Both the position numbers and the translations under genes were made by a program. The notes beneath the pieces were generated by a model. It did no database searches. It saw nothing but the letters and a program-made list of their open reading frames with translations, and was not told where the DNA came from. Shown here piece by piece: positions 1-64,000 of a DNA stretch of 64,000 nt. Numbering within the stretch: position 1 is the first letter of the stretch; every line of letters begins with the position of its first letter. This DNA is from Liolophura sinensis (Eukaryota; Mollusca; Polyplacophora; Chitonida; Chitonidae): contig NC_088305.1 in NCBI RefSeq assembly GCF_032854445.1, forward strand, positions 24,647,400 through 24,711,399. Reading direction: 5' to 3'.

Positions 1-2157
1 AGTTTTACATACATATAAATCTCCTTGAGCATATTAATTACTGTAAATTACCAAATTCACGATTTCAGTTCTTTATGCATTGGGCGGAAGTTTTGCTTTC
101 ATGTGTCTCATACAGGCGAGCCCTTTGGTAGCAATTATAAGTTTAGCATAACATGTTGTTGTTCATTTGTTTTTATTGCATTCTTACACCATTACACTTT
201 TTCTGTAAGCCTCATACTGTTTGTGTTGCTCATACATGCTCTTGATTAAAGCCTTCTCTCATAATATATCGATAGTGTGCCAATTGTTTTATGACCAGAG
301 GCTTGGTCATTTTCCTAACTAATCTAAAGTATGCAACTAATCGTTGCATACTTCATTGTTATCACATTGATTAAATGATGTAAAGTTTATCTTAAACACA
401 AATCTCTTATAACATTACTTGAGTTTCCTTTTATCATACATGTAGTATGTGTTCAGTGAAAAAAAGCATAATTTACATGTACCTTTTTTAAATTTCAGGT
501 TTACTTATCCTCAGCATTCTTGTCAATATGGGGTAGGCCAATCTTTTCACCTTTTATGCAACATTGGTAAGGACACATCATCTTTCAAGTTTATCAACAG
601 CCACCTATTTTGCCATTTCAACCTTAAACTCCTGTTACATTATCTGTTTATGTTCTTCGTTATGCTGTTGCAAATCATTGTAAAATACATAGCAACATGT
701 AAACATGGCCACAGTCAACAAGTGTGCTACAATGTCTGTATATGCTACTAGTTTTGCAAACAAAGGCACTTCCCAATTGCACTCAAAGTTGCAACAAGTG
801 GTCTACACCACTCCTGGTGCTGAGGTAATACCTAAGGTTGGTTTCAAAACATTTGCCTTCATCCAGTATATTGTAGTTTGCAGGCAGTGGCCCAGTGGTT
901 AAGATACACAAGATACATATAGCCACCCCAGTTTGGAAGGCAATTGTACACATCCCGCTCTTAATTTTTATGGCTCCTTAAGCATGACAATAATCCGTCG
1001 ACCATGCTTGTGTGGTCGTCATCAAAGAAGTTGGTTTCAGAAGTAAAATTCACACAACACAGAATGCACTTGTCTAGCACTGCCAGTCAAAACCTGTGTG
1101 TTGCATGTGGCAAAGCTCACCAGCTGCTGACCAAAGGCCTATGTTTTTTTGTTTTTTTTTTCGGCACAGCCATGGTCTCAGTGAAATGCACAAATAATCA
1201 AATATTACGTAGTATCAAGGCCATATGTAGAGCCATTTAATGTCCACAAAACAGTTTGTCTCTGAAACTGTTGCACACCCAAACTAATCAAACTGTTATT
1301 AAAACTAGCTGACATACTGAGCAAAAATATCACAGTTTACCAATAAAAAGCTTTTGTTTTCATACCAATTTCTCTCATTCACACACTCCAAAACTCCCAA
1401 GCATGAATTTTAGTTGCATTTCATAAAATGTTATTTTTAATGTTTGGCATCACAACCTACTAGTTTTTTCTACACATGGCCTTCGGTATTGCTTCAAACC
1501 AAAATCAAATAAGGTCACTTTCATATGTATATCATTGTTTCACTGTTTATCATATTGCCTCTCCATCAGTGCAACTTCGTCATGGTTCTTCTTATCAATC
1601 ATAAAATTGGGTCAATTTGGTTAAATGTGTATATGTAGATCAAAGAAACTGTGTAATAGTAACCCATTTTGTTAACTTGTCTCTTTGCACTGATTTCCTC
1701 CTCACAATTTTATGTTCCTTGTTGCTACATTTACATGCACTGTGTAGCTGCAGGTGTTTCAGTTAATTAGTAACAATAGTTCTTGTTTACTGCCAATTCT
1801 CAAACCAAACCAGTTAATTTAAATAAAATCCTTTCAAAATATGTGGTTAACTGTGCATGTAGTTACATTTTTGTAACGGTAACACATTAAATATTATTCA
1901 AGGCACAACCATTTGCAGCATCAGCGGTCATCTCATGCCCTCCCTTAGCATAATGTATGTAAATCATGTAGGCAACACTTTTACAAAATATATGTGTAAT
2001 CAAGCTAACAAACACATAAATACACCAAAGCGATCTTTTGACTTAAGCTTATCATGTCTTTTCTGATGTATATATATATGCACTACATAATATTATTCCA
2101 TTTGCCAAAAAAATTGTTGTACATAGTTATCTTACCTCCAACTTTATTATATTCCAG
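1..2157. other. AT-rich stretch, no gene recognised
   Basis: I find no convincing coding exon here. Bases 30-90 share a block (core TAAATTACCAAATTCACGA) with 5222-5290, so part of it is a dispersed repeat. A possible short exon at 499-532 has a good acceptor (TTTAAATTTCAG) but a weak donor and no recognisable product. A tRNA-like stretch near 882-970 is too diverged to assign. Confidence 0.5.
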
Positions 2158-2243
2158 ATTCATTCAAAGGCATCTTCAAGATCCTTGTCAACCATGATGC
2201 AAGCCAAGTGCTGACATTCACCTTTCGTAAAACACAAGTACAT
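2158..2243 (+). CDS. Candidate internal exon of an unrecognised gene
   Basis: The exon is open in one frame across 28 full codons and reads SFKGIFKILVNHDASQ followed by VLTFTFRKTQVH. It is preceded by a pyrimidine-rich acceptor (TTTATTATATTCCAG) and followed by a good donor (GTGAGT). It enters in phase 1, using two bases to complete a codon, and leaves in phase 0, which matches the phase-0 start of the exon proposed at 5924. The residue composition looks like a folded protein. I do not recognise the family and infer no function. The 5' part of the gene must lie upstream or outside the window. It could be a chance open segment, because it is short and the link to the later exons rests on phase alone. 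Confidence 0.33.
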
Positions 2244-2609
2244 GTGAGTGAGTTATGTAAATAAATTCTCCCACCACCCGTACTTCCAAATGTCATTCTT
2301 GTAATAAAAGTGTGACACAGTTGCTTTAATCTGTTACAGTTTAGCATTTAACCCATTATTGCAAGCCATAGAGTATAAAGTGTAATGGTTGCCAATGCAT
2401 TTACAGTATAGACAGTAAAACCACAGCAGCCATCAGTGTTATTGTTTGCAGATGCGAACAAAATTGGTGTCTTTAAATTGCACTTGCAGATGGTGCGTAT
2501 ATTTGGTCTGTGAAACAGTTTGTTCATCTGTGTGTCTGTTCAGTCAAAACTTGTCATCAAATAATTGGCTTATATTTGTGAACTAAGTTCCCTTTGTACT
2601 CTCACTGGT

Positions 2610-2690
2610 TTCCACCATAATGCTTTCTGCTGTTAAATACGTAAAATATTCCTCAGTCCATTGCAAAACACCAATCAAATAAGTAAATAA
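2610..2690 (+). mobile_element. SINE-A 3' fragment
   Basis: Diverged copy of the SINE-A 3' domain: GGTTTCCACCATAATGCT, then a degenerate AAATATTCCTCAGT and the tail CACCAATCAAATAAGTAAA. Confidence 0.6.
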
Positions 2691-2852
2691 ACTAGCAGCA
2701 TCATAATACTCACCCATCTCGATCTCCTCTCAGCTACAATATACACAACACAATATCTGTACTGTAATACTGTACATTACTGTACAAAGTATATGTACAC
2801 AGAGGTATAACAGAGTTCATGTATGGCCCTAGTCGGCTGCCTGTATTCAGAG

Positions 2853-3040
2853 CTATTCGCCTGTCACCAATGCAGTCGCAGTCAGTTCATGTCCTCTGCG
2901 GTCCTAGGTGGCAAGGTTTGGTAACAACTGGCAGATGGTTGTGGGTTTTGAGCCCAGTTTCCTTCCACCATAATGCTGACCGCTGTCGTATAAGTGAAAT
3001 ATTCTTCAGTATGGCGTAAAACACCAAATAAATAAATTGT
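2853..3040 (+). mobile_element. SINE-A copy, head degenerate
   Basis: It contains the head remnant CACCAATGCAGTCGCAGT, the middle TGGTTGTGGGTTTTGAGCCC, and the 3' domain ACCATAATGCTGACCGCTGT, GTGAAATATTCTTCAGT and CACCAAATAAATAAA. The tRNA-like 5' end is missing. Confidence 0.8.
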
Positions 3041-4430
3041 GGTTTTCCATGGGCACTTACATTTCATTAACCCATAATACTCATGAACATTATACGAGTC
3101 AACAAGTCTTCGGTACAGCATTAACAAACTATCAGATAAATAAATTGGAAGCATTCTGCCAAATTCAACAAAACATGCAATTTACTTGCAAATCCTAAAG
3201 CCAAATTAAATTATGTACTGCACAACTGACTCTTCATCTCCTGGGTCAGTGCTCATGATTGCCTCATTAGCTTCAGTTAAGTGCCATTCCTCTAGAGCTA
3301 GTTGTTTTTATGTAGTGCACACACTACCCACATTATGTGTTCTTATTTATTTTTGATACCTGTTCACATCAGCCCAATGCCAGATGGTTTTAGATATAAA
3401 TGCTGTTCATGCAACAAATTCTGCTTGGTTATTATGCTTTAAAGCACCATCTATTCTTCTTTTCAGATCCTCTCCATTCCTCCCATGAGTACAACAGAAG
3501 ACAACATTTTGGGGTGACTAGAGACAGATAAATCCATCATCTGCAATTAATCCTGCCATCTTGATGAACACTTCACACTTCATTTTATTTTTCACCATTT
3601 GTGACGCAAACCTTGTTTCTGCACAGGTAGTCTAAAATCACCTCTGTTGAGGCTTGTTGTCTCAATTGGTTTTAATCTTGGTGCATGCAATACAATCCAT
3701 AAGTTTTCTTGTAAATCATCACTTCATTCGAATAAAGTTTGTCATTTTATTTAAAATAATAATCGAATATAATATTCAATTTGTTGTCTTGAGTGAACAA
3801 ATCATTACTCAGTTCTTCATCAGGTTGCATGATCATTAACTTACTTGTATTCTTTATATTATCAAATTAGAAATACAACAGTTAACTATTTCTGCCGTCT
3901 GTTTCTCCTGTACATCTTTGGAGCAACTTGGAGGTCTCTGAACTGTACCAGATGTACAATACTTTTGAGTCTTTAGGCCTCATCAATTAATATTTCTGTT
4001 TTACGGGCAAAATCTTCTTTTTTTTCTAATGTTTTTAAGGCAGTGCAAATATAAAACTCAAAAATCATCTAATTTGTGGCACATGTGGATTGTCCCAGTA
4101 ATTGTTTAAGATATATTTATGTTATCCAAAAGCCTTCAAAAACAGGAAAATCACAAAATAAAATGGGTTAATTTTCAAGTTTATTTTTGTTCGATCTTTC
4201 AACCTTTATTGTTGGCTCACCTGTAAAGCATAAATATAATTGCTGTATCCTTACATTCCAGGTACATGTACTAGTATACTTAATCAGGTACTCTTCATTT
4301 CTGTGGTCAACACATACCATTCAGTCATCATCCTTCATACATATGGCAAGCATCAATGGGGACAGTTGTGGGTGGTGCAACGTACCCACAGATGGATGCC
4401 TCAAGTTGTCTTGTAATAGCACACAGCTAC
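3041..4430. other. AT-rich stretch, no gene recognised
   Basis: Long T- and A-rich runs. A possible micro-exon at 3467-3512 has a very good acceptor (CTATTCTTCTTTTCAG) but a weak donor, and its length breaks the phase between 2243 and 5924, so I did not call it. Confidence 0.4.
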
Positions 4431-4431
4431 A

Positions 4432-4715
4432 TGAAGCATGGTTAGCAGCTTGACTCTAACTCACAGATCAACAAAGTGTAGGTTCAATCCCGGTGCTCGC
4501 AGGCAATCTCTGCTTTCCCAAACATCATAGGCACTTGGTATAGGTCACGGTATGCAGTATCTCAGGGTGCTGTTGGGCAGTCTTGCATTCATTCAATACC
4601 CTGTGCCTTGCATTCTAACATAATATAAGCATGCCCAAGGCTGGTGGTTACCCTGGACAGTTTCCTCGAACTACAAAACTCGGTGCCATTGCGTTAGTTT
4701 ATTAGTCAACATGCA
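4432..4715 (+). mobile_element. Possible third tRNA-derived SINE
   Basis: It begins with a tRNA-like head: a box-A-like TGGTTAGCAGCTTGACTC, and about 45 bases later a good box B (GGTTCAATCCC), followed by CGGTGCTCGCAGGCAAT and an unrelated body. Only one copy is seen in this window, so the family assignment is inference. Confidence 0.45.
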
Positions 4716-4931
4716 GGCATATGTACGGCATGTACTAAGCTCAGGTTTTGCTCACATGGGGAACACAACACAAAGACATGTTCCATAGCTCATGCTCTGT
4801 TAACATTTTAGCTACCCAAATTCTTGTAATTTTTGGGACATTTATTACAAGTGCTGAAAGCATAATATTAAATTTCTTTCCTGGCTTTTTGGAAAAGTAA
4901 AGATATGTTGTTTGTTAGATGGTATAGCCAT

Positions 4932-5190
4932 GTGAGTGAGTGGCTTGGGGCTTAAAGTCATATTTAACAATTTTACAGTCATATGACGATGAGGGAATGC
5001 TTAGCGTGTAGGTAATGTGCCTCCTTGTTGCAGGATGGAATTCCACCGCTCTTTTATCTAGTGCTGCTTCACTGAGTCGCTTTACCGAAGGGAAGTAAGG
5101 CGCCCCGCCCGAGCCATCATACTGATACGGGTCAATCAGTAGTTGCACTATCCCCTTCATGCTAAAAGTTACAACTTCCTCTTTTAAGGA
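4932..5190 (-). mobile_element. SINE-B copy, head truncated
   Basis: On the minus strand it reads AAGTTGTAACTT, AGCATGAAGGGGATAGTGCAA, ACTCAGTGAAGCAGCACTAG, ATAAAAGAGCGGTGGAATTC, CATCGTCATATGACTG and the CCCCAAGCCACTCACTCAC tail. These match the copies at 26.4, 39.2 and 51.3 kb in order. Confidence 0.85.
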
Positions 5191-5221
5191 GACACTTGTT
5201 TAAGTTCATATCCTTTGTGCT

Positions 5222-5330
5222 TTGTAAGTGTATTAAGTACCGTAAATTACCAAATTCACGACCTCAGTACTTTACGTGTTGAGCTCAAGTTCAATAGGCA
5301 GGAAACTCTTTCATAATTTCAAATCCCAAA
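5222..5330. repeat. Dispersed repeat shared with 30-90
   Basis: The core GTAAATTACCAAATTCACGA followed by CTCAGTACTTTACG matches bases ~41-85 with a few substitutions. The full extent of the element is not determined. Confidence 0.5.
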
Positions 5331-5923
5331 CAAACAACTGTCACACTGTACATTTTTTTCTCATGTTACCTTTACATGTTAAATTACATGTATTATCAGG
5401 GCAAGCTTTCAAACCAGCCCCAATGGTTAACTGTTGTACCAAATGTAGGATACCCGTGGGGAGCATTCTCTCTGACCTGAGCTTGGTACTTGTAGAACAG
5501 CATTACATGACTATGTTTCCAGACAGTCCCTGGGTATCATTCTCTCAATATATTTATTAAAAAGCTTTTATTTTCTATTAATATATAAAAGAGTAAAATA
5601 TTAAACATGTGTCCAGTACTGCTAAAACAAATTAACACAACTATAATTTTATGCCTTATTATAAGTAGTATTAAATATAATGTGTGCATATAAACAATGG
5701 CATTGTTATTTATGTGACCAAGTGTAGTTTGCCATGTAATACTGTGCAATTGTGCAAGTCAGTTAGTGTAGAGCACTATGACGCTGTATACCAACTGTAA
5801 GTACACACTAATCGTTACATATGTTTATTGTGACGCCATAGTCCCATTCAAAGTGTCCCACTGCACTACAGTCATGTTTACAATGGCTTTAGTCTGTGCC
5901 ATCCTTACTAACAATATTCACAG

Positions 5924-6138
5924 GATACAAGAAGTAGTGTATTGTTCCATTTTATAGAAACTGTTTATCCCAAACAACTGGACCAAGTTGATGGAGCCAT
6001 TGAGCTTGAGTGGAATGTTGAGAAGATGCTGAAGCAGTCTGCCGTGTTTTCTCATCAAAACACAGCTCTCCTCTCTATGGAGAATCATCTGCTGCCATCA
6101 CATGCCATTTTACACACCGTCTACTCAATATTCTCTCT
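5924..6138 (+). CDS. Candidate penultimate exon of an unrecognised gene
   Basis: An open segment of 71 codons plus two bases. It reads DTRSSVLFHFIETVYPKQ, then LDQVDGAIELEWNVEKML, KQSAVFSHQNTALLSMEN and HLLPSHAILHTVYSIFS. The acceptor is unusually good: a perfect TACTAAC branch-point consensus near 5907, then ATATTCACAG. The donor would be CTCT|GTATAATG. It ends in phase 2, and the next candidate exon at 9029 starts with the single base needed to complete the codon. The intron between them is entirely minisatellite. I do not recognise the protein family. The acidic, amphipathic sequence looks like real coding DNA, but no homology search was possible. An alternative acceptor, CCATTTTATAG, lies 27 bases downstream in the same frame. 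Confidence 0.45.
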
Positions 6139-9028
6139 GTATAATGCACACACTACACCAGACCTTTCAAATCCCACCCAGTTCTCTGTACAATCAACAC
6201 ACTTCACATATTAAACCCACCTTCCGTAGCTCATCCAAATATTCGCACAATGCACACTCTTTAGCCCACCCAGGTCACTACACACCTACTTCCATATCCC
6301 ATTCAACAGTGTACAGACACTACAACCCACTGCCCATAACCCACCCTGGTCCCTCTATACACACTCCAACCCACCTTTCACAGCCCACCCAGGTCTGTAT
6401 AATAAACACACTACAACTGCCATTCCACAGCCCACCCAGTTAAGTATAATAAACACACTACAACTGCCCTTCCACAGCCCACCCAGGTCTGTATAATAAA
6501 CACACTACAACTTCCCCTCCACAGCCCACCCGGGTCTGTGTAACAAACACACTACAACTGCCCTTCCACAGCCCACTCAGGTCGGTATAATAAACACACT
6601 ACAACCCACCTTCCACAGCCCACCCAGGTCTGTATGATAAACACTGTACAACCCACCTTTCATATCCCACCCAGGTCTATTTAATAAACACTCGACAACT
6701 GCCCTTCCACAGCCCACCCAGGTCCCAGTACAATAAACACACTACAACCCACCTTCCACAGCCCACTGAGGTCGTGTAATAAACACACTACAACCCACCT
6801 TCCACAGCCCACCCAGGTCTGTATGATAAACACTGTACAACCCACCTTTCATATCCCACCCAGGTCTGTTTAATAAACACTCGACAACTGCCCTTCCACA
6901 GCCCACCCAGGTCTCAGTACAATAAACACACTACAACCCACCTTTCATAGCCCACCCAGGTCTGTATAATAAACACTCAACAACCTACCTCCCACAGTCC
7001 ATCTGGGTCTGTACCATAAACACACTACAACCCACCTTCCACAGCCCACCCAGGTCCATACAGTAAACACACTACAACCCACCTTTCATATCCCACCCAG
7101 GACTGTGTAACAAACACTCAACAACCTACCTTCCACAGTCCATCTGGGTCTGTACCATAAACACACTACAACCCAGGTCTGTATAATAAACACTCAACAA
7201 CCCACCTTTCATATCCCACCCAGGTCTGTGTAATAAACACTCAACAACCTACCTTCCACAGTCCATCTGGGTCTGTACCATAAACACACTACAACCCACC
7301 TTTCATATCCCACCCAGTTCTGTATAATAAACACTCAACAACCCACCTTCCACAGCCCACCCAGTTCTGTACCATAAACACTCAACAACCTACCTTCCAC
7401 AGCCCACCCAGTTCTGTATAATAAACACACTACAACCCACCTTTCCTATCCCACCCAGGTCTGTGTAATAAACACTCAACAACCTATCTTCCACAGTCCA
7501 TCTGGGTCTGTACCATAAACACACTACAACCCACCTTCCACAGCCCACCCAGGTCCATACAGTAAACACACTACAACCCACCTTTCATATCCCACCCAGG
7601 ACTGTGTAACAAACACTCAACAACCTACCTTCCACAGTCCATCTGGGTCTATACCATAAACACACTACAACCCACCTTCCACAGCCCACCCAGGTCCATA
7701 CAGTAAACACACTACAACCCACCTTTCATATCCCACCCAGGACTGTGTAATAAACACTCAACAACCTACCTTCCACAGTCCATCTGGGTCTGTACCATAA
7801 ACACACTACAACCCACCTTCCACAGCCCACCCAGGTCTGTATAATAAACACTCAACAACCCACCTTTCCTATCCCACCCAGGTCTGTGTAATAAACACTC
7901 AACAACCTACCTTCCACAGTCCATCTGGGTCTGTACCATAAACACACTACAACCCACCTTCCACAGCCCACCCAGGTCCATACAGTAAACACACTACAAC
8001 CCACCTTTCATATCCCACCCAGGACTGTGTAACAAACACTCAACAACCCACCTTCCACAGCCCACCCAGTTCTGTACCATAAACACTCAACAACCCACCT
8101 TCCACAGCCCACCCAGTTCTGTATAATAAACACACTACAACCCAGCTTTCATATCCCATCCAGGTCTGTGTAATAAACACTCAACAACCTACCTTCCACA
8201 GTCCATCTGGGTCTGTACCATAAACACACTACAACCCACCTTCCATATCCCACCCAGGTCTGTATAATAAACACTCAACAACCCACCTTCCACAGCCCAC
8301 CCAGTTCTGTACCATAAACACTCAACAACCTACCTTCCATAGCCCACCCAGTTCTGTATAATAAACACACTACAACCCACCTTTCATAGTCCACCCAGGT
8401 CTGTATAATAAACACTCAACAACCTACCTTCCACAGTCCATCTGGGTCTGTACCATAAACACACTACAACCCACCTTCCACAGCCCACCCAGGTCCATAC
8501 AGTAAACACATTACAACCCACCTTTCATATCCCACCCAGGACTGTGTAACAAACACTCAACAACCTACCTTCCACAGTCCATCTGGGTCTGTACCATAAA
8601 CACACTACAACCCACCTTCCACAGCCCACCCAGGTCCATACAGTAAACACTCTACAACCCACCTTCCACAGCCCACCCAGGTCTGTATAATAAACACAGT
8701 ACATCCCACCTTTCATATCCCACCCAGGTCTGTGTAATAAACACTCAACAACCTACCTTCCACAGTCCATCTGGGTCTATACCATAAACATTATACAACC
8801 CACCTTCCACAGCCCACCCAGGTCCATACAGTAAACACTCTGCAACCCACCTTCCACAGCCCACCCAGGTCTGTATAATAAACACAGTACATCCCACCTT
8901 TCATATCCCACCCAGGTCTGTGTAATAAACACTCAACAACCTACCTTCCACAGTCCATCTGGGTCTATACCATAAACATTATACAACCCACCTTCCACAG
9001 CCCACCCAGGTCTGTATAATAAACATAG
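6139..9028 (+). repeat. ~47-bp minisatellite, ~60 units, probable intron
   Basis: Tandem units of ~47 bp run almost unbroken. Each holds a GTATAATAAACAC-type block and a CCACCTTCCACAGCCCACCC-type block. One variant (CATCTGGGTCTGTACCAT) recurs at distances that are mostly multiples of 47, so there is a higher-order structure. The array fills the space between the proposed exons at 5924-6138 and 9029-9146. Open frames on the minus strand inside it are by-products of the repeat and not genes. Confidence 0.95.
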
Positions 9029-9146
9029 TCTGTACAATGCTGAAGATGGAGTGGCGTATTATTTCAGCACACATGGAAATCATGTACGACAGCTGCCATC
9101 CTACACCATTGGCATGAAGCAAAACTATGACTTCTCCATCGGATGA
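9029..9146 (+). CDS. Candidate terminal exon of an unrecognised gene
   Basis: After one base that completes a Leu codon, the exon reads LYNAEDGVAYYFSTHGNHVR, then QLPSYTIGMKQNYDFSIG and a TGA stop. The acceptor is the AG of AAACATAG and has a poor pyrimidine tract, which is the weak point. The phase fits the exon ending at 6138. The sequence after the stop has no further open frame and would be 3' untranslated. The product family is unknown to me. An exon reading on the opposite strand across the same bases was considered and is less protein-like. Confidence 0.42.
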
Positions 9147-10790
9147 ACAGAAGTGTGAGAAGCGCTGTACCAAGGTGTCTTGGGTAGGCTGGTCCCACTT
9201 GTTCCTGTGGTTTAGTCCTATGGTCATGATCTCTTTCATGAATTTTCTCACAAATTAGGAAACAATTACAGGTCATCTCACATAACCACATTGCAAGGGG
9301 TAAATACTGAGAAAAGTGAACAGTTCAACTCCTTTCTCCAATGCATAAAATACATACGAGCTCACCTCAGCCAGTCTCATTTCTGATTCTTTCTGCAACT
9401 CATGATTTATATCTGGAATGAAAGGAAGACAAATATTTTTAGTTGTAGAGTCAACGTAGCCCTCACTGGTGCGGACAGTATATAGGTTCAAATTGTCTTA
9501 TCCCACAATATCACAATCCACAAATGATCATGCATGCTCAGTGACTCCCTGTCTGTGCGTATAAACTGTGTACCAGTGGATAGCAACAGAGATATATGCT
9601 CAGTGACTCCCTGTCTGCGCTTACCTATTTCTTTGAATCACGAAAACTTACACTTATATCTACAATTTTTGTGCACTGACCTACCAAGAACGATATTGAC
9701 AGCCATGATTCCCTGGCATTTTTCTGTTTTGTGGACTGTAAACAAATATTTCTATAAACCATCCAAGTATGGTTACAGTTTCTCAGACAAACACCAAACT
9801 AGAGAAGCTCACTGTCTCTCTAGCAACTTTACCACATTTGTGGAGTGTCAAAGCTGTCCACACCTGTATTATTACTAGGAGCCTGTTACACTAGCCCATA
9901 CCTATACCTCGACCGAATATTTAAACCATTCACACAGTCAGTGACTGTTGTCATGTACAGCTAATCATAGGCTTGCGGTGGCTTGCCGTTTGTTGTTGAA
10001 TCAATGACAAATTCTTATAGCACTATCTAATGAGAGAATGATATCTGTGTATGATGATGTCATTCTCTTTTATTTTGGTTTAGACAGTATTTGATTGTAT
10101 CACCTCACTTAAACATCATGCGTTTTACGAACTGTTCAATCACGCGAGCAGTCGGTGTTCCCTGAATGCCTTATTAAACTTGTCTGTAACTTATGCGGCT
10201 CACAACTGAGTCGTACCCCAGACTGCAGCTGAGTTATACAGGTGAAAAAGTTTTGTTTTAGCTTTTGTACACTTTTATGCTGTGGACAAATGTAGACGCA
10301 AAAACCTTCATATCCAATATCTTCATATTGTTTGATAAATGTTTAATAAAGGAACATGTTTGTGTCATCATGTAGGCTATACTGGATTTATGCAGATTAC
10401 TTAGAAATCTATGTTGCTTACATCTCACGGTGCATATTACTGTGGATTATTCATTGTGGCAAGACCCACACTAGCTGTGACATAGGCCTACTTGATATAC
10501 ACTATATTATTCTGTTGTACTTTTATCAGCATACTGAGACTGACTATATTGTAAGACTGCAAGCTCTCAGTGAAATAGGACAAGAATGTTTATAAAATTT
10601 ATCATGGACTTTGTATTCCTTGTTTACATATTTATTTCAGAGCTTTTTGTACAACGTGGTTAGATTAATGTTATTGATGTGTAATAAACATGCAATTACT
10701 AACTGCTCTGGTGTTTTGAAATGTCTGGTTTTGTTTAATATGTCATAGCAATGGATATTATAAACGAAAACACGGCGCACTGAATATCGG
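9147..10790. other. Probable 3' flank and intergenic DNA
   Basis: No gene recognised. A short direct duplication is present: TGCTCAGTGACTCCCTGTCT occurs at ~9535 and again at ~9598. Confidence 0.45.
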
Positions 10791-11044
10791 GGCCTCCTTG
10801 GCTCAGTTGGATAGCGCGCTAGCGCAGCGTAATGACCCAGGAGCCTCTTAAGCTGTTCAAGCACAGCTCATGCTGGCTTTCTCTCCGGACGTACATGGGA
10901 TGTCTCCCAACAACCTGCGGATGGTCGTGGGTTTCCCCCTGGCTTTGCCCGGTTTCCTCCCATCATAATGCTGGCCACCGTCGTATAAGTGAAATATTCT
11001 TGAGTACGGCCTAAAACACCAATCAAATAAATAAATAAATAAAT
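10791..11044 (+). mobile_element. SINE-A, near full length
   Basis: It starts with the tRNA-like head GGCCTCCTTGGCTCAGTTGG (box A), has AGCGCAGCGTAATGACCCAG, a damaged box-B region, ATGGTCGTGGGTTTCCCCC, CATAATGCTGGCCACCGTCG, and ends AACACCAATCAAATAAATAA. One of the best copies for defining the family. Confidence 0.93.
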
Positions 11045-11576
11045 GACTGAATATCTGATAAACATTGGTTGATGTTAATTTAGGGGTCTCATGGCAGGAC
11101 ATGCTGTAGTAAGCCGCTTTATTGACTGATTGCTATTTAGCGTCATATTTAAGCAGTTTTGCCACGTTACAAACGTTGCTTGGTGGTCTTTTTCCTTCGC
11201 GAACATCCAGAAAGGAGAATCAACATTTTACCCGTCTGAAGATGACAGTGAATGCAGTTAGTTTGAATAGTGATATATATATATATATGCCTAAAACGTT
11301 AGAGTATGTAACATTGATCTGCGCATTTCAAAACAAGAGGTACCAAATATAGATACTGATTCTTTACACGTTAAAGTCGTAAATATTTGCGTCAAATTGC
11401 ATATATAATATCTGTCATCAATTATTTTCTGAGGAAAACACCACGTACAACGTTCATATGTTATAGCACTTCGTTGGCAAATTTAGTTATTTATCTAAAA
11501 AATTGTGAAGTACGACGTTAAACCGCAAGCATAGATACATACATAGCTAGTTATTTCTTTGGAAGTTTACATTGTA

Positions 11577-11757
11577 CTCAAGAATATTTCACTTATACCA
11601 CAGGGGCCAGGATTATGATGAGAGCCCGGGAGAAACCTACGACAGTCCTCAGGGTGGTCCCAGGTCTTCCGAATTAAAGTTGGAGAGAAAGACACCATAA
11701 GCTAGACTCGAACTCACAGCTATCAACACTGGTGAGAGGGCTCTTGGATAATAATGC
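11577..11757 (-). mobile_element. SINE-A, degenerate
   Basis: On the plus strand it reads ACTCAAGAATATTTCACTTA, then AGAGCCCGGGAGAAACC, CTAGACTCGAACTCACAGC and GGTGAGAGGGCTCTTGGAT, which is the reverse complement of SINE-A in order, heavily mutated. Confidence 0.65.
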
Positions 11758-11879
11758 TGCAATAGCTAACTTTGGAGATCTCAAGGGCATTCCGAGAGAT
11801 GAGCTAGCGGTCCTCAGTGGTACTAAGCCACGTGCTGCTCTATATGGATTGTTTATCCAATTAATATATTGCATATGCC

Positions 11880-12340
11880 GTGTATTTCTTTAATTTCACC
11901 GGTATGTCGAATTTCAAATATAACAGGCTAACAATGATCCAACCCTAACCCATATATACGCACTGCGAACTGAGTTATAAGCTGCCACTGCTGACTCGTG
12001 CTAGTGCTGCTGAATTTATACTTTATGTAAGTAATGTGGACACAGTATGTCACACCTTTTCTTAATTTGAATAAAACATCGCATTTCAATAGGAAAAAAG
12101 GTAGCATTCACCTAACCCTAGCCTAACCCTGGACAGAGACACCTGCTATTTGAGTGATGAACTGGCACTTCGGGCTCCTCAGCCACTTGTTACCGAGTCC
12201 ATTCTTCATATACGTAGGCAGAATAAGTTGTGTATTTTCTTGATTTTATATGAATATAGTTTTGGAAACAGGAAAAGGTAGATTTACCTAACCTAGACAT
12301 ATGCGCACTGCTATCTGAGTGAAAACCAGTGTATAAATAT
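11880..12340. repeat. Three diverged ~170-bp tandem units
   Basis: A block like CCTAACCCTAAC followed by a sequence of the type GCACTGCTATCTGAGTGA recurs at ~11941, ~12112 and ~12280 (steps 171 and 168). Each is preceded by a related T-rich segment and AGGAAAAAAGGTAG-type sequence. The units are old and poorly conserved. Confidence 0.55.
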
Positions 12341-12440
12341 CAGCCCTACCTCACATTATAAGCAGGGCTCAAATTAAACAAATTCTGTATCACACGTACT
12401 TTCATCCATTTTCTTGCTGTAGATAACATACTATATATTC

Positions 12441-12591
12441 CTTTGGAAGGTCTGCAGCAACCTGCGAATGGTCGTGGGTTTCGACTGGGATATGCCCCGT
12501 GTCCTCCCACCATAACACTTGCCGCCGCCCTACAAGCGAAATATTCTTGAGTGCGGCGTAAAACACAATTCAAATAAATAAATATATAATC
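12441..12591 (+). mobile_element. SINE-A 3' half
   Basis: It begins inside the element at GGAAGGTCTGCAGCAACCTG, has ATGGTCGTGGGTTTCGAC, and ends with AAATATTCTTGAGTGCGGCG and CAAATAAATAAATA. The head is absent. Confidence 0.8.
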
Positions 12592-13773
12592 AGGCACAGT
12601 GTCAGAGAAATAGCGCATATTGACAAATAAATTTCGATTTGGTTATGTCTTGGTTTGAAGTGAATTTGGACTCGCAACATCACCACTTCACAGAACCGTT
12701 AAGGACGAAGGAACATTAACATGAAGAATATATCAGGTAAAAGACCATTAAACACTGTAAATAAACATATGGTTGGCGTTATACTGTGTGACGGATACGC
12801 TCTGGGGTCGCTACATCCAACTTTAGAACTTGATGTTTAAAACCCATAAAATGGTTGGAAAAATTTTTTTAAAAAATCCATGGACCTATTTTGCTGGACA
12901 ACGTTTCTTGTAAATGATTTCAGCCTTTACTTTGACATGAAAACATTTCTTCATTGAAAACACGAATATAAGCCAACAGAGTGAGCGCAGAAAATTGTAT
13001 GAAACTTGACGTACTTCTTCTTGATATTCTTTATTTGTTTCGATTTCACACGGTCAAAGGTTGCATAAAACTTAGAGAGAAAAGCCTGGTTTATGGTATG
13101 CACAAATAACGGGGATATAGTTCTCTTTTTGCCAGATTAAAACTTTGAATTCGAAACTTTTAACAGTATTAGTTAGTAATTAATGATACAGTAATTATTT
13201 ATTACACTGGAATGGCGTTGTTACACATCGGATGTACATGATGTAAATTTTAAAAGTTTGTGATTCAGGTGGCAGATTTTCTGCTAAACAGTTTCTTCAC
13301 TGGGGTGACCGGCCTCTGAACACCAAATAATGGAGAAATAGTGAATACATCAGCCTTACAATTCTTTTAAATTATTTCCTAGTTTTTATTTTTACAGCTT
13401 GTTACAACCACACTGAAATACAGTTAGTTTTAATGACTACTTATGCCTAAGTATATGTATGGCGTAACATTAAACACCGAAAACACAGGGAGTGGTAGGC
13501 CTTTATTCAAACAGCTTCCTTTGTCTTGTTTCCATTGGTCCCATTTCCATTGACCAAGTTGAAATATTGTGAAGGCATTGAACTACAGATAAAATGACAT
13601 GCATTTAATATGCTAAGTTTCAGTATATATTTGGCTGAAGTATAGACCACACATAACACCAAACAGGATACAGTAGTCACTGGGAAGAAGTGCCTGAATG
13701 AGCACAATCCTCACAATATATATATTGTGAGGTATGATATATATGTGCAGGTATGATATACATATGCAGTTTA
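12592..13773. other. Intergenic, nothing recognised
   Basis: AT-rich DNA without a supported gene; a short TATATA-rich, duplicated segment (AGGTATGATATA) lies at 13718-13770. Confidence 0.4.
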
Positions 13774-13971
13774 TATTTATTTATTTGGTGGTAGGAAAAT
13801 GAGCAGAGCCTGAGCCTGGAGAAACCAACTGGCCTCTGCAAGTTGCTGGAAGATCTTCCCACATATGGTCGGACAGGAAGCCAGCATGAGCTAAACTTGA
13901 ACTCACACCGACCTCATTGGTGTGAGGCTCCTGGGTCATTGTGCCGCTAACCATCTCGGCCACGGAGGCCT
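13774..13971 (-). mobile_element. SINE-A with internal deletion
   Basis: On the plus strand it runs TTTATTTATTTGGTGGTAGG directly into AAAATGAGCAGAGCC, so most of the 3' domain is deleted. It then keeps AAGCCAGCATGAGCTAAAC, GTGTGAGGCTCCTGGGTCAT and the head GGCCACGGAGGCC. Confidence 0.82.
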
Positions 13972-16155
13972 TATCAGTTTACCTTATCTGTTCTGACACC
14001 ATTGTGAAAGGGATGAAAGGATACTGTTGTCAACTGAGCATGCACACTCATGAAGAAATAAATTAATTTGATCACAACACAAATAAACTTTGAACCCTTT
14101 ATTTATACTTATTTAACCAAAAAATATTACAAATGAACATGGACAAAGACATATTATTTGAACATTTACACCGATAAGGCAGTTAAAGTACTTTGGAAAT
14201 TCATGGTATATGACCTTAAATTTGGACCATCACAAAAATTGTACCTTGTGTCTTATTCTGAGAGTTCTATTAATGTTATAAAGGTGTTTTGGGGTTTGTT
14301 TGGAAAGTAGGACGATATCCTAAGGAATAGGTAAGTTATCGCACCAAAAGTATATCTGACAACATTTATTTGCCTCTAAAAATGAACTTTTGGGGTAAAA
14401 TTTTAAGTCATTCACCTATATGTAATATATATTACACAATTTAAATATTATCACTTTCTACCTTCACTTTAACAAGTGGGCAAGAACTTTGCAATTTCTG
14501 CATTGATGTACTCATACTATCAGCAAGAATAATATGTAATGAGCTGATTATTACAAATATGTTATTAATGTTTACTCTTCTCCATATTTGGACGTTCCCG
14601 AGTATAGTCATTCGAGCATTACTGCACACAGTACATTTAGGTCTGTGAAAGGTGTAGGATGCATTTCTGTAGGAGGTCCTGGATTGATGGCTTGCATTTT
14701 GCTTGAAGTTCAATGAGATGAAGACAACGATGACAGTGCAAACTGTTCCACCATATCAGAAAATGGAGTTGTCAATCTGCCAATAAATATCACAGATGTT
14801 AATGAGAAAATATATATTTGGCAGAGCTGCATGAAGAAAACATTTTTCATCAGGCAAATCAAACACTAGAAGGAAAATGATACACCCATATATGTTTCAT
14901 ACACACTGAATGCAAATCCTTGTTTACGCAAACCAGAATGCCAGTTTGAAGACATGCTGTGCACTTGGTGTTGAAAGTGTCCACATCATGTCTACTGACA
15001 GCAGGTAATGCCTCTCACTGAATTAATACCCATAATCAGGAGAAATTAAGAAAACATGACTGCTTTGGTTCACAAAAAGTATACTTTTTGGTAACATTTA
15101 TGGCATTTACAACTGGAATGTGGTATTCCTCTTAAAGTAAGAGAAGGTTGTGGTTTCCATCAGCAAACTGGGTAATGTGACTTGGTGGCCATGTTGAATT
15201 TAGTGCAAAACCTTTAATAGCATGCTAGTCTATATAAGTCACTAAAATTTGGAAATTGTGAAATCCTTTTTATGTTTTTTGCAGCCAGTTATTAGAAAAC
15301 ATTACATAAAAACTATGCTATCTGATGAACTTTGAGATGCTGATTGCAAGTCACCAGAAGTTAGCAATTTTATTTTACTACAAGTGGAAAAAATGCGATG
15401 AAAATAATTGAAAATGGATCTTTTGAAACTAAGCAAACAAAGGGTTTATACACCGGTAGCTGACAAAGACTGGAGCAAAGAAAGTATAATAAACCTTCAA
15501 ATTTGTTTGTAAACTACAATTGTAAGTATTGTAGATCGAAGAAAAACAAAAGAAGAATACAATGTGAGAATAGGAAAAAAAAAGAGAAACTTGTCCCCTA
15601 AATAAATAAAGATTTCAATACAATTGCTCATCAAAGTAATTAGTGTGCATGAAATGTGGAACACTGAAGTATTTACATTATCTACACTCACAGAGCTTTG
15701 TTGAGTAAGCTTGGATGGGTGAGGTATATGTACGATAAATGTACCCTTTAGGGGTAAATTATATGAATGGAATTAATAAACAAACCTGTTAGGACAGTGG
15801 CCAAATATGATGAAATTCATGAATATTTGTTATTCAACCAGACAGCTACTACAAAAAAAAAAAGCAAAAAAAACGAAAAATGAATGTAAAAATGAACATG
15901 CTTTGTTATTATTTGTGTATTCCGTAGCTTTTATTATGTAACTTTCTTTTTTAACCTTGTGTATTTATTTCTTTACTAACTTAACTGTTGTTTAATGACA
16001 TACTAATGTGATGGCAGTAACTTTTATGGGTGGAGGAAGCTGGAGAAAACCCATATGTTGTCAAATGCTTACTGTTACCAATGTGCCCCAAGCTGTGAGC
16101 GAGGGAAAAACCTTTTTAAAAAAGCAAGTTGGCGTGACGTTAAAGACTATTTATA
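13972..16155. other. Intergenic, nothing recognised
   Basis: AT-rich, with stop codons throughout all frames. No SINE-A or SINE-B copy is visible. Confidence 0.4.
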
Positions 16156-16159
16156 ACAT

Positions 16160-16302
16160 TACCATTATTTATTTATATAACTGGAGCTTTATACAGTATT
16201 CAAAAATATTTGACTTACATGATGATAGCCAGTATTAAACCGGGCAAAGCTTGGGGAAAACTCACGACCATCTTCAGCTTGCTGGCAGACCTTCAAGGAT
16301 AC
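16160..16302 (-). mobile_element. SINE-A fragment, degenerate
   Basis: The order TTATTTATTTATATAACTGG, TATTCAAAAATATTTGACTT, GATAGCCAGTATTAAACC and GCTTGCTGGCAGACCTTC follows reverse-complemented SINE-A with many changes. Confidence 0.6.
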
Positions 16303-16899
16303 GAATATAACATTAAGAATAAAGTTAACAGAATCAATGATATGCATGAAGTTGAAAAGTAAAGCACCCTTCAAGGTCATAATTATGGCAAATTAAGATT
16401 AATACGACACACTAAATATGCAACAATTATTCATGGAGTAAGCTGGATTTTAAACTTGATGTGAGGTTACACAAAATGAACACATGCACATAAAATTTTA
16501 TGAGAATGAGACAATAAGACCTGTGTGACAGATAGGTGGACAGAGTACGGGGTGGGCAGACAGAATGACAAATCAAAATTAATGTCTGTTGCTGATATTG
16601 AAGAATGTTATTAATGGCAAACAAGGCAGTCAGTGAACACCTGTAGCTCTCCTGACTGAGCAGTTCATAAAACTGTATAATGTTCAGCGAGATATGTTCA
16701 AATCCTGTCCTCTAAACCAAAATACAGCAGAATGACACAGACACATACACATGTCATTCATACATTAGATAGTACTAAGATGTCGGAATTAAATTAAAAA
16801 AAAAGGCCAAAATTATTATGTACTGTCAGAAATATGACTGTTTATTATATACATAGCAGATATAGGTTTCAGAGCAGCTTTGTGGTCAGGTCATCAAAC

Positions 16900-18850
16900 T
16901 ACATAAAGTAGAATACAGAAAATATTTAAATTCAGAAAATATTGATTCTGTGACAAATTCAGTGATCAGCGCATTTCCACAGTTTTCAAGATAAACAACT
17001 AATTTCTGCACCCTTCATTTGTTCGAACATGCTCTATCTGCATTTTAAATTTCAGCTTAATCGCATTAAACCTTGTCAAGAAAATGACACATAAACACTT
17101 TCTGTCAATCGTCATATTGCAGAAACAGTACATTAATTGAATGGTGTCTATGCATTGATAGAAAGCACATATTCTTCGTAACCATCAATGCACTGTACAT
17201 ACACTACATAATATGTACATATAAATGTGTCAAATGTAGTCAATCAACCTGTGGGCAATGTTTAAAGGCGTGTATGTCCTCTTCTTTTCCACACAGCTCA
17301 AGGATTTTCAGCATACTTACAGAACATACATAGCCCTTATTATACAGTCATTTTCAGCTTACAACTATAGCAGTTTTCTGTCTAGTGTCCAGCAAATACT
17401 GGGATAATTGCGATTTTTCACAGCTTAATCACAATTTAGGTCAAAAGTATACACATCAAGAAAAAAAATAAGACCGGGTTCGAGATAAGAACATCAAACT
17501 ATGTTGGGTGGCATACTTACAATATTTCTACATTCATTCTAGACACAAACAGATTGTACATGCATTATGTAACATGTCTTGTAAATGTGCCAAAAAATCG
17601 TAAATCGACCTTTTATCAAATTTTGAAGCCCTGTATATCCTGCCTTAAGACAACTCAAACATTTTCAGCATACATACAGTACATATATAGTCCCTTTCAC
17701 TCAGCAATCTTGAACTCTACAGGTGTATCAGTTTTCTGTCACAAGACCTACAAATATGGGGAAATTGCAAATTTCTGATCACAATTTGCAACATAACTAC
17801 ATCTTACAGGGAAAAAATAAGAACAAATTCGTGATCTGGACATCAAATTATGTCAGATAGCATATTTAGAATCTTGAAATTCCAAAAAACACACACACAC
17901 AAAAAAACGTGATATCACTTCCTCTGTATCATGTAAAACCTAATTTGCATAAACATTGCATTCTTTCTTCCAAACAGTCTCCAGGGAACGCTTGTTACGT
18001 GTGCTAAATTTCAAGACAATCAGCCAGGGTTCTGGAGAAAATGACTCTCAAACATTTTCATGTCAAATGTATATGGCCACCACATCACATGACTTGAGGA
18101 CACCCAAATCTTTACTCGAAAGAGCACATCTCCAAGTCTGTCACCTATCTAAGTTTCACGCATTTCTGTCAAGCCTCTTTCGCTTAGAAGTTTTTCAATT
18201 TTGAGAATGAAAAAACTGCAAATTTTTTGGCATGTACTACTTTCGGGTTGTTGACGTCACTTCCGGTAATGTAAAATTTGTCTGCCTGCCTTGGGATGAT
18301 TGCATCTCTAGCTTCACTGGTTAAGGAGGTATACCCACTTCTGGTTTTGATAATGTCACTTCCGGTTTTGCAAAAATTGCATTTTCGGAATCAGCGTCAA
18401 AAACTGCATATGACAGGACTATTTGCAGAACATCACCTGAACAAGTGTAGACATTATTAGCAAAAAACGAAATTTGGGGTTACAAGACAATTTAACCCAA
18501 TAGCAAGCTTGTACAATTTTCAACCAAGAAAGTTCTCATTCTCAAACTTAACAAGCCTAGGCTTTGTACACATTCAGTTGAAATTTCTGCTCAGTCACAT
18601 CAGCCGTTCTGGAGAAGAAAATTTTTTTCAGGTTTTCATCAAAATCCAAGATGGCCGCCAAGTCACGTGACAAAATCTACCTAAAAGTTAGGATGCACAA
18701 CTTCAAGTCCTACAGTCCCCACAATATGCCTGAAATATTGCCAATGCAGCTTTATGCCATAATCATTCATTCGTTCAAGTCCTACAGACAAACATGTTAA
18801 AATTTCATAAACTTCAGAATAACCATTTTCACCAGAAACGCGGCACAATT
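16900..18850. repeat. Cluster of diverged repeat units
   Basis: The segments around 17195-17520 and 17550-17870 align with an offset of about 355 bp: TTTTCAGCATAC(T/A)TACAG, CAGTTTTCTGTC and CATCAAA(C/T)TATGT recur in the same order. Further on, GTCACTTCCGG occurs twice (~18257, ~18357), TTCAAGTCCTACAG twice (~18704, ~18774), and a TCTGGAGAA...CACGTGAC-like block twice. I interpret it as a family of old repeats and see no gene. Confidence 0.55.
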
Positions 18851-20092
18851 TTGGTGAGAATAATAATAAAGACAAATAATCTTAACAAACACAAGAGGGA
18901 ATCAACCCGGAAAGAATGCAGAGCAGTGACTTCTTATGTTATAGATTTGTAAATCGTTGTGGTTGTAAAAGATGCCACTGTGGACTGTGGTATTTGTATA
19001 CACATGGTGAACTGCATTTGGCAATCCTTGTACTGTTTGTGGCAATTGCAATCCTGTGATTGGTCAAGTCCATGTTACAGGCACTACATTCAGATTGGTT
19101 TTTTTTTATTAATTTTTTCAGTGGGAATATATGAAAAGAGCCAATGATATTAAGAGACATTGACTAATCATAATAGAGGCTAGTTTGTATAGTGTGACGG
19201 GTGCTGCAGACAACAGTGACTACTGACGTGTCACTTTGACATCTTCCCAGATTCCTGTGATTTGTTGTAAGACTGAACCTTAATTTTATGGTTGAACTGA
19301 CTGACTTGACTGAAACTTATGCTGCTTTAGCACAAGGAAGCACCAATCAAATAAAACTGTCAAAAAGGAAAACTTGAGGTTTTAAATGTAAATGTTTAAC
19401 TGTCAAGTGGTGCATAAGTGATAGGTTCTGAAGGTGTCAATGGATGTCGGGGATACATAACAGGTAAGTGCTTTTGGTGCATATAAACTCTGAAACTGGA
19501 TATGCCTGGCAGAATAAAATTATTCAGTGGAGCTCACATTAGATATGAGATTTTGTACTTTTTGAGAAACACAGTGTTTGCCATGGCAAAAGGACAGAGA
19601 AAGAGACAGGTGTCAAGGTTTAGGAAAAGAAAAAAACTATTCAATCAGAGGCAATAAAGCAACACTCAGGCTGGTAGGAATGTGCCAAAAACATATGTAC
19701 ATATGAGCAACAGCAGCTGTGTGAGATTGCATGGATTGGACAAAAATTGAATGTGTGAACTTGTTGGACTGCGATCTACAGCCCTATGATGTTGGTGTAC
19801 TGGCCCATTCGCTCCCACTGTCATGGACTCTTACCAGCAGGCTGAATGCCAGAGATCAAAAGCTGAGCAAAACACCTACAGACTGCTGCACCTGGGAAAG
19901 ACCGCCGAGCTGTAGAATACCGCATTTGCCTACCACTGGACCACAACATCATACTGTCCTGAAGGGCTGAACTGAGATTTGAACAGCGAGGTGCCTTGGG
20001 GTGTGTGCGTCACAGAGAGGTTTGCCTGTGCTGAGTGCGGCTTCTCTTCTAAAAGTAGAAAGTTGTACCATGGAGATACTATCAGGCAAAAA
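18851..20092. other. Intergenic, nothing recognised
   Basis: No supported coding exon. A degenerate SINE-A tail (GCACCAATCAAATAAAAC) lies at ~19340. Confidence 0.4.
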
Positions 20093-20273
20093 TTTATTTA
20101 TTTAATTTATCTGATTGGTGTTTTACGCAGTACTCAAGAATACATCACTTATACGATGACAGCCAGCATTATGGTGGGTGGAAACTGGGCAGAACCTTGG
20201 GGAAGACAGACAGACCTTCCCACTTACGGCCAGAGAGGAAGCCAGCATGAGCTGGACTTGAACTCACAGCGAC
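20093..20273 (-). mobile_element. SINE-A, head missing
   Basis: The plus strand shows TGATTGGTGTTTTACGCAGT, ACTCAAGAATACATCACTTA, CAGCCAGCATTATGGTGGGT, TCCCACTTACGGCCAGAGAG and GGACTTGAACTCACAGCGAC: the family in reverse, with a small internal deletion. Confidence 0.9.
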
Positions 20274-20412
20274 CCCAAGCAGGCAAAGACAATGAAAATG
20301 TCTGCTAGTTGGAATGAACCTACACTAGCAATGAAAATGGGTCAGTTACTGAACATGCTGAACTTGCATGCCGTTTGTTGCACTCATTGCAATGTAGTTT
20401 GAGACAGTCTAG

Positions 20413-20649
20413 TCAAGCACAATGAGGCATCAATAGTACAGATAAGGTGAAACACATAACAACCGATGCGGACAGTTCATTATACGCAGTAGCCATGGAC
20501 CACTGAGTCAGTGCACCATCTGGACACACCACTTGGGGAAAAGCCATTGCAGCAGGGTGAAAGTGATGGCATTCTGTGACAATGTGTTCCCCACAAGGAC
20601 AGCGGAGTGAAAGAAAGACAGGAAACTGGCTTTGTGGACGACTTTGCAT
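20413..20649 (-). pseudogene. Possible non-LTR retrotransposon C-terminal fragment
   Basis: The minus-strand frame contains FLSLRCPCGEHIVTECHHF. A C-x-C-G-x-H...E-C-x-H pattern of this kind is common near the C-terminus of non-LTR retrotransposon ORF2 proteins, after the endonuclease or RNase H region. No other part of such an element is adjacent on this strand. It may be chance and is listed with low confidence. Confidence 0.25.
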
Positions 20650-20774
20650 CTAGGTGAAACAGTGAGTGTACAGAGGCCTACTGACAGACTCCAAGTGACA
20701 TACAGGACTTCATATATAGAAACCTGACTTGCGTAACAGATGCCATTGTCCTGTGTTATCAGGGAGATCACTGT

Positions 20775-21695
20775 TTGTGCAAGCAGTATTTGGCTATGAC
20801 TGAGAAGGATGGCAATTTAATAGATGATCCAGCTAAAATTTTCCATATTTTCAATACTTTCTTCTCAACTGTCCCCATTCTTTAATAGATATTAATAATA
20901 TAAACAAGGACAATTTTGTTCAAAGTCTTGAAAAACTCAGGGAACAAGTTGAGGGAAAAGTTCTTCATGATACTTTTTACTCCATACCAAATATGTTGTA
21001 TGTTTCTGTTTTACAATACCTTTAAAGGCTTGATAAAGATAAGGCTAGTGATCAATTCAAAAATTCTATATTCTAAATGTCAATTCTAAATTTCTTTCAT
21101 CATCTGCCCCTATTATTGCAAAATCTTTTACCATGCTAATAAACAAATGTGTTATGACCAGACATGGTTATCCCTCTTCACAAAAGGGGTTCAAAGTTGA
21201 AAACTATCATCCAATATCTGTCCTACTCAGTTTTTCAAAAATCACTGAACGACATTTACATAACTGTTTATACGAGTATCTCTCAAATTTTAAATTATTG
21301 AGCAAAAATAAATGTGGTTTTTGCCCCTCTTACGCTCTTGTGGAACTGTATTGCTGAAAATGGTTGAACACTGGTTTACGGCGACAGATAACACTGAAGT
21401 TATTGGAACTGTACCTGTAGACTTCAAGCAGGCATTTGATACTGTTAATCACAATATATTACTTAAAAAACTTAAAGCATACAAATTCACTCAACTGCTC
21501 TTACATTCTTCCAGTGATACCTATCTAACACACAACAAATGGTTGTTTGTGGAGGAGAAATGTATAATGCTAAGGATATTAAAGCCAGTGTCTTGCAAGG
21601 CTGGTTCCATATTGCAGCCTTTACTTTTTATACTATACATAAATGATCTACCATTATTTCTAAAGAACAATTTTATTATTTCTAATTATTTCTAA
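20775..21695 (+). pseudogene. Non-LTR retrotransposon reverse transcriptase, dead
   Basis: Fragments of a reverse transcriptase lie in order over several frames. 20810-20870 encodes DGNLIDDPAKIFHIFNTFFS, 21196-21300 encodes VENYHPISVLLSFSKITERH and LHNCLYEYLSNFKLLSKNK, and 21390-21660 encodes EVIGTVPVDFKQAFDTVNHN and LLFILYINDLPLFLKN. The conserved NYxPISVL, DFxxAFDTVNH, GSIL-PLLFILYINDLP blocks place it in the LINE-type (CR1/Jockey-like) group. Frame changes and stops separate the blocks, and the sequence ends before the YADD catalytic box. Both ends are truncated, so it cannot move on its own. No adjacent endonuclease domain is seen. Confidence 0.85.
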
Positions 21696-21699
21696 AGGG

Positions 21700-22945
21700 G
21701 CAATCTTCCACTCATTTGGCTTGTTCTCTGTATATGCGTTTCAGGGTTCCAGACAGCAGGAGGGCAGAAAAGGGTCGATAATGGGGCGTCTTCCACTACC
21801 CTACTATCATATTATTAATATGTGTGGGGAGGAACCAAAGGAGATAACTGCATTAAAAATAGTGTTTAGTGAGTGACAATTTTGAACTTGTTGCTAGCCC
21901 TTAGACTGACTATACAATCAGGCAACGTGTGGCTTTTAGCCTTGGACAATCTGCTCTGAGTAAAACAAGCCACTTGCTGAGTACTAACAAGGCAGAGGCT
22001 TTTAACCTGGCCATCAGTAAATGAGTTCCCAAAAACAAACTTTTCTCTCAAAATTTTGAAGAGAGAACACACAGCTGCCTGGAAGAGAGGAAAACAGACA
22101 GAGCTAAACCCTCTGCCACAAAGGCCATTGTGAAATGCTTAGGCCTGAGCAACATACACTTTTATGGGAGACTTGAGGATGAGCTACACACAAGCTCTCA
22201 ATGACACTAAAATGCACTGTTTTCTTCTGTCCCTGACAACTGTGTTTTAATAAAGGAAAGAACAAAAAATAAAGGAGTTCACGTTTGGGAATGTTTTCAT
22301 TCATGCGTGAACGAGTTCCCCACTGATGCAGATAAGAAAATTTTGAGGGGAGTGTATGAACAGAAAATTACATTAGCAAAAAACATTTAAATGGATTATA
22401 ATACCCCAAAGAAATGTGAAGATACTAGGTATGACCCAGTTATTAATATGTATACTGAAAGCAAATACATTAAATGGCACACTTGTATGACAAATACTGA
22501 TAGCCAAAAATTTTTAAACCTAAATTGTTAAGATGAGTATTGATTACAGATGTACTTACAAGACAAACAACCTTACAAACTAAGTAATATGTAAAAATGA
22601 AGCAGAAACAATATGAATGAATAGGTGAAAACAAATTAAGTGACTACCCCCTGTATCAGTCAATGTTGAACTCTCCAAGAACAAGCTTGCACAGCTCCAC
22701 CACTTGTGAGCACTGAGTAGTTAGACACATCAGCTTAGAGAATTGGTGGGCTCCATATGAAGGGGATAACCTGTAACAAGAGTAATTATTTTGTCACCCA
22801 AGAATTTGAAACACTGTTTAGACATTAAAATGATATTGGCAGCTGAATTACACGTGCATACAAAACAAATGATGAAATGGTAGAAAAGAAAATATGTGTG
22901 TAATAAACTGATTATTAGCGTTAGTAGTATGTAAAGTAACACTCT
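21700..22945. other. Intergenic, nothing recognised
   Basis: It may include more of the retrotransposon, but I cannot identify any conserved block in either strand. Confidence 0.35.
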
Positions 22946-22950
22946 AGGTT

Positions 22951-23122
22951 ATATTTATTTCTTTATTTTATTTGATTGGTGTTTTATGCCGTACCCAAGA
23001 ATATTTCACTTATACGACGGCGGTCAGCATTATGGTGGGTGGAAACTGGGCCGAGCCCGGGGGAAATCCATGACAATCCGCAGGTTGCTGACAGACCTTC
23101 CCACTTACGGCTGAAGAGGAAC
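22951..23122 (-). mobile_element. SINE-A, head missing
   Basis: The plus strand reads TTTGATTGGTGTTTTATGCC, AAGAATATTTCACTTATACG, CAGCATTATGGTGGGTGGAA, GCAGGTTGCTGACAGACC and TCCCACTTACGGCTGAAGAG. Confidence 0.9.
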
Positions 23123-23780
23123 TCTAGGTTATAGGCAGGAAAGAAAACAGCGATGGAATACACAGTATTTAAATGCTTAACATAACTAGACATAGTTCAA
23201 CTAATACGTTTAAATTATACACACAAAAAAAAAAATAAAGAGTACAAACAAGCCTGAGTTTTTGAGAAGGTGCATCGATGTGACTTTAGAGTTGACAGCG
23301 TGAACTTCACAGCGCATTTGATGAGAGTGCACATTGTATGGTCCTACTTCATGCACGCTGAAACAGAGAACAATATGAATATCAGAGAAAGCTTGAAATA
23401 AAAGAACTTGAGGGTAAATTTTAATATTTGTGAGTGAAATTTACAGCAGATAACTGCCCATGCACATAACAAAATGAGAAATGAGAAGTGATTATTGCAA
23501 AATGGCTGTCATTTCCCCTTTGACCTTTATGAAACTGAATTTGAAAGAAATGTGTAGTGGTAATTTTGTAACATAACTTCATACTTATTTGCAGAATGCT
23601 GAGGTAGTTTCCAGCGAATTGAGATTACAGGTACAAGTGTGAAATACACAGAAAGTTTTCGTTTGGCCAGGATAAAATATGGTAGCCTGAATGTAATGTA
23701 TGATAACAATACATCAAGTTAAGAATTACCAACTTGGAATGAGTGTACAATTTGCTTACATGTACTTATGTAATCGCTGA

Positions 23781-23919
23781 AGAATTTCCCTACGTGGGTG
23801 ACACAAGGATTCGAACTTGGGTCTCCGCAGCCGACGTCCAGCGCTCTACCAACGGAGCTAAAGGGAAATTTCCACTAGCTACTGCTAGTATAAGCACTGG
23901 AAAGCTGCTCCTGTTACAC
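23781..23919 (-). repeat. tRNA-like repeat, unit 1
   Basis: On the minus strand it contains a box-A-like TAGCTCCGTTGGTAGAGC and a box-B-like AGTTCGAATCC. The tRNA-like core is flanked by a short inverted repeat (AATTTCCCT / AGGGAAATT), then CACTAGCTACTGCTAGTATAA on the plus strand. The spacing is too long for a functional tRNA, so this is a tRNA-derived repeat. Confidence 0.7.
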
Positions 23920-24030
23920 TCCTCCCCACTTAAATCCTCCCCTCTCTCCCAAAACACACCCAAGATCACTGGCCCAGAGCTCCATGCTTCTTGGAACCTG
24001 TTGGGTCAAGGTACCAGTGGAATGGTTGAA

Positions 24031-24163
24031 AGATTTCACTACGTCGGTCACATTCGAACTCGGGTTTCTGCAGCTGATGTCCAGCGCTCTACCAACTGAG
24101 CTAACGGGCAATTCCTGCTAACTACTGCTAGTATAAGCACTGGAAAGCTGCTCCAGTTACACA
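24031..24163 (-). repeat. tRNA-like repeat, unit 2
   Basis: Second copy about 250 bp after the first. Minus-strand box A is TAGCTCAGTTGGTAGAGC, which matches the eukaryotic consensus well, and box B is GAGTTCGAATG. The 3' companion block (ACTGCTAGTATAAGCACTGG) is also repeated. The T-arm does not pair, so it is not called as a tRNA gene. Confidence 0.7.
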
Positions 24164-25490
24164 TATACACTGCCGTGGAACCCAGTTGTCAATGAAACAT
24201 ATGTTTGTTTACACAGCCACTCAGAACAACACCCGGTGACCTAAAGCCCCTGACTAATGCACCTTACCTACAAGATTTGTAAGTTACCGTGCCAACATAC
24301 ATGTACGCAAACATGTGTTGATTATATTATTCATTTGATTCGTGTTTTACGTTGCAAACAAGTATTGAAAGCCAAACTGAAGTTGAAGTATAGTTGTGAA
24401 GGGCAGCGATTGCAGGAATATGCTCTGTGCGTTGTACATGAATTATAACTAAGTTAAATTGTAATTATATAATTATAATTAAATCATAATTTAACTCAGC
24501 GACCCCACGGTGTCTTGCAATTACACTGTCTTGTAATACTGCACCCACTGATAAAATTGGGGGACGAACAGGAGTTACCAGATAACGCCCCCTAGTGGCA
24601 AAATGGGGAACTAAAGTAATTGCTGCACCAGAAAAATCAGCATTTAGGTTCATTTACCTCTCTGTTACTTATGACGTACTGGTCACTGCCAGGATCCCGG
24701 GTGCTCGAAACTATATATGAATCCTGATCCCCAGTCGGAATTTCAAGGTTTAAAATTCACACGTTTAAAGGCGAACCAAATGCGATTAAATGATTTTTTC
24801 ATGCTATAAGGTACATGCATTAATAAAAATATGTTATTATTAAACTATAAATGCTCGGTACCATACCGGTACTGCACACAGGTACCTAATCTATAGCTGT
24901 ACGTATGTGTAAATAATACACACGTGGTTGTTGTTTCACCATTTTCTACTTCGCTGTGAATTTGGGCTTTGTATTGTGGCATTTGATTGGTCGAATGACG
25001 CCCTGCCATGCTTTGTTTGTAAGATGTGATCTGATTGAGTCCAACAATTTGCGGTCAATCCATACTGGTAGGCCTAAATCGTTAATCACACGGCTTAGGC
25101 CTCGTGTGTCCTCGCGCTTACTTGTAAGGCAAGCGCCTCTTAGCACTATAGAACCAGATGGAAAAGACACGAAGGTCGTGGAAGGCGAACCGCGCAATAC
25201 CCGTCCCCCGGGCGCGTATTTGCGCCTTCACTGGGGGAACATCGACCTATTAGGTCGCGGTTCCCCATACTCCTTGGGGACAGGAAGGTCGCATGGGTGA
25301 CGAGGAATTAAACAAACTTTCTTGACTTTCGTGTACCTCGCTACCTACATGCCCCTGCGAAACACACAGAGGACGCGAAGGTGACAGTTGTGCTACAACT
25401 GCGACGTGCATCGGGTTACGAAGACTGTCGCCAAAAACGGGCGCTACCATGCCATGCAGCAACTACATGGCCTTTGATCTTGCACCAGTT
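24164..25490. other. Intergenic; CpG-richer segment at 24.95-25.46 kb
   Basis: Contains an AT palindrome-like stretch (AGTTAAATT...ATTTAACT) at ~24449-24494. From ~24950 to 25460 the composition becomes richer in GC and CpG, with an inverted CCAAT (TGATTGGTCG) at ~24985. Open frames exist on both strands there, but none resembles a known protein. Confidence 0.35.
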
Positions 25491-25557
25491 TATTTAATTA
25501 TTTATCTGACTGCATGTTGCTGACAGACTTTCCCAAGTATACGGCCGAAGAAGAAAC
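25491..25557 (-). mobile_element. SINE-A remnant
   Basis: TTTATTTAATTATTTATCTGA is joined directly to GTTGCTGACAGACTTTCCC and TACGGCCGAAGAAGAAACC: a deleted, reversed copy. Confidence 0.6.
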
Positions 25558-26351
25558 CTTGCAGCAGTATCAATTAATCAATTACATATTTCAGGTGATC
25601 CGAGCATCCTATTCGGCAATATTTTTAAATGACTTCACCATTGCCAAATAGGCACGTGCGCCTTGGAGGCGCCTATATAAACCTCCGCCATGAACGTCAT
25701 TTGAAATAAATTCTTGAGTATAATTATATACAGTGAAATATAGATATGAATAAATATCGGTGAAATACATACAGTATAGAATGTTGTCCCCTTGTTGGAT
25801 TTCTCTTGCGGTCGAGGGCGGTTGCACTGTAGTCAGAGAACCTGTGTACATTGAGCCGTGTGACAAATTTTAGCTTCTGGATATATAGTTGCGCAGTGTA
25901 TAGTGGCAGGATATCAACCTGAGGGAGGTTACGGTTTTCACATTTATGTATACCATGAAACATAATTAATATAACCGCTGCATGTGGGAATGGCGTCCCA
26001 TTGTCGTTCTTGGACATGGTCTATATACCTCTTTAGCTGACCGCCACTGTCGGCCCAGATTTTCACGACATCATACACAAATATATATACGCTTGTATAC
26101 TATGTATTTTGCGGATGTTTCAGATTCGAGCCTAAGTGAAAACTACTCATGTCGAATTTGGACGCTGAAAGTAAATTCAGGGTAAGTTATTGTAGAAGAA
26201 ATTTCAGGTAAAATAACGGAAGGAACGTAACACATTTAATGATTAAAGTTTTGACTCAAGTCTAAGATCGCTTCGTCATCCCAGAAAACTGGTTCAGTGA
26301 AAACTGAATCCAACTCTGGTGTAAGGGCTAATAAACACCGCCAGGAGACCG

Positions 26352-26649
26352 ATTCCGATAGCTCAGTTGGTAGAACCTTCGCTTCGCGGGCCAATCACAC
26401 AGGAAGCCTCAAAAGAGGAGGCTGTAGCTTTCACGCTTGACATCCAGCATTTAGGGAACAACGACCTGTTGACCCGACGGCTTAATTACCTTCCGTAAGT
26501 CGTCTCAGTGAAGCAGGACTAGATAAAAAGAGGGGCGGAAATCCGTCCTGCTACAAGGAGTCACATTACATGTACATGCACTCTAAGAACTCCATCGTAA
26601 TATGATTGAAACATTAAGTACAACGTTAAACCCAAAGCACTCACTCACA
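26352..26649 (+). mobile_element. SINE-B copy
   Basis: tRNA-like head GATAGCTCAGTTGGTAGAAC followed by TTCGCTTCGCGGG. The body contains CTTCCGTAAGTCGTCTCAGTG, AGGGGCGGAAATCCGTCCTG and CTAAGAACTCCATCGT, and the end is ACGTTAAACCCAAAGCACTC. Confidence 0.9.
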
Positions 26650-26837
26650 CCGCCCAGACCTCACTTCAATACACCGTGCATGCGCGAAGTACAAACTTGG
26701 ATGTTGGATATATTTATTTGATTAGACTGGTGTTTTACTCCCCTACAGCATTAACCTCTCCTATAATCAGGAATACTACCGATTAAATTATTTTTACCTT
26801 ACGTAATACCAAGTATACGTTTTGGGAGAATTTGTAT

Positions 26838-27059
26838 GCTAACGGGTTAGCGCATCAGCACGGCGCAATGACCCAGAAGCCTCTCACCAATGCGGTCACT
26901 GTGAGTCCGCCCTCATGCTGGCCTCCTCTCACGCCGTACGTGGGAAAGTCTGTCAGCAAATTGCGGGTGGTCTTGGTTTCCTCCTACCATAATGTTGGCA
27001 GACGTGGCATAAGTGAAATATTCTCGAGTATGGCGGAAACCACCAATCAAATAAATAAG
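26838..27059 (+). mobile_element. SINE-A copy
   Basis: The degenerate head GTTAGCGCATCAGCACGGCG, then AATGACCCAGAAGCCTCTCA, the box-B region, CCTACCATAATGTTGGCAGA and GTGAAATATTCTCGAGTATG, ending CACCAATCAAATAAATAAG. Confidence 0.88.
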
Positions 27060-29198
27060 TGTATGCTAACCAAAATATGAATTGTATTCAAAGATTCATG
27101 GCTTGAAAGAACTTCTGAATTTTATTGCTAGCATATAGGAAACAAAAACGGAACAATTGCATATGTAATTATACACTGAAAACGATCACGTTTGAATCAA
27201 TGTTACCATGTCTGAATGAAAATAAACGTTTGAATAAATTAATGTAACGTCTGAATTAATGGAAAGTTCAACCAATGAAAGGCTTGAACCTTGATTTGTT
27301 CCAAAGCGATTTACACAAAACTGTATTAGCACCATGTATACCGATTTTCAAAACGATACGGTGGACAAAACAATATCACTGTAACAAAAGCACCAGGAAA
27401 CTTTCAAAACCGAAACAGTCAACTTGCAACAATATTCATACAAAAATTAACAGCGACAAGGAAATACAAGTTATTGCCTGTACACTTTCAAAAGTCAAAG
27501 AACTGATCATTAAAACGTATACAAAGGTACAAAAAGCTGAACTTTTAAAGCAAAGTAACAGAATATTCAAAATTTGCAAGGCCTATATAGTAATTAATAT
27601 TTCAAAGGAATAAATATACAGATTGTACATAGTATAGTGCAAAGCTCAAAGTAAGATGCATAATTGGCCTATCACCCAGAAATGGAATTAAAACGGATTA
27701 TGTACTTCATGACGTGACTTAATCCTGGTCAAAGCGTTTGCCATTCTGTTTTCAGAAAAATAACAGCCAATCAAACCGGTTATAAGTATATTCTGCCATA
27801 TTGTCGGGCTATATCTACATATACAAACGGGAGGGGGAGGGTATCTATTCCGCCTGATTTTCTGTAGTACAAGGTGATAAGTATTTGACTATTACCTTCA
27901 TCATGTAGACAGGTTATTATGCTGAGCACACGTCACTATTGGGGGGGGGGGGGGATGGCGGGGGGGGGGGGGTGTCAGCGAAAGGATACTGTCAGCCGGT
28001 ATATTTCCATTTTAGATTTCCCTATATATTCATTTTTAGCACTCAAAAATAAAGGTCAACATCAATTACGCATTTTTTTAGGTTACTCTTTTTACATCAA
28101 ATTTCATGCACTTTGAAAGCAACATGAGTAAATAAATCAAATATATTACATGAAAATGGTTTTTTTTTGCCGTCCTGTGACCTCTACGTACATACAGATC
28201 TTTCAGGAAGTTCGCTTTTATAAAGGCCTCTGACTTTAACTGTGCAATACGAGTTAGGTAATTCCATCATAAACGTATAAAGAATAGCGCTCATAAGCTT
28301 AACAGTTAGCCAAAACGTTCTTAAGGGCTTCTGGGTTTAGAAAGATGAATAAGCAATGCACTTGCACGAGTGGAAAATACAGGAATCATACAAAAACTTT
28401 GTTTAATCATGGTCGGAAAAGCACGGCCAGGACAAGACACAGGTTTAAAGAAATGAACTGGTAAAACATTGGGGAACAGGAAGACGCATTTGAAATATGC
28501 TGAATATGCATATTTGTTCTCAGTTCACAGCTTCAACGAATAATAAATTTGATTCAGGAAAATACTGCATAAACCCAAGAAAATGCATGGGCAAGAATGC
28601 GTGTTCTAATGCACGGACAGCATATACTGAATACACAACATATGTTATCAAAAAATCCATGAATGTCTTGCCTGAAGAAAATAACCAAAGTTGTCAATCT
28701 TCTAATCTCAGCTAATTGCAATATAAATGAAAATCTATCTTGCATAACTTGTATTGCATATTGTCATCATCTGTAACATTAATTGGTTTTCATCATTTGA
28801 CTGGGGATGTATCAGCCATTTTCTGCTTATATAACCACTCAGAGATTCGTGTCATCTCGGCAGAATAGAGAGGGCACTGCCTCACCTGTTCAGGTACCTA
28901 ACACACGTGTGAGATTAAGCATTTACGAAATCAGCCAAAGCTGGTTTCAAGCATCCACTACCATGTTCAAAAGACACATTGCTATTCAGGAGTGACATTG
29001 TAGCTTGTGTATACGATGATATGGTAGAGGAAACCCAAAAGGGTTGAAGACGGAAGACGGAATCTATTTGGTAGTACAGCCTACTGACTAAATGGACCAA
29101 CTTCTTCCATATACTAAACTATTAAGGTCAGATTTACGTTTCCAGATGAAGTTATAACGACGCTGTAGACTGAGGTTCAGCTTCCAAAGAAATATTCA
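27060..29198. other. Intergenic, nothing recognised
   Basis: AT-rich DNA; the double poly-G tract at 27.94 kb lies here. The 3' flank of the minus-strand gene (about 28.7-29.2 kb) is included. I could not assign a polyadenylation site. Confidence 0.4.
27941..27972 (+). repeat. Double poly-G tract
   Basis: Fourteen G, then ATGGC, then thirteen G. Such tracts can fold as G-quadruplexes and are prone to sequencing length errors. Confidence 0.9.
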
Positions 29199-32069
29199 TT
29201 ACTCCAGAACCACCGCTTCCCAGATATCCGTCCACATCACATACAGGGCACGGATGCCAACGCTCTGCTTCGAGAACCGTGAAGTGGGACCTTGCAAACC
29301 TAAAAGTCGTTTGTAGAACGGTCCAGTGGGTCCTACTGCTGTCAGATAGACTTCGTACAGCTCCACTAAAGATCCCGGGCTGGATCCAGGTTCTTCCCTA
29401 TACACCTGACGATACCCACCGGCTTCTGGTAACATTTTGTCTCCCATATCGCGATTGTCAAACAACACGCAGCTTTCTCCGTTGTGCCTTGTCACCGAAA
29501 ACTGAAGTCGCCGGAGGTTCCTGTGTGCCATGTAAGACTTGATACCAAAAAGCTTAAAGTTGTAGTAAAACACTGAGTACTGTAAGCTTTTTGCTGTCTC
29601 AAGGCCAAACACATGGTACTGCCAGAGTTTTTCCTCCTGTGCTGGGGTCAAAAGTCTCAGAGAAGGAAGCCTTGGTCGACTTTTTGGTTCATGCTGCCCA
29701 AGAGATTTCACACGGGTCGCCAAAGCGTTCTGGAAATCAGCGAAACGACTGTCTTTGGAGTTCATAAAGTCGAGATCGTTCCTGCCTTGGCTTCGGACGT
29801 GACGTAAGAGTCCACAGGCCAGGGAGTAGAGACATGACGGAATGTACGAAGTGCCATCAGTTTTCATGACGTTGGTTATGTAGTCTGCTAGGTAACAGTT
29901 CACCTCGTCCGGGCTCATATCCACAATGTCCGGAATAAGCGCTTTACCGAGCTCTCCCTGAGCTAAACGCCACCTGTTGAAGTGCGAATATGCCCATCGG
30001 GTGTTTCTCAATGTACTCTTGCCCTTGACTGACGCACGTTGACCACTCTCTTTCCCTGACGGCAAAGGTTTGAAGGACATGGGGAGACTATTAGAAGTGG
30101 AGAGAGATAAGATGGGTTTTGCGATTCCACCCTCTTCGTGGCTTAAAGAGATTTCACCGTGTGCTTTAGTGTTGTTCTCTTCTTGTACATCAAAAGACAC
30201 TGAAGGCGGATTTTCATCACGGGGTGCAACGACATCAGGCTGGTAAGATGACTGGACTGTGCCATGTGAAAGAGAATCGCCGCTAACAGAATGTGTGGTA
30301 TTGTCCTCGATGTCACCATCTTCATCAACCTGGACAACAGGCTTTTTCAAATTTTTTGGACTTTCGCTTACCCTTCTCTCTTTTCCTTTTTTCGTGACAT
30401 TGCATTTCCGCTGCCTAATTCTCGGCATCCTACCTTGCAAGTTTTCGTAAAATAATGTCCGTCGCAGCTCCATAGATAGAACCTGGTTCACGGGCCTGAA
30501 AAGTCCGTCAACAGTGCCGCACTCTGCTTGGGAATACACTCGGTTATTCCTAACGTAGCGCAACAAACCCTGTCCCATGGCTTGCAGAGATTTCGAAGGG
30601 TAGCGACTACCGTTGGTCTTCCTGGCGTCGACGAGAAATTTGCACAAGTAAGTGTTGATCTGCGGTACCGTCATTTTCAAGAGATCAGGCATGGCTGATC
30701 TGGCTTTTGTTTTCAGCATCCAACGCCGGAAAATGCCTACTGCCCAATCCGTAACACGCTTTGTACTACAGGTCTCTTTCTGCGCAAGGTTCACAATTTG
30801 CCTCTGTTCATTTAAGACATTCAACTCCTTGTTCAAGGCAGTTTTCTTTTTATCATCCACGTCATAAAGAAAAGATTTTTCTGCAGGGGCACCAATGTCC
30901 GCAATTTCTGCGCTGTCATGTTTGCTAAACGCACATTTCTTGACTGACAGATTTACGCCTGATTCGGAGTTCACATTTGCATCTGTCGAGCCTACTTTAT
31001 CAGTTTTAATGAGCAAGGACATTTCCCCAGATGTCCACTTCTTTCGCATCGTTACATCTTCGGTGTTATTTTGGTTACAAAGAGTGGACTTTCTAAAACC
31101 TTGATACTGCGCTGCGTCAGAGAGGCCATGTGAGATTGAAGTGGAGTCTAAATCACCAGAGTAATCGCTTGGACAAGTGTCGCTGGTTGATTTCAGGCTG
31201 TCATCGTCAATTATGGAAGCAGGAGATGCTATCTCAGTTTCGGAATCATACTCTGTCAGTTCTTGAACACCGTGCCCAGAAAATTCACTTATGTTGTTGG
31301 CTTTCACAATTACGGAGAGATCCAATTCGTTCTGGTTTTCATCGTTGGTCAAACTCGCATCTAGATTTGACTTACCTCCGCCCAAGTCACAATTTAAACC
31401 AAGCCAGGAGTTTGCGTTCTCGTCACTCTTTGCCACTTCACCAGTGAAAACTTTCCTGTGAGTTCTCAAATCGAGCGGTTCGGCTTTTTCCCGCGAGGCC
31501 AGGCTGCTTCGAAATTCATTTAAATTACTTACGCTTTGATGCATCAACATTTTATTACTAGTATGAGCTGGCTTGGGCAAATAGCAGACCCAACCTCCTG
31601 TGTTACTTTCGTATGAAGCCTGTAAATCCCGACATCCGTCAAAATGTATGGCTTTCTCCATCCTTTGCATTTTGGGGTGATCGTGGTCATTTCCTATTAC
31701 GTCCTTTCCCTGATGTATTCGTCTCTTCTCTAGACAGGTCTTAGGTCCATATCGATAGTGTGTAAAACATGTCGGATTTGTTTTGACAGCAGGTTGTCCA
31801 GCAGCATTCGGAAGTGGACGATCTTGTATAGGGAGCATCTGATCTTTTGATCCCATAGAAGGAAATATAATGCATACATTGTCGACTTCATCGATCTCCA
31901 CCAAACGGAAATCTTCCTTAGCCGGTGAAACTTGGCGATCTACGTTTAAATCCGTAAGTCTTGGCGATGGAGTATGTGTAGATGTAGTTTTCTTTAACGA
32001 ATGCATGATCTCTATACCACAGCTTGAACCAGTGTTTTCCTCTTTTGCACAATGGTTGGAAAGCACTGA
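29199..32069 (-). CDS. Crypton-derived DUF3504 protein, large terminal exon
   Basis: One long open frame of ~935-960 codons with no introns. The C-terminal part (about residues 808-961) matches the DUF3504 type: LLTPAQEEKLWQYHVFGLET, then VFYYNFKLFGIKSYMAHRNL and GPFYKRLL..RFSKQSVG. This domain derives from Crypton tyrosine recombinases and occurs in ZMYM2/3/4, QRICH1 and KCTD1. Two related helical domains precede it: ~440-545 (TDWAVGIFRRWML, INTYLCKFLVDARKTNGSRY) and ~695-795 (NTRWAYSHFNRWRL, VNCYLADYITNVMKTDGTSY). The N-terminal ~430 residues are Ser-rich and look disordered. The stop follows IWEAVVLE, before the H-x-x-R and Tyr segment of an active recombinase. Start: no in-frame ATG lies before 32006 (MHSLKK), but TTTGGTTTCTCTTCAG at 32070 is a good acceptor, so an upstream first exon is likely. 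Nuclear and DNA-binding roles are inference. Confidence 0.8.
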   Translation of the reverse strand, partial: SVLSNHCAKEENTGSSCGIEIMHSLKKTTSTHTPSPRLTDLNVDRQVSPAKEDFRLVEIDEVDNVCIIFPSMGSKDQMLPIQDRPLPNAAGQPAVKTNPTCFTHYRYGPKTCLEKRRIHQGKDVIGNDHDHPKMQRMEKAIHFDGCRDLQASYESNTGGWVCYLPKPAHTSNKMLMHQSVSNLNEFRSSLASREKAEPLDLRTHRKVFTGEVAKSDENANSWLGLNCDLGGGKSNLDASLTNDENQNELDLSVIVKANNISEFSGHGVQELTEYDSETEIASPASIIDDDSLKSTSDTCPSDYSGDLDSTSISHGLSDAAQYQGFRKSTLCNQNNTEDVTMRKKWTSGEMSLLIKTDKVGSTDANVNSESGVNLSVKKCAFSKHDSAEIADIGAPAEKSFLYDVDDKKKTALNKELNVLNEQRQIVNLAQKETCSTKRVTDWAVGIFRRWMLKTKARSAMPDLLKMTVPQINTYLCKFLVDARKTNGSRYPSKSLQAMGQGLLRYVRNNRVYSQAECGTVDGLFRPVNQVLSMELRRTLFYENLQGRMPRIRQRKCNVTKKGKERRVSESPKNLKKPVVQVDEDGDIEDNTTHSVSGDSLSHGTVQSSYQPDVVAPRDENPPSVSFDVQEENNTKAHGEISLSHEEGGIAKPILSLSTSNSLPMSFKPLPSGKESGQRASVKGKSTLRNTRWAYSHFNRWRLAQGELGKALIPDIVDMSPDEVNCYLADYITNVMKTDGTSYIPSCLYSLACGLLRHVRSQGRNDLDFMNSKDSRFADFQNALATRVKSLGQHEPKSRPRLPSLRLLTPAQEEKLWQYHVFGLETAKSLQYSVFYYNFKLFGIKSYMAHRNLRRLQFSVTRHNGESCVLFDNRDMGDKMLPEAGGYRQVYREEPGSSPGSLVELYEVYLTAVGPTGPFYKRLLGLQGPTSRFSKQSVGIRALYVMWTDIWEAVVLE

Positions 32070-32326
32070 CTGAAGAGAAACCAAAACGTTCCATTCAAAA
32101 AATAATTATGCCACACATTTCTAGTATTTTCGTTTGACAGCATCAAGGTCTATAACTTATAAAATCTATATAACTGTAAGAATTTACGGGAGACTTTTCT
32201 CTTCTAAGGATAGCCTCTTATGAATTCAACCAAATGAATATGTAATGAGTACAGCTGTAAAAGCAGCATGAATGACAATTTTTCACAGATAGTGGTAACT
32301 GAGACTTATTTCACACTTATATTAGT

Positions 32327-32520
32327 TTATTTATTTATTTGAGGGGTGTTTTACGCCATACTCAATAATATTTTACTTATTCGACGGTGGCCACCATTAT
32401 GGTGGGAGAAAACCCAGCAGAGCCCGGGTGAAACCCATGACCATCTGCAGGTTGCTGGAAGACCTACCCACGTACAGCCGGAGAGTAAGCCAGCATGAGC
32501 TGAACTTGGACACACAGTGA
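32327..32520 (-). mobile_element. SINE-A, head truncated
   Basis: The plus strand reads TTTATTTATTTGAGGGGTGT, TTTTACGCCATACTCAATAA, GGTGGCCACCATTATGGTGG, CATCTGCAGGTTGCTGGAAG and AGCCAGCATGAGCTGAACTT. Confidence 0.9.
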
Positions 32521-32592
32521 AGTTATATTAGTCTCAGGGGATATAGCCAGTGACCTCAATCCTATGCCGCCAATGCAAGCATTTTGATTGAT

Positions 32593-32708
32593 TGAATTAT
32601 TTATTTAATAGGTGTTTTATGCCCTACTCAAGAATATTTCACTTATATGACGGTGGCCAGCATTGTGGTGGGAGGAAACTGGGCTGAGTCCGGAGGAAAC
32701 CCATGACC
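32593..32708 (-). mobile_element. SINE-A 3' fragment
   Basis: TTATTTAATAGGTGTTTTAT, CTCAAGAATATTTCACTTAT and CAGCATTGTGGTGGGAGGAA on the plus strand; it stops at AAACCCATGACCA. Confidence 0.85.
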
Positions 32709-33540
32709 AGTAGTTATAAACATTAATTAAATGGGCCAAGTGATGAAATTTTTAAAAATCCAGATTAAATGAGTCGGTGATTCCATGATACCTCAAGTTA
32801 GCAAAAAATCACCTTTATATTAGAAGTGTGCCATGGTGCTTTGCTGCTCTGTTATTTTGTTAAATTTATGGCTATCTGCTCCAGTGGAATTAAAAGACAC
32901 CTATAAATGTGCTATAATATCTTTTCTTAAAAGAATGTTAAACAAAAAAAAAACAGATAGTATTATTTACATAATTTCACAGTACATGTAGATACACATC
33001 ACCTCTTCCAGAATGAAAATATTCCAAAGGATTTGTAAGAATAAAATCGCTGAGACCAAATATCTTCAATTTTCAGGTTCTAACAGGTATATGTAACTAC
33101 TGTTCCAGTTACCTAGGTAGGCTTGTCTAATAAAGACTCCAGTGGATTGAAAATGAAGTTTCTTGGCTCTGCATTTCATGGTGTGGAAAAACTTATCTTG
33201 ATCCCATATTTTATTTTGGACCTGAAGAACAAACATAATAAAATGAAATCTTACACTTTCAAGACATTGGATAACTGTTACATGCGCAGTCAATACACAA
33301 CTGACCAGTTCCTACACAACTATCAGCACTATCAGTTAACCAGCAATGCACTAAACACAGTCTGAATACAAAAACACACATATGAAGAGTCTGGATGTGT
33401 ACACTTATAATGTCCAGTGAGATCAGTGTGAACGTTGTTAACACACAATTCAGCTGGAGAAAAAACCTGGCCCTCAAGATACAATGCTCGGCCTTGGATA
33501 GAACTATACTACATACACAATGAAGTGCAAGAATACACAT
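32709..33540. other. Intergenic, nothing recognised
   Basis: AT-rich, no supported gene in either strand. Confidence 0.4.
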
Positions 33541-33544
33541 TAAC

Positions 33545-34052
33545 ATGTATTATCTACAAGTATTTATATCTACATGTATTATCTACACATATCATGCGCA
33601 AGTAATATCTACACATATGATCTACAAGTATTATCTACACGTATTATCTACACGTATTATCTACACATATTATCTACACGTATTATCTACACATATTATG
33701 TGCAAGTAATATCTACATGTATGATCTACACATATTATCTACACCTATTATCTACAAGTATTATCTACACATATTATGTGCAAGTAGTATCTACACATGA
33801 TCTACACATATTATCTACACATTATCTACATGTATTATCTACACATTATCTACAAGTATTATCTACACATATTATGTGCAAGTATTATCTACACATATTA
33901 TCTACAAGTACTATCTACACATATGATCTACAAGTATGATCTACACATATTATCTACACGTATTATCTACACATTATCTACAAGTATTATCTACACACAT
34001 TATCTACGAGTACTATCTACATATATTATCTACAAGTATTATCTATATTCTC
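33545..34052 (+). repeat. 13-bp minisatellite
   Basis: Tandem GTATTATCTACAC-type units (13 bp), some replaced by ATATTATGTGCAAGTA or GTATGATCTACA variants. The unit length is not a multiple of three, yet all three plus-strand frames stay largely open because the unit lacks stop codons; these are not genes. Confidence 0.92.
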
Positions 34053-34715
34053 CTCTTGCAACATAGATTTGGTCCTCAAATTAATTTTTAAGTTCAAAAT
34101 TACACATTTAGATTTTAGATTTGGTAAATAATAAATATCCCAACTGCAGCAACCTGTAAATGAAAGAAATGATCCCAAAAAAATTCAAAAACTGATATTA
34201 AATGGATGGTTGTTCAGTGTGTAATGAGTAGGGTAATCCTTCCCGACTCCCCCCCCCTCCCCCACAATAAAAAACACTTTCAGCACTTTTTTTCTGAACA
34301 TGCATACTTAGGTAATTATTACCTGTACAGAAATGAAATTAAGAGTATAAATGTGGGTCTCTCTTTTCCCCATGAGTTGTAGACATTTCTATTTCCACAA
34401 AAAACAAACCACTTGTGAATCGAAATTAAAAACTCCTGTAACACATAACCATGGTTAGATTATATCGAAACCATGAGTTGTCAAGTGAGGACTGCAGCCC
34501 TTCCCAAAAAGCATTTTTCAGTGTCTCCAGCAATGAGGAGGGGCATATTTTTTACTCGCAAGAGGTGGCGCTAGTGTGGAGCATTACCTTGAGCCACTGT
34601 TATGTAAAACATATATTGTACTGCAACTGTCTGCAAGGTCAAGTTCCTGCTGTCCAGAGTTCAGCAGGTACCAATCTAACACCCGGATATACATGTAGAT
34701 CTATCAATGTACTAT

Positions 34716-34930
34716 TTAATTTATTTATTTGATTGAAGTTTTACGCCCTATTCAAGAATATTTCACTTATATGACGGCCACCAGCATTATGATGGAAGGA
34801 AACCAGGCAGAGCCCACGGAAAACCCACAAGCTTCCACAGGTTGCTGCCAGATCTTTGCACACACCAGTGAGGAAGCCAGCATGAGCCGGTCTTGAACTC
34901 ACCGCTTCCACATTGGCGTGAGGCTCCAGG
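34716..34930 (-). mobile_element. SINE-A interrupted by a MITE
   Basis: The plus strand reads TTTATTTATTTGATTGAAGT, TTCAAGAATATTTCACTTAT, CCAGCATTATGATGGAAGGA, AGGAAGCCAGCATGAGCCGG and GGCGTGAGGCTCCAGG. It ends where the inverted-repeat element at 34931 begins. Confidence 0.88.
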
Positions 34931-35056
34931 GGTGGGTTTCATGAAGCTCACTTAGCAAAGTAAGCACTTAACTACCATGGCAATGTATGTTGTAGAGATA
35001 TAAAGTGCATTTAGCTAAGAGCAACATAACACTAAGTAAGCTTCATGAAACCGGCC
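34931..35056. mobile_element. MITE-like element with 25-bp terminal inverted repeats
   Basis: The left end carries GGTTTCATGAAGCTCACTTA and the right end its inverse (TAAGTAAGCTTCATGAAACC). I count 22 matches of 25 between the ends. The ~126-bp length and lack of coding capacity fit a non-autonomous DNA transposon. Target duplication is not clear. Confidence 0.72.
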
Positions 35057-36169
35057 CGTAGGCCCAGTCAACATGCTAGATCAACTGTCATAATAATACT
35101 GCAGGGCCATTGAGTGAGGTCAGTTTAGATCAGCATATACCACTGAAAACTGTATTAGTATCATGCAATAAAACAAATATAAAAACAGGCTTATGCCACA
35201 TGGGTAGGGAAAGTCTGAAAGTGTTGTCTACATTTAACATTAGTTTTGTGACTTATTATTTTTATTATTATTACTTTTATTCATGCTTTCTGTACTTTGT
35301 TTTTATTTTTTTTTTCTGGAAGTTGTAAAGTCAAGGTTGAAATTCTTGGTCGCTGACCAACTTCTCAAATGTGCATTGTGAAAAGGAGATTCTTCAATGA
35401 ATTGACTCGACAGCAACCTGGTCTTTACAACAACTCTTTTTCTCCTTGATGGTAGTGGGGAAAACAGATTCATGGTGTGAAGTGAAGACAAGCAACAGTT
35501 CTGGATATGTACGCTATATTACAATAGCGGAAACTCATAACAGTTTTGAAACTAACGCTACCGGTATCATTTCCAAGACGTAGCCGTTGTAGTTGTAAAG
35601 ATTTATCTGCTTTCACTTCAAATCCATAAGACGTATGCCTTACGTTTTCCACTATCTGACGTGAAAATTTGGACTTCCAGATTTACACAAATTTCGCTTA
35701 CGAACACACATTTACGAACGCGGACAAACAATTCATTTCAACTAGATCCTAACACAACCGTAGTCCATCAAACACGGCCTGCCTCAGAAGCTAAGGTGCC
35801 ATGAAACGTTACCTGAGCGAAAAGCTGTTCAATGTCCTCGCGCTATTTGTACACTCGTTACTTTCCGGCACTGCTGCTGTGATGAAGCGATGAAAGGTAC
35901 GAGAGTGATTGTATATAATTCCTGGAATCGGTAGGAGACGATATTGACAGCAACTAAAAGGGGGACGAACGGACTATAGAGGGCCATTACATTATGCATT
36001 TTACATCACGATAATATTTATTTTGTACGAAGATAAAAATGCAAAATGATAATTTTATTGATTTTTTATTTTCAATGTTGACACATGCAAGACGATTGTT
36101 AACAATGATAGGGCTATATGTAGGCCTGGGCCTACTGTGCAATTCCTCTACCGCTTCGGAATGTATTCG

Positions 36170-36212
36170 CAGGTATGTATGTATGTATGTAGGTATGTGT
36201 GTATGTATGTAT
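36170..36212. repeat. (GTAT)n microsatellite
   Basis: Repeated GTAT units with two interruptions (TAGG, TGTG). Confidence 0.9.
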
Positions 36213-37017
36213 CGCACGTTAAACGTCGCACAACAATTTTCCCGTCACATGACAGTCATTAGGTGTGTACACTGTATCCTCTTGTGGCAGAGCAAGTCCA
36301 TGCCGCCATATGAGCTTTCGCCACTGAAGCATATCACGCCGAAGACACCAGACATGACACCCCACCCAGTCATATTATACTAACACCAGATCAACCAGTC
36401 ATGTTTTCTTATTCTTACCTCTTAGTGCTGAGCGCCAAGCGAGGCAGCAACATTAAGTACTAAGGTGTAATGTTATATTAGTTCTGTCAGGTATCCCCCA
36501 ACTCAAGTCACCCGACTTCGAGGCGGACTATATTCGCAGGTACGACACACCGACAACAATGAATTATTTCAAATAGTACATACATTAACATATTCACTGA
36601 ATGCGTTTAATATATTTAACCTTACGGTCGACATGGTACCGATGTAGCGTATATAATTGATAAATGATTTTATTTAAAACTGATTAAGCGTAAATGAATT
36701 AAATGTTCACTAGGTCTATTACTGGCGATTAAAGAAAAATTATTCTAAACTTTGTTTTGTAAATTACCTTGATTTATCATACGTTGTAGTTCAAATTCAA
36801 CCACGTTCATACACACAATAGTCAGCGTCATTCGCTGAATAGAGAAGTATAGAAAGTTTTAAACAATGGTACATGCGTATAGAATTCATTCATTTTCTTT
36901 ACTTATTTGTTTCTTGTTTATGAGAGGTGGTTTACTGGGAAGAAGACGCGAGAGCAAGCCTCTGATCTTCGGCAGACGTAGAAGAATCAATTAAGTTTAT
37001 ATAAGTAATATATATGT

Positions 37018-37024
<7 letters not shown>

Positions 37025-37052
<28 letters not shown>
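37025..37052. repeat. (TA)n microsatellite
   Basis: Uninterrupted alternating TA run, about 28 bases. Confidence 0.95.
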
Positions 37053-37055
<3 letters not shown>

Positions 37056-37215
37056 CAGCATACGTGCAGTGTTGGTGCTTATTTATTTATCTTTATTTAT
37101 TTATTTATCTATCGAATGAATCAAATAAATTGTTTATTTGTTTGGTTATTGATACAAATTTGATACAAATACCACGACGATCATTGTGATGGGTGGGTGA
37201 AGGAACCCAGTGCCG

Positions 37216-37372
37216 GGAGTACATCACCGCCCGGGAGTACACCGCCGCACAGGAGTACACCACCGCACGGGAGTACACCACCGCCCGGGAGTACACCACC
37301 GCCTGTGTGTACACCACCGCCCGGGAGTACACCACAACCTGGGAGTACACCACCGCTGGGAGTACACGAATA
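37216..37372 (+). repeat. 18-bp GC-rich minisatellite
   Basis: About eight and a half copies of GGGAGTACACCACCGCCC-type units. With an 18-bp unit the frame is kept, so the plus strand reads repeated REYTTA and the minus strand VVYSRA. Neither frame extends into sequence that looks coding. Confidence 0.92.
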
Positions 37373-38109
37373 GTGGAGCTAGGTGAGGGTAGTGGTGAGG
37401 GTAGGGTGGTATTGGCGGGGTAGTTTCAAGCTGTACGGATGGTGAGGATTTAATGCATAGGCCTATGTTGGTAACATTATTTCAGTTGATATGATTTGAT
37501 GTACATGGGTGTATGCATATTGATTTCATCAGTTGAATCCCACACACCTCATACAGGTATGTACTCTCGTCAGAGTACATCACTTAATACCGATAACCGC
37601 ATGGTCGTTAAACACACTCAAAAGGTCTTTCCTAAATATTGTGCTAGCGAAAAAGTGATTACAGCAGATAATAGACGAGCCGACATGTATTTGTTCAAGG
37701 CTGTTTGTCTGCCGTTTTTTAAACAGAACACAGAGGCCGAATCTCAAATAATATCAATGTGAACAGTTATTCAGGTACATACATATAATATACACCTGGC
37801 TCCACATGTTCAAACTTTCGCGTTCCAGGTTAGCCTGTCGTCAGGGCAACGAGACTATGAATCAATGCGGTCTCTTTTCATCTTATAAAAGCACTGGATA
37901 ACGTAACCAGGGTACGTTTATGTACATATTATTGCATAGAACTACCAACTGCATACTCAGGTGATCAAATAATGCGGTGGCACTGATGTTCACATATCCT
38001 AGCTGCGGAATGTAACTCTTCAGTTGAGCAACACGAAGTGTTGGGAGAGTTACGAGGAGAAACTGCTTCTAATGGTGTCGGATCGACGGTAAACAACATT
38101 TACCGCATC

Positions 38110-38285
38110 TTTTTTTTTGTTTTTTTTTTTGATTGGTGTTTTACGCCGTACTCAAGAATATTTCACTTATACGACGGCGGCCAGCATTATGGTGGGTGGA
38201 AACCGGGCACAGCCCGGGGCAAACCCACGACCATCCGCAGGTTGCTAAAGACCTTCCCACTTACGGCCGGAGAGGAAGCCAGCTT
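38110..38285 (-). mobile_element. SINE-A, head missing
   Basis: A T-run followed by GATTGGTGTTTTACGCCGTA, AGAATATTTCACTTATACGA, GCATTATGGTGGGTGGAAAC and CTTACGGCCGGAGAGGAAGC. The 3' domain is close to consensus. Confidence 0.93.
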
Positions 38286-38331
38286 GATTACCGCATCTTC
38301 ACAAGCGATTTAAAACTTCCCTGGCATAAAT

Positions 38332-38487
38332 CGATGGGTCTGCCAGCAACCTGCGTGTGGTCGTGGGTTTTCCCCGGGCTCTGCCCAGTTTCCACCCACC
38401 ATAATGCTGACCGCCGTCGTATAAGTGAAATGTTCTTGAGTACGGCGTTAAACACCAATCAAATAAATAAATAAATAAATAAATAAA
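38332..38487 (+). mobile_element. SINE-A 3' half
   Basis: It starts at GGTCTGCCAGCAACCTGCGT and ends in CACCAATCAAATAAATAAAT with six AAAT repeats. It lies head-to-head with the copy at 38110-38285, 46 bases apart. Confidence 0.92.
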
Positions 38488-38961
38488 TCGATGTCAACTG
38501 AGTGGTCCCCATAATAAACTAGTCCCGCCGAACCAAAAACGATAGATGAAAACCTCACAAATTCACAAAATAAATACATTTTCACCCACTGTGGTTCCCA
38601 TCTCATTCTGATAGCCGCACAAACAAGTCACGTCGTCGATGTGAGCGCAGAAAAAAAATAAGGTTGGTTAAGGGAGATAATACCTATGACAATCATTATA
38701 GTAACGTTTGGCAAGTCTAGTTGTCCATTTGGCTAGTTCACTCCCCTGACGCCAGATGGCGCTAATCGCTTCAATCTCATATGTTTTCGCAAGTGGTGAC
38801 AGACGGCTTTATACGGCCACAGTGGGTGTACATATGTCCTTATATGCAATCAGCTATATTAAAGAAGGCCTGCATGCGGAAGGTATGTACTGAGTAAAGC
38901 CACGCAACACACAATAAAACTAGTAAGAATATTAATTTTGGCGGCATATGTTCTGACCCTG

Positions 38962-39050
38962 CCGATATATGTATGTACACACACCTAATAATTCCCCGTT
39001 GTCACATGACTGAAAAATGGTTAAGAACGACGTTAAACACCAAGAATACA
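38962..39050 (+). mobile_element. SINE-B-like 3' end fragment
   Basis: TGTACACACACCTAATAATT, then CACATGACTGAAAAATGGTT and ACGACGTTAAACACCAAG match the end of SINE-B and of the element at 45.1-45.4 kb. Confidence 0.65.
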
Positions 39051-39065
39051 TGTATTTGCATGTAT

Positions 39066-39935
39066 GCAATGTCGTCACTGTTTCACCGGCGATATATGTG
39101 ACCAGATATCAGTTATCCCATTGTACTCGCTTCAAAGGTTATATGAGACCGGCCCTGATAGCACAGTTGGTAGAGCGTCCGCTTCGGAGGCGGTATAGGC
39201 CCTATCCAAGGAAAATCCTGGGTCAGGTCACCAGGTCAGTCGGCATCATGGAGACAGTGCAACCCGTATCACCTTTGACAACCGTATCGCTATATTGATA
39301 CGTTTGGCCCGTATCAGTATAATGGCTCGAGTGGGGCAAATTACTTACCTTCGGTAAGTCGTCTCAGTGAAACAGCACTAGGTGGAAATCCGTCCTGCAA
39401 CAGGGAGGCACATTACATGCACTTTAAGGACTCCTTCGTCGTCATATAATGGAAAAATTGTTCAGCACGACGTTAAACCCCAAGCGCTCACTCACTCAAC
39501 AGTTATATGTAACAAGCTATCACAGTTATCCCACTTCACTGCTTCACCAGCTATATAGGTGACCAAAATATCAGTTTTCCCAATGTCGTCGCTGTTTCAC
39601 AGGTTATATGTGATCAGTTATCAGTTATCCCACTGTCGTCGTTGCTTCGCCGGTTATGTGTGACAAGATATCAGTTATCCCCTTGTCGTCGCTGCTTCAC
39701 CGGTTAGCCTACATGCGTTCAGATATCTGTCATCCCACTGTCGTCGCTACTTCACCGCTTATATGTGATCAAGATATCAGTTATCCCCCTGTCGTTATGC
39801 TTCACTGGTTTCGTGTAATCAGATACCAGTTATCCCACAGTCGTCGCTGCTTTACCGGTTATGTGTTGCAGGATATCAGTTATCCCACAGTCGTTGCTGC
39901 TTCACCGGTTATGTGTGACAAGATATCATATCAAT
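39066..39935 (+). repeat. ~50-bp minisatellite split by a SINE-B
   Basis: Units of about 50 bp, with GTCGTCGCTGCTTCACCGGT and AGATATCAGTTATCCCAC blocks, run from 39503 to 39935 (about nine units). One more unit lies at 39066-39145, on the other side of the inserted SINE-B. Confidence 0.88.
39149..39497 (+). mobile_element. SINE-B, near full length
   Basis: The head GGCCCTGATAGCACAGTTGG, then TAGAGCGTCCGCTTCGGAGG, an internal deletion in the AAGTTGTAACTT region, CTTCGGTAAGTCGTCTCAGT, and the end ACGTTAAACCCCAAGCGCTC. Inserted inside the minisatellite. Confidence 0.92.
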
Positions 39936-40557
39936 GACCTTCACAAATGGCAGTATTATTTGGTGAATGCGAACCAGATTCAGCAATACATTTTTAGAAT
40001 GAACGTCTTAATATTTCACAATGGCTTTTTGTACGAAGGCAAAATTCATCATGGGACCATCGGATATAAACCATATAAAGCGAGCTGACAGGACTATTTC
40101 TTCCTGCGCGCAGCACTAGTTTGGCAAAGTCAATGCAAAAATGTGGTTGTGACCCGATCAAAATTTTTCCAAAAATTATTTGGTTTCGTAAACAGCGTTT
40201 AATAATTAATAGCGTTCTATTTTAATAACTGTTTCATAGAAGAACACCTGCATTCAACGGACTGAATTTCTCTTGTCTTTGCAATTTCCGGTCCACCATG
40301 GGCGGACAGAGGCGTTTTGTATTGATATGGAGCGACGCATATAGGCCGTGTCTCGCCATTATATTGCAAGAAAAAGGATCCCAGTGAATTCAAAACTGCG
40401 TTTATATCGCCCTGCACAAAAATCATGTGTATATTCAGAGAACCATTGATGTTATTTTATTGTCTTGAAGGCCTGTATCTTGGTTTACTTTATTTGGACA
40501 CTTATTTAATTGTCATGAGTCAAGTGTGTGGTGTTGTTATGGTGTATAAAAGACTAC

Positions 40558-40645
40558 AGGTCTGCCAGTATCCTGCGGATACTTGTGTGACGCTGGTCTC
40601 CGTCGTATGAGTGAAATATTCTTCAGTAGGGCGCAAAACACCAAA

Positions 40646-40676
<31 letters not shown>

Positions 40677-40677
40677 G
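40558..40677 (+). mobile_element. SINE-A 3' fragment with internal deletion
   Basis: GGTCTGCCAGTATCCTGCGG jumps to GTCTCCGTCGTATGAGTGAA and ends with CACCAAATAAATAAATAAAT. Confidence 0.82.
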
Positions 40678-42526
40678 AAAAAAGACTATAGCTTAGAAAG
40701 TAAACCCACAGCAGCGACGACAGTGTGATGTATAGCTGACAAATGGTTACACAGAGAATCGATCAAATCCGGCTTCTTGTCAACACAAATGTACCTCATT
40801 TAAGGTTTTATTCTACATGGTCATGTAAATGCTTATATGCACAACGTTTCATTCGCTGGTGTCGTGTCAGCGCACAAGTTCACACGTTCTTGTACAGAAA
40901 TTTCTATTTTCCGAGGTAACATTAAAGTCATTGAAAGCATCAAATCTTGGCATACGTCAGGGATTGTAATTTATAAAATCAACCGTGAAGTTATACATTT
41001 TATTGAATCAGCAAAGTTATACAGTTTATAGAATCAACAAAGCTGTTTGGCATTTGTCTGCATGGCATTGTAACCATAACTCCACCAACAGTTCAGAAAC
41101 TAAGCTGAATCCAATACAAATAATCAAACAATGTGACACAAAGGGGTTTACAGTCGAACTATATTGTTCCCATGGTAACCGTAGTGTCCATCGGTGAATC
41201 CAGGGCCGATATTATATGTAGAGATAAGGAAGCATTGCTTTATAACCGTATTAGAGTTAATGATACACTGACGGACAGTCACAACCTGCGGTACCTGTTT
41301 TTACCAGTGGGGTCATCTGCGGATTATAGTACTCAAGAGAAACGAGATGCGTGTTTGTCACTTGAATTTCAGCGATATGACACGGAAGTAATTTTTTGTT
41401 GAATGGATTGTGGAATTTACAGAGGAGTATTGACACACTATTAATGACTTAAATGTTGATCGTCTTGTGATTTGTGGTGGAGCAGGGGCGTCAGATAAAA
41501 ACGATTGACGAAACGATTTAAACCAGAGGATTTCAACCAGAGCAGGATTCAAATACTGAATCTACAAGGCCTGAAGAGAAATGGACCTTGATTCTGCGAT
41601 TCAAGAACACGCAACTGACCAATCATAAGCAGTATTGTTGGAAATAGGTCAACCGGATGTCCCACACATTGGTTACAGATGTTCAATCCTTCTGTGACGT
41701 CATGACGTCACAATGGCTTTCATCGGGAATTCATTGAAAAGTAACATTGTCACGAGAAAGCGTGGTGGGACATCGGATGTGTTGGATACATCCATTACAT
41801 TTCGGTGAATATCAGTCAGTGATGCATGCTAAATGTGATAAACTATACCAAGCTTGTTCATCCAAAACCTTAGAGCGGATTCATTACACTAACTGCTAAT
41901 GTAAACGCAGCCGAATATTGGAAGAATGAAATATCGCCCAGTTTAACCTGGAAGAACAATGGTTAAATCTTGCGAACGACCAGATGATAGATCTAGATCA
42001 AGGACAATTGCGTCATCTCAAATAATGCAAAAGGGTCCTCTATCATTTTAAACATTTAGGTTTATCTGTGAATGGCGCACGCATTATTTAATAATAATGG
42101 TACCGTAACTTGTATTTGTAGTACCTGACGGAGAAGTTGTCATAGCCGATCGCTAACTTGATCTTTAATTTGAGAACAAAAGACGTGATTATTGGCTACA
42201 TCTGTACTTCTTAAACGTGAACCCCAACAAGCAAGATCCGAAGTGAAAATAGCACAGCTTGAGGTGGGAATTTTGTCTTCTAGTGAAAGGATCAATTTGT
42301 GAACGGTACCGGTTATTTATAATATCATTGCTGATAACAGTTCTGCGTCTCTGTTGCTTAACAGAGGCTTCGCTTTGTCTCGAGGAATGAAACGTCAGCT
42401 TGATCCATGGCCTAATTTGGTCTTTATCAGACGAATTCCAAAGAAATAAGCAAAAATGGCAATCGTGAAGTGAGTTAAACATTTCTTTGCACCACATTTA
42501 GCTCAGTAAAACTTATTGCAAGAATC
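40678..42526. other. 5' flank of the receptor gene
   Basis: No exon recognised. Twin CRE palindromes lie at 41694-41711. The ~100 bases before the ATG at 42527 contain no obvious TATA box. Confidence 0.4.
41694..41711. promoter_or_regulatory. Two abutting CRE palindromes
   Basis: GTGACGTCATGACGTCAC is a perfect 18-bp palindrome made of two full TGACGTCA sites placed side by side. TGACGTCA is the consensus site for CREB/ATF bZIP factors. It lies ~820 bp upstream of the receptor start codon, so a role in that promoter is possible but unproven. Confidence 0.6.
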
Positions 42527-43881
42527 ATGTCAGAAGGTTTCATTGCACCAGTCGGGCATGCGAACATCACGAATGAAACACGAGTTAGTAGCGTGTGTGG
42601 ATCGGAGTCTTGGAGAGGTAGCCAAACCGTTATCACTGCTTTTGGTATTTTCTCTACGTTGTTGTCTTCATTGTTTTATATTCTCTCTGCCATCATCGCA
42701 GTCCACGGCCGCCATGACGTCGTGAAGAAAACGCTCAGCGTCAGCTCGATGATATCTGGCACTTTCTTGGAGACGCTTTCGCTGCCCCTAGCCCTATTGC
42801 AAATGACGGCATCGCCTAATCAAAAAACCATGAGGTTTTGTTTAGGTCTGCAAGTGTTACAACTGATTGCAATTTTCGTCTTCTTCTTACAAATTGCCTT
42901 GTTTTTCGTTGTCCCGCTTCTGGTTCTGAAAAACCCACTTCGCCAGACATTCCTCCAGTCCATTAACGGACGAGCCAGCATAGTGGGAGGGTCTTGGGCC
43001 CTGTCTGTCCTTATCCCAGGGGCACCGGGCCTAGCACTCATCCTCACTTCCAGAAACGGTATCGTAACATGTTGCGGGTGGCATTTGTTTCCAAAGGCTT
43101 ACAGCTTCACATTAATGTATGGATGCCTGTTTCCCCTGACGATCTCGTGCGTCTACGCATCCGGCAAGTAAGTCCTGAATTCTTATCCATTTGCATGCTT
43201 GTCCAAGGAAGTATACACTACGTAGGTGTTCTGACCAGCACAGATTGTACAAAAGACCTGAATGACTTATGCGTTTATTCTGTCGTTGAAATATCCGTCT
43301 ATAACTATCACACAGCTCCCGGTCAATGAGGCCACGGCTCGAATCCAGCTCTCGTTGGTTCGGCTTCAACTTAAGTCAGTCAGCTCTTTTTTCTCGTTAA
43401 CTGGTAAACCTGACCGACCCATATAAATGAAAAAAAAGTTAAATATGACGTTAGACAAAAGGCAATCAAATAATTAAATATTTTTAAAAAATGTCTTTTT
43501 GTCAATCCTTTGAACAGGTTTGTCTATGTGGCTCGCCAAAAGGCCAGGGAAACGGCGGTTCCGATGTCTTTGGGAACTCAAGCGGAAAATGGTGTCAGTA
43601 CGGCGTCACGCAAAACGCGTAATCTCCGGTGCCGTTGGTTGTCGTTGCTCCTCTTTCATTTCATCGTATCGGCCATTCCCACTGGATCAGTTTTTGTAGT
43701 TTACCTACACTGTCCGTTCTGTGTCCATCCTGAACTAATGTGGTACATCCTAAACGTACTGCTGACCATTCAAACGCTGATGATTGCCGTCAGCAACTTT
43801 TCCTTCAAGGAAAATCTGGAAACTTTTAAACGGCTTTTTGTCAGGTGTAATTGGAGAAGAGGTCGGGTAGAGAGCTTTTGA
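42527..43881 (+). CDS. Seven-helix rhodopsin-like GPCR with atypical motifs
   Basis: Two exons: 42527-43167 and 43518-43881, joined in phase 2 across a 350-bp intron (GTAAGT donor, TTTGAACAG acceptor), giving 334 residues. The N-terminus has two N-glycosylation sites (NIT, NET). Seven hydrophobic helices follow, roughly 34-59, 71-94, 106-134, 150-173, 191-211, 253-276 and 286-305. Class A features: Cys105 at the top of helix 3, Cys182/183 in the second extracellular loop, Trp157 in helix 4, Pro203 in helix 5, Pro268 in helix 6, and an amphipathic helix 8 (ENLETFKRLF). Departures: the DRY position reads LKN before PLR, helix 6 lacks CWxP, and NPxxY is replaced by SNFSF. The ligand is unknown. 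The start ATG is the first in frame and gives an extracellular N-terminus. It could be a lineage-specific orphan receptor. Confidence 0.68.
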
Positions 43882-44335
43882 GTGACGGATTTGATTTTAA
43901 AATGGAAATTTATAGCCTGCATACAAAAGATGAAATTGTCATTTGAGAAAATTCGCCAAAGTATGGTTAATTTTTTTTCCATTTTGTGTATTTAAGATGT
44001 GACTAAGAAGCTCTAATTAATCGATCGTGTTTTTGTCATACTATTGTTTAACATGGTCCATTCATTTAAACTTCAGGCTGAGTGCAAGACGAAACGAAAC
44101 CCTAAACGGAGGATGTTCCAATAGGATTGTGTACAACTCACTGGCTTTAATGAGCAAAACTTTGGATTTTTGTTTCTTCTGTGAAATTGGGGCAGAAGTT
44201 GGCCGATAATTTGTGTGAAATTTTCATCCGGCTTTCGCCCCGTCTACATCAACCATAAACTCGCATCGTTTTCCTGAAATGAAATCTTTTTGAGCACAGC
44301 GCACACACGCATACACAACAATAAAAAAACCAAAA

Positions 44336-44372
<37 letters not shown>

Positions 44373-45107
44373 AAACAGCAAAAAACATAACATAACATTT
44401 AGATATGTGAATAAACTTGATTAGTTTTGTTGTCCGAAATCTAAAGAGTAATTATGTTCTTCTTAACACTGTATCCTCGAATTTTTGCCTTTTATGATCA
44501 AACATTAAACAATTCCACCTGGATCTGGAATAGCCATGTTATTTATTTGTTTGTTTGGTGGTTTTGTGGGGTTTAACGCTGTATAAAGATATTGGTGTAT
44601 GGATAGAAATCGGCGGTGGGTAATTGGAGGTGCACAGGTAAGGGTCGAGTGGTGGGTGTTCAGCTTTCGATGTCGGGTTTCATTTTGGGAACTGGGTTAT
44701 TTGCCATGATTTACCTGGAACGTCCTTTTTGGTTGGCGGCTGGTATACGAATGTCTGTTTCGACGCATAAGTTCACTGCAGGTTAACTTAGTTTATAGTT
44801 CGGCGGTACTATTTAGCAGTGTCCGGTACCACTACAGGGGTGGGCAAAACCACACCAGCCTTGACAACAGTGACCCTGAGAACAATGAAAGCAGGGGAAT
44901 GCAGAAAATTCCATGTCCGAATAAGGGAACGCAAAAAAGAATGATTAAAGGATAATGACTGATGAAACACCACACTGGCAGTATTTCATATCGTGGCGAG
45001 GACATGTTAGAACCGGGAAACAGCTGCATGTCTTTTATGAGAAGGATAACATCCAAAAGCAGAACAAACGGGTAACAGACCTTATACCGACCGAAATAAA
45101 AAGACAT
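43882..45107. other. Intergenic, nothing recognised
   Basis: Contains a (CA)n tract at 44336-44368 and a very degenerate reversed SINE-A tail near 44535-44590. Confidence 0.4.
44336..44368. repeat. (CA)n microsatellite
   Basis: About sixteen CA dinucleotides without interruption. Confidence 0.95.
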
Positions 45108-45445
45108 TTCGGTCGCCTAATGGGCAAGAGCGTCCGCCTCGAATCAAACCCGTGTCGGGTCATACCAAGACTTTAAAAAGGGTGCTGCTTGCTGCCTTGT
45201 TTGGCACTCAACATGCACTGAGAGGTTAGAGCAAGGAAACATGACTCATTGGCCCGGTGTCAGTATAATGTGACTGGATCGAGTGTCATGTCTGGTGTCT
45301 TTGGCTTGATACTTTAGTGGTGGCAGAACTTTAGGGGTATGGACCCGTCCTAACACAAGTAAACACAATATATGTACACACACCTAATGATTCCTCGTCG
45401 TCTTATGACTGCCAAATTGTTCAGTACGAGGTCTGACCAGAAGCA
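45108..45445 (+). mobile_element. SINE-B relative with a different head
   Basis: The head GGTCGCCTAATGGGCAAGAG and CGTCCGCCTCGAATC is tRNA-like. The end CACACACCTAATGATTCCTC, GTCGTCTTATGACTGCC matches the SINE-B type 3' end, followed by a damaged ACGTTAAACC region. It probably represents another subfamily. Confidence 0.6.
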
Positions 45446-45996
45446 TACATACATATATACATATACATACATACTGGCGCTATTGTTGGCCGCGAGCATT
45501 TCCTTTTACGTATTGTATTAATGATTAAGAGACTGCTTTTGCAAAATGTGTGCTGGATACCCACGGCTGATGTAAGATGTTTTTTTTATCTTAGTATGGG
45601 TGTTAGGTGGAAATTTATGTGCCATCCAATATGCAAAATGAGACGTAGTTATAAACCTTCAAACGCACATGTAAAAATGTTACTCATACTTCGCCGTCGT
45701 GACCTTTTCGCAAGGGTGTATATACTGACCCGCTTTAAAAACGCATCAATATGAACCCATGAACATGTCATGATAGTTTGAGAATAACGAAGGAAATATC
45801 CAAGTAAAATATAAGTAAGCTCCAAAGATATTGTCAGGTTTGATAGCGTTTGTGTGAGTCGGGAACAGGATTGAATAACACGTTTTTACTTCCGAAGAGC
45901 ATGAAAAATTCAAAGTGTCATTACTTGTGTGTGCAGAAATAGGGTATAAAGGGGAGGCAATCAAGGTTGTAGCAGCGGAATAGGACTTAGGACGCA

Positions 45997-46390
45997 ATGT
46001 CGCGAATGATACCTGAGGAACGGGAACGCGCAATTGCCTTGACTAAAGATGGTCTGACTACAAGGGCCGTAGAAGCAAGGCTTGGATGTCCCACAAGTAC
46101 CATCACAAGACTGAACCAGCGATTTTAGCAGACTAACACACCCTAGACAGGCAACGACCAGGGCAACCGCGTGCTACAACAGCAAGAGAAGACTGACGTA
46201 TTGCGAGGGCTCATCTGCCCGATCGAACACTTCCGGTGTCCAGAACAGCAGCTACCAATCGTAGGTCAACGAGAAGTTATCAGCGCTGATACTGTACGCT
46301 GGCGTCTTCGCGCCGATGGTTTACGTGCCTGTCGTGCAAACAGGGGTGGGCCTGTACCCGTTACTGACGTTTTCTTTGGACCACTTGTGT
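45997..46390 (+). pseudogene. Tc1-type transposase N-terminal fragment, dead
   Basis: From ATG 45997 the frame reads MSRMIPEERERAIALTKDGL, then TTRAVEARLGCPTSTITRLN and QRF before a TAG at 46126-46128. This is the first helix-turn-helix of a Tc1/mariner-type transposase: AVEARLGCPTSTITRL is the HTH. Beyond the stop, degenerate, frame-shifted remnants of the second DNA-binding half can be followed (arginine-rich GQPRATT-like segment, later LRADGLRACRA at ~46310). The DDE catalytic domain is missing. Neither terminal inverted repeat was found with confidence. Confidence 0.75.
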
Positions 46391-46399
46391 GTTCCATTT

Positions 46400-47397
46400 C
46401 CTCTACATTAAAACTGTGTACTTTCCAATGACACTTGTCATTACTAATGCGCAACTGACTTTTCTGAGTGTGAATATAGTATTCAGCCAACAGCAAACTA
46501 AATTTGGTTTAGCGTCAATTCCACTTTTTATCTCTGGTGCGTTTTGTATTCGATTCAGTATCCAAAGGTTATATAACTGTCACCCTTATACCATATAGTG
46601 GAGACTGATGTCGGTTTCTTTGTGCATGGTCATTAGAAAATACTATATCAGCGCCAACATTTAGGATGAGAAACGGCTTTCATGTTAAATGGGTGGAACG
46701 AGTTAAATATTTGAGTATAGAATTATTTACCGGCACGCAATATTATGAGGAGATAAAAACATCTCCCCTGCATGCATGATCAGCGAAGCGTATAGGGATT
46801 GTCAGTATATGCAAGACAAAACTGAATAAAAACAATACATATGTATACGACTACAGATTACATTTGAGTAACACAACAAAAGAGAAATTGGGAACATTGA
46901 AGTCAACATTTTGGTATTCTACATATTTCAGCGTAATTATATACACAACATAATACCAAAAGGGGGAATTAAAATAAAATGTGTTGAAAGGAGGAGTCCA
47001 CTGATTTAGAACATGTATTTCTTTGATCGCATTATAGTGTTAGACTTTTTCACTTGTCGGTGGAGGAAAGCGCGAAGATCATGTAGTATAGGACAGCTAT
47101 AGGCCTGTGCGGAACTCGCGTGACGGTGTAACACACAGCTTTTCATCATGTACGTGCCGAGCCCTACATGAGGAAGGTACAACTAAGTGATCTCCATGCA
47201 ACGTATTTCATTGCAGCATATGATATGAGGCACTAAGCAATGAAGGCCCGTGGCGCACATTCTGATGTAATAGACTGAAAAACTCTCCGGTCCCATCTCC
47301 AAAAACCTGTTGTCCCACCCAACGGCAAATTTATATGTGAGAAAAAAAGGGCGGGGCCACCGGGGTCAAGGGATTTACAACACGCCAGCTCTACATA
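46400..47397. other. Intergenic, nothing recognised
   Basis: No gene supported in either strand. Confidence 0.4.
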
Positions 47398-47635
47398 GTG
47401 ACTCAGGAACCTCTCGACCAGTGCGGTCGCCGTGAGTTCAAGTTCAGCTTATGCGGGCTTTCTCTCCGGTCGTACGTGGGAATGTCTTCCAGCAACCTGC
47501 GGATGGTAGTGGGTTTCCCCCGGGCCCTGAACGGTTTCCTCCCTCCATAATACTGGCCGCCGTCACATAAGTGAAATAGTCTTCAGTGCTGCGTATATAT
47601 ATCACCAATCAAATAAATAAATAAATAAATAAATG
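47398..47635 (+). mobile_element. SINE-A copy, 5' end lost
   Basis: It starts at GTGACTCAGGAACCTCTCGA, contains CGGTCGCCGTGAGTTCAAGT, AGCAACCTGCGGATGGTAGT, GTGAAATAGTCTTCAGTGCT, and ends CACCAATCAAATAAATAAAT. Confidence 0.9.
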
Positions 47636-47739
47636 GTGGTGCTACAAGATAGGTCTATCCTCTCTCTATATATAGGCCTATATTGACAATCAGTTATGAT
47701 TTACATGTGTTACGTGACTAAAAAGCTAAAACTAAATCG

Positions 47740-48140
47740 TAATGCGACCCGCGTTATAACTTTTAGGAACTTTATTACCGAGTTTGCACGGCAACACGCG
47801 AACAGACGAGGTTAAAAACAAACCCTGGATTTGTGCTCATTGAATTTCGCCAAAATCTCCAGCATAGCTTCTTTAAGGATAATCCTATAGGGCTAATGCT
47901 GAATTGTGTTACGATTTCATTGAAATTTGATTAGGCCTATTATAGAACCCGCGATGTAGGCCTAGATGGATCTGCATGTTACGGGGGCCTAGCTGTTAGT
48001 GCCATTCGAAACTTATAACATTTTCTAATGATTTACCATGAAATGTACCCGCGATGTAAACGTTTTCTACCCGGTGTAAAACTTTGCACTGAAGTACAAA
48101 AGTTTTCTCCGCGGAGAAAACCGCGTTATAACGTTTGCCG
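47740..48140. repeat. Recurrent CCCGCG-TAA motifs and a 20-bp palindrome
   Basis: Related short motifs occur at ~47752 (ACCCGCGTTATAACTTTT), ~47950 (ACCCGCGATGTAGG), ~48049 (ACCCGCGATGTAAACG), ~48069 (ACCCGGTGTAAAAC) and ~48120 (ACCGCGTTATAACG). 48102-48121 is the perfect palindrome GTTTTCTCCGCGGAGAAAAC. I do not recognise the element. Confidence 0.55.
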
Positions 48141-48327
48141 TATCACGCCTATATGTCTATACGAAGAAAGACTCCTTTAAAGCACCTACACAGGCTATAG
48201 GCCTTTTAGTACCGTATATATGCTATGCCTTAGTAGACCTACTCGTTCTATATCAGACCTCCTTACGATTATTCAGTTCTATTAAATTTTGAGGGTTTTT
48301 TTTCTTCTGATAATTTACTTGATTTGA

Positions 48328-48398
48328 TTTAACAATTTCTGATATTTACCAGCTCCACAGACCTTTAGGGCCTAGGCTAAATATCACAAATTGTTAAA
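48328..48398. repeat. 21-bp inverted repeat, 29-nt spacer
   Basis: The left arm TTTAACAATTTCTGATATTT (48328-48348) pairs with 48378-48398 at 20 of 21 positions. Confidence 0.8.
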
Positions 48399-49062
48399 AA
48401 TGGCCCCATAGTGTATTATTACCCGGTAGCTGTCCACGTGCTTTAAAAACGCATCAGTATGAGTCTAGCCTACATTTGTGTAGCACATAAGTAATAAGCG
48501 GTTTTTAAAAATATTTTTATGTCTGTAAATATTCTTTTCGTATTTTTATGAGTTTGTATGAAATTTGCGACGTGAAAAGCCATGGATCGGCGTTTCTCAT
48601 AGTAAATACGAAACTACGGCGGGCACTTGTTTATGGTTCGTTGTCCTCGTGAGAATTGGAATCAACTGACTTTTCATTCACTGGAAAGTTTGAAAGCAAC
48701 AACTTCTCTAACAGACAGTAGGTGTATCCTTCTACAGCAGCTGTGCCCGTCCGTCAAGCGAAAGGCGTTGTTACCAACATCGAAGACAATGAACGTTTAT
48801 ATAATTAACTTTCTTTGCTGACGGCTTCATAAAACAAACTGCACTTTAAGGGCATTGGGTGTCCAATTTCCGTACAGCAGGGCTTTCAAACATAAATGTT
48901 TGACGCGAAGTTGGTTTGGGTCTTTTAAGCTGAATCTGTTGTCACGCGGTAGAGTTTTGTCAGTTCATTGGAGAACCGCCTTTTCAAATTGAACATCTGA
49001 GAAGGGACGCCGCGACTAACAATAAGCATCAACCAAGCAAGCCTTTACACTACAACAGCCGA

Positions 49063-49092
49063 TTTTACATTAATCATACGATTAATGTAAAA
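49063..49092. repeat. 13-bp perfect hairpin
   Basis: TTTTACATTAATC, loop ATAC, then its exact inverse GATTAATGTAAAA. Confidence 0.9.
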
Positions 49093-49467
49093 ATTGACAT
49101 GTACAAGTATACTTGTAAAACAGTCCACATTTGTCCATACAGGGCAACACACCCATAGTTTTAGGAAGAAGGTACTTCCTATTTTATATGCTGTGTGAGA
49201 TAGGGACAAAGATATTTAAAGTGAAATGCAGATACTGGAATCTGCTTTTCCTGAACAAATGTTAGGTGACGACACCGTTAAATATTAACTGGGCCTCAGT
49301 TTCAGAACACATATTAACCAGTGGAAGGTATTAAAAGTTCATGTTTTTGTATTAAAACAATGAAATAATAAACTGTTGGCCAGCTCCTGATGAATGAGAC
49401 CCCAAAGTGGAAATTTTGCCAGTGGTTCAGTTGAGATTTGTCCTGTTCCCCCACCCTCCACCTCTAG

Positions 49468-49508
49468 CTCTCTGCTTAACTCAAGAAAGCAGAGATTTAA
49501 GCAGAGAG
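49468..49508. repeat. 11-bp inverted repeat
   Basis: CTCTCTGCTTA at 49468-49478 and its exact inverse TAAGCAGAGAG at 49498-49508. Confidence 0.8.
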
Positions 49509-49786
49509 ACTTTAAAAATGAAAAATTGCTTGTAGATTGAGTAGCTGAATAAGACTTTTGATTTTATTTTGAAAACATATTTCTTGCGTTCTAGATTTTA
49601 TTTTGTTCATATTATTTCCAGTCAAATCTGTAGCTCGAATTTAGGTAAGGCTACACATTGTGGAGATAGGAGTGCACTGATATGGACATGGGTCTTCTAA
49701 TTTCAGATATCAACAAATTTGCTTTCATCCAGATCTTGGTTTATACTAACATAACTCAACAATGAAAGGCTCAAAGTAATTGTTCA

Positions 49787-49929
49787 GGCTGGCTTCCTCT
49801 CCAGCTGTACATGGGAAGGTCTGCCAGCAACCTTTGTATGGTCTGCCCAGTTTCCTCCCACCATCATGCTGGCCGCCGTCGTACAAGTGAAATATGGCGT
49901 AAAACACCGATCAGATAAATAAGTAAATC
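49787..49929 (+). mobile_element. SINE-A 3' part with deletions
   Basis: GGCTGGCTTCCTCTCCAGCT, GGTCTGCCAGCAACCTTTGT and GCTGGCCGCCGTCGTACAAG, with AATATTCTTGAGTACGG reduced to AATATGG, then CACCGATCAGATAAATAAG. Confidence 0.87.
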
Positions 49930-49992
49930 AAAGTAATCGTGAAACAGCGAATATATACAACATATATAACACCACCAGAAATTAAGATTAAC

Positions 49993-50233
49993 TTCCTTCG
50001 TGGCTCAGTTGGTAAACGCGCCAGCGTAATGACCCAGGAGCCTCTCACTAATGCAGTCGCTGTGAGTTCAAGTCCTCTCTTGCCGTAAGTAGGAAGGTCT
50101 GGCAGCAACCTACAGATGGTCGTGGGTTTCCCCCGGGCTCTGCTCGGTTTCCACTCACCATAATGCTGGCTGCCGTCATATAAGTGAAATATTCTTGAGT
50201 ACGGTGTAAAACACAAATCAAATAAACAAAATA
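49993..50233 (+). mobile_element. SINE-A, near full length
   Basis: The head TCCTTCGTGGCTCAGTTGGT, then GCGTAATGACCCAGGAGCCT, GCTGTGAGTTCAAGTCCTCT, the conserved 3' domain, and the tail CACAAATCAAATAAACAAAA. Confidence 0.93.
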
Positions 50234-50482
50234 AAGATTAATCTAATTGCGTTCAAAGACAGTAGCATGGACAAAAACACGTGCATCTCTTTGTATTCCT
50301 TATATACATGTATAAACTATCATGTGAAACAACGTGTTAATTTAGGGCGCCTCACCTGTGCTTTTTGAAAAAAAAAACCATTTCATTCCATTAAACAGCT
50401 AAGAAATGCAGCCGGTATAAACCGTAAACTTTGGATGATTAATTAGACAATGTTCTTGTCAGAATTTTCCAAAAATGAGGGT

Positions 50483-50740
50483 AAGGTGGCGAGGGGGTAG
50501 CATGCCAGCATGGCGCAATGACCCAGGAGCCTCTCGGGAATGTTGTCGCTGTGAGTTCAAGTCCAGCTCATGTTGGCGTCCTCTCCGGCCATACATGAGA
50601 AGGTCTTCCAGCAATCTGTGGATGGTTGTGAGTTTCCCCAGGCTCTGTTCGATTTCATCCCACCATAATGACGGCTGCCGTCGTATAAGTGAAATATTCT
50701 TGAGTACAGCGTAAAAAAAAAACAATCAAATATATAGATA
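50483..50740 (+). mobile_element. SINE-A, near full length
   Basis: The head is diverged (GTGGCGAGGGGGTAGCATGC). It then has GGCGCAATGACCCAGGAGCC, GCTGTGAGTTCAAGTCCAGC and AAGTGAAATATTCTTGAGTA, and an A-run tail. Confidence 0.9.
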
Positions 50741-50912
50741 ACATTTTTTTATATAACAGAGCCCTGACACTCTCATATTTGCTTGAGGGGTTAACAGATG
50801 AACTGACTAGGACATGGGAAATTTGGATAGATACCTTTGACTGGATCACTGAATGATAGAGGGTGCCTACATGTATGTGTAGAACTGAACAGAAGGGAAA
50901 TAATCAGTCAAG

Positions 50913-50961
50913 ATGGCAGATGATGGTGAAGTTGAAGTATGCCCCCCAGCTACCAAGAAAG
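50913..50961 (+). CDS. SLC40A1: Ferroportin exon 1
   Basis: Encodes [16 protein letters not shown], an acidic cytoplasmic N-terminus; ends in phase 1 at the donor GTATGT. The link to exon 2 rests on phase and on the good start context (TCAAGATGG). Confidence 0.75.
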
Positions 50962-53900
50962 GTATGTGAGAACATTTTTGGATACTTTTTCACTTTTTTT
51001 TTCTTTTATTAGAAAGCAAATTTTTATTCTTTTTTTGGAGACATTTGTTGGAGACATTAAAGTACATGATTGAAAACTATCTGCAATACTTTACTCTTTC
51101 CTCAGATACACCCATATTATAAATGAATCTTATGTCCCTTTCACAAAAATTTATATCCGGATCTAATTTGAACCGGTTTATATCAAAGTCAGTTTAAAAA
51201 TGCGTGCCTTCACACGATCATGTGACCAGGCCGGTTTTAAGCCAGTTCAGGCATTTGTTCCATCACAAGGTCACATTTTGGCTGGAGTAGTAATTGCAAC
51301 GTCATCCTAACATTGTAACCGGTAGCACAGTTGGTAGAGCGTCCACTTCAGTAGGCAGTAGATCCAGGGTCAATCCTGGGTCGAGTCACACTTAAGACTT
51401 TAAAAGAGGAAGTTGTAACTTCCTCGCTTGGCGTTCAGCATGAAGGGGATAGTGCAATGACTAGTTAACCTGAGTTAGTATAATGGCCCGGGCGGGGCGA
51501 CACTTGCCTTCGAAAATGCCTCTCAGTGAAGCAGCACTAGATAAAAGAGCGGTGGAAATCCACCTTGCAAACGAGGTACATTACATGCACTCGAGCGATT
51601 CCTTCATCGTCATGTGACTAAAAAATTGTATAGTATGACGTTAAACCCCATGCACTCACTCTTAACTTCGTATCCGCGACATTTACCATTCACACAACAC
51701 AGATAAACCAGCTCAAGACATGAAACTGGCTAAGAACAAAAATGTTATAAAAAGCCAAGTTAGGAGTATGTAAGACTTAATTTTTCTCCTCCTTGGAACC
51801 CAAACATGTACATGTACATGGTTTTGAACTGAAATGGTTTAACACACAGGTGAAGAACTTGACAGACAAACCATGTCAACTTTTCAAGAAGTGTCTTTTT
51901 GTTATAAAATTAATGCTAATAGGAGCAATTAGCACATGTCATGTACCTCAATAAATTATGCCTGTTCAGACCTACATATAAATGACCTGTGGAATGTGTC
52001 AGTCTGTACATATCAGTTGCAGCGGTATGCCAAACCGTGGGCATACTTGAGTGTACTGACCACAAAAGAATAGATATGCTTTTAAAGGAGAAGAAAACCT
52101 AAAAACATGACACTATTGACTGAAAAGAGCACATTTTTTCTATCTGATGGTGCCTGCTGCATAATTTTGCCATTTTCCTTGCCATACATGTAAAGCCTGA
52201 AAACGGCAAACCTGGCATAAATCACTTAGTCCATCGTGTCCTCCATCTTTAACACCCTGTAATTTATGCTGGGGTTGTGTTGCCTCTCAGCCATTGAGAG
52301 TCGCTAAAACTGCTGGCTTGTTCGTGTAAACGGAACTTAAGTCCAACATTCCGGTTTCCCGATTGTCAAGCGGAAAATGAACTGTACCGTTCGCTACCCT
52401 CTGGGAAGAAGAGTTCTACCGGAAATGTATGAACTGCACTTCGGTAGTTTCCGACGGCAAATCTCCTCCTAACACAGAAGACTTCAGGACTAGTTCTTAG
52501 GCAAAATGGAGTCGCCCACAGCGGATTTTGGTGCTGACTTTATTTATAATTTATCAACTTTAGGTACAGATTAGAATGTTTTTCATGGCATGAACCTGCA
52601 AGGAAACGCATACTCTTTTCAATGGTATTTGATTGATATTTAAATTTTCTTCTCCTTTAACAAATGAGACATACCTTAACTCCTCAACATTTTTGCATAT
52701 GAAAAAAGCAACTTTCAACGACAGATCTGTTTTTGATAATTTTTTCTACAGAGAGATGTTCTCAGTGGATGAATACTCCAGCTTTCTCAGTGTATGTGAT
52801 GAAAGCTCTTTCATCATGGGTAAGTACTGTAACTGATTAGTATTTGTTTATTGATTGGATAGGTGTTTTATGATGTATTTAAGAATATTTCACTCATACA
52901 ACCACCAGCTGAGTTATTATACAGGTTATTTCTTGGAATAACGTCATTGACATTGACATTAATTTCTTATTCCAAAGTGTTTTTCTCGTGGAGTGAGCTG
53001 GTACTTGTAGAAGGTTCAGTTCTCATCATATTGATTGATGCAATTGGAAGAGAATAGGTATTAGAGTGCCCGTTATTTTTTGTTCCATCTACTAATTAAA
53101 CTAGGTGCTATTTGGGGGCCTCCTTGGCTCAGTCGGTTGGCGCGCTAGTGCAGCGTAATGACCCAGGAGCCTCTCACCAATGTGGTCGCTGTGAGTTCAA
53201 GTCCATCTCATGCTGGCTTCCTCTCCGGCCGTAAGTGGGAAGGTCTGCCTGCAACCTACGGATGGTCGTGGGTTTCCCCCAGGCTGTGCCTGGTTTCCAC
53301 CCACCATAATGCTGGCCGCCGTCGTATAAGTGAAATATTCTTGAGTACGGCGTAAAACACCAATCAAAAAAAAAAAAAAAAAAAAAAGGTGCTATTTGAT
53401 GCCCAGGTGAAGAAATTTTCTTTTTTTGTGAGGACGGTCATTTTTATGGGTGACGGAAACCTTTATGGCGCCTGTGGTATAAAACCTGTGCGCTTTGGCA
53501 AGTTACCGACTTTCCTGGACACAAAGACACAGTTTTCCTGCAGTGCAAGCTGCAAGCTGGTCTCCAACTAACATTAAACTGCTCACACATTAATTCTTAC
53601 TAAGGCTCGATGTTTGTTGAAAAAAACAAAACATGCTGAAGTTGTTTTACCCCTTGGTCCTGAAGCTCCAGCGTGCTCCTCCCAAAACCCCCATTATATG
53701 TATTTTGTGTTCATATGATTTTGAAAGAAAGCTATAAAGCAACCAGCATTATAAATTTTACAAGCCTTATGACTGATTTTGAACAGTAAAACATGCCCAG
53801 GGGAAGTTGATATTTTATGAAAGCTAATTATTTGGGCTATTTCAAAACATCAGGTGGTGGTGGTGGTGGTGGTGGGGGGGCTTCGTGGTTCAGTTGGTTA

Positions 53901-56900
53901 GCGTGCCCAGAAGCCTCTCACCAATGCTGTCGCTGTGAGTTCAAGTCCAGCTCATACTGGGTTCCTCTCTGGGAAGGTCTGCCAGCAACCTGCGGATGGT
54001 CGTGGGTTTCCCCAGGGCTCTGCCCGGTTTCCTCCCACCATAATGCTGGCTGCCGTCGTATAAGTGAAATATTCTTGAGTACGGCATAAAACATCAATCA
54101 AATAAATAAATCAAATCGAAACATCCGAAAAAATTTGATTGGATTTGGGCTCATCAAATTTTTTGTCAAAAATCTCTGCGTGACATAATCTCTTTAAGTT
54201 TGAAATTATCCACCCCTCTGACGGTCAGTCCTTATCTCTGTTCAGGGTGACCGCATGTGGATGTTTGCCGTAGGACTGTATCTGGTCAAACTGTCCAACG
54301 TGACCCTGACACTGACAGCTATTTATGGCCTAACAGGTGGGGTGTGTGTCATCCTGCTGGGTGCCCTTGTGGGGGATTGGGTGGACCGCAACCCAAGACT
54401 TAAAGGTGGGTAACTGTTACAAGCGGTTATCGTTCTTAACATGGTTCATTTCATGCTAAACAAGGCCAACATTTACTCAAAATTTGTTTGGTGTTTAAGT
54501 ATATGTAATTTTGCAGTATTCAAGAAAATTTTACTTACTTGAGAGAGGCCAGGTTGATTTGTGGAGGAAATCAGAGTGCTTGGAGCATTAAAGGTGGAGA
54601 AAGCATACACACTACATCAAGTTCAGATGAAAGAGTCCAGAAATATAGTTGTAAATGTGGTCTTCAATATTTGTTTTGCTTTTTCTTTGAAAGGAAAAAG
54701 GCACTTGAAAATAATTTTTGTATGGTGGGTATTTGGGGCAACATTTTGGTATTTGTAGTCTTTGTGTAATAATGTTATAAATGATGATTTAATACATGAT
54801 TAATAAATACAGTTGCACTAGAATTCAGTCTTCTCAGCCAAAAAATGTGTTAAACCTTGATTTGGATCATATCTATATTATTAACATATACATAAATATT
54901 ATCATAATTCAGATTAAACGCATATGTTTGGATATAAACAAAAAATTCACATTTGAATTTATTTATTAGACATGAAACACATCCTTATTTAGAACATTAT
55001 AATACAAAGATAATAAAAACAAAAAGGTGATCCCAAATACCCACGACACAAAAACATTTTCGAATACCCTTTCTTCCTGGAAAAAAAAAGATGAAAAAAA
55101 AATTTGAAAAACCAAATTTGCAAATAAGTTCTGGCTTTTTCATCTGATTTTGGCATCATTTTTATGTTTTCTTCTCCTTTAAACAAGTATGTATATCTTA
55201 CAAACCTCCTAACTTAAAGTGGTCTTCCAGCAACCTGCAGATGGTCATGGGTTTCCGCAGGGTTCTGCCTGGTTTCCTCCCACTATAATGCTGGCCGCCG
55301 TCGTATGAGTGAAATATTCTTGAGTACGGTTTAAAACACCAATCAAATAATAAAATAAATCCTAACTTAAAGTAGTCTGCCAGCAACCTGCAGATGGTCG
55401 TGGGTTTCCCCCGGGTTCTGCCCAGTTTCCTCCCACTATAATGCTGGCCGTCGTCGTATAAGTGAAATATGGCGTAAAACACCAATCAAATAAATAAATA
55501 AATAGAAAATCGTTGTTGTGTATTGCTTATTTGCTGGGCCAGGTTGGTGATCTTCTTCTTCCCGCCTCCATACAGTGGCACGGACTTCCCTGGTCATCCA
55601 GAACACAGCGGTCATCGTGTGTGCGGTCATCCTATGTGTTGTGCTGACCTACTACCAGAAGATACTGACCATCTGGCCCATCCACCTAGCTAACATCTGC
55701 TCTGCGCTGATCATCGCTGCAGCCGTCGTGTCTAAACTGGCCAGCATTGCCACTAAGATCGCCGTGGAGAAGGATTGGGTTGTGGTGATGGCAGCAGGCA
55801 ACAAGGATAGGCTATCAAGTAAGCCAGCAGATGGTTGTTATAAACCCTCTCTGAAGTGTGAAGACTGGTGGTATAGGATGTGTTGTGTTCTGTCTTTTTG
55901 TCTGTTCATCTGTCGCTCTGTGCTGTCTCTCTGTCCATCTGTATTTTCAGGTGTCTGTTTGTCGATCTGTATGTCAGTCCATCTGTCTGACTTCGCTCTC
56001 TGTTCGTCCATCTGTCTGCTTGTGCTGTCTATCTCTCTATGTTGTCTGCCCATTGATCTGCTTGTGCTGTCTACCCCTGTGTCAGTTTGTGCTGTCTTTC
56101 TGGCCATCAGTCTGCACATCTGTGTTAATCTATCAGTCTTTTTGTCTGTGCTGTCTGCCCATTTGTCAGCTTGTGTTGTCTGTCTGTCTGTTCATGCTGT
56201 CTGCCCATTTGTCTGTTAATTTTTGCTGATTGTCTATCCACACTGTCTACCAATTTGTCTGCTTGTGCTGTCTTTCTGTCCATGCTGTCTGCCCATCTAT
56301 CTGTCCATCTGTCTTGTCTTTACATCTGTCTCTGTCCATTTGTCTGTCTGTGCTGTCTCTCTTTTCATCTGTCGTTTTGTGGTGTGTGTCTGTCCATCTA
56401 CCTGACTGTGCTGTCAGTCCATCTATCTGACTGTGCCAGCTGTCCATCTACCTGACTGTGCTGTCTGTCCATCTATCAGACTATGCTGTCTGTCCATCTG
56501 TCTGTCTGTGATTTCTCTGTCTTTTTGTCTGTTTGTGCTGTTTGTCCAATGGTATATTAATTTGTTGATCTGTATCTCTGACCATCTGTCGGACTATGCT
56601 GTTTGTTCATCTGTCTGACTGTGTTGTCTCTCTGTCCATCTATCTGACTGTGCTGTTTTTCTGTTCATCTATCTGACTGTTGTCTGTCTGACCATCTGTC
56701 TGACTGTACTGTTTGTCCATTTAGCTGACTGTGTTGTCTGCCAGCCTGTCTGTCTCTGCTGTCTGTCCATCTGTCACTGGTGCCAACAAGCACCAATTCA
56801 CAATAATGCTCACCTGCTTCTCAGTTTTAATCTCTAGGGGATAAAATGAGTTTAAATCTAAAGCTTGATCAGTTACCATTGTTCAGTTTAACACTTAATA

Positions 56901-59900
56901 AGCTGGACATGAAGACTCAGAGCAGCTATATGTAAGAAGTGGGGAGGGAGAACAATGGTGTGTATGGTATGATATAAGTTGGATTAAATATGATGTAATT
57001 GGATTAAATATGATGTGCCAGTGCGGTCGCTGTGAGTTCAAGACCAGCTCATGCTGGCTTCCTCTCCGGACGTACATGGGAAGGTCTGCCAGCAACCTGC
57101 AGATGGTCGTGGGTTTCCCCCGGGCTGTGCCCGGTTTCCACCCACCATAATGCTGGCCGCCGTCGAATAAGTGAAATATTCTTGAGTACGTCGTAAAACA
57201 CCAATCAAAAAAAAAATAAATAAAATATGATGTGACATAAGCTGTTTATATGCCTCCGCCATGATAAAGAGCGTATTATGTTATAGCAGTTTTGTTCGTC
57301 TGTTTTGTATGGAGAGTTTCCACCTGTTACTAAATAAATCTTCTCCCCTTTTCTCTCTTCAGCCATGAATGCGTCCATGCGCCGCATCGACCTGCTGTGT
57401 AACATCCTGGCACCTGCGCTCGTGGGTCAGGTCATGACCTTTGCGTCCATGGTGATGGGTGCTGTGGTTATCGCCGGTTGGAATCTTGTCTCTGTTTTCG
57501 CGGAGTATTACTTACTGTGGAAAATATACAAGGCAGTCCCCAACCTGGCCATCAAGAAAGTCAAGGGTAAACTGCTAGCACAATACTGTATTTCACTTTT
57601 TTTTTTTTTTTTTCTTTAGCTTTTTTTCAGGTGGCAAATTTAGCTTCTTTTTTTTTAGGATTCATCCACCTAATAGGGTACTGTAAAGTTTTCTTATGTC
57701 AAGTTTGGGATTTCCCAACGGGGTCTGCTCTTTTTCCTCCCACCATAATGATGGCCGGTATCGTGAAATATTCTTGAGTGTGGCATAAAACACCAATCAA
57801 ACAAAATGAGTGTGAAGTTTGATTAATTTCTTGTCGGAAAAGAACATGGTGGCACCCGAAGTCTCATTTAAGAAGCCTTTGTGTCTTTCTGAATGTGTAT
57901 TTTTTACATGCCAAACTCTAAATGAAATACAGTAATATTTGTATAGGTAAGATTAAAAAATACAGAGAAGTGAAATAAAATGAAGTAATAAAGTAATATT
58001 CATATAGAATATAGATGTTAGCATTTCACCAGACATCAAGTCTCACTCGGTTACAACATATAGATGTTAGCATTTCACCAGACATCAAGTCTCACTCGGT
58101 TACAACATATAGATGTTAGCATTTCACCAGGCATCAAGTCTCACTCGGTTACAGCATATAGATGTTAGCATTTCACCAGGCATCAAGTCTCACTCGGTTA
58201 CAACATATAGATGTTAGCATTTCACCAGACATCAAGTCTCACTCGGTTACAACATATAGATGTTAGCATTTCACCAGACATCAAGTCTCACTCGGTTACA
58301 ACATATAGATGTTAGCATTTCATCAGGCATCAAGTCTCACTCGGTTACAACATATAGATGTTAGCATTTCACCAGGCATCAAGTCTCACTCGGTTACAAC
58401 ATATAGATGTTAGCATTTCACCAGGCATCAAGTCTCACTCAGTTACAACATATAGATGTTAGCATTTCACCAGGCATCAAGTCTCACTCGGTTACAACAT
58501 ATAGATGTTAGCATTTCACCAGACATCAAGTCTCACTCGGTTACAACATATAGATGTTAGCATTTCACCAGCCATCAAGTGTCACTCGGTTACAACATAT
58601 AGGTGTTAGCATTTCACCAGGCATCAAGTCTCACTCGGTTTCAACATATAGATGTTAGCATTTCACCAGGCATCAAGTCTCACTCGGTTACAACATATAG
58701 ATGTTAGCATTTCACCAGACATCAAGTCTCACTCAGTTTCAACATATAGATGTTAGCTGTGAGACTTACAGCTGGTATGAAGCTCTGTCAAGACACTATA
58801 CTAGCAGCAGTCGGAACACTACATCTAGTTCTTTATCCCGTTTTACTGAGTGACAAGCCAGTTAAGTACCAGGTTAGAACTTCAAAATTTTGAATTGATT
58901 TGATTTTATTGTTGTTCAGTGCCATAATCAAGAAAATTTCTCTGATACTCAGGTGGTCAGAGAACAGGAGAGCCCGCAGTGAATTACCTACCTTAGTTAC
59001 CTGCATGTGATGTACAATGTACTGATGTCCTTATATTGTTGGAAAACAAGTGGTATTCTTTGAACATTAGACTGCACAAACAGCCACACTGCACCAACTT
59101 TAAAATGAGAAAAATTTATTTATTTATTTATTTATTTATTTGATTGGTGTTTTATGCCTTACTCAAGGATATTTCACTTATAAAATAAAAAGGAATAAAT
59201 AGGAAACCCGGGCAGAGCCCGGGGGAAACCCACAACCATACGCAGGTTGCTGACAGACCTTGCCACTTACGGCCTGAGAGGGAGCCAGTATGAGCTGGAC
59301 TTGAACTCACAATGACCACATTGGTGAGAGACTCCTGGGCCATTACGCTGTGATAGCGCACTAACCAACTGAGCCACGGAGGCCCCTGAGAAAAATAGAA
59401 GTTGCCTGTACCTTCCAGCCAGGATGCAGATGTTGACATAAAAAGTCTGTTATCCATGTATAAATTTTACACAAATACAGTTATTTTTAGCATTGGTATT
59501 TGCAGGTAGAACAGTAGTTAAAAAAAATTCTGAAAAAATTCAGTTCTCTCCAGGTTTGCCAGAGGACAAGACCAAAGCCAAAGATGTACCATCTCCATCT
59601 GATACAGAGACAGGGGAAGCAGAACGTCTTGTGGAGGAAGGTGCCATGGATGGGAAGAAGGTTGGGGAGACAGAGAGCACCCCTCAGAATGGGGTGAAGG
59701 CACCCCAGAAGAAGAGTGTGGCAGAGCTTGTGTTTGGCCGGTTTATCACCCTGTACAAGGGTTGGAGCGTGTACCTCCGTCAGAAGGTTCTGCCTGCCGG
59801 GATAGCCTTCTCCTGTGAATTCCTGACCATCCTGGCATTCGACAGTATTACATCAGGTCAGTAACAATTTGTGGGCTTGATAAACAGATTCAGCGTAAGA

Positions 59901-62900
59901 TAACAAATTGGGGGCTTGATAGACAGATTCAGCCACAGATAACAAGTTGTGGGCTTCATAGAAAGATTCAGCCACAGATAACAATTTGTGGGCTTGATAG
60001 AAAGATTCAGCCACAGATAACAATTTGTGAGCTTGATAAACAGATTCAGCCACAGATAACAAGTTGTGGGCTTGATGGATGATGGACAGATTCAGCCACA
60101 GATAACAATTTGTGAGCTTGATGGACAGATTCGGCTACAGATAACAATTTGTGGGCTTGATAGAAAGATTCAGCCACAGATAACAATTTGTGGGCTTGAT
60201 AGACAGATTCAGCCATGTATAACAATTTGTGGGCTTGATGGAAAGATTCAGCCACAGATAACAATTTGTGGGCTTGATAAACAGATTCAGCCACAGATAA
60301 CAAGTTGTGGGCTTGATGGATGATAGACAGATTCAGCCACAGATAACAATTTGTGAGCTTGATGGACAGATTCAGTCACAGATAACAATTTGTGGGCTTG
60401 ATATACAGATTCAGCCACAGATAACAATTTGTGGGCTTGATAAACAGATTCAGCCACATATAACAATTTGTGAGCTTGATAGATTCAGCCACAGATAACA
60501 ATTTGTGGGCTTGATAGACAGATTCAGCCACAGATAACAATTTGTGGGCTTGATAGACAGATTCAGCATAAGATAACTATTTGTGAGCTTGATAGACAGA
60601 TTCAGCCACAGATAACAATTTGTGGGCTTGATAGAAAGATTCAGCCACAGATAACAATTTGTGGGCTTGATGGATAATACACAGATTCAGCCACAGAGGA
60701 GCCTCTCACTAATGCAGTTGCTGTGAGTTTAAATCCAGCTCATGTTGCCTTCTTCTCCGGCCCTACTGGGGAAGGTCTCAGCAACCACCGGATGCACATG
60801 AAAGAGGTGGCTTTTAGTGGGAAATTTTTTTTCTTATTTGCAATTTTTTGTATGGAGTTTAGATGAGTATTCTTGGTTACTTAGTCTCAGTTTTAGGCCT
60901 CTGTGGCCTCTCAACCATGCAGTTGCTGTGAATCCAAGTTCAGCTCATCCTAGCTTCCTCTCAGATTGTACTTTAGAAGATTAATGCTTGCCGCTATCGT
61001 GTAAGTGAAATATTCTTGAGTACGACATAAAACATCAGTCAAATAAATAAATAGTCTAAGTGCTGTATCAGAGCGACATTCATTAGAAGCCTGCAAGTGC
61101 TGGTATCTACTTTTCTTTCACTTAACAGGCATAGCGAAGATTGATCAAACTAAAGACGAATAAACTCCCACTTTGTTTTATACCCACCAAGCCTTAGCAC
61201 CAGAGTTTGTATGTATTTAAACCATAATTTACCTTCCCTGCTGTTAAAAAATTCAGCTGGCCCGTCAGGTTTTCTTAGCACAACTCACATCAGCCTGGCA
61301 AAGATTTAACTTCATTATTACCACTACCTGCAGTATATGATTCAATGTTGAATATTTTTTTTGCTGGAATCATTTTTCGTGGTAAATTATTGACTGCGAA
61401 ATCCGCGAAAATTAGTTCCATGCTCAAGAGCCATTCACTCTGTGGTGATGGTCAGGTGTATGAGTGGAGAAAACTGGAGTATCGGGTATAAACCACTGCC
61501 CTGTTCCAGATAAGACACACCTTATGACTTTATTCTCCAGCTGACTGCTGGATTAGAGCACACCCAACTTCTTTTGTCGAAGGCTGGAAATTCATAGTTA
61601 TCCTGGGCCTAAGTCACAAAACATGAATGGAGGCTTTCATGACCAAGTGGTTAGCACAATGACCCAGGAGATTCTCACTAATGCTGGGGGTCCACCTCAT
61701 GCGGGCTTCTCTCCTGTCATACGTGGGAAGGTGTGGGTTGTGGGTTTGCAGGAGCCCGGTTTCTTCTCGCAATAATACTGGTCGTACTAAGTGAAATTTT
61801 CTTGAATATGGTGTAAACCTCCAATCCAATAAATAAATCAAACAATATTAAAACATGAATGTTTTCAATCCCAGCCTTGGAGAGGTAAATGTCAAAATTC
61901 TGCTGCCTTCTCTGTTTTGGGGACTGTGGTGACTCGAAATGGTCAACATCACACGTTGGACCATTTAAGCCTTCTTACATAAAGTTGTGGAGTTTTTCAG
62001 CAGATGGCCAGCGTGAAATATTGTTGAGTAAATAAAGTATAAATAAAGCGTAGAGATTGATTGAGTCAGCAAAATAAAGTCACTGCATAAAAGTCACTCT
62101 GTAAAACTTAAACTGGGATAAACTGACAGTTTATGTGGGATTATTTTCCAATTAACGTCCTCTGATCACTGCTCCGGTTAAACTCTCCTTCTTCTCCACA
62201 AGTCCCATGACTCACTATGTCAATCAGTCAGTCAATTATTCAGTCAGACACTTATGTCTCTAACTGTTTCAGGATTTGCCTACTCTCAAGGTCTTGCCGA
62301 GTACGTCATTGGCTTGTTGATGGCTGCCGGAGCAATCACAGGGATCGCCGGGACTTTCGTGTTCCCAGTTCTAAGACAGCGTATCGGTCTGGAAAGGACA
62401 GGACTGGTGGCGTTTGTGGTGTTCATCTCTTGTCTGACTCTCTGTATTGCTTCCATATGGGCACCAGGAAGTCCTTTTGATCCAGCTTTCTCAAAAAGGC
62501 AGAATGCAGGCTCATTCAACACTAACTGCACAGGTGGACGAATGTCTGTTAATCTATCGTCAGTTATAGGTCTTGAAACAAGGGGAGGTAACTCTAGTGG
62601 TGACGTGAACAGAAGATTGGTGAGAAGAGAGGCTTCCCTGGCTAATACTATGCAGTATTTTGAGCACTTTTCAAATGATTTGGCATTTGATGTGGATGAA
62701 ACAGTTTTCCTTTTTCAGCCAGGTATTTTGCGGGAATTATTTTCCATGGACACGTCAGATAATTTCGATTTGGTGTTGCTAGGAGATCAAGGCCACAGCG
62801 CGGAGAAAAAACTAATTGTCAGTCGTCGGATTAGGGCTGTGACCAATGGGACATCAGATAGTGTGGGTTATGCTTCAAATTACGGTAACGAGACTTTGGG

Positions 62901-63324
62901 GAACTGCTCTGAGAATACGCCAGCACAGTCTCACTCCTTCATCTCCATAAGCCTTCTCATGGCAGGAATCGTTAGTGCTAGATTCGGACTGTGGCTGTCG
63001 GATTTGACCATAACACAAGTGTTCCAGGAGAATGTCGCAGAAACTGAACGAGGGGTTGTCGGCGGGGTTCAGAGTTCACTGAACATGCTCATGGATGTCA
63101 TCCGCTATGCCATGGTTGTCATAGCACCCGACCCGGAAACTTACGGAATCCTTATCATCATATCTTTCCTGTCTATTTGTACAGGGGCGTGTTTCTTTGC
63201 TTACTATGTCAAAAAGAAACAGGGCTACTTTTGTGTAGAAAGCTGCCCATGCTCTGGGACCCAAACAGAAAGTGTTAACAGAAAAGAAAGTCCTGCAGAA
63301 AATGCTCCTGTTACTGAGCTTTAG
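50913..63324 (+). CDS. SLC40A1: Ferroportin-family iron exporter, seven exons
   Basis: Iron efflux transporter of the plasma membrane (SLC40, major facilitator fold). CDS = join of 50913-50961, 52752-52819, 54246-54405, 55576-55818, 57363-57566, 59506-59856, 62273-63324: 708 codons, all junctions GT-AG and in phase. Family blocks in order: [12 protein letters not shown] (~37-48), [49 protein letters not shown] (~174), [29 protein letters not shown] (~353), [20 protein letters not shown]-like and [13 protein letters not shown] near the C-terminus. Human ferroportin has 571 residues; the excess lies mainly in the intracellular loop (exon 6) and one extracellular loop (exon 7). Of the human metal ligands D39, H43, C326 and H507, only the Asp is kept (D41); the others are M45, S355 and R636. 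C326, needed for hepcidin binding, is thus absent. The start ATG has A at -3 and G at +4. I am sure of the family; iron transport by this copy is inferred. Confidence 0.95.
51318..51661 (+). mobile_element. SINE-B, full length, in ferroportin intron 1
   Basis: The head GGTAGCACAGTTGGTAGAGC, then GATCCAGGGTCAATCCTGGG (box B), GAGGAAGTTGTAACTTCCTC, CTCAGTGAAGCAGCACTAGA and GACGTTAAACCCCATGCACT. The best reference copy of this family here. Confidence 0.95.
52752..52819 (+). CDS. SLC40A1: Ferroportin exon 2
   Basis: A 68-base exon after TTTTTCTACAG and before GTAAGT. It reads [20 protein letters not shown] then SSW, which corresponds to the first helix of human ferroportin ending LSTW just before GDRMW. 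The residue aligned with human His32 is Lys. Confidence 0.88.
52846..52910 (-). mobile_element. SINE-A tail fragment
   Basis: TTGATTGGATAGGTGTTTTA, then TTAAGAATATTTCACTCATA: the reversed 3' end only. Confidence 0.7.
53118..53387 (+). mobile_element. SINE-A, full length with a pure A tail
   Basis: GGCCTCCTTGGCTCAGTCGG, GCAGCGTAATGACCCAGGAG, GCTGTGAGTTCAAGTCCATC, GTCGTGGGTTTCCCCCAGGC and TGAGTACGGCGTAAAACACC, then CAATC and about 23 A. It is close to the family consensus throughout. Confidence 0.96.
53877..54110 (+). mobile_element. SINE-A copy
   Basis: The head GGCTTCGTGGTTCAGTTGGT with a deletion before CCCAGAAGCCTCTCACCAAT, then the complete 3' domain and CATCAATCAAATAAATAAAT. It is preceded by a short (GGT)n tract. 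Confidence 0.93.
54246..54405 (+). CDS. SLC40A1: Ferroportin exon 3
   Basis: Begins [16 protein letters not shown] and ends [11 protein letters not shown]. It contains Asp41 (human D39) and Met45 at the place of human His43. Acceptor CTGTTCAG, donor GTGGGT. Confidence 0.95.
54500..54600 (-). mobile_element. SINE-A, very degenerate
   Basis: GCAGTATTCAAGAAAATTTT, ACTTACTTGAGAGAGGCCAG and GGAGGAAATCAGAG resemble the reversed 3' domain. Confidence 0.4.
55209..55350 (+). mobile_element. SINE-A 3' half, tandem copy 1
   Basis: Preceded by CCTAACTTAAAGTGG; it contains CCAGCAACCTGCAGATGGTC, CTATAATGCTGGCCGCCGTC and TGAAATATTCTTGAGTACGG. Confidence 0.92.
55364..55505 (+). mobile_element. SINE-A 3' half, tandem copy 2
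   Basis: Preceded by the same CCTAACTTAAAGTAG, so the flank was duplicated with the SINE. It shares the variant CTATAATGCTGGCC with copy 1 and has lost the TTCTTGAGTACGG segment. Confidence 0.92.
55576..55818 (+). CDS. SLC40A1: Ferroportin exon 4
   Basis: [18 protein letters not shown] through [17 protein letters not shown], two to three membrane helices. Acceptor TCCATACAG, donor GTAAGC. Confidence 0.95.
55885..56785 (+). repeat. CTGT/CCATCTGT-rich array in ferroportin intron 4
   Basis: About 900 bases of degenerate CTGTCTGTCCATCTGT and CTGACTGTGCTGT units, starting ~70 bases after the exon 4 donor. The lack of stops in some frames yields Cys/Leu/Ser-rich open frames that are not genes. 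Confidence 0.92.
57015..57224 (+). mobile_element. SINE-A, head truncated
   Basis: It starts at CAGTGCGGTCGCTGTGAGTT, then CCAGCTCATGCTGGCTTCCT, the 3' domain, CACCAATC, an A-run and AAATAAAATA. Confidence 0.93.
57363..57566 (+). CDS. SLC40A1: Ferroportin exon 5
   Basis: [18 protein letters not shown], then [18 protein letters not shown], the most conserved part of the family. Acceptor TCTCTCTTCAG, donor GTAAAC. Confidence 0.95.
57707..57805 (+). mobile_element. SINE-A 3' fragment
   Basis: TTTTTCCTCCCACCATAATG, GTGAAATATTCTTGAGTGTG and CACCAATCAAACAAAATG. Confidence 0.8.
58012..58757 (+). repeat. 49-bp minisatellite in ferroportin intron 5
   Basis: About 15 head-to-tail units of exactly 49 bp (TAGATGTTAGCATTTCACCA...CAAGTCTCACTCGGTTAC), very homogeneous; most changes are single substitutions (CAGACATC/CAGGCATC). 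Confidence 0.97.
58894..58982 (-). mobile_element. SINE-A, degenerate
   Basis: TTGATTTTATTGTTGTTCAG, TAATCAAGAAAATTTCTCTG and AACAGGAGAGCCCGC follow the reversed 3' domain loosely. Confidence 0.5.
59115..59386 (-). mobile_element. SINE-A, full length
   Basis: Plus strand: six TTTA repeats, TTTGATTGGTGTTTTATGCC, GCAGAGCCCGGGGGAAACCC, GAGCTGGACTTGAACTCACA, AACCAACTGAGCCACGGAGG and CCCC. A stretch of the 3' domain is replaced by AAAATAAAAAGGAATAAATA. It lies ~120 bases before exon 6. Confidence 0.95.
59506..59856 (+). CDS. SLC40A1: Ferroportin exon 6
   Basis: The first ~75 codons encode a charged, disordered cytoplasmic loop (Lys/Glu/Ser/Pro-rich) poorly conserved in the family. The end, [20 protein letters not shown] to LAFDSITS, re-enters the membrane and carries Ser355 in place of human Cys326. 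The donor GTCAGT is also the start of a minisatellite. Confidence 0.92.
59857..60692 (+). repeat. 39-bp minisatellite starting at the exon 6 donor
   Basis: About 20 units of ~39 bp (AACAATTTGTGGGCTTGATA, GACAGATTCAGCCACAGAT), some with GATGGATGATAG insertions. The first unit begins in the donor itself (GTCAGTAACAATTTGTGGGC). The unit is 13 codons long and open on both strands, but exon 6 reads into a stop after two codons. Confidence 0.95.
60697..60798 (+). mobile_element. SINE-A 5' fragment
   Basis: GAGGAGCCTCTCACTAATGC, GCTGTGAGTTTAAATCCAGC and GGGGAAGGTCTCAGCAACC; the 3' domain is absent. Confidence 0.8.
60893..61053 (+). mobile_element. SINE-A with internal deletion
   Basis: GGCCTCTGTGGCCTCTCAAC, GCTGTGAATCCAAGTTCAGC, then TTAATGCTTGCCGCTATCGT, AATATTCTTGAGTACGACAT and CAAATAAATAAATAG. 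Confidence 0.85.
61054..61627. other. Intron 6 sequence, nothing recognised
   Basis: Unique-looking intron DNA; no exon is needed here for the protein to be continuous. Confidence 0.5.
61628..61842 (+). mobile_element. SINE-A, degenerate
   Basis: GAGGCTTTCATGACCAAGTG, GCACAATGACCCAGGAGATT, AATACTGGTCGTACTAAGTG and TCCAATCCAATAAATAAATC. Confidence 0.82.
62273..63324 (+). CDS. SLC40A1: Ferroportin exon 7 (terminal)
   Basis: [18 protein letters not shown] at the start, [18 protein letters not shown] and [16 protein letters not shown] near the end, stop TAG. Between TM helices, about residues 460-585 form an enlarged extracellular loop with six N-x-S/T sites. The C-terminal tail is Cys/Ser-rich. 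Confidence 0.95.
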
Positions 63325-64000
63325 CTTATTTGCAGCTTTGTTTTACAGATCTTGAAATGTGTTACAAACCATGATCATATATATGTACTTGAACAAGTGT
63401 AGCAAACTGTGTGTACTCTTTTGCTAAATGTAACATATAGTGTGAAAAAGCCAAACAAAGCATATCTGCACCAAGTGGAGATAACCACGTTTTTAGAAAC
63501 GTTGGGCAGGTTGAAATCTACTTAAATAATTAGAGCACCTTTTGGAGTGGAAACCCAGTGTTCTACATGTTATTTTTGTACTTTATATGAAATTACCAGA
63601 GATCTATACATTATGTCATGACAGATATGAGGTTTTATATTGGTGTTTTATAGGACGAGCTTCTTAATTTTAGGACGGCTTCATAGCCCCATTACAGTTT
63701 TTTGGGATCTTCAGTTTTATATTTACATGTATCAACAAGTTTACTACATTACAGTTTTGACCATTTCCTATTTGAAGATGGGTCCTCATGTTATTTGCAT
63801 TCTGTCCCAGATTTGTTTTTTTGTTATGGACAGTTTAATTGAAATCTGTTTTAACTGTGTCAATTTTCCTTATCGATGGTGTTATATTTTTCTTCTAGAG
63901 GTTATGGTAAAGTACTAACCGTACATTTTGACATTTTAAATATTTATTGGAAGGATAAATGATATGTGTGATGGTGTCTCCCTATTCAAGGATCATATCT
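63325..64000 (+). other. SLC40A1: Ferroportin 3' untranslated region / flank
   Basis: T- and A-rich sequence after the stop. I see no AATAAA signal before the end of the window and no CAGTGN loop with a paired stem, so the message may end beyond the window or use a variant signal. Confidence 0.5.

What the first reader, a model, noticed from the sequence alone, without database searches (positions are those of the whole stretch)
50913..63324. Ferroportin with three of four human iron ligands replaced
The spliced 708-residue protein is clearly a ferroportin. Known from structures of human ferroportin: iron or cobalt binds D39 with H43 in one lobe and C326 with H507 in the other. By alignment of the flanking blocks ([27 protein letters not shown]) this protein has D41, M45, S355 and R636. 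An Arg at the H507 position is a striking change because it puts a positive charge at a cation site. Either the substrate, the mechanism or the site has changed, or this is a paralog with another role. Some invertebrate ferroportins may also lack H43 and C326; I cannot check how common the Arg is.
Basis: partly seen in the sequence, partly recalled or inferred. Interest (0 to 1): 0.75.

Follow-up and report, generated by a model that had tools for sequence, protein, structure and literature searches.

The report
Ferroportin lacking human metal-ligand residues
The gene makes an ordinary-looking animal iron exporter that lacks three residues binding metal in the human protein; all four copies found in this genome lack them, and human versions with either of two of the same changes still export iron.

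Summary
The "striking" reading mostly fails. (1) The genome search found four ferroportin loci, none canonical: column 43 is M/L/Q/S, 326 S/N/N/N, 507 R/K/K/K. (2) A review reports Cys326 as a vertebrate residue that arose with hepcidin; no hepcidin match reaches its cut-off here. (3) Human C326S and H507R are published hepcidin-resistant alleles that keep iron export. (4) Five bacterial homologues also lack H43, C326 and H507; the related Bdellovibrio protein transports Fe2+. D39, Q99, N212, E219, R466, D325 and D504 are intact in the window copy. Most likely it is a hepcidin-blind iron exporter in which R620 permanently supplies the positive charge that human H507 may supply by protonation. 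What remains interesting: neither metal site has a histidine, so proton coupling may be weak. Other invertebrate ferroportins could not be sampled, and the organism was not identified. Paralog B has lost D39 and its reading frame.

The parts
50913..50961 (+). coding exon 1 (start codon, N-terminal tail)
   Evidence: splice model without stops
52752..52819 (+). coding exon 2 (start of TM1)
   Evidence: splice model; aligned to PDB chain
54246..54405 (+). coding exon 3; holds D41 (=D39, 54249-54251) and M45 (=H43, 54261-54263)
55576..55818 (+). coding exon 4; holds Q and N of the Ca2+ site (=Q99, N100)
57363..57566 (+). coding exon 5; holds N and E of the Ca2+ site (=N212, E219) and D181
59554..59856 (+). 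coding exon 6 (alternative start 59506 gives 708 aa); holds T333 (=T320), D338 (=D325, 59841-59843) and S339 (=C326, 59844-59846)
62273..63324 (+). coding exon 7 with stop; long TM9-TM10 loop (152 residues), D617 (=D504, 63094-63096) and R620 (=H507, 63103-63105). The intron that the other three loci have after the ARFG motif is absent here

Best explanation
A functional ferroportin (SLC40 family, MFS fold) of a non-vertebrate animal (inferred from 45-48% identity of the copies to human) that exports divalent metal, most likely Fe2+, and is not regulated by hepcidin. Shown: gene intact; D39, Q99, N100, N212, E219, D181, T320, D325, D504, R466 and the cytosolic-gate residues R88, D157, N174, R178, R489 kept; H43, C326 and H507 replaced; the same three lost in the other three loci found. 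Inferred: the metal binds through D39 in the N-lobe (helped perhaps by the M45 thioether) and through D325/D504/T320 in the C-lobe. R620 stays positively charged and pairs with D325/D504 when no metal is present, doing permanently what protonated H507 is suggested to do in the human protein; proton coupling through the two histidines is then reduced or absent.
For: Pfam FPN1 453.1 bits; 44.8% identity to human over 480 columns. D39, Q99, N212 and E219 are intact in the window copy, in C and D and in 5 of 5 bacterial homologues, while columns 43, 326 and 507 differ from human in 9 of 9 non-human sequences aligned. Human C326S and H507R keep surface expression and export (PMC6789780, passages). 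Tarsier double mutants at S1 or S2 still transport, with weaker H+ coupling and electrogenic transport (PMC7655804, passages). The Bdellovibrio protein transports Fe2+ and Co2+ (PMC4633820, passages). C326S human protein keeps cobalt binding, T320 and D325 are proposed to compensate, and an inward-open model places D325 3.1 A from H507 (PMC12594662, passages). No hepcidin match over its cut-off in the genome.
Against: No transport, expression or localisation data for this protein. The tarsier S2 double mutant is clearly slower than wild type. I found no published test of H43M. The human alleles carry one change each; this protein carries three at once, and also differs in TM7 (Glu at human 317, Phe at the inner-gate Tyr318). 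No iron-responsive element was found in window 44000-64000 or in L005-L007 at E up to 5, so there is no regulatory sign of an iron role.
Confidence: 0.7

Rival explanations
1. Substrate switch: with M45 as a soft ligand and no His/Cys, this copy exports a different metal (for example Mn2+, Co2+, Cd2+ or Cu+), while other copies handle iron.
For: Residue 43 differs in every copy (M, L, Q, S), which would fit specialisation. In Nramp a methionine ligand is crucial for Cd2+ but not for Mn2+ binding (PMC10185341, passages).
Against: No copy found in the genome has the human set, so 'another copy does iron' has no special support. D39, D325, D504 and the Ca2+ site are kept in A. Divergence at 43 fits relaxed constraint as well as specialisation.
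Confidence: 0.13
2. Non-transporting or regulatory paralog: a positive charge at S2 blocks metal binding and the protein does something else.
For: Arg/Lys at a cation site is electrostatically unfavourable on its face; paralog B shows that copies can decay (D39A, frame break).
Against: Human H507R exports iron. The conserved transport core is kept in A, C and D, which is not expected if transport were lost; B, the broken copy, is the one that lost D39.
Confidence: 0.1
3. The ligands are present but misassigned by wrong splicing or alignment.
For: The gene model is from sequence alone; one acceptor (59506 or 59554) is ambiguous. A Cys (C329) lies ten residues before S339.
Against: The four residues lie inside exons with gap-free flanks to PDB chains, and the same columns are non-His and non-Cys in three other loci read separately.
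Confidence: 0.02

Closest known systems
Human ferroportin SLC40A1 (PDB 8dl6; species recalled)
   Same: Full-length FPN1 profile match; D39, Q99, N100, N212, E219, D181, T320, D325, D504, motif A and cytosolic gate residues
   Different: H43->M, C326->S, H507->R, Y501->M, N144->K; TM9-TM10 loop of 152 against 52 residues
Human SLC40A1 alleles C326S and H507R
   Same: Same residues at two positions; published as retaining export while resisting hepcidin (PMC6789780)
   Different: Single substitutions in a protein that keeps H43; the window protein has both plus H43M
Bdellovibrio ferroportin homologue BbFpn (PDB 5aym)
   Same: Transports Fe2+ and Co2+ (PMC4633820); its five relatives read here have the D39/Q99/N212/E219 cluster and lack H43, C326 and H507 counterparts
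   Different: His at the D325 position and Leu or Ile at 507 in the five relatives, no positive residue there
The other three ferroportin loci of this genome (B, C, D)
   Same: Lack H43, C326, H507; positive residue at 507; 43.7-45.6% identity to the window copy
   Different: Lys not Arg at 507, Asn not Ser at 326, keep the ARFG intron; B lacks D39 and has a frame break

Membership tests
Ferroportin family (SLC40, Pfam FPN1 PF06963) | Profile match over curated cut-off along the full length | tested here: met
   453.1 bits vs 24.6, profile 4-430 of 430
Ferroportin family (SLC40, Pfam FPN1 PF06963) | Ca2+/D39 cluster D39, Q99, N212, E219 (reported as strictly conserved, PMC6079014, passages) | tested here: met
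   4 of 4 present in the window copy
Ferroportin family (SLC40, Pfam FPN1 PF06963) | Motif A and cytosolic gate: G80, D84, R88, D157, N174, R178, R489 | tested here: met
   7 of 7 present in the window copy
Ferroportin family (SLC40, Pfam FPN1 PF06963) | Efflux of Fe2+ | not testable with these tools
   Needs a transport assay
Mammalian-type two-site Fe2+/2H+ antiporter | S1 ligands D39 and H43 | tested here: not met
   D kept, H43 is M45
Mammalian-type two-site Fe2+/2H+ antiporter | S2 ligands C326 and H507 | tested here: not met
   S339 and R620
Hepcidin-regulated vertebrate ferroportin | C326 with Y501 and H507 in the hepcidin pocket | tested here: not met
   S, M, R
Hepcidin-regulated vertebrate ferroportin | Hepcidin gene in the same genome | tested here: inconclusive
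   0 of 3 listed PF06446 matches over the cut-off; best 22.6 vs 27 bits; exon-wise search, gaps and withheld stretches possible

The most novel reading that the evidence does not exclude
This animal's ferroportins are naturally proton-uncoupled: with no histidine in either metal site and a tethered cation (Arg/Lys) at S2 replacing the proton, they export Fe2+ electrogenically, driven by voltage and gradient rather than by H+ antiport. If so, H43 and H507 are later fittings for proton coupling and hepcidin control, not the ancestral iron site.
Probability: 0.3. Interest if true: 0.5.

Novelty: new member of a known kind. Interest (0 to 1): 0.27.

Why it matters
Structures of mammalian ferroportin define two metal sites by D39/H43 and C326/H507. 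A genome whose four ferroportin loci all lack the two histidines and the cysteine, while the three unbroken ones keep the D39/Ca2+ cluster, D325 and D504, points to the acidic residues as the conserved transport core and to His/Cys as features tied to proton coupling or hepcidin control. The protein is a natural triple mutant with which the disputed Fe2+/H+ coupling could be tested.

Tried and rejected
Canonical second copy in the genome: PF06963 search; 23 of 23 listed matches fall in four loci, none canonical. Hepcidin: 0 of 3 listed matches over the cut-off. Iron-responsive element: none among the matches at E up to 5 in window 44000-64000 or in L005-L007; the rest of the window was not scanned. 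The ferritin search (5 exon matches) only showed that an ordinary iron-storage family is present. The search for related loci with the alignment of C, A and D confirmed no relative in genome contigs or viral contigs (0 of 35 and 0 of 6 pattern stretches); a bacterial fragment found five loci. Nine literature searches on ferroportin (one search was on Nramp) brought up no paper that, in what I saw, treats Arg/Lys at 507 or loss of H43 in invertebrates. What I saw is limited: listings were capped (30 of 86; 25 of 2,248; 15 of 891; 8 of 31), I looked at passages of 13 papers and read no whole paper, and figures and supplements were not available. So I make no claim that it is unpublished. Among the 13, PMC7850002 (chiton genome) held none of the four terms sought, and PMC11817551 and PMC9883014 bear only on background. 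A promoter scan of 50800-50920 uses a bacterial consensus and means nothing here. The organism was not identified. Glu at human G339 is shared by all four copies and by 5 of 5 bacterial homologues, so it is not a compensating change for R620.

Mended: the checkpoint note gives R621; the right number is R620. In the table the rows 474, 482 and 490 are tarsier numbers put on the human chain; the human residues are D473 (kept in 4 of 4 copies), Q481 (kept in A only; Leu in B, C and D) and R489.

Full report
The gene. The window carries an intact ferroportin gene on the + strand at 50913-63324. Seven exons, with AG/GT at the six introns, give 692 residues and no internal stop. Pfam FPN1 matches over its whole length with 453.1 bits. 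Identity to the human chain is 44.8% over 480 aligned columns.

The four columns. phmmer against PDB chains aligns D39 with D41, H43 with M45, C326 with S339 and H507 with R620, with no gap near any of them (that chain 8dl6 is human is recalled, the output names only the protein). MAFFT with the other copies gives the same columns. Within 12 residues of the four positions the only His or Cys is C329, ten residues before S339 at human 316; C and D have Cys there too.

Other copies in the genome. A whole-genome search with FPN1 listed 23 matches, all on contig C11 and all in four loci: the window (A) near 24.70 Mb, B near 27.69 Mb (L005), C near 27.73 Mb (L006) and D near 30.52 Mb (L007). I spliced B, C and D by hand; their first coding exon was not sought. 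Column 43 reads M, L, Q, S; column 326 reads S, N, N, N; column 507 reads R, K, K, K in A, B, C, D. So 0 of 4 copies is canonical and 4 of 4 have a positive residue at 507. D39 is kept in 3 of 4; B has Ala. D325, D504, D181, T320, Q99, N212, E219 and R466 are kept in 4 of 4; N100 in 3 of 4 (B has Tyr). N174 and Q481 of the cytosolic gate are kept only in A, so there A is the more human-like copy. B also has five extra bases, apparently a duplication, that break the frame in the exon after FDNITTG; it is likely a decaying copy or an assembly error.

Wider family. Five bacterial loci, four titled as Bdellovibrio, Bacteriovorax or Bacteriovoracaceae and one as an uncultured proteobacterium, were aligned to the four copies and the human chain. 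D39, Q99, N212, E219 and R466 are present in 5 of 5; column 43 is Asp in 5 of 5, 325 is His in 5 of 5, 326 is Gly in 5 of 5, 504 is Thr in 5 of 5 and 507 is Leu in 4 and Ile in 1. Among these ten sequences the human chain is the only one with H43, C326 or H507. Of the four mammalian-type PDB sequences only 8dl6 went into the alignment. No other animal was available, so I cannot say how common R/K at 507 is among invertebrates. A maximum-likelihood tree (419 columns; LG+G4) joins A with B, C and D apart from human with moderate support (SH-aLRT 88.8, ultrafast bootstrap 79); FastTree gave the same grouping (0.945). If right, the duplications are younger than the split from vertebrates, and the simplest reading is that a positive residue at 507 predates them.

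Gene structure. B, C and D have an intron directly after ARFG; the window copy does not. A published comparison says eight exons is usual in animals apart from C. elegans (PMC5665920, passages). The simplest reading is intron loss in A. The TM9-TM10 loop of A has 152 residues against 73-75 in B, C and D and 52 in human.

What the literature says about the same changes (passages read, no whole paper). C326 is reported as strictly conserved in vertebrates that have hepcidin and replaced in invertebrates (PMC8235187). C326S and H507R are listed as definite hepcidin-resistant alleles with retained export and membrane expression (PMC6789780), and as gain-of-function (PMC11919020). C326S keeps cobalt binding, and D325 and T320 are suggested to compensate (PMC12594662). 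On D39 the papers disagree: D39A is reported as unable to transport iron (PMC12594662), while the tarsier D39A/H43A double mutant moves Co2+ only slightly more slowly (PMC7655804). In that tarsier work C326A/H508A is clearly slower, and both double mutants lose part of the pH dependence and become electrogenic. Ca2+-site residues D39, Q99, N212 and E219 matter for human activity (PMC6079014). The bacterial protein transports Fe2+ and Co2+ (PMC4633820).

Mechanism. Shown here: the conserved acidic and Ca2+-site residues are intact and the His/Cys set is absent. Inferred: metal passes D39 (perhaps with M45) and then D325/D504/T320. In the human protein H507 may be protonated without iron because of nearby D325, and a model places them 3.1 A apart when inward-open (PMC12594662). 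R620, or Lys in the paralogs, would be a permanent version of that protonated state. This explains why a positive charge is tolerated at a 'cation site' and predicts weaker proton coupling. It has not been tested. The window copy also has Glu at human 317 and Phe at human Tyr318, which none of the other nine aligned sequences has; Tyr318 is proposed as part of the inner gate (PMC12246770, passages). What these do is unknown.

Regulation. No iron-responsive element was among the matches in the 20 kb scanned around the gene or in the three other loci.

Verdict. A real but mostly ordinary finding: a ferroportin of a non-vertebrate animal (inferred, not identified) that cannot be hepcidin-controlled in the known way. 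The open and moderately interesting point is whether ferroportins without either histidine still couple to protons.

Noticed in passing
L005:2330-2341 and L005:6132-6613 (G000 C11 near 27.69 Mb): Ferroportin copy B has Ala at the D39 position and Tyr at N100, and five extra bases break its frame; it looks like a decaying copy, or an assembly error.
   Followed up: partly
window 62273-63324 compared with L005, L006, L007: The window copy lacks the intron after ARFG that the other three copies have.
   Followed up: yes
window 59814-59822: The window copy has Cys-Glu-Phe at human 316-318 in TM7; Glu317 and Phe318 are not seen in the other nine aligned sequences.
   Followed up: no
window 58009-58757 and 59862-60671: Two minisatellite arrays in introns of the gene: 49-nt unit, 15.3 copies, 97% matches; 39-nt unit, 20.5 copies, 87% matches.
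   Followed up: no
window 6317-9025: Large tandem array, 47-nt unit, 58 copies.
   Followed up: no
window 29202-32105 (-): 968-residue open frame with QRICH1 and DUF3504 matches, possibly from a mobile element (inference, not tested).
   Followed up: no
window e.g. 53120-53370, 53880-54110, 57010-57220: Copies of a dispersed repeat ending in ...ATTCTTGAGTACGGCGTAAAACACCAATCAAA in the introns; resembles a SINE (recalled resemblance, not tested).
   Followed up: no
window protein residues 413-564: The TM9-TM10 loop is 152 residues against 73-75 in the other three copies and 52 in human.
   Followed up: no
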